Assembly (NCBI GenBank): GCA_903863845.1
Contig: CAIPDP010000053.1
Span: forward strand, 1 to 48,111
Length of the DNA stretch: 48,111 nucleotides
Source of the DNA: an uncultured Mucilaginibacter sp.
GTDB lineage: Bacteria > Bacteroidota > Bacteroidia > Sphingobacteriales > Sphingobacteriaceae
Reading direction: 5' to 3'
The notes under the pieces are model-generated. The model searched no databases. It was not told where the DNA came from and saw nothing but the letters and a program-made list of their open reading frames with translations. This document shows, one piece after another, positions 1 through 48,111 of the stretch. A program made the position numbers and the translations under genes. How positions within the stretch are numbered: position 1 is the stretch's first letter; every line of letters begins with the position of its first letter.

Positions 1-1085
1 ACCAGGTTATCGTACTTTTTCATGCCCTGCCGTAAAGCATCGCTGATGGCATCTATATAGCGTTTGTTTGTTGTTTGGCTGGAAGGTTGTGAAGTTGCAC
101 CATGGTAAGGTTTGTACATATCGGCAATTTCAGTTGCGGCATCTGGTACGATTTCGGGCTCACTGAAAACCTTTTCTATTTCGATATCTATCAAAGTAGT
201 ATATCCCCTTCTGATTACCTCTATCTTTTCCGGCGTCAGCGCTCCCTCATCCAACAAAAATTGCTCAAAATTGGCTATGGGGTCCTTTTCTTTCCATTCG
301 TCAAATAAATGCTGCGGAACGTATTTGGTTCCCGAAGCTTCCTCATGTCCCCGCATCCTGAAGGTCATGCATTCCAATAAAACCGGTCGCGGATTTTGCC
401 TGATATCACTTGCGATCTCGCTGATGGTATGAAAAACTTCAAGTATGTTATTGCCATCGATGGTGCGCCCTTGAATACCGTAACCCAGCGCGCGATCACT
501 CAGCTTTGCGCAATGGTATTGTTCATTGACAGGGGTGGATAGTCCGTAACCATTATTTTCGATGAGGAAAATAACCGGGAGATTCCAAACCGATGCCACA
601 TTCAAGGCTTCATGAAAGTCGCCCTCGCTCGTACCGCCTTCACCAGTGAACACCAATGTAGCCCGCTTTTTTTTGCTTAACAGATCAGCCAGTGCTATAC
701 CATCAGCCAGTGCCATTTGCGGCCCGAGGTGCGATATCATACCAATGATCTTAAACTCCTGGGTACCGAAGTGAAATGAACGGTCGCGCCCTTTGGTAAA
801 GCCCGAAGCTTTGCCCTGCCACTGGGCCATCAGACGCGACAAGGGAATGTCGCGCGTAGTAAATACACCAAGATTACGATGCATAGGAAGGATATATTCA
901 TAAGGCTGCATAGCTAAAGTACTGCCCACGGCTATCGCTTCCTGCCCAATACCCGAGAACCATTTGCCAATCCTACCCTGACGTAACAGGATAAGCATTT
1001 TCTCTTCAATCATGCGTGGCCACAACAAAGCCTTGTAAAAAGACACTAATTTGTCGTTATCAACGTTTTTACGTTCGAAAATCAT
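1..1085 (-). CDS. 2-oxo acid dehydrogenase E1 component, fused alpha/beta subunits (partial, 3' end outside window)
   Basis: Open minus-strand frame from ATG at 1085 that runs off the left edge without a stop, giving 361 codons. It reads as the thiamine-diphosphate E1 alpha subunit: RIGKW near residue 38, HRNLG near 69, the TPP-binding segment GEGGTSEGD at 148-156 with NNGYGLSTP from 177, and MRGHEEAS after residue 235. From about residue 340 a second module starts (KRYIDAISDAL), which resembles the beginning of the beta subunit, so this is the fused alpha-beta form usual in Bacteroidota (about 650-690 aa expected). It would decarboxylate pyruvate or branched-chain 2-oxo acids and pass the acyl group to lipoyl E2; the substrate cannot be fixed from this part. 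The GDG of many TPP enzymes reads GEG here. It is divergent from the gene at 1145. Confidence 0.9.
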   Translation of the reverse strand, partial: MIFERKNVDNDKLVSFYKALLWPRMIEEKMLILLRQGRIGKWFSGIGQEAIAVGSTLAMQPYEYILPMHRNLGVFTTRDIPLSRLMAQWQGKASGFTKGRDRSFHFGTQEFKIIGMISHLGPQMALADGIALADLLSKKKRATLVFTGEGGTSEGDFHEALNVASVWNLPVIFLIENNGYGLSTPVNEQYHCAKLSDRALGYGIQGRTIDGNNILEVFHTISEIASDIRQNPRPVLLECMTFRMRGHEEASGTKYVPQHLFDEWKEKDPIANFEQFLLDEGALTPEKIEVIRRGYTTLIDIEIEKVFSEPEIVPDAATEIADMYKPYHGATSQPSSQTTNKRYIDAISDALRQGMKKYDNL

Positions 1086-1117
1086 ACCACGAAACTACTG
1101 AAGTTTTTAAAACTTTG

Positions 1118-1125
1118 TATGTTTG
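1118..1125 (+). promoter_or_regulatory. Bacteroidota-type -7 box (TATGTTTG)
   Basis: TATGTTTG fits the TAnnTTTG consensus of the Bacteroidota primary sigma factor. A transcript would start near 1131, just ahead of the ATG at 1145 and downstream of the earlier in-frame ATG at 1016, which supports the later start. A 15-nt palindrome (AAGTTTTTAAAACTT, 1101-1115) lies immediately upstream. The -33 element is poor. Confidence 0.5.
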
Positions 1126-1144
1126 GGGAATATATCCTGCATCT

Positions 1145-1996
1145 ATGAAATATATCTATTTAACTTTTTTGGGCCTGTTTTTTTTAATTGGATCGCAAGC
1201 CAGCGCCCAGGATCAGGTGCTGGTACCCGAGAACTTTTATTTACATAAAGGAAACGTACTTTTCCTGCATCTTATTAGTGCTAACCAATTCCTGAAACAG
1301 GACGAATTAGGGTTTGACCCTACCAAATCTGAAAAATTTATCCTTCATTTCGGATCAAAAAAGAACGCTTTTAATGTATCAACGAAAGCGGGCGACACTA
1401 TTGCCAAATTACCGCTCGAAAAAGAAGGCCTCAACCTGATCGACATTACCCGGAAACCGGTAATAGATGATGTGGACCGCGATGATTTTTTGAAGATACT
1501 GGATGATGAAGGTTTAACGCAATTTTCGGAGAAAGCCAAAAACGGAAGCAAAGACAGTTTCCGCGAACGGTATACCTGGAGCTTGAAAACATTGGTGGAG
1601 GTTGAAAAAAATAGCGGCAACGACTTTGACAAAAGCGTCGACCAGGAATACGAGATCACTTTAAAAGATAATCCTTACAAAGGAAATTATGGCGACGATA
1701 TTATCGGCCTGGTAACGTTTAGGGGGAAACCTGTTGCCAGTGCGACGGTGTTCTTCTATATTAAATCATTAGGCGGGAATGTGTTTGCCCAGAAACTTTA
1801 TTCAGATAAAAGTGGACAGTTTTATTTTAAACTGAGCCGCGAGGGCATATACCTACTCCGCTCACTGCATATGGAGCTCGGTAAGGACAAAAGCGCTGAT
1901 TACGATAGCTGGATCACCAGTTTCTCCTTTGCGTTTAACAGCAATAACGAAATGCCTAATACGTATAAGGAGTTTGGGTTCGGGAATAAACATTAA
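1145..1996 (+). CDS. Secreted DUF4198-like protein
   Basis: 283-residue product starting at ATG 1145. This start gives a clean signal peptide (MKYIYLTFLGLFFLIGSQASA, cut before QDQ) and follows a promoter-like box; the open frame extends upstream to 1016 but that part overlaps the divergent E1 gene and has no signal character. The mature protein begins with a VPENFYLHKGN segment and ends with a beta-sandwich-like part (GLVTFRGKPVASATVFF, then SDKSGQFYFKL) similar to carboxypeptidase-regulatory/DUF4198 domains, which are often associated with metal-related periplasmic proteins. The function is not known. It faces lutB convergently across a perfect 24-bp dyad. Confidence 0.75.
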   Translation: MKYIYLTFLGLFFLIGSQASAQDQVLVPENFYLHKGNVLFLHLISANQFLKQDELGFDPTKSEKFILHFGSKKNAFNVSTKAGDTIAKLPLEKEGLNLIDITRKPVIDDVDRDDFLKILDDEGLTQFSEKAKNGSKDSFRERYTWSLKTLVEVEKNSGNDFDKSVDQEYEITLKDNPYKGNYGDDIIGLVTFRGKPVASATVFFYIKSLGGNVFAQKLYSDKSGQFYFKLSREGIYLLRSLHMELGKDKSADYDSWITSFSFAFNSNNEMPNTYKEFGFGNKH

Positions 1997-2005
1997 TAAG
2001 TCCTA

Positions 2006-2075
2006 AGTCTTGAGTACTGAGTCTTTAGTAGCAAAATTTCTTTCCAAATTGACTAAAGACTCAGTACTCAAGACT
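2006..2075. terminator. Perfect 24-bp dyad between convergent genes, likely bidirectional terminator
   Basis: The left arm 2006-2029 and right arm 2052-2075 are exact reverse complements over 24 nt (the arms use the words AGTCTTGAGTACTGAGTC and TTTAGT) around a 22-nt A/T-rich loop. The right arm contains the lutB stop codon (2068-2070) and its last codon. The position suits termination of both the DUF4198-like gene and lutB. Confidence 0.7.
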
Positions 2076-3453
2076 CCGAACTATTTCGTTCCGCCCACTC
2101 TTTACTAAATGATTTATCGGCCACTACGGGCATTTCGCGCAGGTGACCCCAGGTTTTCTTAAATAGGGTGCGCAAAAAGACGTTTTTGGTTTTGCCTTTG
2201 AAAAAATCCATCATTTTGCGGCTCAGCATACCTTTTTTCCAGATGGCCCAGGCCCATTCTTCTTTTTTGGTTACTACCTGATGCTTTACAGCATCGCGGC
2301 GGTTCAGCAACAGCATTTTGTGAATATCGATCTTAACCGGGCATACTTCTGTACACTTTCCGCATAAACTTGAGGCATAGCTCAGGTGTTTAAACTCTTC
2401 CATTCCCTGCAAATGCGGGGTAATAATGGAACCAATAGGGCCGCTATAGGTGGTTTCATAAGTGTGACCACCAATATTTTTATAAACCGGGCAGGCATTT
2501 AAGCACGCTCCACAGCGGATACAATACAAACCCTGCCGCTGATCTTTTTGCGCCAGCAGGTTGGTTCTGCCGTTATCCAGCAACACGATATACATTTCAT
2601 CGGGGCCATCGCTTTCATTGGCTTGCCTCGGTCCGCTTAAAATGGTATTGTAAACTGTCAGGTTTTGACCAGTTCCGTGCGTTGAAAGCATGGGCCAGAA
2701 CAAGTCGAGATCGGCTATCGAGGGGATAATTTTTTCTATCCCAACCACAGCGATATGTATTTTAGGGAAACTGATGCTTAAACGTGCGTTACCTTCATTT
2801 TCGGTGATCGCGATACTCCCGGTATCAGCCAGCAAAAAATTAGCGCCAGTAATACCCACATCAGCCTGCACATATTTGTCGCGGAGCAACTCGCGGGCTT
2901 TGGCCGTCAGTTGTTCAGGTGTAGCATCAATAGGCGTCCCGAATTTTTCATTGAATAGTTTTGCAATGTCTTCCTTGGATAAATGCATTGCCGGGGTGAC
3001 AATATGATAAGGGCGCTGGCCCAGTAACTGCACAATGTATTCGCCCAGATCGGTTTCCAGCGACTCGATATGATTGGCCTCCAGAAATTCATTCAGCTGA
3101 ATTTCTTCCGTAACCATTGATTTCGACTTAACTACTGTCTTTGCACCAGCCTTTTGTATGATGTTAAGGATCTCGCGGTTAGCTTCTTCAGCATCATTGG
3201 CCCAGATCACTTTACCGCCGCGGCGTTGAAAATTGGATTCAAATTCGGGCAGGTATTTGTCTAGGTTTTCCATCACCCGCCATTTGATCACGTGACCCTT
3301 CTTCTTGGCATTATCGAGGTTGATCAGTTTTGATAAACCCCTGGTAACAGCCGCATCATATTTGCCGATATTAAAGTTAATAATCCGGCGATGTTCCTTG
3401 TCAAAGGCCTTATTCTCAGAGGCAATCAAAAACTCTTCCGCGTGATCAGACAT
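2068..3453 (-). CDS. lutB: LutB-type iron-sulfur protein (lactate oxidation complex)
   Basis: 461 residues, the normal length of LutB/LldF-type proteins. In LutABC systems LutB is the iron-sulfur component of L-lactate oxidation to pyruvate. Two Fe-S cluster motifs are visible: C311-x2-C314-x2-C317-x3-C321-P, and C364-x2-C367-x3-C371-P. The N-terminal part is the LutB/LutC nucleotide-binding-like domain (DVGITGANFLLADTGSI near 198-213). The C-terminal tail is basic, as in the family. LutA and LutC are not beside it in this window. The last codons lie inside a perfect dyad; the 5' leader contains the 31-nt palindrome at 3472-3502. Confidence 0.92.
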   Translation of the reverse strand: MSDHAEEFLIASENKAFDKEHRRIINFNIGKYDAAVTRGLSKLINLDNAKKKGHVIKWRVMENLDKYLPEFESNFQRRGGKVIWANDAEEANREILNIIQKAGAKTVVKSKSMVTEEIQLNEFLEANHIESLETDLGEYIVQLLGQRPYHIVTPAMHLSKEDIAKLFNEKFGTPIDATPEQLTAKARELLRDKYVQADVGITGANFLLADTGSIAITENEGNARLSISFPKIHIAVVGIEKIIPSIADLDLFWPMLSTHGTGQNLTVYNTILSGPRQANESDGPDEMYIVLLDNGRTNLLAQKDQRQGLYCIRCGACLNACPVYKNIGGHTYETTYSGPIGSIITPHLQGMEEFKHLSYASSLCGKCTEVCPVKIDIHKMLLLNRRDAVKHQVVTKKEEWAWAIWKKGMLSRKMMDFFKGKTKNVFLRTLFKKTWGHLREMPVVADKSFSKEWAERNSSES

Positions 3454-3471
3454 GTGTGCTAAGTTAGTAAA

Positions 3472-3502
3472 GACTTACGAAGTTTTAAAAACTTCGTAAG
3501 TC
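3472..3502. repeat. 31-nt perfect palindrome, copy A of a recurring family
   Basis: Arms of 15 nt (GACTTACGAAGTTTT and its exact complement) around one central A. It sits between the peptidase stop and the lutB start. The same 31 nt recur at 28013-28043, a longer variant is at 37384-37420, and the core is at 1101-1115. It could act as a terminator hairpin, but no strong T-tract follows on either strand. Confidence 0.85.
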
Positions 3503-3537
3503 GTCCTTTGAGCCGTAAATTTGGCTTAATTATCAGA

Positions 3538-5079
3538 TTACTTCGCAGGCTGGTCCAAAGCCGGTCTTTTATCCCGGTTTGCCAGTTCCCAGCCAGTATA
3601 AAATACCAGCTGTGCACGTTTAGCCAGTAAAGGGAAATTGATCTTACTTACTTCATCACCCGGTTGATGATAGTCGGCATGAACCCCGTTAAAATAGAAA
3701 ATGATCGGCACGCCATGTTTGGCAAAGTTGTAATGATCTGAACGGTAATAGAAACGGTTAGGATCGTTCGGGTCATCATATTTGTAATCCATGTCGATAT
3801 GGGTGTACTTCGTATTGGCCTCTTCATTCACCTGGTGCAATTCCTTGCTCAGCATGGCCGAACCTATAACATATACATAGTTAGCTGAATCGGGTTTGCC
3901 GATATAGTCAAATCCAACCCGTCCGATCATGTCGATATTCAGGTCGGTTATCGTATTAGCTAACGGAAATACCGGATGATCGGTATAATATTCTGAGCCG
4001 AGCAAGCCTTTTTCTTCACCCACATTACCCAAGAAAAGGATACTGCGGCGTGGACCATGACCATCTTTCTTTGCTTTTGCAAACGCTTTGGCAATTTCTA
4101 AAATTGCGGTCGTTCCCGAGCCATCATCATCTGCGCCATTGTTAACCTTATCCGGACCATTAGCATTTAATCCGATATGGTCATAATGTGCAGAGAAAAC
4201 CAGCACTTCATCTTTCAGATCAGTACCCGGCATAAAGCCTAATACATCCACTGCCTTTACGTCTTTTTGTTCGCTTTGAAAAGTTGCCTTAACGGAGCTT
4301 GCAACCGTTTGAGCGGCACTGCTTTTCAAATCAGCGTAGGCCTTTCCGCTTGGTTTTAACAGTTGATCGGCTAAATCGGTAGTGATATTTAAAACCGGAG
4401 CAGTTGTAGTGTTTACAACAGGTTTGGCTGCATCTGTCTTGATACTTAAACGTCCACCCAGGATAGAGCTACCCATGCGTTGCAGTAAACCTGCAACATC
4501 GCCGTTAGCTGCCAATATCAGGGCAGGGCCTTTGCTTTGCAAATTTTTTAGTACCGCAGTTCGGGCAGCGGTCATCCGATAGCTGGTATTCGGGGTTTTA
4601 CCTGCTTCGGGTTTATCCTCGTTTACCCAAAGCAATATTTTGCCGGATAGATCGGTATTGCCTATTTCGGCATCAGTACCATAGCCAACAAAAACTATCT
4701 CGGTGGCATTGATCGTTTTATCGCCGATATTGCCTCTGCCCGCAAAAAAGTCCTTACCGTTTGCCAGATCCTGGCCATTGGCGGAAAGGGAAATATTAAG
4801 TTTATTTTCAACCAGCGGTACATCCAGGAAATAGGAACCATTTACCGGTGCCTGTAAACCCAGCCTTTTAAACTCTGCTTCAATATAATGCGCAGCTTTG
4901 TCGGCGCCCGGCTTACCGGTTTCGCGACCTTCATAGGCGTCGGATGCCAGGATGTTCAGGTGCTTTTGGGCATCTGCCGCTGTGATCAGACTGGCATATT
5001 TTTCGGGGTCGGCTGGTTTTTGGGCGCTGGCATAGGTACCTAGTGCGAGCGCGATCATTCCTAAATAGATCTTTTTCAT
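3538..5079 (-). CDS. Secreted M28-family zinc peptidase with PA domain
   Basis: 513 residues with signal peptide MKKIYLGMIALALGTYASAQ. A protease-associated domain is likely at about 90-250. The M28 metal and catalytic set is visible: H298 and D300 region (SAHYDHIG), D317-D319 (NGADDDGSG), E355-E356 (GNVGEEKG), D383 (NIDMIGR) and H471 (HADYHQPGDE). The expected role is aminopeptidase or dipeptidase activity in the periplasm or outside the cell. It lies 51 nt downstream of rpiB and may share its transcript. Substrate specificity is not evident. Confidence 0.93.
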   Translation of the reverse strand: MKKIYLGMIALALGTYASAQKPADPEKYASLITAADAQKHLNILASDAYEGRETGKPGADKAAHYIEAEFKRLGLQAPVNGSYFLDVPLVENKLNISLSANGQDLANGKDFFAGRGNIGDKTINATEIVFVGYGTDAEIGNTDLSGKILLWVNEDKPEAGKTPNTSYRMTAARTAVLKNLQSKGPALILAANGDVAGLLQRMGSSILGGRLSIKTDAAKPVVNTTTAPVLNITTDLADQLLKPSGKAYADLKSSAAQTVASSVKATFQSEQKDVKAVDVLGFMPGTDLKDEVLVFSAHYDHIGLNANGPDKVNNGADDDGSGTTAILEIAKAFAKAKKDGHGPRRSILFLGNVGEEKGLLGSEYYTDHPVFPLANTITDLNIDMIGRVGFDYIGKPDSANYVYVIGSAMLSKELHQVNEEANTKYTHIDMDYKYDDPNDPNRFYYRSDHYNFAKHGVPIIFYFNGVHADYHQPGDEVSKINFPLLAKRAQLVFYTGWELANRDKRPALDQPAK

Positions 5080-5130
5080 GTAATTGTGTTATTAATTGAG
5101 AACAATGATCGGATATGGCTTTGATTGCGA

Positions 5131-5562
5131 TCAGCAAGCCATTTTATTAACCCGGTTAGCGTGCCTTCCCCCCTCGAATTCGGTTTGCAGGAAAGTGCCT
5201 ACTATCTTTTCTGCCAGTTCTATCGAAATAAAACGGGCCGGGATACATACAATATTGGCATTATTATGCTGCCTGGCCAAAGCCGCCAGTTCCTCGGTCC
5301 AGCAAATGGCTGCGCGGATGCCCTGGTGTTTATTGGCTGTTATGGCCACCCCATTAGCGCTTCCGCATACCAAAATGCCAAAATCGAAATCACCGCTTTC
5401 TACGGCGCTGGCTACAGGGTGTGCAAAATCAGGGTAATCGACAGAATCAGCTGAATAGGTGCCGAAATCTTTCAGATCTGCATCAGCAAGCCAGTCGGCT
5501 ATAGCTTCTTTATAGTCAAAACCGGCATGGTCAGAGCCTATGGCAATTTTTAATGAATTCAT
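5131..5562 (-). CDS. rpiB: Ribose-5-phosphate isomerase B
   Basis: 143 residues, typical for RpiB/LacAB isomerases, which interconvert ribose 5-phosphate and ribulose 5-phosphate in the pentose phosphate pathway. Recognisable parts are IGSDHAGFDYK (D11, H12), the active-site loop CGSANGVAI with C66, HNNANIVCIPARFI, and the C-terminal FLQTEFEGGRHANRVNKM. It lies 63 nt after tatC and 51 nt before the M28 peptidase on the same strand. Confidence 0.96.
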   Translation of the reverse strand: MNSLKIAIGSDHAGFDYKEAIADWLADADLKDFGTYSADSVDYPDFAHPVASAVESGDFDFGILVCGSANGVAITANKHQGIRAAICWTEELAALARQHNNANIVCIPARFISIELAEKIVGTFLQTEFEGGRHANRVNKMAC

Positions 5563-5625
5563 CGCTCAAATTTAGGATAATAGTTAAGCTACGAAGGTAA
5601 AGAATTTGTTAGAAAGCGCTTATGA

Positions 5626-6525
5626 TCAGGAGTTCATAAACTCAGCTTCTTTCTTTAACCGGCGCTTCTCAACCACAGCAGCTACCACGATACTCAGTTC
5701 GTATAGCAACAACAGCGGTATAGCCACCACGATCATCGTTAGTGCATCGGGTGTAGGCGTAATAAAGGCAGCCAGGATAAGAATGATCACAATCGCATAA
5801 CGACGGGTACGACGCATGAATTTTGGCGTCAGCAGCCCGATATAGGCCAGGATATAAACGATGATAGGCAATTGGAAAGCGATCCCCGAAGCCAGTGTCA
5901 GCATGGTCACTGTCGACATATAGGAATCAATACTGAATAAGTTATTGATGCTGTCACTCACAGAGTAGGTCGCCAAAAACTTAACCGCGAGCGGCGTTAC
6001 AATAAAGTAGCCAAACATTACTCCGAGCGCGAATAAGAACGACGAGTAAAACACGAAACCGCTGGCGGCTCTGCGTTCTTTCTGATGCAGTGCCGGCCTG
6101 ATGAAACGCCAGATCTCAAACAGCAGGTAAGGCATGCCAATAGTGATACCGATGATGATCGCCGAATTGATCTGCAGGGTAAACTGCCCTGCCAGTTCGG
6201 TACTGATCAGTTTCACCTGGAATGGTGCCACACAAAATTCGTCGGCATTGATCGCTGGCACTAAACCGTGCAGCCATTGGCTAAAATCGCAAAGCATGCG
6301 ATAGGTATAAAAATCGGAGCTGCCTGGTGCAAAAATGACACCTTTAAATATCTCTTTATAAAAGGTAAACGCAAAAATAGCGATGAGCAGGATGGCAGCC
6401 GCCGAACGGATCAGGTGCCAGCGCAATGCTTCGAGGTGCTCAAAGAACGACATTTCGCCCTCCTGAACCTGCTCTTTGCTTTTGCTTCTGATCGAACTGA
6501 TTATTTTATCACCTAGCTTGCTCAT
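5626..6525 (-). CDS. tatC: Sec-independent protein translocase TatC
   Basis: Start placed at ATG 6525 (MSKLGDKIISSI); the 12 residues upstream in the open frame are not family-like. 299 residues with about six hydrophobic helices. The family signature MSFFEHLEALRWHLIRS follows a charged N-terminus, and FEIWRFIRPALHQKERR is the conserved segment after the third helix. TatC recognises twin-arginine signal peptides in the inner membrane; a possible substrate in this window is the DUF1501 protein at 36159, which has an RRDFLRN motif. No tatA/B is present here. It lies 69 nt downstream of accC. Confidence 0.95.
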   Translation of the reverse strand: MSKLGDKIISSIRSKSKEQVQEGEMSFFEHLEALRWHLIRSAAAILLIAIFAFTFYKEIFKGVIFAPGSSDFYTYRMLCDFSQWLHGLVPAINADEFCVAPFQVKLISTELAGQFTLQINSAIIIGITIGMPYLLFEIWRFIRPALHQKERRAASGFVFYSSFLFALGVMFGYFIVTPLAVKFLATYSVSDSINNLFSIDSYMSTVTMLTLASGIAFQLPIIVYILAYIGLLTPKFMRRTRRYAIVIILILAAFITPTPDALTMIVVAIPLLLLYELSIVVAAVVEKRRLKKEAEFMNS

Positions 6526-6594
6526 CGTTCTAAAGTAAATAGCATCCTGAATGCTCAGCATGCTATTTACGATTTAATTTTTTGTTACACTATT

Positions 6595-7935
6595 TTAAAC
6601 CTTGAATTCGAAAGATTCCATGAATTTAGTAGTAAAGTTACCCGCCCTAAAATTAGGATCTTTCAATAGTTGCAAATGGAAAGGTATGGTTGTTTTGATA
6701 CCCTCTATCACAAATTCGCTTAATGCGCGTTCCATCGTGCTTAAAGCTTCTTCGCGGGTTTGCGCCACGCAGATCACTTTAGCGATCATCGAATCATAAT
6801 TTGGAGGGATCACATAACCGGAATACACATGCGTATCGATGCGCACACCATGGCCACCCGGTGAGTGGAAATTGGTGATCTTACCCGGAGCCGGACGGAA
6901 ATTATTCGCCGGGTCTTCGGCATTGATCCTGCACTCAATGGCATGCATCGTTGGTTCGTAGTTTTTACCTGATATCGGGATGCCCGCTGCTACTTTTATC
7001 TGTTCTTTGATCAGGTCAAAGTTGATCACCTCTTCGGTAACCGGGTGTTCTACCTGGATACGGGTATTCATCTCCATAAAGTAGAAGTTGCGATCCTTGT
7101 CCACCAAAAACTCAACCGTACCCGCACCTTCATATTTTACGGCTTTTGCGCCTTTGATAGCAGCATCACCCATCTTTTTGCGCAACTTCTCGGTCATGAA
7201 CGGCGAAGGGGATTCCTCCACCAGTTTCTGGTGCCGGCGCTGTATCGAACAATCGCGTTCAGAAAGGTGGCATACTTTACCGTACTGGTCGCCCACCACC
7301 TGTATCTCGATATGACGCGGATCAACCACATATTTTTCAAGGTAAAGTCCGTCATTGCCAAATGCAGCTGCAGATTCCGCACGTGCCGAATCCCAGGCAG
7401 CTTCAAACTCCGAATCCTGCCAAACCTGGCGCATGCCTCTACCACCGCCACCTGCCGTCGCTTTTAATATAACCGGGTAGCCTATGCGGTTTGCTATCGC
7501 AATACCTTCCTTTACGTCGGTCAGCAAACCTTCGGAACCGGGTATGGTTGGCACACCCGCTTTCTTCATGGTAGCCTTAGCCGAAGCCTTATCGCCCATG
7601 GCGTTGATCTGATCGGCAGTGGCCCCGATAAACTTGATACCGTAATCAGCACATATCGACGAAAATTTTGCATTTTCCGACAAGAATCCATAGCCCGGAT
7701 GGATCGCATCGGCATTGGTTACTTCGGCGGCTGATATGATATTGGGGATATTTAGGTATGAATCGCGACTAGGTGGAGGCCCTATACACACTGCCTCATC
7801 AGCAAAGCGAACATGCAAACTATCCCTATCTATCGTTGAATATACAGCTACAGTTTTGATGCCCATTTCCTTACACGTACGGATGACGCGGAGGGCAATT
7901 TCGCCACGGTTTGCTATTAATATTTTCTTAAACAT
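6595..7935 (-). CDS. accC: Acetyl-CoA carboxylase, biotin carboxylase subunit
   Basis: Start placed at ATG 7935 ([17 protein letters not shown]), the universal biotin carboxylase start, with an AAGGAAAAG ribosome-binding-like stretch just upstream; the longer frame to 7968 is not supported. 446 residues. ATP-grasp features include [39 protein letters not shown] and ECRINAEDP. It carboxylates biotin on AccB, the first half-reaction of malonyl-CoA synthesis. It follows accB with a 122-nt gap. The carboxyltransferase genes accA/accD are not in the window. Confidence 0.97.
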
Positions 7936-8057
7936 TTCTTTTCCTTTTGGGAGTTGGCCGGTTTCCATTGTTGATCACTACGATTAAATCAATTCATAAA
8001 AAAGCTCATGCGCATGATGAAATTCAGCGTGATCACCTGGTTACCCGGTGTTATTAT

Positions 8058-8537
8058 TTACGCTGGTTCAACCAAAAATAATGGCTGGTCGTACTCTACC
8101 GGTGATGCGTTATCAACCAGTACTTTAACGATACGGCCCGAAACTTCAGACTCGATCTCGTTGAACAATTTCATCGCCTCGATGATACACAGTACCTGAC
8201 CTTCTTTGATCTCGTCACCCGGATTAACAAACAAAGGTTTGTCCGGAGCTGCCGAACGGTAGAAAGTACCGATCATAGGCGATTTTATGGTGATAAACTT
8301 CGAATTGTCGGCAACTGGTGCAGCGGCCGGAGCAGGGGCTTCAGCTGAAGGTGCCGGTGCTGCTGCAGCAACAGGCGCATGAGCATAAACCGGTTCAACA
8401 GGAACAGACGCTGTAACGTAGGTAGGTGCCTGGTTTGTTTTTATCGTGATCTTGAAATCATTTTGCTCGATCGAAACTTCATTTACCCCCGATTTTGCTA
8501 CGAAGCGGATCAGGTCCTGAATCTGTTTAATATCCAT
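8058..8537 (-). CDS. accB: Biotin carboxyl carrier protein of acetyl-CoA carboxylase
   Basis: 159 residues. An N-terminal helical segment (MDIKQIQDLIRFVAKSG) is followed by an Ala/Pro-rich linker (about 37-77) and a C-terminal biotinyl domain with the biotinylation motif EAMKLFNEIESE, target K123. It carries carboxybiotin between AccC and the carboxyltransferase. The gene lies between fabH and accC in the conserved fatty-acid block. The 167-nt gap before it (8538-8704) is A/T-rich and may hold a promoter, but I cannot point to a clear one. Confidence 0.96.
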   Translation of the reverse strand: MDIKQIQDLIRFVAKSGVNEVSIEQNDFKITIKTNQAPTYVTASVPVEPVYAHAPVAAAAPAPSAEAPAPAAAPVADNSKFITIKSPMIGTFYRSAAPDKPLFVNPGDEIKEGQVLCIIEAMKLFNEIESEVSGRIVKVLVDNASPVEYDQPLFLVEPA

Positions 8538-8704
8538 AAGTTTGGAATTGGTTTTGGATAATGAATTAATCTAAGTTATATGCAGCAATGCAAATATGCA
8601 AATCTGCTTAGTTTTAATTTTTTAGGCTTTTTTTTAGTTTAATAGTTAGCGACAACAAATAAACAAAACATTTTTTTAAAATACCCACTTAGTGGCATAA
8701 GCTT

Positions 8705-9694
8705 TTAATAAGCCCATTTCAAGTAGATCGATCCCCAGGTGAAACCACCGCCAAAGGCAGCCAGTATCAGGTTATCGCCTTTCTTGAATTTATTTTCCCA
8801 CTCCCAAAGGCAAAGCGGTATCGTGCCGTTGGTGGTGTTTCCGTATCGTTCAATATTAATGATCACCTTATCGGCGCTCACACCGGTACGGTTAGCCGTA
8901 GCATCAATAATGCGTTTATTGGCCTGGTGCGGTACCAGCCAGGCAATATCTTCCGAATTTAAATTATTGCGCTCCATCACCTCAGCAGCCACATCGGCCA
9001 TATTGGTAACCGCAAACTTAAATACAGCCTGCCCTTCCTGGTAAGCAAAATGTTCGTTCGCCTCGATGGTTTCGTGTGTTGCCGGTTTTAACGAACCACC
9101 CGCTTTCTGATGCAAAAATGCCCTGCCCGAACCATCGCTTTTTAAAACCGAATCCATCACACCATAACCTTCGGTATTAGGCTCCAGCAAAACCGCGCCG
9201 CAGCCATCACCAAAAATGATGCAGGTAGCACGGTCTTTATAATTGATAATGGACGACATTTTATCGCCACCAACTACCAATACTTTAGTATGTTTTCCGC
9301 TTTCAATAAACTGCGCACCGGTAGCCAGCCCGAAAATAAAGCCCGAGCAAGCCGCCTGCAGGTCGTAACCCCAGGCATTTTTGGCGCCAATTTTATCAGC
9401 CAGCACATTAGCCGTAGCCGGGAAAGGCATATCAGGCGTTGTGGTACAAAAAATGATCAGTTCTATTTCGTCGGCGGTAATGCCGCGTTTTTTGAGCAAA
9501 CCTTCAACAGCCGGAACAGCCAGATCTGAAGTTGCCAGGCCTTCGCCTTTGAGTATGCGCCGCTCTTTTATTCCTGTGCGGGAGGTGATCCACTCGTCGT
9601 TGGTATCTACTATGGTTTCCAGTTCGTGGTTAGTTAACACATACTCCGGAACGTATCCATTGACGGCAGTAATAGCAGCATGAATTTTATTCAT
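8705..9694 (-). CDS. fabH: Beta-ketoacyl-ACP synthase III
   Basis: 329 residues, normal FabH length. Catalytic triad: C116 in [12 protein letters not shown]256 in VPHQANKRI and N286 in [12 protein letters not shown]. It starts fatty-acid elongation by condensing acetyl-CoA (or a branched acyl-CoA) with malonyl-ACP. It lies 16 nt downstream of plsX in the conserved yceD-rpmF-plsX-fabH order. Bacteria can carry a second fabH elsewhere; nothing here shows whether that is so. Confidence 0.96.
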
Positions 9695-9710
9695 CTATAC
9701 AGAGGTAGAT

Positions 9711-10649
9711 TTACTGAAATGCTTGTTTTAATTTGTCGATCAAGCCACTTTGTGCCATATCCCTCGACAGGAGCACCATATTTTTTATCGCTTCGGGGCT
9801 CGATATGCCGTGCCCTACAACCACCGGCGCATTGATACCAAGGATAGGGCTGCCACCATATTGCTCATAATTGAAGCGGGCAAAGAATTCGTCGTTTATT
9901 CTCTTTTTCAGCGAGATCACATAAAATGATTCGGCCATCTTTAAGGCAACGTTCCCGGTAAAACCATCGGCTACAAAAACATCTGCCGTATCACCAAACA
10001 GATCGCGACCCTCAATATTGCCAACGAAGTTAAATTTCGGGCTAGCTTTCATCAGCGGATAGGCCGACTGGCAAAGTACATTGCCCTTCTCTTCCTCTTC
10101 GCCAATATTTAATAAGGATACGCGTGGATTGGGGATCTGGTAAACCGATTCGGCAAAAAGACTGCCCAGGATACCAAATTGCAGCAGGTATTCGGGTTTG
10201 CAATCGGCGTTGGCGCCCACATCAAGCAGGATGCCAAAACCACCAGCTAATTTCGGAACGTTGGTTGACATGGCAGGACGTAAAACACCTTCAATGGTTT
10301 TTACGCTTAGTACCGATCCAACCAGCATGGCGCCGGTATTACCGGCAGAAGAAAATGCGTCGATAGCGCCTTCTTTGAGCAGCTGAAACCCGACCGATAT
10401 GCTCGAGTCCTGTTTCTTAACGACAGCTTTGGCGGGATGTTCGCCCATACCGATCACTTCGGTGGTATGTACGAAATCAAAATGTGCGGGATCGTAGTTA
10501 TTTTCCTGAAGAATTGCTTCAGCCACCTCGCGGTCGCCAATAAGCACAAGCTTCTGATCATCGGGCAGGGTTTGATGGGCCTTAATTGCCCCCAAAACTG
10601 CAGCCTTCGGGGCGAAATCACCGCCCATGATATCCAAGCCAATCTTCAT
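9711..10649 (-). CDS. plsX: Phosphate acyltransferase PlsX
   Basis: 312 residues. The start MKIGLDIMGGDFAPKAAVLG is diagnostic, with SAGNTGAMLVGSVL and DGFTGNVALKMAES further on. PlsX converts acyl-ACP to acyl phosphate for the PlsY step of phospholipid synthesis. It lies 15 nt after rpmF and 16 nt before fabH, so the three are surely cotranscribed. Confidence 0.96.
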   Translation of the reverse strand: MKIGLDIMGGDFAPKAAVLGAIKAHQTLPDDQKLVLIGDREVAEAILQENNYDPAHFDFVHTTEVIGMGEHPAKAVVKKQDSSISVGFQLLKEGAIDAFSSAGNTGAMLVGSVLSVKTIEGVLRPAMSTNVPKLAGGFGILLDVGANADCKPEYLLQFGILGSLFAESVYQIPNPRVSLLNIGEEEEKGNVLCQSAYPLMKASPKFNFVGNIEGRDLFGDTADVFVADGFTGNVALKMAESFYVISLKKRINDEFFARFNYEQYGGSPILGINAPVVVGHGISSPEAIKNMVLLSRDMAQSGLIDKLKQAFQ

Positions 10650-10664
10650 TTCAGAAAATATAAC

Positions 10665-10856
10665 TTAGGCCGATGCAGCGTTTTCGATCAGGATCTTTCC
10701 GTTGTAATACAGGTTACCGTCAACCGTGTAAGCTCTGTGCGGTAAATGTACAGCACCTGTAGCTTTACAAGTGGTTAAAGTAGGAGCCTCAGCTTTGTAA
10801 TGCGTTCTGCGTTTCGCTGTTCTCGATTTTGAAAATTTCCGTTTTGGATGTGGCAT
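10665..10856 (-). CDS. rpmF: 50S ribosomal protein L32
   Basis: 63 residues with the L32 start (MPHPKRKFSKSRTAKRRTHY) and central LTTCKATGAVHLPHR. It is basic and small as expected. It sits 16 nt downstream of yceD and 15 nt upstream of plsX, the arrangement found across many bacterial phyla, linking ribosome and lipid synthesis in one transcript. Confidence 0.97.
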   Translation of the reverse strand: MPHPKRKFSKSRTAKRRTHYKAEAPTLTTCKATGAVHLPHRAYTVDGNLYYNGKILIENAASA

Positions 10857-10872
10857 ACTTCCTAAAATTATA

Positions 10873-11394
10873 TCATTTAATCTTTTTCAAAACGTCCCAC
10901 CGGGGGTCGTTCTTTTCATTCTGATCGTTATCTGGCGCAAGCGCCTTCAACCGATCGAGCATTTCCTTATCACAATAAGAGAAATTGCCCTCGTCGCTGC
11001 AAACCGATATCAACGGCACAGCAACATTCACATATTCATAGATCAACCCGGCTATATTGATCTCGTGATCATTTTTACCCAAAGTGATGATCTCTTCATC
11101 TTCATCAACCTCCTGCTCACCAAACTTGGCTATCTGCTGTTCCTGTATCGCTACCTGGAACGGATACCCTGCAAGGCATTTATCACAGGTTGCGCCTATG
11201 GTACCGGTGATATTAAAATTCAATATCAGCAGCGTTTCCTGCTTCTCCATTTCCACCTTGCACAGCAGCTCGGCCTGCTTCACCAGCGAATACTCAAACT
11301 CGCCAAAAAATGCATTATCCACCACAAATTCAAAATCGTGCCTGCCTAATTTTAAGCCGGTAAACGGAATCGAATATGTCTTAAGCGATTTCAA
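10873..11394 (-). CDS. yceD: YceD/DUF177 family protein
   Basis: The frame is open up to 11454, but I place the start at TTG 11394 (KSLKTYSIPFTGLKLG follows, as in relatives). A -7 box (TACATTTG) at 11413-11420 on this strand would start the transcript near 11407, which excludes the upstream ATG at 11454. This gives 174 residues. The DUF177 core includes the CDKCLAGY segment. The family is encoded next to rpmF almost everywhere and is implicated in 23S rRNA/50S biogenesis; the exact role is unsettled. The C-terminus (PDNDQNEKNDPRWDVLKKIK) is the typical DPRWxxLKKL ending. Confidence 0.9.
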   Translation of the reverse strand: MKSLKTYSIPFTGLKLGRHDFEFVVDNAFFGEFEYSLVKQAELLCKVEMEKQETLLILNFNITGTIGATCDKCLAGYPFQVAIQEQQIAKFGEQEVDEDEEIITLGKNDHEINIAGLIYEYVNVAVPLISVCSDEGNFSYCDKEMLDRLKALAPDNDQNEKNDPRWDVLKKIK

Positions 11395-11412
11395 TGAGCG
11401 ATAATTAGCCCG

Positions 11413-11420
11413 CAAATGTA
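11413..11420 (-). promoter_or_regulatory. -7 box of the yceD-rpmF-plsX-fabH operon
   Basis: On the minus strand this reads TACATTTG, a perfect TAnnTTTG. The expected transcript start lies about 7-12 nt downstream, leaving only a very short leader before the TTG at 11394. No well-spaced TTG -33 element was found. Confidence 0.5.
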
Positions 11421-11460
11421 GGGAAAAATACCGAATGTGGAAAAAAATATTCAAATAAGG

Positions 11461-11760
11461 TGGGCGGAGGGTGCCCCCTTTTGGCGGCTAAGGCTTGTGC
11501 AGTATAAGCGTACAGCCTGACCCGGAGGGGCACGCCTTGATCAGGTCAGTTAACTTTGCCTACTCCCGCCAAACCAAAAAAATCCTGTCTTTCAAATACC
11601 AATCCTGAAAATCGTGTTCAAAAAGGCAGGTATCCGCTGCCATCCTGCACGCAGCGATGGGGGCTAATAGGTTTGGTGGAGGTGTAAGTCTGGCAGTTGA
11701 GGCATGGGTACGCAACGCTTTAGCCGGCGGTGCATACGCGCGCAGAGAGAGGGAATATTG
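11461..11760. repeat. Repeat-dense gap left of the hipBST module
   Basis: No gene is visible. 11478-11515 is an imperfect inverted copy of 13860-13894 on the other side of hipBST. 11570-11631 is an inverted copy of the roughly 60-nt unit found three times at 13454-13795 (shared core GAACACGATTTTCAG). 11625-11654 matches 13894-13923 in direct orientation at 27 of 30 positions. The pieces are therefore interspersed repeats that bracket the toxin-antitoxin genes. Confidence 0.7.
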
Positions 11761-11784
11761 ATGTTACCCGATTATATATCAAAT

Positions 11785-11802
11785 AGTGCAATATATTGCT
11801 CT
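11785..11802. promoter_or_regulatory. Putative HipB operator O1
   Basis: 18-nt dyad AGTGCAATATATTGCTCT with half-sites AGTGCA and AGAGCA (reverse complement of TGCTCT). It lies just upstream of the hipB -33 element. The same half-sites, swapped, form O2 at 11847-11864; the centres are 62 nt apart, close to six helical turns. Confidence 0.65.
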
Positions 11803-11807
11803 TTCTG

Positions 11808-11838
11808 TTGCTATTTGCAATGCGTTTGCTTATTTTTG
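11808..11838 (+). promoter_or_regulatory. hipBST promoter
   Basis: TTG at 11808-11810, a 20-nt spacer, then TATTTTTG at 11831-11838, a perfect Bacteroidota -7 box. Transcription would begin near 11844, giving a leader of about 14 nt before the ATG at 11858. It lies between the two operator-like dyads, as expected for an autoregulated toxin-antitoxin operon. Confidence 0.7.
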
Positions 11839-11846
11839 TATTAAAT

Positions 11847-11864
11847 AGAGCACTATAATGCACT
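11847..11864. promoter_or_regulatory. Putative HipB operator O2, overlapping the start codon
   Basis: 18-nt dyad AGAGCACTATAATGCACT with half-sites AGAGCA and AGTGCA, the same pair as O1 in reverse order. The hipB ATG (11858-11860) is inside it and the predicted transcript start is at its left edge, so a bound repressor would block initiation. Confidence 0.65.
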
Positions 11865-12076
11865 TTAAGAAATTAATTCCTATGGTAAAGCAAAGACGCG
11901 AGTCTTTGCTGGTTACGCAGGAAACACTTGCAGAGCTGTCGGGAGTTGGCCTGCGCACGGTTAAACAATTTGAAAGCGGAAAGGGAAACCCCACCCTGAC
12001 CACCCTGCAAAAACTTGCCGATGCATTAGGGCTGGAAGTAACATTGAAAGTAAAGGCGACGCGTAATAACTCATGA
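11858..12076 (+). CDS. hipB: HipB-type antitoxin/repressor (XRE family)
   Basis: 72 residues, essentially one helix-turn-helix domain: VKQRRESLLVTQETLAELSG, then VGLRTVKQFESGKGNPTLTTLQKLADALG (about 10-60), with a short tail. It should bind the two dyads at 11785 and 11847 and repress its own operon. The last codons overlap the next start (ATGA at 12073-12076), implying coupled translation. It is the first gene of a three-gene hipB-hipS-hipT module. Confidence 0.88.
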   Translation: MHFKKLIPMVKQRRESLLVTQETLAELSGVGLRTVKQFESGKGNPTLTTLQKLADALGLEVTLKVKATRNNS

Positions 12077-12402
12077 GAAAGGCAGAAGTATTATTTAAAG
12101 ACCAATTAGCGGGTTTGCTGGTACAGGATGATGAAGGCTGGTTTTCATTTACCTACCAGCCCGAATGGGTTGAGGATAGCAGTAAACCGGCTATCAGCCT
12201 TACGCTGCCAAAGCGCCATGAGGCGTTCAGCTCGGAATATTTATTTCCGTTTTTTTACAACATGCTGCCGGAGGGGTCAAACAAACAGGTCGTATGCCAG
12301 CTGAACAGGCTAGACAGGTACGATTATTTTGGTTTGCTGACCACAATTGCAAAAACTGATACCATTGGTGCGGTAACCGTCCATAAAACAGAAAGCGAAT
12401 GA
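12073..12402 (+). CDS. hipS: HipS-like protein (separate HipA N-terminal subdomain)
   Basis: 109 residues corresponding to the N-subdomain 1 (Couple_hipA) that is fused to the kinase in classical HipA. Visible parts: EVLFKDQLAGLLVQDD, ISLTLP at 41-46 and FYNMLPEGSNKQ (LPEG at 65-68), all typical of that subdomain. In the described HipBST systems of E. coli the free HipS acts as the antitoxin of HipT while HipB gives DNA binding; by analogy this is the likely neutraliser here. It overlaps hipB and hipT by 4 nt each (ATGA). Confidence 0.85.
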   Translation: MRKAEVLFKDQLAGLLVQDDEGWFSFTYQPEWVEDSSKPAISLTLPKRHEAFSSEYLFPFFYNMLPEGSNKQVVCQLNRLDRYDYFGLLTTIAKTDTIGAVTVHKTESE

Positions 12403-13385
12403 GTATATCTGATATAGCATTTTGTCCCGGAACATTAGCGCCCGGTTGTGACACGTATAGCCGTACTTGCCAGGTTCGCGTATTTGATGGAAAAAAGGTA
12501 AGCCATATCCTGCCGTACTATTCCCCGGCCACAAATCCCGAAACGGATGAATTATTTGATGAAAACAGGAAGCGCATGTCCATTTCCGGCGTACAGGAAA
12601 AATTTTCCATATTGCTTGAAAAAAACAAATTAAGGCTGATCAATGAAGGCGAACGTGGAAGATACATTTTGAAGCCCATTCCCAATGCGGGCAGAAAGCC
12701 TGATCAAATGCCGGCTAACGAACACGTGACGATGCAGATCGCGCGCCAGGTATACGGTATTGAAACGGCTGAAAATGCCTTGATATTTTTCAAAAATGGC
12801 GCACCAGCCTATATTACCAAACGTTTCGATTTTAAATCGGATGGAAGTAAAATGGCACAGGACGATTTTGCTTCATTAGCAGGCAGGACACCGCAGACGC
12901 ATGGCGAACATTATAAATACAACGGCAATTATCTGGAGCTTTTTCAGCTATTGCAGAAATTTGTTCCGGCCTATAAACTTGAGGCGCCAAAGCTATTTAA
13001 GGTACTGGTATTTAATTACTTATTTTCAAACGGGGATGCCCATTTCAAAAACTTTTCATTACTGGAAACCTCTTTGGGGGATTACCGGTTAAGCCCGGCC
13101 TATGACTTATTAAATAGCCGCATTCACATAAATGATCAGGATTTCGCGCTTGATGATGGCTTGTTGCCTAAAAATTTGGCGCAGGGCAAGTTAGCACATC
13201 AATTCGGCGTTTTGGCTGAACAGGCAGGCATAGCTGAAAAGGTCTTTAACGATACCATGCAGTTGATGCTTTCCCAATCAGAAGCGGTAGCGCGTTTTAC
13301 AAATTCATCCTTTCTGGATGAAACCACCAGGCGAAATTATTGGCAGGCCTATCAGGGGAGACTTATACAATTGCAGAAAACGTAA
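12399..13385 (+). CDS. hipT: HipT-like serine/threonine kinase toxin
   Basis: 328 residues: the HipA kinase core without its N-subdomain 1. The glycine-rich loop reads KRMSISGVQEKFS with S61 and S63, the Ser-x-Ser arrangement whose serines are autophosphorylated in E. coli HipT. The ATP lysine is probably K92 (YILKP), the catalytic loop is NGDAHFKN at 211-218 (D213), and the metal site is AYDLL (D236). Known HipT phosphorylates tryptophanyl-tRNA synthetase; HipA targets GltX. The target here is unknown. The gene ends just before a repeat-rich stretch. Confidence 0.88.
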   Translation: MSISDIAFCPGTLAPGCDTYSRTCQVRVFDGKKVSHILPYYSPATNPETDELFDENRKRMSISGVQEKFSILLEKNKLRLINEGERGRYILKPIPNAGRKPDQMPANEHVTMQIARQVYGIETAENALIFFKNGAPAYITKRFDFKSDGSKMAQDDFASLAGRTPQTHGEHYKYNGNYLELFQLLQKFVPAYKLEAPKLFKVLVFNYLFSNGDAHFKNFSLLETSLGDYRLSPAYDLLNSRIHINDQDFALDDGLLPKNLAQGKLAHQFGVLAEQAGIAEKVFNDTMQLMLSQSEAVARFTNSSFLDETTRRNYWQAYQGRLIQLQKT

Positions 13386-14119
13386 GGCCTTAAATTCCGG
13401 TTATTTTTCTGTCTAACCTGCTGCGAATATACAGCGGATGGTAGGCGGGCCGTGTACTCGTGCCTGTTTTGAACACGATTTTCAGGATTGGATTTAGATA
13501 GACAGGATTTTTTTGGGTTGGCGGGGTTTGACGGGGCAGGGTATGAGGGGGTGGAGTACTCGTGCCTGTTTTGAACACGATTTTCAGGATTTTTTTTAGA
13601 TGGGCAGGATTTTTTAGGCTGGCGGTGGTATGCTGCCCATCGCTGTCCGAAGTGTTCCACTTCGGACCACTATGCCTGTAGTCTGCGACTACACGACGCT
13701 GGCGCGATGCAGCCTATGGTATGCCAGGGGAGTACTTGTGCTGATTTTGAAAACGATTTTCAGATTTTTTTTTAGATAGACAGGATTTTTTTGGCATGGC
13801 GGGAGTATACAGCGCTTGGTAGGCGGGTGGAGTACCCGTGCCTGACCCGTAGGGGCACGCTGTACGCTCATACTGCACAGGCCTTAGCCAAAAGGCCGGT
13901 ATCCGCTGCCATCCTTCATGCAGGGGGGGGATTGAGATTATAAATCTCTATTGATGAAACCTTTGGGTTGGGTTTAGTAATTGGGGCTTTGAAAATCGTC
14001 ACGAATCGCTTTTGTACGCCTGACCGCCGGTCAGAGACACTCTAAATTGGAGTCTATCACTTAAAACGAGGATTACCAATTGAACTAATACTTGCGTTAT
14101 ATATTTACCTTAATGACAT
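13386..14119. repeat. Repeat array between hipBST and the candidate defence operon
   Basis: No convincing gene. A unit of about 60 nt (gtactcgtgcctg, then GAACACGATTTTCAG, then a T-run after ACAGGA) occurs at 13454-13516, 13556-13617 and 13732-13795, all in the same orientation, with a fourth, inverted copy at 11570-11631. A different 54-nt element is at 13641-13694. 13860-13894 and 13894-13923 match sequences left of hipBST. From about 13930 to 14119 the DNA is not visibly repetitive and holds nothing I can name. Confidence 0.75.
13641..13694. repeat. 54-nt double-hairpin repeat, copy 1 (left flank of island)
   Basis: Contains two palindromes: GTCCGAAGTGTTCCACTTCG (followed by GAC), and TGTAGTCTGCGACTACA. 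A second copy at 22559-22612 in the same orientation matches at 51 of 54 positions. Together the copies bracket the whole operon 14120-22557. Confidence 0.88.
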
Positions 14120-14956
14120 TCAATCTGCCGCATCCTCTTCTTCAGCCAGAATATTTAATTCTTCAATTTCTGCCTTCCTTTCAAGATTCCTTTTAAAGTC
14201 CTTTAGGTAATTAAAAGTTATCATAAATGCTGGGTCTTTTGCTACGACAGGTTTGATAATGTTAAAATGATCCTTATTGGATATCGAATCGTAAAGACTA
14301 ATTCCCAACGAGGCACTTTCACTATCAACTATGAAATCTCTTTCACCGACAACCCTTCGAAAATCGATTTTTTGATCTATTCGCAACGCATCCCAATCCA
14401 TATTTAACTGACGTATGAAATCTGATTCTTCCCGACACATCTGAACTACCTGCCGCGATAAAAGCCCGAAAGGAATATCGAAATAGCTAAGACCAATATT
14501 TTTATACAATGTTGCGATATTTGAACCTTTATGCGGGGTTGCATAGGTGATCAAACCCTTCACCTTACCAACTTCTTTTGTTCTTTTTACAAGGTCAACG
14601 AGATATTGTCTTGCCACTAATCCTCCCATACTGTGAGCGACTATGATTACATTTGTATATTCTTTGCACACCTCATTGATGACTGTATTGAAACTATTAG
14701 CCAATACCTCGATCTTCGGCCCGGCTAGAAGCCATCTTTTTAGAAATCCATAAATGGGTATCTTTGAATCTATCGTATAAAGATCGTATTCAAGACCAAA
14801 AGATTCGTCATATATCCATTGTTTGGCGAGATGGCTGGAAAATGCTTCCCAAGTTTTTGTACTTCCAGCTAAACCATGTACAAATATTACACACGATTCA
14901 ATCGGCTCATTTTTACCTATCCGAGAAGGTAGGTTTACTTTATTAAATAAAGGCAT
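14120..14956 (-). CDS. Lipase-like alpha/beta hydrolase (PGAP1/SERAC1-like), last gene of the candidate defence operon
   Basis: 278 residues. The oxyanion segment is FVHGLAGSTKTW (H27, G28). The nucleophile elbow is AHSMGG at 107-112 with S109, and ATPHKGS follows at 139-145. A catalytic acid is likely D207 or D211 (ERDFIVDSE) and the histidine is probably H230 (NKDHFNI). No signal peptide is present, so it should act in the cytoplasm or on the inner face of the membrane. It begins 4 nt after the ParB-like gene. The fold covers lipases, esterases and thioesterases, so the substrate is open; a lipid-attacking effector is my inference. The C-terminus is acidic (AEEEDAAD). Confidence 0.82.
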   Translation of the reverse strand: MPLFNKVNLPSRIGKNEPIESCVIFVHGLAGSTKTWEAFSSHLAKQWIYDESFGLEYDLYTIDSKIPIYGFLKRWLLAGPKIEVLANSFNTVINEVCKEYTNVIIVAHSMGGLVARQYLVDLVKRTKEVGKVKGLITYATPHKGSNIATLYKNIGLSYFDIPFGLLSRQVVQMCREESDFIRQLNMDWDALRIDQKIDFRRVVGERDFIVDSESASLGISLYDSISNKDHFNIIKPVVAKDPAFMITFNYLKDFKRNLERKAEIEELNILAEEEDAAD

Positions 14957-14960
14957 CTGA

Positions 14961-16220
14961 TTAGCAAAGCTCTTTTAATGAAACAATTCGTCCTTCTAAA
15001 TCATTGATCAAACCTCGTTTTTCATCGTCCATCTCTTGCCTGAGTATATCTAGGTCGATCTGAAAAAGAGTGCTTTTTGCCCTTTTTAACAATCGCAAGG
15101 GTTCAAGTTTTTTCAATTTGTCACCCAATACGCTCTCATAATAAAATAAATTCTCATCTAAATCTTCCTCAACAGTTTCCTTCCATTTCTTATCAACCCA
15201 GTCAATAAGTTCCGCGGTTGTTTCATTTTTATTGGTCGATATAAGCAGGTCGAAATCAACATCTTCAGTTTTGTCAAGAATCTTTTTGTAATCCTTGACA
15301 AAATCTTTCCAAACATCCCCATAGCAGAAAAAACCATTTCTATTTGCAGGTCTAGCTATAACTCTCGTGCTAGCTACTGGAACGCCCAGTCTGATGTAAG
15401 AAAAATATGCTTTTTTGAGATCTTGAACATCGGCGTCCGTATAGTTCCAATCCACAACTTGTCTACCTGAAGACCCCTGGTATGATCTAAGATATTTATG
15501 TAAATCCACGAAATGGCCTTCTCTTTTCTCCAATCTTGTGTAAGTTTCAGGAGTGCCAAGATCATTTAAATAATCCTCCATTAGTTCAAGGATATTCAAC
15601 CATTCCTCAACTTGCTTAGTTCCTTCGGCCATTTTTCGAGCTATCTCGTCAACCGTAAAGAATTCCTTAAGTTCTTTACATCTTATGTATTTCTCAATTG
15701 GGTTGTAGTCAACTTTGCTATCAACTCCCATTTGATAGCTCGTTTCTAATGTGATAATCTCTTTCTTTTTGTCAATCAGCTTATCTGGCAGGACGACCGT
15801 CTTAAATAGACGATTTTCCCCCTTCCTAAGGTTGATCAAATTAAGAAGCATCGCACGCCTGTTACCGTCTATGATTACACCATCTTTCGTAATGATGCCG
15901 ACTTCTTGCTGACCAGTTAATTCAATACTTTCTATCGTTCTTTCATTTCTCGATTTGGCTGAATCATACAGAAATTGTTCAATAACCAGTTTATCTTGTT
16001 CATTTTGTGCATCGAGAGTATGAAATTGCGACTCGTAGGATAATGTTAAACTTCTGATACGACCGTTGTGCGCATTATATACTAAATATTGTAATGGCAC
16101 CTCATAAACATCATATAGGTCATAACTCCCATTATAACTAATTCTTTTAACTTCTCCAGTGGGTTGTAATGCTTGAATCGCATTTATTCTGATGTCTTCA
16201 GCAGATTGTTCTTGTTGCAT
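14961..16220 (-). CDS. ParB-like DNA/nucleotide-binding protein, paralogue 2
   Basis: 419 residues. A ParB/sulfiredoxin-type N-terminal domain is indicated by TKDGVIIDGNRRA (D118, G119, N120, R121, R122), the equivalent of the ParB nucleotide-binding GxRR box. It is followed by a predicted helix-turn-helix, FFTVDEIARKMAEGTKQVEEW at about 187-207, and a charged helical C-terminus. It is clearly homologous to the protein at 19285: shared ITKDGVIIDGNRRA, YQMGxDxKxDYNPIEKY, YTRLxKREGxFVDL. A 106-nt A/T-rich gap separates it from the nuclease gene upstream, so it may have its own promoter. Family members in modification/defence loci exist but the molecular role is unknown. Confidence 0.78.
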   Translation of the reverse strand: MQQEQSAEDIRINAIQALQPTGEVKRISYNGSYDLYDVYEVPLQYLVYNAHNGRIRSLTLSYESQFHTLDAQNEQDKLVIEQFLYDSAKSRNERTIESIELTGQQEVGIITKDGVIIDGNRRAMLLNLINLRKGENRLFKTVVLPDKLIDKKKEIITLETSYQMGVDSKVDYNPIEKYIRCKELKEFFTVDEIARKMAEGTKQVEEWLNILELMEDYLNDLGTPETYTRLEKREGHFVDLHKYLRSYQGSSGRQVVDWNYTDADVQDLKKAYFSYIRLGVPVASTRVIARPANRNGFFCYGDVWKDFVKDYKKILDKTEDVDFDLLISTNKNETTAELIDWVDKKWKETVEEDLDENLFYYESVLGDKLKKLEPLRLLKRAKSTLFQIDLDILRQEMDDEKRGLINDLEGRIVSLKELC

Positions 16221-16326
16221 TTAATGTGATAGGTTTGCTTGTTAAATATACATCTAAACTTTATAAGTTAATATATTCAACAATATTCTTAAAAAGGCTT
16301 ATTGGATTTTAATATTAGCTATTTCA

Positions 16327-17328
16327 TTAACTCACGCCATTTGTGTAAAATTTATAACTTTCGACATTTCTGTGCCAGTGTGAATTTTCAAAGATGTTTT
16401 TATATGGATCAGATATCATTAAAGGATTATAACCGGGTTTTCCAATATCTTCCCGATTAACAAGATAGATATAATATTGGTCCTTTTTTTCTTTGGCTGT
16501 TTCAATTTCGTTACTTGACCAATAAAAAGAAACATTTCCGGAAAAGGACTTAACCTCTATAAATCTATTAATGAGAATCGTTTCGACGTCATTAAAAGAT
16601 TCGATGTCGTATCCGGCATTGGTGTGGTCCTCCGAAATCCGACTAATCATACCAGATAGTGGATGCTTGCTTAATCTTCTTTTTTCGTACGCTAACACAA
16701 ATAGTTCGGCCTGAAGACCAAGTTCTTCTTGTGCTTTTTGTCTAGCCTTTAAATTTTCCAAGCTCAATTGCCGCTTTTGTTTAAGCAGAGCAGCCGTAGT
16801 CTTCATTTTGTCAATAACAAGTTTGTTAAAAAGACCGTGGTATTTATCATTAACATAAAATATCGTTCGAACATTAGGGTCTTTTAATAAAAGATCGGTG
16901 TTGATCAGAATCCTTTTAATTGTGGAATGCTTAATTGGTATATGGCTATCTCTTAGGTAATATTTTTCTTTATCGACACTAAATTTTACCGTGTTCGAAT
17001 TAAAGAAATCCATAAACTGCTGATTGAGTTCTAACAACCCTATTATTTTTTCGAAAAAAAAGCCGGAATCAAAAAGACTATCTCTGCCATAAATGTCCAA
17101 ATCGGGATTTCTACGTATTTTTCCCTTTTCGTAAATTACTAATTCCAAAGTTTTTAATAGTAAAATTGTGCTATTAAAGCAATTTCCAAATGAATAAGAA
17201 TAATGAAGGCATTGCGTTTTAATATCATCAATGCTTTTAGATGTATCTGACTTGAGTATATCGAATAGGATATAACCAATTTCTACTTTGGTGCCAATTT
17301 GATTATGATTAAGAAGTTCTTTGAACAT
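16327..17328 (-). CDS. DUF3883 (NO VEIN C-terminal-like) putative PD-(D/E)xK nuclease
   Basis: 333 residues. The N-terminal part (1-180) is unrecognised and helical. The C-terminal part (about 195-315) is a DUF3883-like domain: EELGLQAELFVLAYEKR (E208), AGYDIESFND (D241), RFIEVKSFSG (E258, K260), then FYWSSNEIETAKEK and YYIYLVNRED. The order E, D, ExK fits the restriction-nuclease-like fold. The gene overlaps the helicase gene by 20 nt (17309-17328), so the two products are probably made together. It is the most likely DNA-cleaving part of the system; cleavage itself is inferred. Confidence 0.8.
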   Translation of the reverse strand: MFKELLNHNQIGTKVEIGYILFDILKSDTSKSIDDIKTQCLHYSYSFGNCFNSTILLLKTLELVIYEKGKIRRNPDLDIYGRDSLFDSGFFFEKIIGLLELNQQFMDFFNSNTVKFSVDKEKYYLRDSHIPIKHSTIKRILINTDLLLKDPNVRTIFYVNDKYHGLFNKLVIDKMKTTAALLKQKRQLSLENLKARQKAQEELGLQAELFVLAYEKRRLSKHPLSGMISRISEDHTNAGYDIESFNDVETILINRFIEVKSFSGNVSFYWSSNEIETAKEKKDQYYIYLVNREDIGKPGYNPLMISDPYKNIFENSHWHRNVESYKFYTNGVS

Positions 17329-19288
17329 AATCCCTGATTAGAGCTTTGATATCATCGGATAGGTCAACTTCATAATCCATATTCATATTTATTAGCGGAA
17401 TTGGTTGGTTCTCAATTATATCAAGCATTCGTCGTTCCTTTTCGATTAACCGTGTGTGAACAGTTTCGTCAATAGAGCGCTCAGATAAGATATAATAGTA
17501 ATTTGTTGGATCGTCAGGTTTTAATCCAACTCTATGAATCCTGTCTTTCGACTGAAGAAAATTCGAAGCATTAAAATTCCTTTCAAGATAAATCGCATTA
17601 TGACACACCTTGTGTAAAGAAATAGACTCCGCCACGGCAAACGGATTAGCTATTAATACTTTAAAGTTTGAATTAGGATCGTGAAAATCTCGAATTATAC
17701 TTTCCCTTGTTTCGAACATTTCAGGTTGTGTATCTGTTTCAACAGGTATTTCTCCAATCAGCAATTTAGATGTAATCCCGTTTTCAAACAAAAATGATTG
17801 GAGCCCCTTAACTGTATGAATGAATGTTCCCCAAATAATGACCTTTTGGCCACTATGAATAATTTGTTTAACTATATCTTTAACAGCTATAAATTTTGCT
17901 GGAACCTCCTTTTCACTATAGTTCAATATATTCGATAATATTTCACTATCGTCTATGAAAAGATCACTGGTTATTCCTTCTTCGCTATAATATTTTTCAA
18001 TTGGTGATTTCAGTAGTTCTGGATTTGTTGCAGTTTGTAGCAGTCTAATGAATCTAGCTTTACTTAGTGTTGATGCTAGGTCTTTGTTGCCAGTGTTCTG
18101 TTCTTTAAAATAATCAATGTAGCTATTTTCAATAAAATCATAAATGCCTCTTTGCACTTCACCCATTTTAACAATGATAGGTTTATGCTCTGTAGCAGCT
18201 GGCAAGTTTAGATCTGATTTTCGTATTCTGATAAAAAAAGGTGATATATTCTCCACCAATTGTTTAACCCTAGGGTCAAAGCGATTAGCAGTCATATCCT
18301 TTAATTGGAATAAATGGAACTTGATTATATCCTTGTCAGGCCATATAAAATTATATAGATTAAAAATATCCTCAAATCCATTCGGGATTGGCGTGCCTGT
18401 TAATACCACTCTTGAAACACAATATTTCGCTATGGTTAAGACTGATTGAGCCCAAATCCCACCATCAGCATTCTTTATTTTATGCGCCTCATCAAGGACT
18501 ACCATAACCTTGTTTTTTTTAAGGTATAATATGATATTTTCTAAATTGAAAGCTACACTTTGATATGATAACAATGTAAGTTCAGGCGTTTCGTTAGGGT
18601 CTAAAATGGACAGCAGATGACCTTCTCTATCATCTTTTGATACACCACCTGATAATCTTTTTGAATTTACTTTGACACCAAAACACTCCTTATATTCATC
18701 TTCCCACGGACCAAAAGAACTTAATGGGCCTATAATGAATAGTTTATCTACGTGTCTCGGATCGTTTTCTTGTAGGCTTTTAAAAAATGAATATGCTCCA
18801 TAAACTACTGAAGTTTTACCAGCGCCTGGTACAGAAAAATTGCAAGCATTCATTGAGAAAGCTAAATGATAGGCAGCAAGAAGTTGCATGTCGTAGAGCT
18901 TTCTGTTTGTTAAATTCTTTTGAAGCGATTCTTTAAAAAATTTAAATTGTACAGGATCAATTTCATTATTCCATATCCCCTTTGCTTGTTTACTAAATAA
19001 TTTAAAGTTCTCTTCCTCGGAAATATATTGTTTTAAAACTTCTAAAATGGTGTCCCCATTAACGGTTTCAAAGCCGTACTTATTGAGAGCATCTTTTAAA
19101 GTAGTAAGTGTTCTTTCTTGTTCATCGATCTCATAAAATACGTTAATCACATCATCATTAGCCTGAAACCGTAAGTTGTCTGTGAAATAGAACTTGGCTC
19201 GCCTGTTATTTAATAATTGCTTTACTTCACCAGTTAAAATAAAAGCGGATTTGTCCTGGTCAATGTTGATAACAACTGCAGGTTTCAT
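17309..19288 (-). CDS. SNF2-type helicase/translocase
   Basis: 659 residues. Superfamily 2 motifs: PGAGKT at 154-159 (motif I), VVLDEAHKIKN with DEAH at 266-269 (motif II), VLTGTPIPNGFEDIFNLYNF from 295 (motif III, SNF2-like), and LQSKDRIHRVG at 578-588 (motif VI). About 130 residues before motif I are unassigned and may recognise DNA or a partner. Motif I lacks the usual DxMGLGKT of classical SNF2 proteins. The gene overlaps its upstream ParB-like neighbour by 4 nt and the DUF3883 gene by 20 nt. The likely job is ATP-driven movement on DNA that feeds the nuclease. Confidence 0.88.
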   Translation of the reverse strand: MKPAVVINIDQDKSAFILTGEVKQLLNNRRAKFYFTDNLRFQANDDVINVFYEIDEQERTLTTLKDALNKYGFETVNGDTILEVLKQYISEEENFKLFSKQAKGIWNNEIDPVQFKFFKESLQKNLTNRKLYDMQLLAAYHLAFSMNACNFSVPGAGKTSVVYGAYSFFKSLQENDPRHVDKLFIIGPLSSFGPWEDEYKECFGVKVNSKRLSGGVSKDDREGHLLSILDPNETPELTLLSYQSVAFNLENIILYLKKNKVMVVLDEAHKIKNADGGIWAQSVLTIAKYCVSRVVLTGTPIPNGFEDIFNLYNFIWPDKDIIKFHLFQLKDMTANRFDPRVKQLVENISPFFIRIRKSDLNLPAATEHKPIIVKMGEVQRGIYDFIENSYIDYFKEQNTGNKDLASTLSKARFIRLLQTATNPELLKSPIEKYYSEEGITSDLFIDDSEILSNILNYSEKEVPAKFIAVKDIVKQIIHSGQKVIIWGTFIHTVKGLQSFLFENGITSKLLIGEIPVETDTQPEMFETRESIIRDFHDPNSNFKVLIANPFAVAESISLHKVCHNAIYLERNFNASNFLQSKDRIHRVGLKPDDPTNYYYILSERSIDETVHTRLIEKERRMLDIIENQPIPLINMNMDYEVDLSDDIKALIRDYVQRTS

Positions 19289-20568
19289 TTACGCTTATCT
19301 TTAATTGTCTGTTTAAAGTTCCAAATGATCTCGTTCACCCGCTTTAATAAATTGTCTATTTCGGTATCTTCATAAAATCTTGGTACTTCTGTATTCACCT
19401 GTTCTAAAGTGTTGATAGCTCTTGAAATTAATTTTGATGGGGCGTTCGCTTCATTAGCATCCTCCAAAGTCCTTAAAGACTTGTTTAAGTTGCCCTGCAA
19501 TTGACCTTTTGCTTTTAAGGTCCAACCATCATCTCTTAGTTTTAATAGTTTAGGAAGTGAAACATCAGGGTTTTCCTCCCGAAGTTCATCAGGGGTCTTT
19601 TCGGAAGTATTGATCGGGTCAACCAAGTTGAAATGTTCATCTCTGAATTTTTCCCATACATTTTGTTTACAGAAGAAGCTTTCTTTTCCCGGTTTTGCTA
19701 TTGATCTAAATTCTTTACCTTCATATTGTGCCCTTATATAATCAAAGCAAATTATCTTTAGATCAGAAACATCGGATTGCTTATCATAGGGCCATTCTAC
19801 AGATGCAGTACCTGCTTTATATTTATTTAAATAGCCATTTAAATCGACAAATTGTCCTTCTCTCTTATCTAATCGTGTATATATTCCTGAATAACCTAAT
19901 GAATCAAGGTATTCATCCATAAGGCCCATGATTTCCAACCACTCTTCAACTTTGGAAATCTTTTCATTCATCATTTCAGCGATTTCCTTTGGCTTAAAGT
20001 TATTGTCAATTAATTGGTGACATTTAAGATACTTTTCAATGGGATTGTAGTCAAGTTTTTCATCTTCTCCCATTTGATAAGTGGTTTCCAACCGCATTAT
20101 CTCACGTGAATGAATTCCATCAAGTGCATCGTCCAATATGACGGCTAAAAAATAAGGTTGATTTTTAGAATCCTTATCATAATTCTTTTTAAGGATACTC
20201 GCTCTTCTGTTCCCGTCAATGATAACCCCGTCCTTAGTTACTATGCCATATCTTTTTTGCCCCCAACGGGCAAGGTCTTCCGACGTGCCTTTATTCCTGT
20301 CTTCTTTAGATTCCCATAAAAAGTTGGCAAGTATATCAGAGTCTTCCTCTTTAGCTGGATCAAGTTCATAAAATTGCCTTTCAAAAGATTTGGTCATGCT
20401 TAGGATACGGCCATTCCACTTATTGTATATCAGAAATTCAAAGGGTATTTTGTAAACACCCATTTTTTCCTTTTTGTTATCATAAACAATGTAGTCCTCT
20501 CTATCCGGAGTGGAGTTTTGTTTAATGTTTTGAAGTGCTTTGGTTCGGTCTTCCTGGTTTAATGGCAT
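19285..20568 (-). CDS. ParB-like DNA/nucleotide-binding protein, paralogue 1
   Basis: 427 residues, same architecture as the protein at 14961. Box TKDGVIIDGNRRAS with D118-R122 at exactly the same residue numbers, then the conserved YQMGEDEKLDYNPIEKYLKC, a helix-turn-helix-like FKPKEIAEMMNEKISKVEEW (191-210), YTRLDKREGQFVDL, and a coiled, basic C-terminus (TIKDKRK). It is placed directly between the methyltransferase (2-nt gap) and the helicase (4-nt overlap), so it is probably a core part. A DNA-sensing or modification-sensing role is inference. Confidence 0.78.
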   Translation of the reverse strand: MPLNQEDRTKALQNIKQNSTPDREDYIVYDNKKEKMGVYKIPFEFLIYNKWNGRILSMTKSFERQFYELDPAKEEDSDILANFLWESKEDRNKGTSEDLARWGQKRYGIVTKDGVIIDGNRRASILKKNYDKDSKNQPYFLAVILDDALDGIHSREIMRLETTYQMGEDEKLDYNPIEKYLKCHQLIDNNFKPKEIAEMMNEKISKVEEWLEIMGLMDEYLDSLGYSGIYTRLDKREGQFVDLNGYLNKYKAGTASVEWPYDKQSDVSDLKIICFDYIRAQYEGKEFRSIAKPGKESFFCKQNVWEKFRDEHFNLVDPINTSEKTPDELREENPDVSLPKLLKLRDDGWTLKAKGQLQGNLNKSLRTLEDANEANAPSKLISRAINTLEQVNTEVPRFYEDTEIDNLLKRVNEIIWNFKQTIKDKRK

Positions 20569-20570
20569 GG

Positions 20571-22286
20571 TTAATTACAATTGGCTTTGGTTGAAATTTT
20601 ATTGATAGCGTAAAGAGCTAAAATCTGTTTTTTGGGGATTAGTTCCTTTTTAAAGATAGAATTGTCAGTTGGCTTGTATAATGGCTCTTTAAATTTGATG
20701 TCGTTGATCAAATTAGCGACTGATTCAACAAGTTGAGTTGGTTCTAAGAAATTTTCTAAATTCTGCTGTTGTTCATACATTTGTTGTAGGAATTCACTAT
20801 TTGCAATTTTTTCGGCAAACCCATTATTGATTACCTTTAAAAAATGATTGCCATTTTCAAATTTTGAAATGATTGGTTCCAAATCTTTATAAAAATTATC
20901 AGGATAAATATCATGCGGAAAACCTTCTCCATTCCCGTACTGGATTGAAGTTAACCATTTGCTTATTTCTTTATCGTTTTTTATAATATCATAATTTGAA
21001 AGTGTAACTGTCAGATTACCTTCTTTAAACGGATGCCTTCTAAAACGTGACCCAATAGCACGTTTAGGTGTCGAATTAAATTTTTTAGCTGTATAGGTGT
21101 TCAGATTGTGTACGCCGTTAAGGTTAACAGTTTGTTGTATCCTAAACTCTGACAATACAGGAAGTTTAAGTTCTTGTCGCACTAACCCAGCGAATGTTCT
21201 GCTAACGGTTGCGCAAACTGCATTTCCTACCAAGCGCCACTTTGTGCCCTCACTTCCTATGAACTGATAGGTTATAGGAAATCCCATGATGCACGCAGCC
21301 TCCCTTACCGTAGGGGTACGAAACTCACCGTTACCAATCCTATTATATTCTGATTTGTAAATTATAGATTCACGTGATGTTCCAATCTTTGTAGCCGTAA
21401 TCGTCCGACTTGGCTTAGTTTCATTTTCAGGGAATGACATAAAACCCATGTACGGATGGTTGATCTTTAAAAAACGTGAATTTTTCCACTCGCATTCATA
21501 TAAGCCAGTATCGTAGAAATGATCTGACAATTCAGATTGTTTTATACTTAAATAGCTATATAACGGATCGTTTACTAGTTGCTCTTGAAATACTTCATTA
21601 GGTTTCGGTAGTTTGCTTTTAAGGAAGCCTAATGTCTTAAACTGAAGAAGGTTGGGTTCAAAAATATCGGCGCTAGCACCGTGGGTTTTTTCGGGGATTA
21701 TTAACTTCTCCTTAGAAATAATTTCACCAGTAATTACTCTTTTACGCGACTGAGGACATCCATATTCCGCTGAATTAATCACAATGCTATTACCTTCAAT
21801 TTTAATAGCGACTTTTGTAGGGCTGATTCGATATTTTTTTGCCCATTCATAAAGTCCAAGATCTTGAAAGTTATACTCCCTCGCAAGGTAGTTAGTGGAA
21901 TTGGTAACATTCTCCATAAACCAAGCCTTAAGCTTAGAATTTGGATGGAACTTTTTAACAGCTACAATTTTTAAAAACGTTTCGGTTAATGTTACCCCCA
22001 TAGATTTATCAGCTTTTCCTGATCGATTTGAACTTGAAAAGCTCACACAAGGAGGGCTTCCCAAGATCACATCTGTATCGGGCAATGCCTCAATAAGATC
22101 AACGTTATCCTTAAAGTTCAATATATTTGTAAGGATGCCCTTATTTTCGCCGAAATTATGAGAGTAGGTATCTATAGCGGGTTTCCAATAGTCGTAGCCG
22201 TTTACAATCTCAAATCCTTGTTGTCTAAACCCTTCCGAAAACCCTCCAGCGCCACAAAAAAGATCGATCACAGTAATATTATCCAT
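20571..22286 (-). CDS. DNA (cytosine-5) methyltransferase with C-terminal extension
   Basis: 571 residues. Conserved m5C motifs are complete: motif I VIDLFCGAGGFSEGF (6-20), motif IV GSPPC with catalytic C80, motif VI ENV (125-127), motif VIII QSRKR (179-183), motif IX around TITATKIG, and motif X VGNAV (353-357). The target-recognition part would be about 190-290. A further 190 residues after motif X (380-571) are unusual and unassigned. In the operon it would protect host DNA or mark it for the helicase/nuclease. A truncated vsr lies 22 nt upstream, as with Dcm-Vsr pairs. Confidence 0.92.
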   Translation of the reverse strand: MDNITVIDLFCGAGGFSEGFRQQGFEIVNGYDYWKPAIDTYSHNFGENKGILTNILNFKDNVDLIEALPDTDVILGSPPCVSFSSSNRSGKADKSMGVTLTETFLKIVAVKKFHPNSKLKAWFMENVTNSTNYLAREYNFQDLGLYEWAKKYRISPTKVAIKIEGNSIVINSAEYGCPQSRKRVITGEIISKEKLIIPEKTHGASADIFEPNLLQFKTLGFLKSKLPKPNEVFQEQLVNDPLYSYLSIKQSELSDHFYDTGLYECEWKNSRFLKINHPYMGFMSFPENETKPSRTITATKIGTSRESIIYKSEYNRIGNGEFRTPTVREAACIMGFPITYQFIGSEGTKWRLVGNAVCATVSRTFAGLVRQELKLPVLSEFRIQQTVNLNGVHNLNTYTAKKFNSTPKRAIGSRFRRHPFKEGNLTVTLSNYDIIKNDKEISKWLTSIQYGNGEGFPHDIYPDNFYKDLEPIISKFENGNHFLKVINNGFAEKIANSEFLQQMYEQQQNLENFLEPTQLVESVANLINDIKFKEPLYKPTDNSIFKKELIPKKQILALYAINKISTKANCN

Positions 22287-22308
22287 GATCGGAATATAGA
22301 CAGATGTT

Positions 22309-22557
22309 TTAGTTATTTAAAATCAAATTTTTCAGCTTTTCCACAACACTACCAATATTCGCTTTTATCTCACATTCCCAAACAGTTAAAACTTTCCAAC
22401 CTAAATTATTAAGGTCCTTTTCCTTTCTTTGATCTCTATTTAAATTTTTAGAAAATTTCCCAGTCCAAAACTCTACATTACTTTTAGGAAAATTGGGTTT
22501 ACATATAGAGCAGCGATGCCAAAAGCACCCATTAATAAATATGGCTAGCTTTTTCCC
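22309..22557 (-). pseudogene. 5'-truncated vsr (very-short-patch repair endonuclease)
   Basis: The surviving frame aligns with the C-terminal two thirds of Vsr: LAIFINGCFWHRCSIC, EFWTGKFSKNLNRDQR, and LGWKVLTVWECEIK, ending at 22309. Normal Vsr has some 55 more N-terminal residues that include the metal-binding catalytic Asp (PGxPDxV); here they are absent and the sequence runs straight into the 54-nt repeat at 22559. An ATG inside the repeat (22576-22578) keeps the frame open as an 89-codon chimera, but this would lack the catalytic Asp. I treat it as a broken gene. Confidence 0.82.
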
Positions 22558-22558
22558 C

Positions 22559-22612
22559 CGCTGTCCGAAGTGTTCCACTTCGGACCTCTATGCCTGTAGT
22601 CTATGACTACAC
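22559..22612. repeat. 54-nt double-hairpin repeat, copy 2 (right flank of island)
   Basis: Same element as 13641-13694, with three substitutions, one of which is in the linker and two in the loop of the second palindrome (TGTAGTCTATGACTACA), so both stems are preserved. Its left edge is the exact point where vsr similarity stops. Confidence 0.88.
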
Positions 22613-23128
22613 CATACACCAAAAATGCCGCCTTAAGCATATAGAGCGGCCTCCTAACCCCCAGGACATTAACTTTCATCACCATTCCCGGTCGCAAAAC
22701 ACCCAACCACCTCAAAATCAACCCCTAACCACCCAATACAAAAACCACCGTACACCCCTACACTCAAAAAGCGCATTTCGACGGGAAATACAGCTGTAGA
22801 TCAGGCAATTAGGTGATGCAAAATATGCACGATCGGCGGAGGAATTAAAAGGCTGTAAAAGAGCACTTTAACAGCAGGTGCAAATAGTCACCGTGCATAT
22901 TTGCGCATTTCGGGATGCAAGTAACTGGTGATGAGGGAATTGCGATTTCCGGTCGGCGTGGGTATTTTGAACACTTAAGCCGCTGAGGGTAAGGTGCTTA
23001 CAAAAACTGTTCAAATTAACCGGAAATGTGGGCGCCCAATTTGATGCGTTTTTAGGCTTAAAACGGCATTTTTAAAGCGTTTTAACCGCACTGGTACGCA
23101 TTTTACGTGAACATTAAGCGATTTTACA
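22613..23128. other. Intergenic stretch without a recognised gene
   Basis: 22690-22770 is nearly free of G on the plus strand (C- and A-rich, minus strand G-rich with several GG/GGG runs). 22814-22830 (core AAATATGCACG-like) and 22892-22907 form an interrupted inverted repeat (TGCAAAATATGCACG against CGTGCATATTTGCGCA). A hairpin with arms GGCTTAAAACG and CGTTTTAACC at about 23058-23086 lies downstream of pdxA and could help terminate it, though no T-run follows. The short open frames here have no coding character. Confidence 0.5.
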
Positions 23129-24184
23129 TCAATCCCTGTCCCGGCTCAGCTTGGTAATGACGAGGGTATTTTCGGTCAGTTCGGCCGTTTCGCGGCGGCG
23201 TTTAATGATGTGGATCGCAGCAAATAGCGCCTCGCGGAAGGATTCGTCTGATGCCTCGTTCTTACCTGCGATATCATATGCTGTTCCGTGGTCGGGCGAG
23301 GTACGTACAAAGCTTAACCCCGCCGTATAATTTACCCCCGATTCAAAGGCGATCTGCTTAAAAGGGATCAGGCCCTGGTCGTGGTACATGGCCAGTACGG
23401 CATCAAATTTTTTGTAGGAATCGTTACCAAAAAAGCCATCCGCTGCATAGGGCCCGAAAGCCAGAATATTGGCCGCACGTGCATCATTGATGGCAGGTAC
23501 GATGACCTCCTGCTCTTCATTGCCGATCAAACCATTGTCGCCGGCATGGGGGTTTAGTCCCAACACGGCTATCCTTGGCTTTTGGATCCAGAAATCTTTT
23601 TTCAGACTCTCGTTCATCAGCTTCAGTTTGGCCAATATCTTTTCAGACGAAATAGATTTTGACACCTCAGCCAATGGTATATGGCCGGTAACTACGCCTA
23701 CGTGCAAGTCATCGCTCACCAAAAACATCAGCACCTCGCTGGCGCCAGCGCGTTCCTGCAAATATTCAGTATGTCCGGGGAATCTGAAATCCTCGCGCTG
23801 TATATTATCTTTATTGATAGGGGCCGTAACCAGGGCATCAATTTCGCCGGCTACCAGGTCGTCAACCGCCCGCTGCAGCGAAAGAAAAGCATATTTACCA
23901 CCTGTTTCGTTCACTTCGCCCAAGTCTATCTTTACATCCTCTTCCCAGCAATTGATCAGGTTAGCCTTGTTGTGCTGCACCTGTGAGGGGCTGTTGATCA
24001 CAAAAAAATTAAGCTCGTTGCCAGGAATAGATTTGCGATGAAAGGAAGCCACCTTGGTATGGCCATAAACAATGGGCGTGCAGTAATCAAATATCTTCTG
24101 GTCCGACAGTGTTTTGATGATCACTTCCAGTCCTATACCATTCACATCACCTATACTGATACCTATTTTTAGTTTACTGCTCAT
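23129..24184 (-). CDS. pdxA: 4-hydroxythreonine-4-phosphate dehydrogenase
   Basis: 351 residues. The family start KIGISIGDVNGIGLEVIIK, the metal-binding HTEYLQERAG, and MYHDQGLIPFKQIAFESGVNYT are visible. PdxA oxidises 4-phosphohydroxy-L-threonine in the deoxyxylulose-5-phosphate-dependent pyridoxal phosphate pathway. It is divergent from rsmA across 163 nt, a pairing common in bacteria. Confidence 0.96.
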   Translation of the reverse strand: MSSKLKIGISIGDVNGIGLEVIIKTLSDQKIFDYCTPIVYGHTKVASFHRKSIPGNELNFFVINSPSQVQHNKANLINCWEEDVKIDLGEVNETGGKYAFLSLQRAVDDLVAGEIDALVTAPINKDNIQREDFRFPGHTEYLQERAGASEVLMFLVSDDLHVGVVTGHIPLAEVSKSISSEKILAKLKLMNESLKKDFWIQKPRIAVLGLNPHAGDNGLIGNEEQEVIVPAINDARAANILAFGPYAADGFFGNDSYKKFDAVLAMYHDQGLIPFKQIAFESGVNYTAGLSFVRTSPDHGTAYDIAGKNEASDESFREALFAAIHIIKRRRETAELTENTLVITKLSRDRD

Positions 24185-24347
24185 TTTTTGATTATTTAGT
24201 CATTCGGCACTGGTCGATGGGCATTAGAATCCATGATCGCCATGCGCCAACCGCCTTGCGCACTCACCACCCACAAAGATGCAAATAAAATATTTTACCT
24301 GTTACTGGCACAAATATGTATAATTTGCGCAAATATTTGAATCGGGC

Positions 24348-25133
24348 ATGTCACTGGTACGGGCAAAAAAACATCTGGGGCAACACTTTCTGACGGATAA
24401 AAATATCGCCGCCAAAATTGTGAACAGTCTGCGCCCTGCCGAAAACAGCTACAGCGAAGTGCTTGAGGTGGGCCCCGGCATGGGCATCTTATCCGATTTT
24501 TTATTGCAGCGAACCGATCTGCAAACTTTTTTGATTGATATCGATACCGAGTCGTACGAGTTTCTTCAGAAAAAATACCCCCAAATGGCTGAGCGACTAA
24601 TTAATGATGATTTCCTGGAGATGGATTTCGGCAAAATATTTCAGCGGCCTTTCGGTATCATCGGCAACTTCCCGTATAATATATCTTCGCAGATACTATT
24701 TAAAGTGCTCGATAACCGCCAGCAGGTGGTTGAGGTAGTTGGCATGTTTCAGAAAGAAGTGGCCGAACGCTGCGCAGCCAAACCCGGCAGCAAGGAGTAC
24801 GGTATCCTGAGTGTTTTTTTGCAGGCCTATTATAAGGTTGAATATTTGTTTACCGTGAAGGCCGGTGTATTTAACCCCCCGCCCAAAGTGTTATCGGCCG
24901 TTATCCGTTTAACCCGTAACCAGACTGCCGATCTTGCCTGCGACGAAAAATTGTTCTGGCAGGTGGTAAAGGCCGGTTTCAACCAACGGAGGAAGACGCT
25001 GCGCAATGCCGTTTCATCCCTCATCAATAAAGAAAAAATGACCACAGAGCCTCTGCTGGACCTGCGCGCCGAGCGCTTGAGTGTAGCTGATTTTGTGGCG
25101 CTAACAAATAAGATCACAGAGAACCGATCATGA
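24348..25133 (+). CDS. rsmA: 16S rRNA (adenine1518/1519-N6) dimethyltransferase
   Basis: 261 residues (KsgA). Start KKHLGQHFLTDKNIAAKI, SAM-binding EVGPGMG at 40-46, and catalytic motif NFPYNISSQ at 107-115. The C-terminal FNQRRKTLRNAVSSL is also typical. It dimethylates two adenines near the 3' end of 16S rRNA in late 30S assembly. Its last codon overlaps the next start (ATGA, 25130-25133). Confidence 0.97.
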   Translation: MSLVRAKKHLGQHFLTDKNIAAKIVNSLRPAENSYSEVLEVGPGMGILSDFLLQRTDLQTFLIDIDTESYEFLQKKYPQMAERLINDDFLEMDFGKIFQRPFGIIGNFPYNISSQILFKVLDNRQQVVEVVGMFQKEVAERCAAKPGSKEYGILSVFLQAYYKVEYLFTVKAGVFNPPPKVLSAVIRLTRNQTADLACDEKLFWQVVKAGFNQRRKTLRNAVSSLINKEKMTTEPLLDLRAERLSVADFVALTNKITENRS

Positions 25134-26059
25134 AAAAAAACATCCTCATCGTCGACGACCTGCATCCCCTGTTTATGGAAATGGTGGAAGCCCATGGCTA
25201 TCACTGCGATTACAGGCCCGGCATCAAACCCGAAGAAGCCTATGAAATAATTGGCCAGTACGAGGGCCTGGCCATACGGTCGAAGTTTTTGGTGACACCA
25301 GCGGTTATCGATAAAGCGACCAAATTACAATTCATTTGCCGTTCGGGTGCCGGTATGGATAATATCGACGAGGCCTACGCCACGCAAAAAGGGATCATCC
25401 TCATCAATGCGCCGGAAGGCAACCGCGATGCCGTTGGTGAACATGCCATAGGTATGTTGCTTAGCCTGATGAACAACTTTCAGCGGGCTGATGCTGAGAT
25501 TCGGGAGGGGGTTTGGGCCCGAGAAGCCAACCGGGGTATCGAACTGAAAGGAAAAACAGTAGGTATTATTGGCTATGGCTATATGGGTAGTAGCTTTGCG
25601 CAAAAACTATCAGGTTTTGGCGTTAACGTGATCGCTTACGATAAATACAAAACGGGCTTCAGCGACCAATATGCGCGCGAGGTGAGCATGGAAGAGATCG
25701 TTAAGTACTCAGATGTATTGAGCCTGCATGTCCCTCTAACTTCAGAAACCCGTGGACTGGTAGACGATGAATACCTTTTCCATTTCAAAAAGCCGATATT
25801 CTTTATTAATACCTCACGTGGCAATGTGGTAAAAACCCAGGCAGTGTTAAATGCCATCAAACAAGGGAAAATCCTCGCCGCCGGTCTGGACGTGCTCGAA
25901 CAGGAGAAATTTCCGGCACTTGCTGAGCAAACGTGGTTTGAAGAATTGAGGCGATCGGGTAAAGTACTACTAAGTCCGCATGTGGCTGGCTGGACCTTCG
26001 AATCCTATCGCAAATTAAGCGAAGTAATGGCCGAAAAGCTGATCAAACTGGCGCTGTAA
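25130..26059 (+). CDS. D-isomer-specific 2-hydroxyacid dehydrogenase, phosphoglycerate dehydrogenase-like
   Basis: 309 residues. NAD-binding GIIGYGYMGSSFA (GYGYMG at 148-153) and the catalytic set R230 (NTSRGNVV), E257 (LDVLEQEK) and H284 (LSPHVAGW). It lacks the ACT domain of long SerA proteins, as many Bacteroidota members do. It could be the serine pathway enzyme or act on another 2-hydroxyacid; sequence alone does not decide. Translation is coupled to rsmA by the 4-nt overlap. Confidence 0.88.
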   Translation: MKKNILIVDDLHPLFMEMVEAHGYHCDYRPGIKPEEAYEIIGQYEGLAIRSKFLVTPAVIDKATKLQFICRSGAGMDNIDEAYATQKGIILINAPEGNRDAVGEHAIGMLLSLMNNFQRADAEIREGVWAREANRGIELKGKTVGIIGYGYMGSSFAQKLSGFGVNVIAYDKYKTGFSDQYAREVSMEEIVKYSDVLSLHVPLTSETRGLVDDEYLFHFKKPIFFINTSRGNVVKTQAVLNAIKQGKILAAGLDVLEQEKFPALAEQTWFEELRRSGKVLLSPHVAGWTFESYRKLSEVMAEKLIKLAL

Positions 26060-26093
26060 AATGGGTAGCTGAGCAATTAATTCGCTCAAATAA

Positions 26094-26126
26094 TTTTGAT
26101 ATTCAAACTTAAATCATTTATCTTCG
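26094..26126 (+). promoter_or_regulatory. Candidate promoter ahead of the greA leader
   Basis: TTTTG at 26094-26098, a 20-nt spacer, and TATCTTCG at 26119-26126 (one mismatch to TAnnTTTG). The spacing equals that of the hipBST promoter. It would start a transcript near 26132, immediately before a strong hairpin. Confidence 0.5.
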
Positions 26127-26140
26127 TTTTACTAAGACGC

Positions 26141-26183
26141 AAGACTATGCAGGCGGATGCCCACATAGTCTTGTTTGTTTTTT
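26141..26183 (+). terminator. Hairpin with T-rich tail in the greA upstream region (1 of 2)
   Basis: Arms AAGACTATG (26141-26149) and CATAGTCTT (26164-26172) enclose a second stem GGC/GCC with loop GGAT, followed by TTGTTTGTTTTTT. It has intrinsic-terminator form. Either it ends the dehydrogenase transcript, or, because a promoter-like element lies before it, it makes a short RNA or attenuates greA. GACGC (26136-26140) and GCGTC (26186-26190) could pair outside it. Confidence 0.6.
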
Positions 26184-26194
26184 AAGCGTCAACC

Positions 26195-26227
26195 GTCCTT
26201 CCTTGTACCAGGGGGACTGTTTTTTTT
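26195..26227 (+). terminator. Hairpin with T8 tail in the greA upstream region (2 of 2)
   Basis: GTCCTTC (26195-26201) pairs with GGGGGAC (26211-26217) including two G-T pairs, followed by TG and eight T residues. It is weaker than the first hairpin. Both sit upstream of the greA ATG at 26267. Confidence 0.5.
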
Positions 26228-26266
26228 GGTATCTGTTTATAAACTAAAGAATTAAAATTAGCGAGT

Positions 26267-26740
26267 ATGGCTGAGGTAGCATACTATACCAGGGATGGCC
26301 TGGATAGGTTAAAAGAAGAATTACAACAATTAAAAACGAGCGGTCGCGCAAATATTGCCAAGGCTATTGCCGAGGCCCGTGATAAAGGCGACCTTTCGGA
26401 AAATGCCGAATACGATGCAGCAAAAGAGGCGCAGGGACACCATGAGGCCAAAATAGCCCGTATGGAAGAATTGCTGGCTACGGCACGTTTACTGGATGAA
26501 AGCAAACTGGATAGCTCAAAGGTTTTGGCGCTATCGAAAGTGAAAATAAAAAATACCAAAAACGGCACTACCATGACCTACCAATTGGTATCCGAAAGTG
26601 AAGCCGACCTTAAATCGGGAAAAATATCGGTTTCTTCACCGATCGCCAAAGGTTTACTTGGGAAAAAAGTGGGTGATACCATCGAGATCACCGTACCAGC
26701 CGGCAAGATAGAGTTTGAGGTATTGGAGATAAGCAGGTAA
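26267..26740 (+). CDS. greA: Transcription elongation factor GreA
   Basis: 157 residues. N-terminal coiled coil (LDRLKEELQQLK through the GDLSENAEYDAAKEAQ signature, with D and E residues at the tip that reach the RNA polymerase active site) and a C-terminal FKBP-like domain (SVSSPIAKGLLGKKVGDTIEI). It rescues backtracked RNA polymerase by stimulating transcript cleavage. It is followed by a word-type dyad and then a HIT gene on the same strand. Confidence 0.97.
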   Translation: MAEVAYYTRDGLDRLKEELQQLKTSGRANIAKAIAEARDKGDLSENAEYDAAKEAQGHHEAKIARMEELLATARLLDESKLDSSKVLALSKVKIKNTKNGTTMTYQLVSESEADLKSGKISVSSPIAKGLLGKKVGDTIEITVPAGKIEFEVLEISR

Positions 26741-26753
26741 TAAATAATTAGTG

Positions 26754-26887
26754 AATGAGTGAGTTAGTGATTGAGTGAGTGGTTAATTGTTCATTTAATT
26801 ATTTTGGTATCAAAAACGGGGTATTACCTGATTTAATAGTATAACACCTTAATTATTCAGTCATTCACTCAATCACCAATTCACTCA
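26754..26887. repeat. Word-type dyad between greA and the HIT gene
   Basis: Left arm 26754-26782 and right arm 26858-26887 pair over about 29 nt with few mismatches. Each arm is built of near-repeats of GTGAGTGA and GTGAATGA words. The right arm ends 5 nt before the HIT start codon, so it forms most of its leader. Similar words recur at 36049-36145. Confidence 0.75.
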
Positions 26888-26892
26888 TTAAA

Positions 26893-27288
26893 ATGACCAT
26901 ATTTTCAAAGATCGTCGCCGGGGAGATTCCCGCCTATAAAGTAGCGGAAACCAACGATTACCTGGCTTTCCTGGATATCAGCCCACTGGCCGAAGGGCAT
27001 GTATTGGTGATCCCAAAACAAGAGGTAGATTATATTTTTGATCTGGATGATGAGCTGTATACCGGCTTACAAATATTTGCTAAAATAGTGGCCAAAGGCT
27101 TAGGTAAAGCCATTCCATGTAAACGTATCGGCGTTGCCGTTATAGGCCTTGAAGTGCCTCATGCGCATATACACCTCGTACCAATGAACAGCGTGAGCGA
27201 TCTGAACTTTGCACGTCCCAAACTAAGCTTTAGCCCCGAACAATTGCAGGCAACTGCCGAAAAGATAAGGGCGGCTTTGGTGATTTGA
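26893..27288 (+). CDS. HIT family protein
   Basis: 131 residues. Histidine triad VPHAHIHLVPM with H90, H92 and H94, plus IFSKIVAGEIPAYKV at the start and LAEGHVLVIPKQEV, as in the HINT/nucleoside phosphoramidase branch. Likely a nucleotide hydrolase or transferase acting on adenosine phosphoramidate-type substrates; the physiological role in bacteria is unclear. The stop lies inside a dyad shared with the convergent ruvC. Confidence 0.94.
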   Translation: MTIFSKIVAGEIPAYKVAETNDYLAFLDISPLAEGHVLVIPKQEVDYIFDLDDELYTGLQIFAKIVAKGLGKAIPCKRIGVAVIGLEVPHAHIHLVPMNSVSDLNFARPKLSFSPEQLQATAEKIRAALVI

Positions 27289-27400
27289 GAATTTGAAAAT
27301 TTGAGGATTTGAAAATTTGAAGATGTTTAATTAATCAACCATCCCCATTTTCAAATTTTCAAATTGACACATCTTCAAATTGCCTCATCTTCAAATTGAC
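27282..27400. repeat. Word-type dyad between the convergent HIT and ruvC genes
   Basis: Left arm 27282-27325 consists of iterated AATTTGA/GATTTGA words; the right arm 27345-27400 consists of TCAAATT words. The arms pair in several registers. The left arm contains the HIT stop and the right arm the ruvC stop codon (27391-27393), so the dyad fills the gap from stop to stop and probably terminates both transcripts. Confidence 0.75.
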
Positions 27401-27993
27401 TTCTTCTTTCCAATCCCACTCACTCTGTCGGTGTTATCTTTCACAAAGGTCTCCCATCCTGAATAGGATTTTTTGGCGGACCCTTTGCCAATTCCAGTAC
27501 TGATCTTTTGGAACGAATGGCAAACGGCTACCGCTAGCCCGTCAGTCGCGTCCAGGAATTCAGGTGTTTCCTTAAAACTAAGCAGGGTTTGCAGCATGGC
27601 AGCTACCTGTTCTTTGGTGGCGTTACCATTTCCGGTGATGGCTTGTTTGATCTTCCGTGGCGAATATTCGGTGATACTAACGTTACGTGAGAGTGCGGCT
27701 GCCATAGCTATGCCCTGCGCCCGGCCAAGTTTTAACATCACCTGTATGTTTTTACCGTAGAAAGGAGCCTCAATGGCCAGACAATCGGGATGGTATTGAT
27801 CGATCAGGCTAACGGTTTTCTCAAAAATGCGCTGCAGTTTCAGCATATGATCGTCAATGGCACCCATCTTTACCACACCCATACTGATCAGTTCCATCTT
27901 GCGACCGGTTTCTTTCACCAGTCCGTAACCCATCACCGCTGTACCTGGGTCGATGCCTAAAATGATACGTTCTTTCAGATCGGGTTGCTGCAT
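27391..27993 (-). CDS. ruvC: Crossover junction endodeoxyribonuclease RuvC
   Basis: 200 residues. RNase H-like fold with the first catalytic Asp at D15 (ILGIDPGTAVMGYG), LAIEAPFYGKNIQVMLKLG, and the C-terminal catalytic segment FLDATDGLAVAVCH. It resolves Holliday junctions together with RuvAB, which are not in this window. The C-terminus is Lys-rich and runs into the word-type dyad. A 31-nt palindrome lies just upstream of the start. Confidence 0.95.
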   Translation of the reverse strand: MQQPDLKERIILGIDPGTAVMGYGLVKETGRKMELISMGVVKMGAIDDHMLKLQRIFEKTVSLIDQYHPDCLAIEAPFYGKNIQVMLKLGRAQGIAMAAALSRNVSITEYSPRKIKQAITGNGNATKEQVAAMLQTLLSFKETPEFLDATDGLAVAVCHSFQKISTGIGKGSAKKSYSGWETFVKDNTDRVSGIGKKKSI

Positions 27994-28011
27994 GGAATTG
28001 GGATATGTTGC

Positions 28012-28044
28012 AGACTTACGAAGTTTTAAAAACTTCGTAAGTCT
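28012..28044. repeat. 33-nt perfect palindrome, copy B of the recurring family
   Basis: Contains the identical 31 nt of copy A (3472-3502) with one more pair (A/T) at the ends. It lies between aat and ruvC, both minus strand. On the minus strand it follows the aat stop after about 20 nt. Confidence 0.85.
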
Positions 28045-28064
28045 TAAGTATTAACGCTGCAAAA

Positions 28065-28709
28065 CTAATCTTTCAGAGGCATATTTCGTAGCTCTTGCAT
28101 GTAATCATTCCTTGAAATCATCCTTGCGCCCATTGATTCCAGGTGTTCGGTATGCACCTGGCAGTCGATCAGGTTAAAATCGCCACTTTGCGACAGGCTG
28201 ATCAGAGCGGTTTTAGACGCATTGCTTACCCGGCTAAACATACTTTCACCGCAAAACACCTTGCCGACAGCTACACCATATAAGCCCCCGGCCAATTGGT
28301 TATTGTCCCAAACTTCAACAGAATGCGCATGGCCACACCGATGTAATTCAATGTAGGCTTCTCTCATATCGGCAGTGATCCAGGTACCATCCTGGCCCTG
28401 GCGGGTCGTTGTTGAACAGGCATCGATCACCCGATCGAAACATTGGTTACGGGTTACGCTAAAACGGCCTGACCGGATAACCTGCCGCATGCTTTTGCTG
28501 AACTTTAACTCATCCGGAAAAAGCACAAAACGCTCGTGCGGCGAATACCATAGGATGGGCGTATCGTCACTATACCAGGGGAAAATGCCATTTTGATAGG
28601 CTAACAGCAGGCGTTCGACCGATAAATCGCCGCCTACGGCCAGTAAACCGTCCTCTTCGGCCAAAGCCGGGTCCGGAAACAGCAAACGTTCGTCGAGCCT
28701 GAAGATCAC
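28065..28709 (-). CDS. aat: Leucyl/phenylalanyl-tRNA--protein transferase
   Basis: 214 residues. FPDPALAEEDGLLAVGGDLS, AYQNGIFPWYSDD, WYSPHERFVL, and GGLYGVAVGKVFCGESMFSR are conserved in Aat. It adds Leu or Phe to N-terminal Arg/Lys of proteins and marks them for ClpS/ClpAP under the N-end rule. It starts 9 nt after the transglutaminase-like gene at 28719 and may share its transcript. Confidence 0.96.
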   Translation of the reverse strand: MIFRLDERLLFPDPALAEEDGLLAVGGDLSVERLLLAYQNGIFPWYSDDTPILWYSPHERFVLFPDELKFSKSMRQVIRSGRFSVTRNQCFDRVIDACSTTTRQGQDGTWITADMREAYIELHRCGHAHSVEVWDNNQLAGGLYGVAVGKVFCGESMFSRVSNASKTALISLSQSGDFNLIDCQVHTEHLESMGARMISRNDYMQELRNMPLKD

Positions 28710-28718
28710 CCGGCAAAT

Positions 28719-30656
28719 TTAAACCTTCTTTTTGATGACCAGTTTTTTATTCTGTGCTTTGGCTACGCTGTCAAAATATTCCTGCATTTCGGTGTATTTG
28801 GCTGCAGGTATAACCTGATTATTTAATACAAATTTTGCCGTGCCTATTACCTGGTTCTTATCTTTATTGTAAACATAATTAAGGGTATAAAGGCCGTTCG
28901 TGAATTTCAGGCTGGCATTGGCGGGCAGTGATTCCACCTCGTAACCGGATGGAAGATCGATCGTTGTCACGCAGGACTTCTGCAAAGGGAAATCAAAGTA
29001 ATAATCATTCACACGTTTTTCTTCAACCGGAGCAGTAAAGCGAAATAGTGGAAAAACCATAGCCCGATAAAACTGCTTATCACCTGCTATTACATCACAA
29101 AACTTGTCATATTCAAGGTTTAAATTCACATGTTTGGTGTACAGCGTGTCTTTGCCCGGATCGTAATCAAATACTGTTGGTTGTTTGATATCCAGGACCC
29201 TTTGCCAAAATTCTTTTTGATCATCCAGTTTGGTAGCGGTAAGTTCAATGTATTCCAGTCGGTATTCGCCGGTAGCATTAATCAGAATTGTGGCTTTTGC
29301 ACCACCATCTTCCTTAAGCTGCAGATGCACATTACAATTAAATTCATTGTTAGAGGGTTTACTTTTGGGTGTATGTACCAATTTGCCTCCGTTCTCGGTA
29401 ACCATCACTCCCACCCTATCCAGAGTCGATTCGTCAAGCGTACCAAATGGTTGATGATTTCCAGTACATTCAAGCCAGGTGGTATCATTTTTAAACGGAA
29501 CAACAAGTATCTCGTGGTTAAAAACATTATAAGGGAATGCTGCATTTGCTGACTTTCCGTTCATTCCCCGGTTTATAACGACCCAATAGGACGGAATATT
29601 GATCGCTTTGAGTAAAGCATACATATAATTCGCAAGTGCCTTACAATCGCCATATTTCTTTTGATCGACAAAATTGGCATCAAAAGGCTTAAAGCCGCCA
29701 ATTCCCAGGTCGACGCTTACATAACGCATACTCTTTTGCAGCAATTCATAAAGGAATTTCACCTTGAGCTTTTCGCTTTTGATAGAGTCGGTCATTTTTC
29801 TGACCTCTTCAACCCGTTGCGGACTCAAAGTACAAACGTCTTTATTCAGGTCGTAGATCCATTTACCGAAATCGCTCCAGGTACTAAAATCACCCGGATA
29901 ACCAAAGCAGTTAAACTTTGATTGTGCAAACCAAATTTGCGGAATTACCTTGTCAGGCAAAATGCTTTCTTCTTTTTTGGTTGCCTTAATATTGCTAACT
30001 TCCCACATGTATACATCCTTGTCGGCCGATTTCGCCAACTGCGGGCTAATTTTGATATTATTATTCAAGTAACGAAAGCCAGCATTTGGAGCAATGCTTA
30101 CCCTACAATAGGCATGTTGAACGCTTTGCTCTGCTTCTTCTTTTGGCGCCCATCCACCGAGGTCGAACGAACTGTTTACCTCTTTTTCATAGCTAATTTC
30201 TACTGTAGTTGGATAACTGGCAATGGTATGTACGATTGACAATTTTCGTTCATCACTCACTAACGACTCCTCACTTTCAATGGCCTGGTCGTAAAGATCA
30301 CTCTTATGGTATTTTTTTATCTGCTTGCCTGAAGCATCATAAATGACCATTTCAAATGAACTGACATTAACAAATTTCTTATTGTAACCCAAGGCGACAT
30401 AAGATTGGTAATCTGCTTTTTCGTTTAATACTGTTACAATTGAATGCGACTTGTAAATATATTTTCCCGGTCCTGATACATTATACTCTTCATACTGGAA
30501 GCGCAAAACCGAATTAGCGTTTTCTTTTAATGAATCTGCGATCCCCTCGCTGGTATACAGGTCTTTTGTGATCTCCTTTTCCTGAGCAGATAGGGTAGAA
30601 CAGGCGAAGCCTAACAAGCACCAGCAAGCAATTGTAATTTTTAAATAATTATTCAC
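28719..30656 (-). CDS. DUF3857/transglutaminase-like secreted protein, catalytic residues kept
   Basis: 645 residues with signal peptide MNNYLKITIACWCLLGFACSTLSA. A DUF3857 N-terminal domain (about 55-230) is followed by a transglutaminase core with KYGDCKALANY (Cys about 338) and a His in YNVFNHEILVV; the third position reads WLECT where Asp is usual. DUF3858-like strands make up the C-terminus. It is the last of three tandem paralogues (4 nt after the previous) and the only one with Cys and His. Substrate unknown; probably periplasmic peptide or protein processing. Confidence 0.88.
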   Translation of the reverse strand: MNNYLKITIACWCLLGFACSTLSAQEKEITKDLYTSEGIADSLKENANSVLRFQYEEYNVSGPGKYIYKSHSIVTVLNEKADYQSYVALGYNKKFVNVSSFEMVIYDASGKQIKKYHKSDLYDQAIESEESLVSDERKLSIVHTIASYPTTVEISYEKEVNSSFDLGGWAPKEEAEQSVQHAYCRVSIAPNAGFRYLNNNIKISPQLAKSADKDVYMWEVSNIKATKKEESILPDKVIPQIWFAQSKFNCFGYPGDFSTWSDFGKWIYDLNKDVCTLSPQRVEEVRKMTDSIKSEKLKVKFLYELLQKSMRYVSVDLGIGGFKPFDANFVDQKKYGDCKALANYMYALLKAINIPSYWVVINRGMNGKSANAAFPYNVFNHEILVVPFKNDTTWLECTGNHQPFGTLDESTLDRVGVMVTENGGKLVHTPKSKPSNNEFNCNVHLQLKEDGGAKATILINATGEYRLEYIELTATKLDDQKEFWQRVLDIKQPTVFDYDPGKDTLYTKHVNLNLEYDKFCDVIAGDKQFYRAMVFPLFRFTAPVEEKRVNDYYFDFPLQKSCVTTIDLPSGYEVESLPANASLKFTNGLYTLNYVYNKDKNQVIGTAKFVLNNQVIPAAKYTEMQEYFDSVAKAQNKKLVIKKKV

Positions 30657-30660
30657 GATA

Positions 30661-32589
30661 TCACCCTTTCTTTAATACGATCTGATCATTCATCAGTTCA
30701 TACATTTTTTTGTAAAATGCGCGTAGTTCCTCATAATTCTCTTTGAATATGATCGATTTGCGGTAAACAATATTGTAGCGTACAGTAATTGTTCCTTCAT
30801 TTTCGGCAACCAATCGCCTGAACGAAATACTTTGGTCTGACATCGCCATCCGGGTACTAGCAGGCAGGGCATCAACTTTATAACCAGCAGGTATCTTGTA
30901 ATTACCGGTAATGGTATAGTTCGGCAGGTATCCAAAATCAATGTCTGTCATTCGCTTTTCACTTAGAAAGGGATTGCTCTGCAAGGCAGTAAACAAATTA
31001 GGTTTGAAATAAATATATGTACCATCCGAGCCCGTCAGATCAAGGTTAAAATCGATATTCTGTATAAGCGGCAGCGAATCCGTCTCCATATTTTCAACTT
31101 TCAGAGAAGTAATTTTAAGGTCGTTATTGCCGTCTTTCAAATCTTCGATATACTTTTTCTCACCTTCAGACTTGTAGCTATCAATATCACCAAGCCTGTT
31201 GTACGAAAAGCTGCTTATTTGCGCAGTGCCCTTCATTTTTCCATCAGCAGTAATATCGGCATTTAAAAGTATGGCTTCCCTTGCAGGGTTGTTGTTCTGA
31301 ATAAAAGTGACATCGTATTTTTTATTATCCTTATCAATGCTTAGTCCGAATGAATTTAAAAAATAGAAGGGTACAATGTTGTAAACATTGCTCTTTTGCG
31401 TGGCATCAAGGATATAAAAGTTAGCGCTGTCTATCGGCACATAGGTTCCTGAGGTATTGAAAAGATATAGTGATGGATATGCCGGATTGATCCTCCCATT
31501 TTGTCGGGTACTTAACAATATTGGGTAAGCTGTCACTCCGGCTCGTTTTAATAAATGATAAACCATAAGGTTGATCTCGGTAGCATTGCCAACCTTTTTA
31601 TCCCAGGCCTTTGGAGTACCATCTTCTGTATAGATGCCATGTCCATCATTCCACTTCATCGTGTTTTTTACCTGGTTAAACAGGTATTCAATTTTTTGAT
31701 CATTGGTTTTTAAAGTTTTAGCATGGTTTAATATTTCCTCCTCGCCATTTAGCTTCCTGTTAAACTGTCCTCCAAAGTCATCATCATCGGCAATTTCCTG
31801 CCCCACCTTGGTCCAGTTTTCCAGGAAATTGGTACCAACAACGCCATTTCCTGGCGTGTAACTTAACAATTGCGTTTGAATAAGCTGCAGGTTATCCTGA
31901 ACCGAACTCATATGAGGTTCGTCATTAATTGAAGGAATGTTGGCCAAGGCCATTTTTCCAAGTTGCCCCTGGGGGTCTTTAAGATAGACAGCATATGGCA
32001 ATGTTACCCGCACCAGGTTTTTATAGTGAAGTACATCAGGTACCTTAGCCTCAATTTCGCTGTAGCGTGTAGGAAGCTCGCCCTGGAACGACCAATCAGG
32101 GAAGTTTCCGATGCTTTGGCTGAGCACCTGGTATTGGTATTCGATAATTGAACCAGATTTTAAATTCGGGAAGGCAAATGATATCTCCGAACGACGTTTA
32201 TCTAATCTTTTATCGAAGATCTGCTTTTTGTCAACTTTAGTAAATTCTGGAACGCCATTATTATTATTGATGGTTTGGGCCTGCAATTTTTCTACCCACT
32301 CATTATGGTTTCCCCCATAATATTTAATATGTACATCTCCGGCTTTCTTGCCATTCTCATTAAAAATTTTGATCCTGACATGGCGTTCATAAATGATCTC
32401 AACATCTGAAAAGAAAACTGTTGCTTTATCAAACAGCACTTCTGCATTAGCATCCTTTTCAAAGTCACATTCTTTGAGTTCCAAATCAGCTTTGTCAACT
32501 TTTCCAAAAGCCTGGACATTGGCGGTGGTTTGTGCACTTGCAGTAAGTACTGTCGCACAAAAAATAAAAATTAGGGAAATTCGGTTCAT
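30661..32589 (-). CDS. DUF3857/transglutaminase-like secreted protein, catalytic Cys replaced by Ala
   Basis: 642 residues with signal peptide MNRISLIFIFCATVLTASA. Same layout as its neighbours. At the place of GDC the sequence reads VGNATEINLMVYHLL: the Cys is Ala (about residue 336) and the Asp is Asn. The catalytic His segment is also changed (YLFNTSGTYVPID), while YILDAT keeps the Asp. It is therefore probably a non-enzymatic member. It sits 48 nt after the gene at 32638 and 4 nt before the one at 28719. Confidence 0.88.
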   Translation of the reverse strand: MNRISLIFIFCATVLTASAQTTANVQAFGKVDKADLELKECDFEKDANAEVLFDKATVFFSDVEIIYERHVRIKIFNENGKKAGDVHIKYYGGNHNEWVEKLQAQTINNNNGVPEFTKVDKKQIFDKRLDKRRSEISFAFPNLKSGSIIEYQYQVLSQSIGNFPDWSFQGELPTRYSEIEAKVPDVLHYKNLVRVTLPYAVYLKDPQGQLGKMALANIPSINDEPHMSSVQDNLQLIQTQLLSYTPGNGVVGTNFLENWTKVGQEIADDDDFGGQFNRKLNGEEEILNHAKTLKTNDQKIEYLFNQVKNTMKWNDGHGIYTEDGTPKAWDKKVGNATEINLMVYHLLKRAGVTAYPILLSTRQNGRINPAYPSLYLFNTSGTYVPIDSANFYILDATQKSNVYNIVPFYFLNSFGLSIDKDNKKYDVTFIQNNNPAREAILLNADITADGKMKGTAQISSFSYNRLGDIDSYKSEGEKKYIEDLKDGNNDLKITSLKVENMETDSLPLIQNIDFNLDLTGSDGTYIYFKPNLFTALQSNPFLSEKRMTDIDFGYLPNYTITGNYKIPAGYKVDALPASTRMAMSDQSISFRRLVAENEGTITVRYNIVYRKSIIFKENYEELRAFYKKMYELMNDQIVLKKG

Positions 32590-32637
32590 GATTAAAAATA
32601 TAGGTTTGGTTAAGGTTGCTTAGTTCTTCAGTTCGTA

Positions 32638-34557
32638 TCAATTTGCTTTCGCTCTTTTCAGTACGATCTGTTCGTCAAGCATATCGTACATTCGTTTATA
32701 AAATTCACGCAGATCAGGGTATTCGGCTTTTGAATACCTCGTGCGGGTAACGTAGATCTCGTAGCGCAAAGCAAGATTTCCATCTTCTTCAACTTGAAGC
32801 GTTCTTCTGAATTTTATGCCTTTATCAGGCATGATGAGCGTAATATTTTTAGGGATCGATTCGACAGCATATCCGGCAGGTAATTTATAATTCGCTGCAA
32901 TAACACGCTTGTTTCCATAACCAAAATCGATCAATCCACTGCGCGTTTCGCTTAAAAACGGGTTGGTATGCATTGGAGTGAAGATATTCGGATTGAAAAA
33001 TATATAGTTATCCGTACTGGTCAAATCATCGGAAAAGTCAAAACTTTGTAACAGAGGCAGGGTGTCGGTCTGCATATTTTCCAACTTCAGGTTAGTAATT
33101 TTCAATACGTTATTACCACCCGTAAGGTATTCTTTGAATTTTTCATCGCCCGAACGTTTATAGAGCTCAAGTTCCTTCGTTCGATCATAGGCAAAACTGG
33201 CGATCTGTGCTGTACCCTTCATTTTCGCTTCCGGACTCAGGTCGGCATTGATCAGGATAGTTTCCCGGGCATTGTTTTTACATTCAATAAAAACCATCTT
33301 ATTATTGCCCTTATCTTTATCAAGCATCAGGCCGTATGAATTTAGCAACTCAAAAGGCACCTGGTTGTAAGTGTTAAACCGGTCTGTCGCATCCAAAATA
33401 TAGTAGTTATCATCGGGTGTTGGCACATAGGTTACCAGTTTGTTGATCATGAATCGATCAACAAATTCAGGTTCTATCAAACCATTGTCGCGGGTACTTA
33501 CCAGCATAGGATAAGCTTCGACACCGCTTTTCTTTAGCAGATGATACAGGATTGCATTAACCTCGGCTGAATTACCTACACGCTTTTTCCAGGCATTTTT
33601 TATACCATCTTTTGATCCCCAGCTGGTAAAGCCATTCCACCCTATCGTGCTCTTGACCGTGTTATAGACGTAAGCTATTTTTGCTTCAGTTGACTTTAAT
33701 GATTGCGCATGTTTGACCAGAGTGTCCTCATCACTCAGGTGTTGGTCCAATTCTTTAAAATATTCTTTTTCATTGGTCAGTTTTTTTCCTATTGATTCCC
33801 AGGTGTCGTTCAATTGAATCATTTTCCCATCATAATCTTGTATGGCTGTCAACAACAGGGAAACACTTTGCTTGGCATCGCCAGGCGCGCGCATATAGGC
33901 TTCATCCTTCGTTGAGGGCATTTCAGAAGCCGCCCATATATGTCCCCCGATCAGCAAAGTATCTTTAGAAAAGGGACGAACAACCCGGGTAAGTGCTTTA
34001 AACTGTAACCTTGAATTGAAAAATGCATCCATCTCGCTATAGCGCGTAGGTAAGTCCGATTGGAAATACCAGGCAGGGAAGTTGGTGGCTATAGTACGTG
34101 CCATTACATACCTGTACTCGATCACCGATCCGGGTTTTACTGCGGGAAACGAAATCACCAAAGCATCTTTGGTACGATCAGTATGCTCGGCAAATATCTG
34201 CTTAGGGTCCACTTTCGTGATCACAATTTTACCTTTCTCAAGGTTGATTGTCTGGGCTTCTATGTCATACACGTGATCAACGCCATACATATTATCATAC
34301 TCTATCCTTACATTACCCGCATCCTTCGCTTTTTCATTAAATATTTTGATTCTTTTATGCCGCTCCATCGTAAGTGTCCCCATCAGGCTAAACACAACAC
34401 GAACACGGTCAAATAGCACCATGGCATTGGCATCTTTTTCAAAACTGCAGGTATTTAGTTTTAGATCGGAGGTGTCAATATTTCCATAACCCCGGGTTTG
34501 GGATGTGGCAATTTGCGCGATTGTGACCAGGATAATTAGCAAAAGTATATTCTTCAC
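32638..34557 (-). CDS. DUF3857/transglutaminase-like secreted protein, catalytic Cys replaced by Ser
   Basis: Start placed at GTG 34557, which gives the signal peptide (M)KNILLLIILVTIAQIATSQ and 640 residues like the paralogues; the longer frame to 34686 would overlap the divergent DUF1800 gene. The transglutaminase Cys position reads VGNSAEVNAILYHLL (Ser about 330) and the His is missing (RFMINKLVTYVP). YILDAT is kept. First gene of the three-gene run. Ser could in principle still act as nucleophile, but without His this is unlikely. Confidence 0.86.
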   Translation of the reverse strand: MKNILLLIILVTIAQIATSQTRGYGNIDTSDLKLNTCSFEKDANAMVLFDRVRVVFSLMGTLTMERHKRIKIFNEKAKDAGNVRIEYDNMYGVDHVYDIEAQTINLEKGKIVITKVDPKQIFAEHTDRTKDALVISFPAVKPGSVIEYRYVMARTIATNFPAWYFQSDLPTRYSEMDAFFNSRLQFKALTRVVRPFSKDTLLIGGHIWAASEMPSTKDEAYMRAPGDAKQSVSLLLTAIQDYDGKMIQLNDTWESIGKKLTNEKEYFKELDQHLSDEDTLVKHAQSLKSTEAKIAYVYNTVKSTIGWNGFTSWGSKDGIKNAWKKRVGNSAEVNAILYHLLKKSGVEAYPMLVSTRDNGLIEPEFVDRFMINKLVTYVPTPDDNYYILDATDRFNTYNQVPFELLNSYGLMLDKDKGNNKMVFIECKNNARETILINADLSPEAKMKGTAQIASFAYDRTKELELYKRSGDEKFKEYLTGGNNVLKITNLKLENMQTDTLPLLQSFDFSDDLTSTDNYIFFNPNIFTPMHTNPFLSETRSGLIDFGYGNKRVIAANYKLPAGYAVESIPKNITLIMPDKGIKFRRTLQVEEDGNLALRYEIYVTRTRYSKAEYPDLREFYKRMYDMLDEQIVLKRAKAN

Positions 34558-34659
34558 TTTTACAAGGTTTAGAGCTTGCAGATGTAATAATAGAAATTTA
34601 TTCAGAAATTTAAAAATATCGATTTTAAACCTGTTTGCTCCTAATGAGTCAAATTTAGT

Positions 34660-36039
34660 ATGGATGATCTGAGACCTATAAAACATTTATATGCCAGGGC
34701 AGGCTTCGGCCTTCGTTTTGCCGACCTTAAAAAAGCAAAACGCACTTCGATAAGCAGGGCGGTAAAAGATTTATTCAATTCATCTGAAACCGACCAATCA
34801 CTTAAGGTAGTACAGTCAAACCTGGATGTGATGGCTGTAATGAGGGCTGATGCTGATGCCAAAAAAATGCTGTTACAGCAACAACGCCAGTTGGAAAAAG
34901 ACCTCAATTTGAGCTGGTTCAACCAGCTCAATACTACCGAAACAGTATTGCGCGAGAAAATGACGCTGTTTTGGCATAACCATTTTGCTTGCCGCATTAA
35001 CAATGCAGCTTATGCCCAGCAACTGAATAATATACAGCGCAGCAATGCCCTTGGTAATTTCAGGGAACTGGTATTGCAGGTTTCCAAATCGCCGGCAATG
35101 CTGCAATTTTTAAACAACCAGCAGAACCGGAAAAATCATCCCAATGAAAACTTTGCCCGCGAGTTGATGGAACTTTTTACCATTGGACGCGGCAATTATA
35201 CCGAGCAGGATGTAAAAGAATCGGCAAGGGCCTTTACGGGTTGGGGCTTCGATAAAGACGGGCATTTTATCGATCGGCCGTTTCAACATGACGGGGGCCC
35301 GAAAACTTTCCTCGGTAAGTCGGGTAATTTTAGTGGAGAGGATATCATCAACATTCTGCTCGAGCAAAAGCAAACCGCCCGGTTCATTTGCGGTAAATTA
35401 TATAAATACCTGGTTAACGAGGTGCCCGACACCGTTCATATCAACGCGATGGCAGATCTTTTTTATGCGAATAAATACGAGATCAAACCATTGCTGGAAT
35501 ATGTTTTTAACGCCGACTGGTTTTATGAAGAAAAAAATATCGGCAACCTTGTTAAGTCGCCGGTTGAACTGGCAGTTGGCTTAAGCCGGCAGTTTTATAT
35601 CACCTATCAGCATCCCGAAGTATTGCTCGAGTTTCAGCGCACGCTGGGTCAGACATTGTTTAATCCGCCGAATGTTTCCGGATGGCCGGGCGGACGAAAC
35701 TGGATCGACAGCTCCTCGCTGATGTATCGCTTAAAAATACCTTCGCTGGTGCTAAATGGCGGTTTGATCGATTTTGCCGGCAAAGCCGACCCCGAAGATG
35801 AGGCTTACCTGGCAGCAACACGCAACCGGCAAACTGCCGTTAATACCCGCGTACAAACGCTGCCCGACTGGGATAAGTTTTTAGACGGAATGCCTAAACA
35901 TTTATCCAATGTTGAAATTGCACAATTCCTGCTCGAGCCGAAAATGGGTCAAACTGTGCAGAACGCGGTTGTACAAGCGGCAGATTTAAAAACCCTGGCG
36001 ATAGAGATCGTTTCTACGCCGGAATATCAACTTTGCTAG
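34660..36039 (+). CDS. DUF1800 domain protein
   Basis: 459 residues. The family marks are visible: IKHLYARAGFGLRFADL, TLFWHNHFACR, NENFARELMELFTIGRGNY, ARAFTGWGF, FNPPNVSGWPGGRNW. No clear signal peptide. DUF1800 and DUF1501 proteins are usually encoded side by side, as here (120 nt apart), and are thought to act together at the cell envelope; no biochemical function is established. It is divergent from the transglutaminase-like cluster. Confidence 0.92.
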   Translation: MDDLRPIKHLYARAGFGLRFADLKKAKRTSISRAVKDLFNSSETDQSLKVVQSNLDVMAVMRADADAKKMLLQQQRQLEKDLNLSWFNQLNTTETVLREKMTLFWHNHFACRINNAAYAQQLNNIQRSNALGNFRELVLQVSKSPAMLQFLNNQQNRKNHPNENFARELMELFTIGRGNYTEQDVKESARAFTGWGFDKDGHFIDRPFQHDGGPKTFLGKSGNFSGEDIINILLEQKQTARFICGKLYKYLVNEVPDTVHINAMADLFYANKYEIKPLLEYVFNADWFYEEKNIGNLVKSPVELAVGLSRQFYITYQHPEVLLEFQRTLGQTLFNPPNVSGWPGGRNWIDSSSLMYRLKIPSLVLNGGLIDFAGKADPEDEAYLAATRNRQTAVNTRVQTLPDWDKFLDGMPKHLSNVEIAQFLLEPKMGQTVQNAVVQAADLKTLAIEIVSTPEYQLC

Positions 36040-36048
36040 TTAGCAATG

Positions 36049-36145
36049 TGTGAATGAGTGAGTGAATTTTTGTTTGCCAACTCATTAATTAAAAAAACTA
36101 CTAAATGATTTAACCACTCTCTAACTCACTCATTCACTAATTCAC
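36049..36145. repeat. Word-type dyad between the DUF1800 and DUF1501 genes
   Basis: Left arm at 36049-36065 (GTGTGAATGAGTGAGTGA) and right arm at 36122-36145 (TAACTCACTCATTCACTAAT and beyond) use the same words as the dyad at 26754-26887. The right arm ends about 14 nt before the DUF1501 start codon. Confidence 0.7.
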
Positions 36146-36158
36146 TAATTAAAAAAGC

Positions 36159-37358
36159 ATGAAACGTCGCGATTTTCTAAGAAACACCGCCCTGGCTTCC
36201 GGAGCTTTTATGGTTCCGGCATTTTTGAAACCGCTGGAGGCCCTGGCTTCCACCCAGATGAATGGTCAGCGTAACCTGGTGATCATCCAGCTTTCTGGTG
36301 GCAACGATGGTTTAAATACGATCGTACCTTTTGGCGACGACAGCTATTACCAAAAGCGCGGCAGCATTGCCATTAAACCCTCAGATATTATTAAGCTGGA
36401 TGACATGCAGGGTTTCAATCCTGGGCTATCTCCGCTTAAAGAGTTGTACGACCAGGGTTGGATGAGCATAATCAATTCGGTGGGTTACGCAAATCCCGAC
36501 CGTTCGCATTTCCGTTCGATGGACATTTGGCAAACTGCCAGCGATTCGAACCAATTTCTGAGTACGGGATGGATCGGTCGCTACCTCGACTCCAGCTGCC
36601 AGACCTGTCGCAATCCTTATACCGCAATTGAAGTTGATGATACTTTGTCGCTCGCACTGAAAGGATCATCCATGAAGGGCATTGCTGTTCAGGATCCAGC
36701 CAAACTGTACCAGGAAACGCGCGAGCCTTTTTTCAGGGACCTGGCCCACGATGCCCAGGGCGAACACCTGAACGAGGACAACCTGGGTTATTTGTACAAA
36801 ACGATGGTCGAGACCTATTCCTCGGCAGAATATATCCAGCAGACCTCTAAAATATATGCCGTAAAAGGCACTTATCCCAACACCCAACTCGGCAACCAGT
36901 TGAAAACCATATCGAAATTCATCAATTCAGGTTTAAGCACGCGTGTTTACTATGTTTCGCTGAGCGGTTTCGACACGCATGTGGGGCAGCAAAACCAGCA
37001 AAACAAACAACTCAGCACCTACGCCGATGCGGTGGCTGCCTTTATAAAAGATTTGAACCAGACCGGTAAACTCAATGATACGCTTGTGATGACCTTTTCA
37101 GAATTCGGGCGCCGGGTCGAACAAAATGCCAGCAATGGTACCGATCATGGAACGGCGAATAATGTATTGCTCTTCGGCGGTCAGATCAAAAAGCCGGGCA
37201 TATTTAATGAAGCACCTAACCTCAGCGACCTGGATAATGGCGATTTGAAATACCAAATAGATTTTCGCCAGGTATACGCGACAATGCTCGATAAATGGCT
37301 GGGCGTAAATAATGCACAGGTGCTGGGGAAAAACTTCGCGGGATTGGCTGTTGTTTGA
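36159..37358 (+). CDS. DUF1501 domain protein with twin-arginine-type signal
   Basis: 399 residues. The N-terminus MKRRDFLRNTALASGAFMVP has the RRxFL core of Tat signal peptides. DUF1501 parts include VIIQLSGGNDGLNTIVPFGD, GFDTHVGQQ and TFSEFGRRVEQNASNGTDHG, which resemble the alkaline phosphatase/sulfatase-like fold with a metal-binding C-terminal DHG. Likely exported folded by the Tat system (tatC is at 5626). It pairs with the DUF1800 gene. Substrate unknown. Confidence 0.92.
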   Translation: MKRRDFLRNTALASGAFMVPAFLKPLEALASTQMNGQRNLVIIQLSGGNDGLNTIVPFGDDSYYQKRGSIAIKPSDIIKLDDMQGFNPGLSPLKELYDQGWMSIINSVGYANPDRSHFRSMDIWQTASDSNQFLSTGWIGRYLDSSCQTCRNPYTAIEVDDTLSLALKGSSMKGIAVQDPAKLYQETREPFFRDLAHDAQGEHLNEDNLGYLYKTMVETYSSAEYIQQTSKIYAVKGTYPNTQLGNQLKTISKFINSGLSTRVYYVSLSGFDTHVGQQNQQNKQLSTYADAVAAFIKDLNQTGKLNDTLVMTFSEFGRRVEQNASNGTDHGTANNVLLFGGQIKKPGIFNEAPNLSDLDNGDLKYQIDFRQVYATMLDKWLGVNNAQVLGKNFAGLAVV

Positions 37359-37383
37359 TGGGGGGCTGAAAGATCGGATCAAA

Positions 37384-37420
37384 ACAGATTTGCGAAGTTT
37401 TAAAAACTTCGCAAATCTGT
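37384..37420. repeat. 37-nt perfect palindrome, copy C (variant arms)
   Basis: Arms ACAGATTTGCGAAGTTTT and its exact complement around one A. It shares the core GAAGTTTTAAAAACTTC with copies A and B, but the outer arm reads GATTTGC instead of GACTTAC and every change is matched on the other arm. It lies between the convergent DUF1501 and barrel-protein genes and could terminate both. Confidence 0.85.
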
Positions 37421-37497
37421 TAGCTTGTATTCTTTTCAACACGATGCATCATTCGGGCTCTCGATTGCTATCGTGATATAGGATTCAGACTTCCGGA

Positions 37498-38073
37498 TCA
37501 AAGAAATTTAAACCCGACACTCAAAGCCCACAGGCTTTGCTTTTGTCCGAAGTTTGGGTTAATTTTGTTCAGGCTTCCTTCGTAACGCAGGTCGACGGTT
37601 AAAACACTGATGTCTACACCCGCTCCAGCCTGGTATCCTATTGTACTGCTGTTGTATTTACCAAAATCAAGATAAGCTGCCTGAAAAGTCTGGGAGAAAC
37701 TCTCGCTTTTGTCAACAATATAGGTATACTCCGGACCGGCCATTAACCTGAAATTCAGAGCATCCGGACCGAATTTATAGCCCAGTAACACTGGCACTGT
37801 AAGATTGGTAAATTTAATATTTGCAGATGCACTGTTATCGTTGGTGCTGATATTACCGCCTGTACTGCTCAGATAAACTTCGGGTTGCAGGTAAAATGCG
37901 CTACCGAAACGGGCAAACACCCCCGCCTGATAGCCAGTCTTGGTCGAGCTTTTGAAATTGTCGGCATTAATGTTGGAAAAGTTTACGCCACCTTTTACGC
38001 CAAGGGAAAACTGGGCCTTTGCACTCATCGCTACCGCCACCAGCATGATGGCACTTAAAAGAAATTTTTTCAT
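37498..38073 (-). CDS. Outer-membrane beta-barrel protein, porin family
   Basis: 191 residues with signal peptide MKKFLLSAIMLVAVAMSAKA. The start of the mature part (QFSLGVKGGVNFSNI) and the alternating strands to the C-terminal FKF-L are typical of the small barrel family PF13568-like proteins of Bacteroidota. It ends in an aromatic/hydrophobic residue pair as outer-membrane proteins do. No ligand can be proposed. Confidence 0.88.
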   Translation of the reverse strand: MKKFLLSAIMLVAVAMSAKAQFSLGVKGGVNFSNINADNFKSSTKTGYQAGVFARFGSAFYLQPEVYLSSTGGNISTNDNSASANIKFTNLTVPVLLGYKFGPDALNFRLMAGPEYTYIVDKSESFSQTFQAAYLDFGKYNSSTIGYQAGAGVDISVLTVDLRYEGSLNKINPNFGQKQSLWALSVGFKFL

Positions 38074-38172
38074 AATATTTAAAGTTTATTTTTTTAAAAA
38101 CTGTTAAGACCGATAAAGGTTTCAATTATTTGATATCCGAATAATTTGCAGATGCCAACAACAGATTTTTTC

Positions 38173-38180
38173 TATTTTTG
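38173..38180 (+). promoter_or_regulatory. -7 box (TATTTTTG) of the CsbD-like gene
   Basis: Perfect TAnnTTTG. A TTG lies 24 nt upstream (slightly long spacing). The predicted transcript start near 38186 lies after the ATG at 38178, so the ATG at 38199 is the usable start. Confidence 0.55.
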
Positions 38181-38198
38181 CAGAAACATAAATTCACT

Positions 38199-38414
38199 AT
38201 GGCAGAGATCAGTATTAGTAACAAAGACTGGCCGCGCATAAAGATCAAATTGCAGCGCAAATACAACGATTTGACCGATGAACAACTTCAATATACTGAG
38301 GGGCAGGAAGAACAACTGATCAGCAAGGTTTCTGAACTGGTTCACCGGGATCGTGCCTATGTAGTATTCACCCTTAAAAAGGCTTTGGTGAATATTGATA
38401 ACAATCGTTTGTAG
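38199..38414 (+). CDS. Small CsbD-like protein
   Basis: 71 residues from ATG 38199 (MAEISISNKDWPRIKIKLQ). The pattern W-x2-IKxKLxxKYxxLTDxxLxxxxGxxxxLxxKxxE resembles the CsbD general-stress protein family, as does the size. No signal peptide. The function of CsbD proteins is unknown. The start is supported by the -7 box at 38173. Confidence 0.7.
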   Translation: MAEISISNKDWPRIKIKLQRKYNDLTDEQLQYTEGQEEQLISKVSELVHRDRAYVVFTLKKALVNIDNNRL

Positions 38415-38460
38415 TTAATCATATTCTCAGGACATGTCTTGCGAATACCCCTGAACTGCT

Positions 38461-39066
38461 ATGATAACCACCATCATTTTCGATCTCGGCGCTGTATTGA
38501 TCGACTGGAACCCCCGATTGATGTACCGCACTTTGTTTGATGATGAAGCTGAGATGGAAAAGTTCCTGGCTGAGGTCGCCACTTCCGACTGGAACGAAGA
38601 ACAGGATGCCGGCAGGCCACTGCTGGAAGGCACCGAAATACTAATACAGCAATTCCCCGAACATGAACACCTGATCCGTGCCTTTTACGGCCGCTGGGAC
38701 GAGATGCTGGGCGAAGCTTTTCATGATACGGTAGCCATATTCAAAAAACTAAAAGAGAGCGGCAAATACAAGATCTACGCCCTCACCAACTGGTCGGCCG
38801 AAACTTTTCCGGTTGCAAAGGCAAGATTTGAGTTTCTGAACTGGTTTGATGGCATCGTGGTATCAGGCGAAGAAAAAATGCGCAAGCCAACCCCCAAATT
38901 TTATCATATTCTGCTTAACCGTTACGAGGTAAACGCTCAGGAATGTTTATTTATAGACGACAATTACCGTAATATTTTGGCCGCAGAGAAGATCGGGATC
39001 GAGTGTATTCATTTTACTTCGGCTGAGGCATTGGAGCAGGAATTGAGTAAAAGGGGCGTGCTTTAG
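38461..39066 (+). CDS. HAD-family phosphatase (YihX-like)
   Basis: 201 residues. Motif I is IIFDLGAVLIDWNP with nucleophile D8; the second position is Gly, as in YihX-type alpha-D-glucose-1-phosphate phosphatases, not the usual Asp. Motif II YALTNWSAETF, motif III Lys in GEEKMRKPTP, and motif IV LFIDDNYRN are present. The substrate is likely a small phosphorylated sugar or nucleotide. It is convergent with metF across 61 nt that contains only a 13-nt palindrome (39083-39095). Confidence 0.9.
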   Translation: MITTIIFDLGAVLIDWNPRLMYRTLFDDEAEMEKFLAEVATSDWNEEQDAGRPLLEGTEILIQQFPEHEHLIRAFYGRWDEMLGEAFHDTVAIFKKLKESGKYKIYALTNWSAETFPVAKARFEFLNWFDGIVVSGEEKMRKPTPKFYHILLNRYEVNAQECLFIDDNYRNILAAEKIGIECIHFTSAEALEQELSKRGVL

Positions 39067-39127
39067 AGGAAAATTTACCGCTACAAAAGTTTTGTCAATG
39101 ACAACTACTTAATGCAGGAATCATTTG

Positions 39128-40081
39128 CTAGAATATCGCTTCCGCAATCTTCCTTGTAGGCCCGGGGTTACTCATGGTATAAAAATGCAATACGGGGGCA
39201 CCAACGGCAACCAGTTCTTTACACTGATTGATCATCCACTCGATACCAGCTTCTTTCACTTCTTTCTCAGATTTACAATTATTGATGAGGTCGCTCAGGT
39301 CTTCGGGGATATCAATATGGAATATTTTAGGCAAGCTGATCAATTGTTTGGAGGATGTGATCGGCTTTAGTCCTGGTATAATAGGAACTGTGACGCCGTT
39401 CTCGCGGCAGAGTTTCACAAATTCCACATACTTGCTGTTATCAAAAAACATCTGGGTAACAATAAAATTGGCACCCATTTCAACTTTTTGCTTAAGGTAT
39501 TTGAAATCAGTTTTCAGGTTTGGTGCTTCAAAATGCTTTTCGGGATAACCCGCTACGCCAATGCAAAAGTCGGTATTAGCCACTTCATGATCTTCGTACA
39601 GATACTTGCCCGAATTCATATTCACGACTTGTTCCAGCAATTCAGTCGCATGTGCGTGACCGCCCGGTGTTGGTATGAACCCCGAATCCGCCATGCGCGA
39701 ATCGCCCCGCAATACCAATACATTATCGATACCCAAAAACTGCAGATCGATGAGTGCATTTTCCGTTTCCTCTTTAGTAAAGCCCCCACAGATGAGGTGA
39801 GGTACGGCATCCACTTTATACCGGTTCATGATGGCAGCACAGATCGCTACAGTTCCCGGACGCTTGCGGTAGGAAACCTTTTCTAACAAGCCATTATCGT
39901 GCTGCTTATAAATATAATCTTCGCGATGATAGGTTACATCAATAAACGGCGGATTAAAGTCCATTAAAGGATCAATGGCATTGTAAATGCTTTGTATGCT
40001 ATGTCCTTTTACCGGCGGCAGCAGTTCGAAAGAGAAAAGTGTTTTGCCTTTGGCAGCGTTAATGTGTTCGGTTATCTTCAT
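39128..40081 (-). CDS. metF: 5,10-methylenetetrahydrofolate reductase
   Basis: Start placed at ATG 40081 (MKITEHINAAKGKTLFSFELLPP), the usual MetF start; seven upstream codons are dropped. 318 residues. Family marks: FSFELLPPVKG, FIDVTYH, HLICGGFTKEE, VLVLRGD, GANFIVTQMFFD. FAD enzyme that makes 5-methyltetrahydrofolate, the methyl donor of MetH, whose gene lies 156 nt upstream on the same strand. It may be read through from metH, so the SAM riboswitch could control both. Confidence 0.95.
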   Translation of the reverse strand: MKITEHINAAKGKTLFSFELLPPVKGHSIQSIYNAIDPLMDFNPPFIDVTYHREDYIYKQHDNGLLEKVSYRKRPGTVAICAAIMNRYKVDAVPHLICGGFTKEETENALIDLQFLGIDNVLVLRGDSRMADSGFIPTPGGHAHATELLEQVVNMNSGKYLYEDHEVANTDFCIGVAGYPEKHFEAPNLKTDFKYLKQKVEMGANFIVTQMFFDNSKYVEFVKLCRENGVTVPIIPGLKPITSSKQLISLPKIFHIDIPEDLSDLINNCKSEKEVKEAGIEWMINQCKELVAVGAPVLHFYTMSNPGPTRKIAEAIF

Positions 40082-40170
40082 TTGTGATCCGGTATGGGTC
40101 AAATATAGTTAAATTGTGATTTGCGAGGCCTACAGGATCCTAGCCGTGTTATTGCAGCTTAAAGGCATGC

Positions 40171-40208
40171 CTTGCGATTGCCACGTCATTTCATTCCTCG
40201 CAATGACA
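40171..40208. repeat. Interspersed repeat between metH and metF
   Basis: Short element with ends TTGCGA (40172-40177) and TCGCAA (40198-40203) around ccacgtcatttcattcc, followed by CAATGACA. Sequences of this type (TGTCATTGCGAGGAA...) are common dispersed intergenic repeats in many bacteria. No gene is present between the two met genes. Confidence 0.5.
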
Positions 40209-40237
40209 GCTTTTTTATGATTCGATCAACAAACTCC

Positions 40238-43200
40238 TCAATAATTTAAATTCGGTCCCAGCCAACGCTCAGCTTCCTCCAGGGAAATGCCTTTTCGTTT
40301 GGCATAATCTTCCACCTGGTCTCTGCCGATCTTACCCAAACCAAAATACCTCGATTGCGGGTGCGCAAAATAAAATCCGCTAACCGATGCTGCCGGCGTC
40401 ATCGCCAGGCTTTCGGTAAGGAACATTTTTGCATTGTCGCCGGCCTTCAACAGTTCAAATAAAGTCGTTTTTTCGGTATGATCGGGGCAGGCAGGATAGC
40501 CCGGGGCAGGACGAATTCCCTGATAGCTTTCTTTGATCAGATCATCCGTACTTAAAGCTTCATCAGCTGCATAACCCCAATATTCTCTGCGAACCAATTC
40601 GTGCATCTTTTCTGCAAATGCTTCTGCAAGGCGGTCGGCCAGCGCTTTGGCCATGATGCTGTTATAATCGTCGTGATCTTTTTCAAACTGGGCCACTAAC
40701 GCATCGCAGCCGATACCGGTAGTTACTGCAAAACCGCCAAAATAGTCGGGAATACCGCTATCTTTTGGTGTGATGAAATCTGATAGCGCATAATAGGGTT
40801 CGCCTTTAACCTTTTCGGCTTGCTGGCGCAGGGTATAAATATTGTTTAAAACCTTTGTCCGGCTTTCGTCCGAGTACAATTCAATATCATCACCAATACT
40901 GCTGGCTGGCCAGAAGCCAATGACACCATTAGCTTGCAGCAGTTTTTCATCTACTATCTTTTTCAACAATGCCTGTGCATCATCAAAAAGCTTTTTGGCT
41001 TCTACACCCACGAACTTATCATGGAATATTTTCGGATAGCTGCCACGAAGTTCCCAGGTATGGAAAAATGGCGTCCAGTCGATATAAGGCATCAGTTCTT
41101 CCAGCGGGTAGGCTTCAAAAACTTTTGTACCGGTAAACTTAGGCTTAGGCGCAACCGAGCTATTCAGCTCAAGCTCCAATTTTTGACTCCGAGCATCTTC
41201 AATACTCACAAAACGTTTATCCGAACGCTTGTTGAGGTGTGCCTCACGTGCTTTTTCGTATTCGTCTTTAATAGTCTGGATATAGTTATCGCGGGTATCC
41301 CGGTTCATCAGGTTACTGCAAACCGTAACACTACGCGAAGCATCCAGCACATGAACCGCAGCGCCTGAATAGTTTGGCGCCACCTTAACCGCCGCATGAA
41401 TACGCGAGGTAGTTGCCCCACCAACCAATAAAGGAATTGTGAAACCCTCACGCTCCATTTCTTTAGCGAAATGCACCATCTCATCCAGCGAAGGGGTGAT
41501 CAGGCCGCTCAATCCTATAATATCTACATTTTGCTTTTTGGCTTCTTCAATAATGCGTTGTGCTGGTACCATCACCCCGAGGTCTATTACCTCAAAATTA
41601 TTACAGGCCAATACCACGCCTACAATATTTTTACCGATATCGTGCACATCGCCTTTCACCGTTGCCAATAACACCTTACCAGCGTTGCTGCGCTGGTCGG
41701 CGTCAGCATTATTTGCTTTTTCCAATTCGATGAATGGCAATAAATAGGCCACTGCTTTTTTCATTACCCTCGCCGATTTTACCACCTGCGGCAAAAACAT
41801 CTTGCCCGAACCAAATAGGTCGCCCACGATGTTCATCCCATCCATCAGCGGCCCTTCGATCACATCCAATGGCTTGGGCAACAACTGGCGTGCTTCCTCA
41901 ACGTCTTCGTCCAGATATTCGATGATACCTTTGACCAGCGCATGTGACAAACGCTCTTGTACCGTGCCTTTACGCCACTCTTCATCACGTACAATCTCTT
42001 TGCCTTTTGATTTGATGGTATCCGCAAACTCTACAAGCCGCTCTGTTGCGTCCTGGCGGCGGTTAAGCAGTACGTCCTCTACCCTTTCGAGCAGGTCTTT
42101 GGGTATTTCTTCGTAAACCTCAAGCATTCCGGCATTAACGATACCCATATCCAGCCCTGCTTTGATGGCATGGTACAGGAAGGCCGAATGCATCGCCTCG
42201 CGTACGACGTTATTGCCCCGGAACGAGAAGGAAATATTACTTACCCCACCACTGACTTTGGCCAGGGGCAGATTTTGTTTGATCCAGCGCGTCGCATCAA
42301 TAAAGTCGACCGCATAATTATTGTGTTCTTCCAAACCGGTTGCAACGGTAAGGATATTCGGGTCGAAAATAATGTCCTGCGGCGGGAAGCCTACTTCGCT
42401 CACCAATATATCATAACAGCGCTTGCATATCTCGATGCGGCGGGCTAGCGAGTCGGCCTGACCATTTTCATCAAATGCCATTACCACGACTGCTGCGCCA
42501 TAGCTTAATATTTTACGCGCTTGTTCCTTAAATTTCTCTTCTCCTTCTTTGAGGGATATCGAGTTAACAATACCCTTACCCTGCAAACATTTTAAACCTG
42601 ATTCAATGACGGTCCATTTAGAAGAATCGACCATAATGGGCAGCTTGGCAATATCCGGTTCGGAAGCGATCAGGTTCAGAAAACGCGTCATCGCAGCTTC
42701 TGAGTCGATCATGCCTTCGTCCATATTCACGTCTATCACCTGTGCGCCACCCTCTACCTGCTGGCGGGCAACGGTTAAGGCACCTTCATAGTCTTCGGCC
42801 AGTATCAGTTTAGAGAATTTGGGAGAACCGGTAATATTGGTCCGCTCGCCAATATTTACAAAATTGGTATCCGGCGTAACGTTTACGGCTTCCAAACCGC
42901 TCAGTCGTAAATACGGATCAATTTTTGGTATTGCGCGGGGTTTGCCTTTGGCGGCTTTCTCGACGATATGACGAATATGATCAGGTGTTGTACCACAACA
43001 TCCGCCCACAATATTCACCATGCCATGGGCGATGAAATCTTCAATGAAATGAGCAGTTTCATGCGGCACTTCATCGTAGCCACCAAACTCATTGGGCAAT
43101 CCTGCATTGGGGTAGGCAGAAATAAATACATCCGATTTCTCGGCCAACTCTTCCAGGTGGGGACGCATTTCTTTAGCACCCAGAGCACAATTCAGGCCCA

Positions 43201-43933
43201 CTGATAACAGATTACCATGGCGCACCGAATTCCAGAATGCCTCAACAGTTTGACCAGATAAGGTACGACCCGACGCATCGGTAATGGTACCTGATATCAT
43301 GATCTCCAAACTGTTGCCTTTCAATTTTGATGCTTTTTTTAGCTCATTCTCATAGCGTTTGATGGCATAGATCGCTGCCTTGGCATTCAGCGTATCGAAT
43401 ATAGTTTCGATGATCAGCACATCCGAACCACCATCCACCAGGCCGCGAACCTGCTCATAGTAAGCTTCGGCAAGGTCGTCAAAACTAACGGCCCGATAGC
43501 CAGGGTCGTTCACATCCGGCGACATCGAAGCCGTACGGTTTGTTGGACCGATGGCACCTGCTACAAAACGTGGTTTAGCGGGATTGGTTTTATTGTACTC
43601 GTCGGCTATGTCTCGCGCTATACGGGCACCTTCGTAGCTGAGCTCGTAAGCCAGACTCTCCATTTGATAATCGGCCAGCGAAATGCGTTGCGTACTGAAT
43701 GTATTGGTCTCGATGATATCGGCACCGGCATCCAGGTATTCTTTATGGATCGCGCGGATAATATCCGGGCGGGTCAGGTTCAGCAGATCATTATTGCCTT
43801 TGACATCGGTTGGGTGATCTTTAAAGCGCTCGCCTCGAAAATCCTCCTCGGTCAACTGGTAGCGCTGTATCAGCGTACCCATTGCACCGTCAATTACCAA
43901 TATGCGCTTTTTTAATTCTTCTCTGATATTCAT
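40238..43933 (-). CDS. metH: Cobalamin-dependent methionine synthase
   Basis: 1231 residues, full-length four-module MetH. Homocysteine-binding domain 1 to about 340 with zinc ligands in [11 protein letters not shown] and [12 protein letters not shown]. Pterin-binding domain about 355-620 ([16 protein letters not shown]). Cobalamin domain about 650-900 with the [12 protein letters not shown] box (His about 762) that ligates the cobalt. SAM-binding reactivation domain from about 950 ([40 protein letters not shown]). It transfers a methyl group from 5-methyltetrahydrofolate to homocysteine. A SAM-I riboswitch lies upstream at 44142-44250. Confidence 0.97.
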
Positions 43934-43941
43934 TTCTTTAA

Positions 43942-44100
43942 GGTATGAGATTTGAGATATTAGATTTGAGACAATTTTAATCTGCGAATGACCTGTCTCA
44001 ACCCTATTAGCTTAAACCTGTTTGCTTTAGATAAGGAAGCCGGATTATTCAATTTCCAACAAAATACAGTCTCGAATCTCATATCTAAAATCTCCTATCT
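43942..44100. repeat. Word-type dyad in the metH leader
   Basis: The left arm 43942-43972 repeats GAGATTTGAGATATTAGATT-type words and the right arm 44069-44100 is its imperfect complement (TCTCGAATCTCATATCTAAA). The proximal arm ends 8 nt before the metH ATG, and the distal arm ends about 40 nt before the riboswitch aptamer (in transcript order aptamer, dyad, gene). Confidence 0.7.
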
Positions 44101-44141
44101 AAACTAAGCTTATCGAAAAGTCTGGTATTTGTCTGACCTTC

Positions 44142-44250
44142 GCTTATCTGTCCTAACCCTTTTTGAGGTGGTTAAGTAGAACGTAGCACCTTGTAAGCAC
44201 AGGTTGCTAAGACTTCGCAGGGTCTAATCCCTCCGTCTTTCTCTATAAGC
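44142..44250 (-). ncRNA. SAM-I (S-box) riboswitch of metH
   Basis: Read on the minus strand. P1 is GCTTAT (44245-44250) with ATAAGC (44142-44147). The aptamer core is intact: AAGAC pairing with GTCTT around GGAGGGATTAGACCC, then GAAGTCTTAGCAACC, AAGGTGCTACGTTC, a P4-like TAACC...GGTTA stem and GGACAGATAAG. This is the standard S-box consensus and binds S-adenosylmethionine to turn expression down. No clean terminator follows; a GGT...ACC stem with TTTT near 44110-44135 is weak, so the mechanism (transcription or translation) is open. Confidence 0.93.
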
Positions 44251-44254
44251 CACG

Positions 44255-44286
44255 CAAAATTGCACAATATGTGTGTAATATCAAAA
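44255..44286 (-). promoter_or_regulatory. Candidate promoter of the riboswitch-metH transcript
   Basis: On the minus strand TTTTG (44282-44286), a 19-nt spacer, and CAATTTTG (44255-44262), one mismatch to TAnnTTTG. Transcription would begin near 44250, right at the first base of the aptamer P1 stem. Confidence 0.55.
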
Positions 44287-44465
44287 TGGGAGGGGGTTGA
44301 CATGCGTTGAACCAGCAGCAAATGAAAATGATTTGACAATCCCTCGCCGCCCGACAGTTGTTGTGGCGATGGAAATTCCAAAATGTTCTCGCTTTAAAAT
44401 ATATATTTACAGCAATATTTAATTTTTTCTACGATATAAAAAATGCTGCTGATAATTTCTGCCTG

Positions 44466-45401
44466 ATGCGCCTAAAACATATTGATATTTTAAGAGGAAC
44501 AGCCGCAATTCTTGTCACCATATTTCATCTTACTGGCAGTAGCGGCCTCTCTAAAAGCACCGCATCATTTGGCAAATATGGTTTTGTCGGGGTTGAAATG
44601 TTTTTTGTTATCAGTGGATTTATTCTTCCCTACAGTTTGCACAAATCAAAATACCAGCTCAAAAACTTTTTTGCTTTTTGCGGTAAGCGCATTTTGAGAA
44701 TTTATCCTCCTTATATCGCTTCAATAGCAATTAGTCTCGTCGTAAGTTTATTCATCGGCACAATATCAATAAACTGGAGGGCTGTCTTGCTGCACTTTGT
44801 ATTTCTGAATTCTGTGTTTGGGTACAATGATTATTCGGCCGTATTTTGGACGCTAAAGGTGGAAGTTGTTTTTTACTTGTTCATAGGGCTCACTTTCCAT
44901 CATTTAGTTACAGTAAATAACAGGTCGGTAATACTTATATTGTTCCTTCTTGGACTTCCTTTTTTCTATATCGATGTTTTTTTCATATTCTGGATGCCAT
45001 TTTTTACATTAGGTATATTGTTGTATAACAAGATGTTTACCGCTATGAAACCAACTACATTTTGGATAATGGTGGCAATCGCATTACTTGTTAACTACCG
45101 TTTGCATGGTGCAGCCACTGTCATCGCTGCCCTCGCAGCTCTGCTCTTCCTGCTATATGCAGATCTTAAGTATTTTCCCGGCAGGTTGGGCAAAATATTG
45201 CTGTGGTTTGGCACTATCAGTTATTCATTATATTTAGTTCACTGGGAGATCGGTCGCGCAGGCGTTGTTATTAGCCGGCATATTCCTTTAGTTGGTCAAT
45301 TTGAGACCGGGCGAGTTATTTTAGGGATAGGTCTGGCAATGTTTTGTGCCTATTTTTTTTTACCTGATTTTGGAAAAACCATCGACGCGTTTAGCAAATA
45401 A
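44466..45401 (+). CDS. Acyltransferase family 3 membrane protein
   Basis: Start placed at ATG 44466 (MRLKHIDILRGTAAILVTIFH); the 36 upstream codons of the frame are not family-like. 311 residues with about ten hydrophobic segments. OafA-type marks: LRGTAAILVTIFHL with the conserved His, and GFVGVEMFFVISGFI. FWTLKVEVVFYL matches the conserved WSLxxExxFY motif. Such proteins acetylate or acylate surface sugars at the inner membrane. It has no obvious partner genes nearby. Divergent from the metH transcript. Confidence 0.9.
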   Translation: MRLKHIDILRGTAAILVTIFHLTGSSGLSKSTASFGKYGFVGVEMFFVISGFILPYSLHKSKYQLKNFFAFCGKRILRIYPPYIASIAISLVVSLFIGTISINWRAVLLHFVFLNSVFGYNDYSAVFWTLKVEVVFYLFIGLTFHHLVTVNNRSVILILFLLGLPFFYIDVFFIFWMPFFTLGILLYNKMFTAMKPTTFWIMVAIALLVNYRLHGAATVIAALAALLFLLYADLKYFPGRLGKILLWFGTISYSLYLVHWEIGRAGVVISRHIPLVGQFETGRVILGIGLAMFCAYFFLPDFGKTIDAFSK

Positions 45402-45579
45402 TATCCAATACCACAAGGCCAATGATGGCAACTAACCAACAAGGCCAAAACCGCTAAAGTCCTATTAGTAGGCCGAAAATCCTGGAAATAAAAAGTTGTT
45501 CGGTGCAATCATTTCTTTGAAACAATACTTTGCCATTTGCGCAAAGAAACCCAACTTCGCAATCCGGCAAAAACATAGC

Positions 45580-47841
45580 ATGACACATTATGAAAAGATC
45601 GCCGCTGAGTTAAGCATCAGTGAGAAACAGGTAAGTACCACCGCGGGCTTATTAGATGAAGGGGCTACGGTGCCTTTTATTTCGCGCTACCGCAAGGAAA
45701 TGACAGGCAGCCTCGACGAAGTGCAGGTGGAAACGATCCGCGACCGGATCATCCAATTACGTGAGCTGGACAAACGACGCGAAGCTATCCTCAAATCACT
45801 ATCCGACTTAGGTAAACTAAGCCCCGAACTGGAAAAGAAGCTAAATGAAGCCGAAACCATGGTGGCATTAGAGGATATTTATTTGCCCTACCGCCCCAAA
45901 CGCAAGACCCGGGCAACGGCGGCTCGCGAAAAAGGTCTGCAGCCATTGGCCGACCTGCTATTCCAGCAAAACCGTATCGATCCGGAAGCGGAAGCTGTTA
46001 AATATATTGATGAAGAAAAAGGTGTTAAAAACGCCGAAGAAGCCCTGGCCGGAGCAAGAGACATCATCGCAGAACTGATCGCAGAAAATGCTGAAGCAAG
46101 GACAAAGATCCGGGCTTTGTTCCTGGAAAAGGGCACCTTCCATTCGAAAGTAATACCCGGAAAAGAAGAGGCAGGTATAAAATACAAAGACTATTTCGAC
46201 TGGTCGGAACCTATAAAAACCGCGCCTTCCCATAGGATACTGGCGATGCGCCGGGGAGAAAAAGAAGAGGTGCTTTGGCTGGATATCCAACCCGACCAGG
46301 AGGCGGCATTAGCTCTACTGGAACAATTGTTCATCAAAAGCAATAACGCGGCATCGCAACAAGTACAACTGGCAGTACATGACGGCTACAAACGTCTGCT
46401 GAAACCCTCGATGGAAACCGAGATTCGCCTGCATACCAAAAAGCAAGCCGATGAGGAAGCCATCCGGGTTTTTGCCGAAAACGCACGTCAGTTGCTAATG
46501 GCAGCACCACTTGGTCAAAAGCGCGTTTTAGCCATCGATCCCGGGTTTCGAACCGGTTGCAAAGTAGTAAGCCTTGATGAGCAGGGAAAATTACTGGAAT
46601 ATACTGCCATTTTTCCGCATACGGGAGCAAGTGGTGCCAATGAAGCCGGCAAAACGCTGGGCCATTTGGTCGACAAATATAAGATCGAAGCGATCGCTAT
46701 CGGCAATGGTACGGCCGGGCGCGAGACGGAGCTTTTTGTTCGAGGTTTAAATTTCTCCGGCACCAATATCGTGATGGTAAATGAAAGTGGTGCATCTATT
46801 TACTCGGCATCCGAAGCAGCAAGGGAAGAATTTCCGGATAAAGATGTTACGGTTCGGGGTGCTGTTTCAATAGGCCGCCGTTTGGTTGACCCGTTGGCTG
46901 AACTGGTCAAGATCGATCCAAAATCCATAGGCGTTGGGCAATACCAGCACGATGTGGATCAAACCCGCCTGCAAGCTAAATTGGATGATACCGTCATCAG
47001 TTGCGTAAATGCCGTAGGTGTTGAGTTGAATACCGCCTCCAAACAGATACTGGCCTATGTATCTGGACTCGGACCACAACTGGCCCAAAATATAGTTGAT
47101 TACCGCAACGCTAATGGCGCCTTCAAACGGCGCGAACAATTGAAAGAAGTTCCGCGCCTGGGAGGCAAAGCCTTCGAGCAGGCGGCTGGATTTTTACGGA
47201 TCCATCATGCTGAAAATCCGCTGGACGCAAGTGCTGTGCACCCCGAACGCTATAGCCTGGTAGAACAAATGGCGAAAGACGTAAAATGTTCGGTTAAAGA
47301 TTTGATTGCCGATGCTACACTTAGAAAAAGTATCCCATTGCAAAAATATATTTCAGAGACAGTAGGCTTGCCTACGCTGAACGATATCATCGCCGAGCTT
47401 GCAAAACCCGGTCGCGATCCGCGGGAGCAATTTGAAGCTTTTAGTTTCGCCGATGGTGTCAATGCGATAACCGATCTGAAAGCTGGGATGAAATTGCCCG
47501 GCATAGTTACCAATATCACCAATTTTGGTGCTTTTGTGGATATAGGCGTTCACCAGGATGGCTTGGTACACTTGAGCCAGATCACCAACCGCTTCATCAA
47601 AGATCCGAATGAGGTATTAAAGGTGCACCAGCAGGTATTGGTTACGGTTACTGACATAGATGTGAACCGCAAAAGAATATCGCTATCTATGAAAGATAAC
47701 GAGCCAAAACCTGAACCACGAAAACCCGAACAGGCTAAACCGCAGCACAAACCTGCACAGCAATACCAGCCCAAAAGGCATGAAGAACCCGAAACGGATA
47801 TGGCTATAAAACTGGCAGCTTTGAAGGGGAAGTTTAAATAA
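45580..47841 (+). CDS. tex: Tex family RNA-binding transcription accessory protein
   Basis: Start placed at ATG 45580 (MTHYEKIAAELSISEKQVSTT). 753 residues. Domains in order: N-terminal helical Tex domain (GATVPFISRYRKEMTGSLDE), YqgF/RNase H-like (RVLAIDPGFRTGCKV near 315), helix-hairpin-helix region (NTASKQILAYVSGLGPQLA), and an S1 RNA-binding domain near the end (MKLPGIVTNITNFGAFVDIG). The tail is rich in Pro, Lys and Gln. Tex proteins bind nucleic acid and RNA polymerase and affect transcription and stress tolerance. The 94 nt before the frame hold no clear promoter. Confidence 0.95.
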   Translation: MTHYEKIAAELSISEKQVSTTAGLLDEGATVPFISRYRKEMTGSLDEVQVETIRDRIIQLRELDKRREAILKSLSDLGKLSPELEKKLNEAETMVALEDIYLPYRPKRKTRATAAREKGLQPLADLLFQQNRIDPEAEAVKYIDEEKGVKNAEEALAGARDIIAELIAENAEARTKIRALFLEKGTFHSKVIPGKEEAGIKYKDYFDWSEPIKTAPSHRILAMRRGEKEEVLWLDIQPDQEAALALLEQLFIKSNNAASQQVQLAVHDGYKRLLKPSMETEIRLHTKKQADEEAIRVFAENARQLLMAAPLGQKRVLAIDPGFRTGCKVVSLDEQGKLLEYTAIFPHTGASGANEAGKTLGHLVDKYKIEAIAIGNGTAGRETELFVRGLNFSGTNIVMVNESGASIYSASEAAREEFPDKDVTVRGAVSIGRRLVDPLAELVKIDPKSIGVGQYQHDVDQTRLQAKLDDTVISCVNAVGVELNTASKQILAYVSGLGPQLAQNIVDYRNANGAFKRREQLKEVPRLGGKAFEQAAGFLRIHHAENPLDASAVHPERYSLVEQMAKDVKCSVKDLIADATLRKSIPLQKYISETVGLPTLNDIIAELAKPGRDPREQFEAFSFADGVNAITDLKAGMKLPGIVTNITNFGAFVDIGVHQDGLVHLSQITNRFIKDPNEVLKVHQQVLVTVTDIDVNRKRISLSMKDNEPKPEPRKPEQAKPQHKPAQQYQPKRHEEPETDMAIKLAALKGKFK

Positions 47842-47881
47842 ATGGAGCAATTTTTGTCATGGTCGGGGCACTAGTTCGGTA

Positions 47882-48105
47882 TTTTGGCTAAAGCCCCTAT
47901 CTATTGGATCAAAGGTTCCGTCCCTTAAAAGGGACGGCAATAAGTTTTTATCAAATTTCAATTGCATTGCCGTTGGCTTCAGCCAACGGATGATATGAAG
48001 CAAGATAGGGGCTTTAGCCAAAAACCATTGAACCCTATATTCAGGCATCCGTCCCTTGAAAGGGACAGCGATGAAAAATTCATTGCCGTTGGCTTCAGCC
48101 AACGG
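47882..48105. repeat. REP-like palindrome cluster
   Basis: Two tandem copies of a bipartite element. Hairpin A is CCGTCCCTTAAAAGGGACGG at 47918-47937 and again, with changes, at 48049-48068. Hairpin B is CCGTTGGCTTCAGCCAACGG at 47970-47989 and 48086-48105. A perfect 21-nt inverted repeat (TTTTGGCTAAAGCCCCTATC plus T, 47882-47902, and its complement at 48003-48023) encloses the first copy. It begins about 40 nt after the tex stop and continues to the window edge. Confidence 0.85.
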
Positions 48106-48111
48106 ACTATA

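Follow-up and report, generated by a model that had tools for sequence, protein, structure and literature searches.

Two ParB-like paralogues with separate partner genes beside one cytosine-5 methyltransferase: a candidate defence island in an uncultured Mucilaginibacter

ParB-type DNA clamps are known for their parts in chromosome partition, nucleoid occlusion and gene regulation, and lipase-like enzymes of the alpha/beta-hydrolase kind encountered here are thought to serve cell suicide. According to the excerpt used of a survey of the ParB/Srx fold, nucleotide choice is not predictable from sequence and 17 of 28 purified proteins bind no nucleotide (PMC12704722); among ParB/Srx-type NTPases in defence, the ATPase of DndI is stimulated by phosphorothioated DNA, as stated in the excerpted source (PMC11662687). 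No paper describing a ParB-effector arrangement with a methyltransferase was found in searches of an open-access collection. The window analysed here, a whole stretch of 48,111 nucleotides from an uncultured Mucilaginibacter sp., carries such an arrangement twice, in an island with the following features:

13641..13694, plus strand: 54-nt direct repeat, left copy
14120..14956, minus strand: PGAP1/DUF676-like alpha/beta hydrolase, 278 aa (Pfam PGAP1, E 1.1e-14)
14961..16220, minus strand: ParB-2, 419 aa, architecture as ParB-1, hydrolase-linked clade
16327..17328, minus strand: putative nuclease of the NOV_C/DUF3883 type, 333 aa (Pfam NOV_C, E 6.7e-16)
17309..19288, minus strand: SNF2-type helicase/translocase, 659 aa (Pfam SNF2-rel_dom, E 3.6e-20; Helicase_C, E 3.3e-5)
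19285..20568, minus strand: ParB-1, 427 aa (ParB/Srx N-domain ~36-171, HTH domain ~160-303, helical C-terminal part)
20571..22286, minus strand: C5-cytosine DNA methyltransferase, 571 aa (Pfam DNA_methylase, E 9.1e-38)
22309..22578, minus strand: vsr-type gene, 3' remnant, 89 aa (TIGR00632, E 3.2e-21)
22559..22612, plus strand: right copy of the 54-nt direct repeat (94% identity between the two copies)

The ParB-1 gene is followed by the SNF2 gene with a 4-nt overlap, and the ParB-2 gene by the hydrolase gene with 4 nt between them. The first-pass annotation had assigned both ParB genes to the same operon; the single strand and the tight spacing agree with this, but a 106-nt gap separates the nuclease gene from the ParB-2 gene, so that one transcript is not proven. 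The methyltransferase is the single one seen in the island and is common to both ParB-effector cassettes. No classical restriction endonuclease over the Pfam cut-off was present among the seven island proteins, and the candidate restriction nucleases in the window are the NOV_C protein, whose GYD[IL]...FIEVK motif is kept in all seven sequences of a chosen alignment that includes the window's own, and the truncated Vsr. The latter scores 75.8 bits against TIGR00632, below the cut-off of 97.85, and its alignment to five relatives of 147-149 aa indicates that the 5' part is missing at the flanking repeat, of which two more copies, shorter and partial, lie at other places in the genome. PADLOC and NCBIfam returned generic helicase, methyltransferase and NOV matches for the island, one Vsr match and the LmuA match considered below; Rfam gave no match within 11400-24400.

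As annotated at first pass, the two ParB-like reading frames, both on the minus strand, encode full-length paralogues, 38% identical across 416 aligned residues (E 2e-83, far beyond chance). Identical motif positions had been claimed for them, which holds for TKDGVIIDGNRRA, at residues 111-123 in both, but fails for the other two motifs, offset by 2-3 residues (YQMGxDxKxDYNPIEKY at 162-178 in one ParB and 164-180 in the other; KREGxFVDL at 232-240 and 235-243). The C-terminal parts had been called different, and identity does fall along the chain (45% at residues 1-250, 29% at 251-419 and 24% at 321-419, in 419-aa numbering), although the alignment reaches residue 417 and the divergence was overstated.

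The proposed ParB/Srx fold was confirmed by confident AF2 models of both proteins (pLDDT 91.3 for ParB-1, 90.0 for ParB-2), with which the comparison to the PDB agrees. The top solved match of both models was KorB 8qa9, with Z 10.5 for ParB-1 (196 residues at 4.4 A) and 11.2 for ParB-2 (195 residues at 4.1 A), values to be read with the aligner's warning that Z below ~13 can reflect a common arrangement in helical bundles. For the N-domain alone, 93 residues superposed on Caulobacter ParB 7bm8 at 1.8 A in ParB-1 (Z 9.1) and 1.9 A in ParB-2 (Z 9.8). When whole chains were fitted to nucleotide-bound ParB, several superpositions had an rmsd of 9-11 A, and the best Foldseek E-values were modest (9.5e-4 and 2.2e-4). 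Judged from sequence, the similarity to chromosomal ParB is weak: the family profile aligned with a chromosomal ParB profile (25 of 30 loci, picked by a motif) at E 5.3e-5 and a probability of 67%, over 44 HTH columns only, and with a single chromosomal ParB at E 0.023, while the ParB profile found nothing meaningful among the sequences of solved structures. PF02195 (ParB_N) matched none of 12 family ParBs scanned (the window pair and ten relatives), which makes these proteins easy to miss when genomes are annotated; hints below the Pfam cut-off pointed to ddrB-ParB and, once, to HTH_ParB. For membership of the ParB superfamily, the ParB fold of the N-domain and the HTH domain, both present in the predicted models, outweigh the missing PF02195 match.

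Nine residues (R54, Q104, G114, G119, N120, R122, E161, Q165 and Y174) are invariant in a family set of 45 ParBs from 43 loci, and N52 and R121 are each kept in 44 of the 45. This conserved pocket signature sits well with the earlier suggestion of a nucleotide-gated clamp, but CTP cannot be asserted, because N120 stands in all 45 sequences where ParB has its proposed catalytic Glu, and because of the unpredictability of nucleotide choice noted in the survey cited above. The two residues for which catalytic roles are proposed in C. crescentus ParB, E102 and Q58 (PMC8367383, in the part consulted), are both matched by Asn, the equivalence of GNRR with GERR being drawn from profile comparison and that of N52 with Q58 from our own reading of the motifs. 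A hydrolysis-driven clamp cycle may therefore not operate here.

Each ParB copy has its own partner, SNF2/NOV for ParB-1 and the PGAP1-like hydrolase for ParB-2. The gene 3' of ParB is an SNF2 gene for 38 of the 45 ParBs, a hydrolase gene for five and neither for two; SNF2 lies directly next to ParB in 37 of these 38, a 162-aa ORF intervening in L028. The set to which ParB-1 belongs (ParB, then SNF2 helicase, often with a NOV/DUF3883 nuclease) is widespread, and the five hydrolase-linked ParBs, ParB-2 included, form one clade (support 98/98). Identity-matrix correlations were r 0.92 for ParB-1 with SNF2 (17 loci), 0.76 with NOV (16 loci) and 0.49 with the methyltransferase (11 loci), and r 0.96 for ParB-2 with the hydrolase (5 loci) and 0.19 with the methyltransferase (4 loci), values that in part reflect shared ancestry and, for ParB-2, a set of five loci. 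Since the identities of ParB-1 follow SNF2 better than the methyltransferase, ParB-1 is tied to the helicase and nuclease, with the SNF2 helicase as its putative effector partner; of the split role first suggested, one copy by the methyltransferase and one by the lipase, only the latter half stands.

Not all these loci are independent, as L011 and L022 are near-identical and L088 lies within the genome of L002. The counts omit L025 (ParB split across two frames, 326 + 89 aa), L035, L036 and L042 (treated as near-duplicates of L034 or L033; L042 is cut), L049 (record shared with L003) and L012-L021, L043-L048, L053-L070 and L073-L075 (short stretches of loci numbered otherwise), and the matches L071, L072, L076 and L119 lie outside them. 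The partner varies further in L080, with a Swt1-like HEPN on the ParB protein and no SNF2 seen nearby, and in L029, L079 and L081, with a PLD-like domain below the Pfam cut-off on the SNF2 protein; L029, a distant relative, also has ParA-annotated genes upstream. SNF2 follows ParB in nine of ten viral loci (L042 is cut), L041 also matches ParB-2 weakly at a second place (E 3e-4), which the family profile did not recover, and no relatives turned up when viral contigs were scanned with the ParB-2 alignment. The ParB-2 profile was found in one of 197 genomes in the family of L005's genome, namely L005's own, and in two of 148 in the genus of L002's genome, its own and one distant match. Plasmid searches gave 68 records each for ParB-1 and ParB-2, all below 60% identity; ParB context was examined in three plasmid records and in one of four phage records.

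The hydrolase of the window matches LmuA with E 1.2e-12 over model positions 10-189 of 343, and all five hydrolases do so (E 9.5e-12 to 3.6e-16), in the N-terminal part of the model only. S109, D207 and H230, invariant in the five, form a presumed Ser-Asp-His triad, in which the choice of the catalytic Asp is our reading; homology and presumed triad together place the protein among LmuA-type alpha/beta hydrolases. Against the sequences of solved structures it found one weak esterase (E 0.0036). Eight viral loci carry a relative, which adjoins LmuC and LmuB in L121 and L122, the two whose neighbours were scanned, while in L126-L128 the match lies inside proteins of 870-876 aa; a plasmid search gave 14 records, and the two examined had no ParB annotated nearby.

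A DNA methyltransferase, of several kinds, lies near ParB in 39 of the 43 loci (raw count), about 8 kb away in L029; none was seen within the fetched stretch of L006 (contig edge), L031, L079 and L085. Classical restriction enzymes adjoin ParB in at least nine loci, including the DpnII/BanI type in L032, L033, L034 and L040, the BglII type in L084 and L088, the MutH type in L003 and L081, and type III Res with Mod in L030; the Pfam scans covered a selection of the neighbours, so further such enzymes may have escaped notice. The SpyI prophage system was considered for the streptococcal loci and rejected, the gene table in the excerpted source showing an LlaJI-type enzyme (PMC4260502). The hydrolase cassette has a DNA-modification link of its own, since it alone adjoins a methyltransferase of the window's kind in L002 and L005 and a MutH/5mC/Vsr set in L003. 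Given the separate partner of each copy and this association with methyltransferases, the window is a composite of one methyltransferase and two ParB-effector cassettes.

That last link also bears on the alternative that survives best, in which an ATP-dependent restriction enzyme (ParB + SNF2 + NOV) has ParB-1 as its specificity or loading subunit, the hydrolase cassette lies nearby without any relation to it, and the ParBs have a common ancestor but no joint task with the methyltransferase. ParB followed by SNF2 as the common core, the close tracking of SNF2 by ParB-1, the gap ahead of ParB-2, the divergent transcription of the hydrolase cassette in L004 and the missing identity correlation of ParB-2 with the methyltransferase would all fit it; the hydrolase cassettes that stand alone beside modification genes in L002, L003 and L005 do not, and we consider it unlikely. 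KorB, the top structural match of both models by Z, is a repressor, and with the HTH domain this would suit a regulatory role in transcription (as for KorB, DndB or controller proteins), with the ParBs timing when methyltransferase, nuclease and hydrolase are expressed. Such a role seems improbable, as the ParB gene sits tight before the effector gene and often overlaps it, ParB identities follow the effector, and an operon regulator would need no separate copy per effector in one locus.

A heteromer had been one of the two options in the first-pass annotation. Read as a clamp of ParB-1 and ParB-2 that joins both effectors on one DNA, it has in its favour that the window and L004 (a metagenome-assembled genome, apparently of another phylum) both show the composite. 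An obligate heteromer is not supported, however: 41 of the 43 loci hold one copy in the fetched stretches, close to the single-copy pattern named there as contrary evidence; in whole-genome searches a single family member was present in each of the genomes of L005, L006, L007, L008, L009 and L011, while the L002 genome had just one further, distant member with its own gene set. With each ParB beside its own effector, two copies point to parallel sensors with separate outputs, and the heteromer is highly improbable. Hardly any weight falls on the ParBs being themselves NTP-regulated nicking nucleases to which neighbour genes add further activities, for although several ParB/Srx domains are credited with nuclease and NTPase activities, including nicking by a ParB-methylase fusion, in the excerpt used of a survey on proteins from phages and plasmids (PMC5512222), and ddrB-ParB is among the sub-cut-off hints along with HTH_ParB, the models retain the two-domain architecture of DNA-binding ParB proteins and for 43 of the 45 the partner, SNF2 or hydrolase, is encoded by a gene of its own. 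A role in chromosome partition was rejected: the genome has another ParB (contig C60), its sole PF02195 match, with a ParA-like gene beside it (by eye), whereas the island ParBs neighbour methyltransferase, SNF2, NOV_C and hydrolase genes.

With moderate confidence we regard the locus as a defence island in which one cytosine-5 methyltransferase is combined with two ParB-effector cassettes, the ParBs acting as sensors of unmethylated sites. The best reading of the cassettes, held at middling confidence, is that they supplement restriction-modification as an accessory arm, each with a ParB-type NTP clamp that activates an exchangeable effector. The HTH domain would recognise the target site of the methyltransferase when unmethylated, the ParB/Srx N-domain, binding a nucleotide, would form a closed clamp, and in this state ParB would activate the effector of the adjacent gene. 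ParB-1 may load the SNF2 translocase and NOV nuclease, leading to DNA cutting, and ParB-2 may release the Lamassu-type hydrolase for a last-resort attack on the cell, probably on membrane lipids. It is possible, though doubtful, that such a clamp is a general alarm for missing methylation, coupled to restriction-modification systems of diverse kinds (with cytosine-5 or amino-methyltransferases, and of type II or type III) and setting off effectors that can be swapped (helicase-nuclease, HEPN RNase, perhaps PLD, Lamassu-type hydrolase), so that failure of restriction would pass into programmed cell death; the window would then hold two alarms with different weapons around one shared methyltransferase. 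If true, a ParB branch that monitors DNA modification and holds killer proteins in check would give bacterial immunity a further kind of sensor, connect abortive infection to restriction-modification and offer a little-known route by which bacteria detect unmarked foreign DNA. One sensor family with swapped effectors would be a directly testable case, and the window and L004, with two putative sensors on one methyltransferase, a natural experiment.

Among known systems, the CTP-dependent clamps ParB, Noc and KorB share the two-domain fold of ParB/Srx N-domain and HTH domain, and for distant members the box motifs align; the window family differs in having GNRR where the clamps have GERR, in lacking a ParB_N match in the scanned members, and, in the window, in an extra helical C-terminal part and no adjoining ParA gene. 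The DUF262 proteins of GmrSD, SspE and DndI, and DndB, likewise place a ParB-superfamily NTPase domain beside DNA-modification genes, but DUF262 proteins have a DGQQR box and are paired with HNH nucleases in the source passages used, whereas the window has HTH ParBs with GNRR and separate effector genes, and neither ParB-1 nor ParB-2 matched DUF262 in Pfam. With type II systems carrying Vsr and with type III systems the locus shares the methyltransferase and Vsr, relatives adding DpnII/BanI-, BglII- or MutH-type endonucleases or Mod/Res; the methyltransferase expected of type II restriction-modification is present, yet in the window the ParB-effector set is added and a classical endonuclease over the cut-off is missing from the seven proteins. 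An SNF2 helicase beside a methyltransferase recalls DISARM, Zorya and other SNF2-helicase systems, and DrmD and ZorD are matched, but at the level of generic helicase similarity (40 of 610 and 42 of 1500 bits), far below the curated score of the signature helicase, and the further genes of these systems among the matches listed are DrmA (weak, to the helicase) and DrmMII (to the methyltransferase) only. Lamassu, defined by the SMC-like LmuB with its LmuA effector, is approached through the hydrolase, related to the alpha/beta-hydrolase part of LmuA; LmuB and LmuC were not among the matches listed for the seven island proteins (25 of 51 for the methyltransferase), the hydrolase covers only about the first 200 of the 343 LmuA positions, and in the gene pair of the window it is ParB-2 that occupies the sensor's place.

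Each of the two ParB-like proteins has its own partner gene, a helicase in the case of ParB-1 and a hydrolase in that of ParB-2. Both are real open reading frames, as the first-pass annotation had placed them, within a defence-like gene block (the island) that is bracketed by two 94% identical copies of a 54-nt repeat, in the following order:

22559-22612, right copy of the 54-nt repeat
22309-22578, minus strand, vsr remnant
minus strand, C5-methyltransferase (571 aa)
19285-20568, minus strand, ParB-1 (427 aa)
minus strand, SNF2 helicase (659 aa)
minus strand, NOV_C/DUF3883 protein, a putative nuclease (333 aa)
14961-16220, minus strand, ParB-2 (419 aa)
minus strand, PGAP1-like hydrolase (278 aa)
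13641-13694, left copy of the 54-nt repeat

From the methyltransferase to the hydrolase the genes overlap or are spaced by 4 nt at most, with the sole exception of a 106-nt gap before ParB-2. G+C per kilobase is 0.32-0.38 over 14-22 kb of the window and mostly 0.43-0.49 elsewhere, with dips to 0.38-0.42 in further stretches too. The island looks like an acquired block, since it is flanked by the two repeat copies and the right one falls where the front of the vsr gene is missing, and it may have been exchanged through recombination between the repeats. Only the 3′ part of vsr is kept, its front being replaced at the repeat; visual inspection of three frames directly upstream of the remnant showed nothing resembling a vsr front half. 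The repeat contains palindromic stretches, and shorter partial copies lie on other contigs of the same genome (C77:4339-4377 and C171:21053-21083). Just beyond the island, a HipA-like kinase is present as two overlapping genes (12073-13385; Couple_hipA, 109 aa, and HipA_C, 328 aa), on both sides of which there are degenerate repeats, direct and about 100-180 nt apart at 13429-13851, inverted at 11486-11623.

Relatives of the ParB family were searched for in genomes, viral contigs, plasmids and phages and their neighbours mapped, giving, once near-copies were removed, 43 loci (L-numbers) with 45 family ParBs. The gene after ParB encodes SNF2 in 38 cases (37 immediately; in L028 a 162-aa ORF intervenes), the hydrolase in five and neither in two. 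The five hydrolase-linked ParBs (window, L002, L003, L004 and L005) form one clade (support 98/98), and the 22 close helicase-linked rows a group of doubtful unity (54/10). Over 17 loci the pairwise identities of ParB-1 correlated with those of SNF2 at 0.92 (Mantel p 0.001), and over 11 loci with those of the methyltransferase at 0.49 (p 0.002); the corresponding values for ParB-2 were 0.96 with the hydrolase (5 loci, p 0.036) and 0.19 with the methyltransferase (4 loci, p 0.44). In L022 (6636-9865) the SNF2 gene is in two pieces with an integrase-core (rve) gene between them. The family is sparse, occurring in 8 of 395 genomes in the window's phylum, 11 of 398 in that of L006 and 5 of 398 in that of L004, seed genomes and weak distant matches counted; L003 shares its record with a genome of the window's own family (Sphingobacteriaceae, to which Parapedobacter pyrenivorans belongs).

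ParB-1 and ParB-2 are paralogues over their full length (38% identity across 416 residues, E 2e-83), and the three motifs attributed to them by the first-pass annotation are present in both. Their supposedly identical positions hold for the first motif (residues 111-123 in each), whereas the other two are offset by 2-3 residues; likewise the C-terminal parts do diverge (29% identity at 251-419 vs. 45% at 1-250), yet the alignment still runs through them. AlphaFold2 models built on 21-row alignments (mean pLDDT 91.3 for ParB-1 and 90.0 for ParB-2) predict a ParB fold in both, matching KorB, Noc and ParB across the N-domain and the HTH domain. The best match was KorB 8qa9 (Z 10.5 and 4.4 Å over 196 residues for ParB-1, Z 11.2 and 4.1 Å over 195 for ParB-2), middling Z values on which the structural aligner advises caution for helical models; the N-domains superposed on Caulobacter ParB 7bm8 at 1.8 and 1.9 Å, respectively, over 93 residues, and sulfiredoxin ranked lower for both. 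The best Foldseek E-values were modest (9.5e-4 and 2.2e-4, probability 1.00). Neither protein reached any Pfam family cut-off, the sole match being a sub-threshold ddrB-ParB. In profile comparisons, with E-values valid for one profile pair, the HTH region of 27 close members aligned with 25 chromosomal ParBs (E 5.3e-5, probability 67%); 18 distant members placed GNRR on GERR and the pre-HTH region on the ParB 'LNxIE' segment (E 8.9e-4, probability 23%), and close and distant members aligned over 410 columns (E 5.9e-52).

Residues R54, Q104, G114, G119, N120, R122, E161, Q165 and Y174 (ParB-1 numbering) are invariant in all 45 family ParBs, and N52 and R121 are kept in 44. By our reading and the motif alignment, N52, N120 and E161 would be the counterparts of Q58, E102 and the 'EN' box of ParB; Q58 and E102 have been put forward as possibly catalytic in Caulobacter ParB (PMC8367383). 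We infer that the family has a nucleotide pocket, which may bind without hydrolysing in the ParB manner. In a survey of the ParB-type fold, 11 of 28 purified proteins bind CTP, ATP or GTP and 17 bind none, changing the box-II arginine abolishes binding, and no sequence rule predicts nucleotide choice (PMC12704722).

A DNA methyltransferase lies within the fetched stretch of 39 of the 43 family loci, the others being L006 (contig edge), L031, L079 and L085; the calls rest on similarity to the window's enzyme or on Pfam, and in L029 on record annotation about 8 kb off. By Pfam these enzymes comprise C5-cytosine, D12 N6-adenine, N6_N4 (undivided) and Mod types, the last with an EcoP15I-type C-terminus. 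Classical restriction nucleases adjoin ParB in at least nine of the family loci: DpnII/BanI-type in L032, L033, L034 and L040, BglII-type in L084 and L088, MutH-type in L003 and L081, and type III Res in L030, with a sub-cut-off DpnII match in L078. Effectors vary within the family. A single protein of L080 (8846-10963) joins a Swt1-like HEPN to the ParB family domain next to two C5-methyltransferase genes, with no SNF2 or other helicase seen nearby. PLD-like domains on the SNF2 proteins of L029, L079 and L081 scored 26.4, 26.6 and 22.9 bits, all below the cut-off of 27. In L051 a nucleoside-phosphorylase family gene (PNP_UDP_1, 8220-9062), possibly a further effector, immediately precedes a ParB-SNF2-D12 methyltransferase set.

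We prefer to regard the two ParBs as putative parallel sensors with a putative anti-phage role, each a ParB-type clamp that would recognise the methyltransferase's site when unmodified and would then activate the effector paired with it. The reading that rivals this most strongly is narrower: ParB-1 would be the subunit that loads an ATP-dependent nuclease, with the hydrolase cassette an independent neighbour. Behind a window-type methyltransferase, the hydrolase cassette stands alone in L002 and L005 and the helicase cassette alone in L007, L008, L009, L011, L022, L023, L024, L050 and L077; in the window both follow a single methyltransferase. A role of the ParBs as regulators is less likely, as is one as nucleases, an activity reported for other ParB/Srx domains (PMC5512222). 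A ParB-1/ParB-2 heteromer is also less likely; the two copies do not travel together, a point that the first-pass annotation had proposed to check, and are paired in 2 of 43 loci, the window and L004, a gammaproteobacterial MAG by its title.

On the effector side, Lamassu is among the closest known systems. The window hydrolase matches PGAP1-like hydrolases in Pfam, and the hydrolases of all five loci match the model of the Lamassu effector LmuA over the first ~200 of 343 positions (E 9.5e-12 to 3.6e-16), with S109, D207 and H230 invariant in 5 of 5. According to a review, the N-terminal effector domains of LmuA include an alpha/beta hydrolase, its variable C-terminal part may dock other Lamassu components, and activation is expected to destroy the infected cell (PMC10586767). 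Given this view of C-terminal docking and the N-terminal match, the window hydrolase looks like the effector part of LmuA without Lamassu's dock. The viral hydrolase relatives in L121 and L122 have LmuC and LmuB as neighbours; in a purely positional analogy, ParB-2 would occupy the place of the SMC-like sensor. A literature search at the level of listings and passages found neither ParB with SNF2 and NOV nor ParB with a Lamassu-type hydrolase described in restriction-modification loci. The nearest precedents there are a 2013 table entry of an HEPN family in an operon with a 'ParB nuclease' and a DNA methylase (PMC3710099), and ParB domains of DdrB type described in proteins from phages and plasmids (PMC5512222). 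ParB-superfamily proteins in modification-linked defence are of an already known kind, of which the window's arrangement would be a variant.
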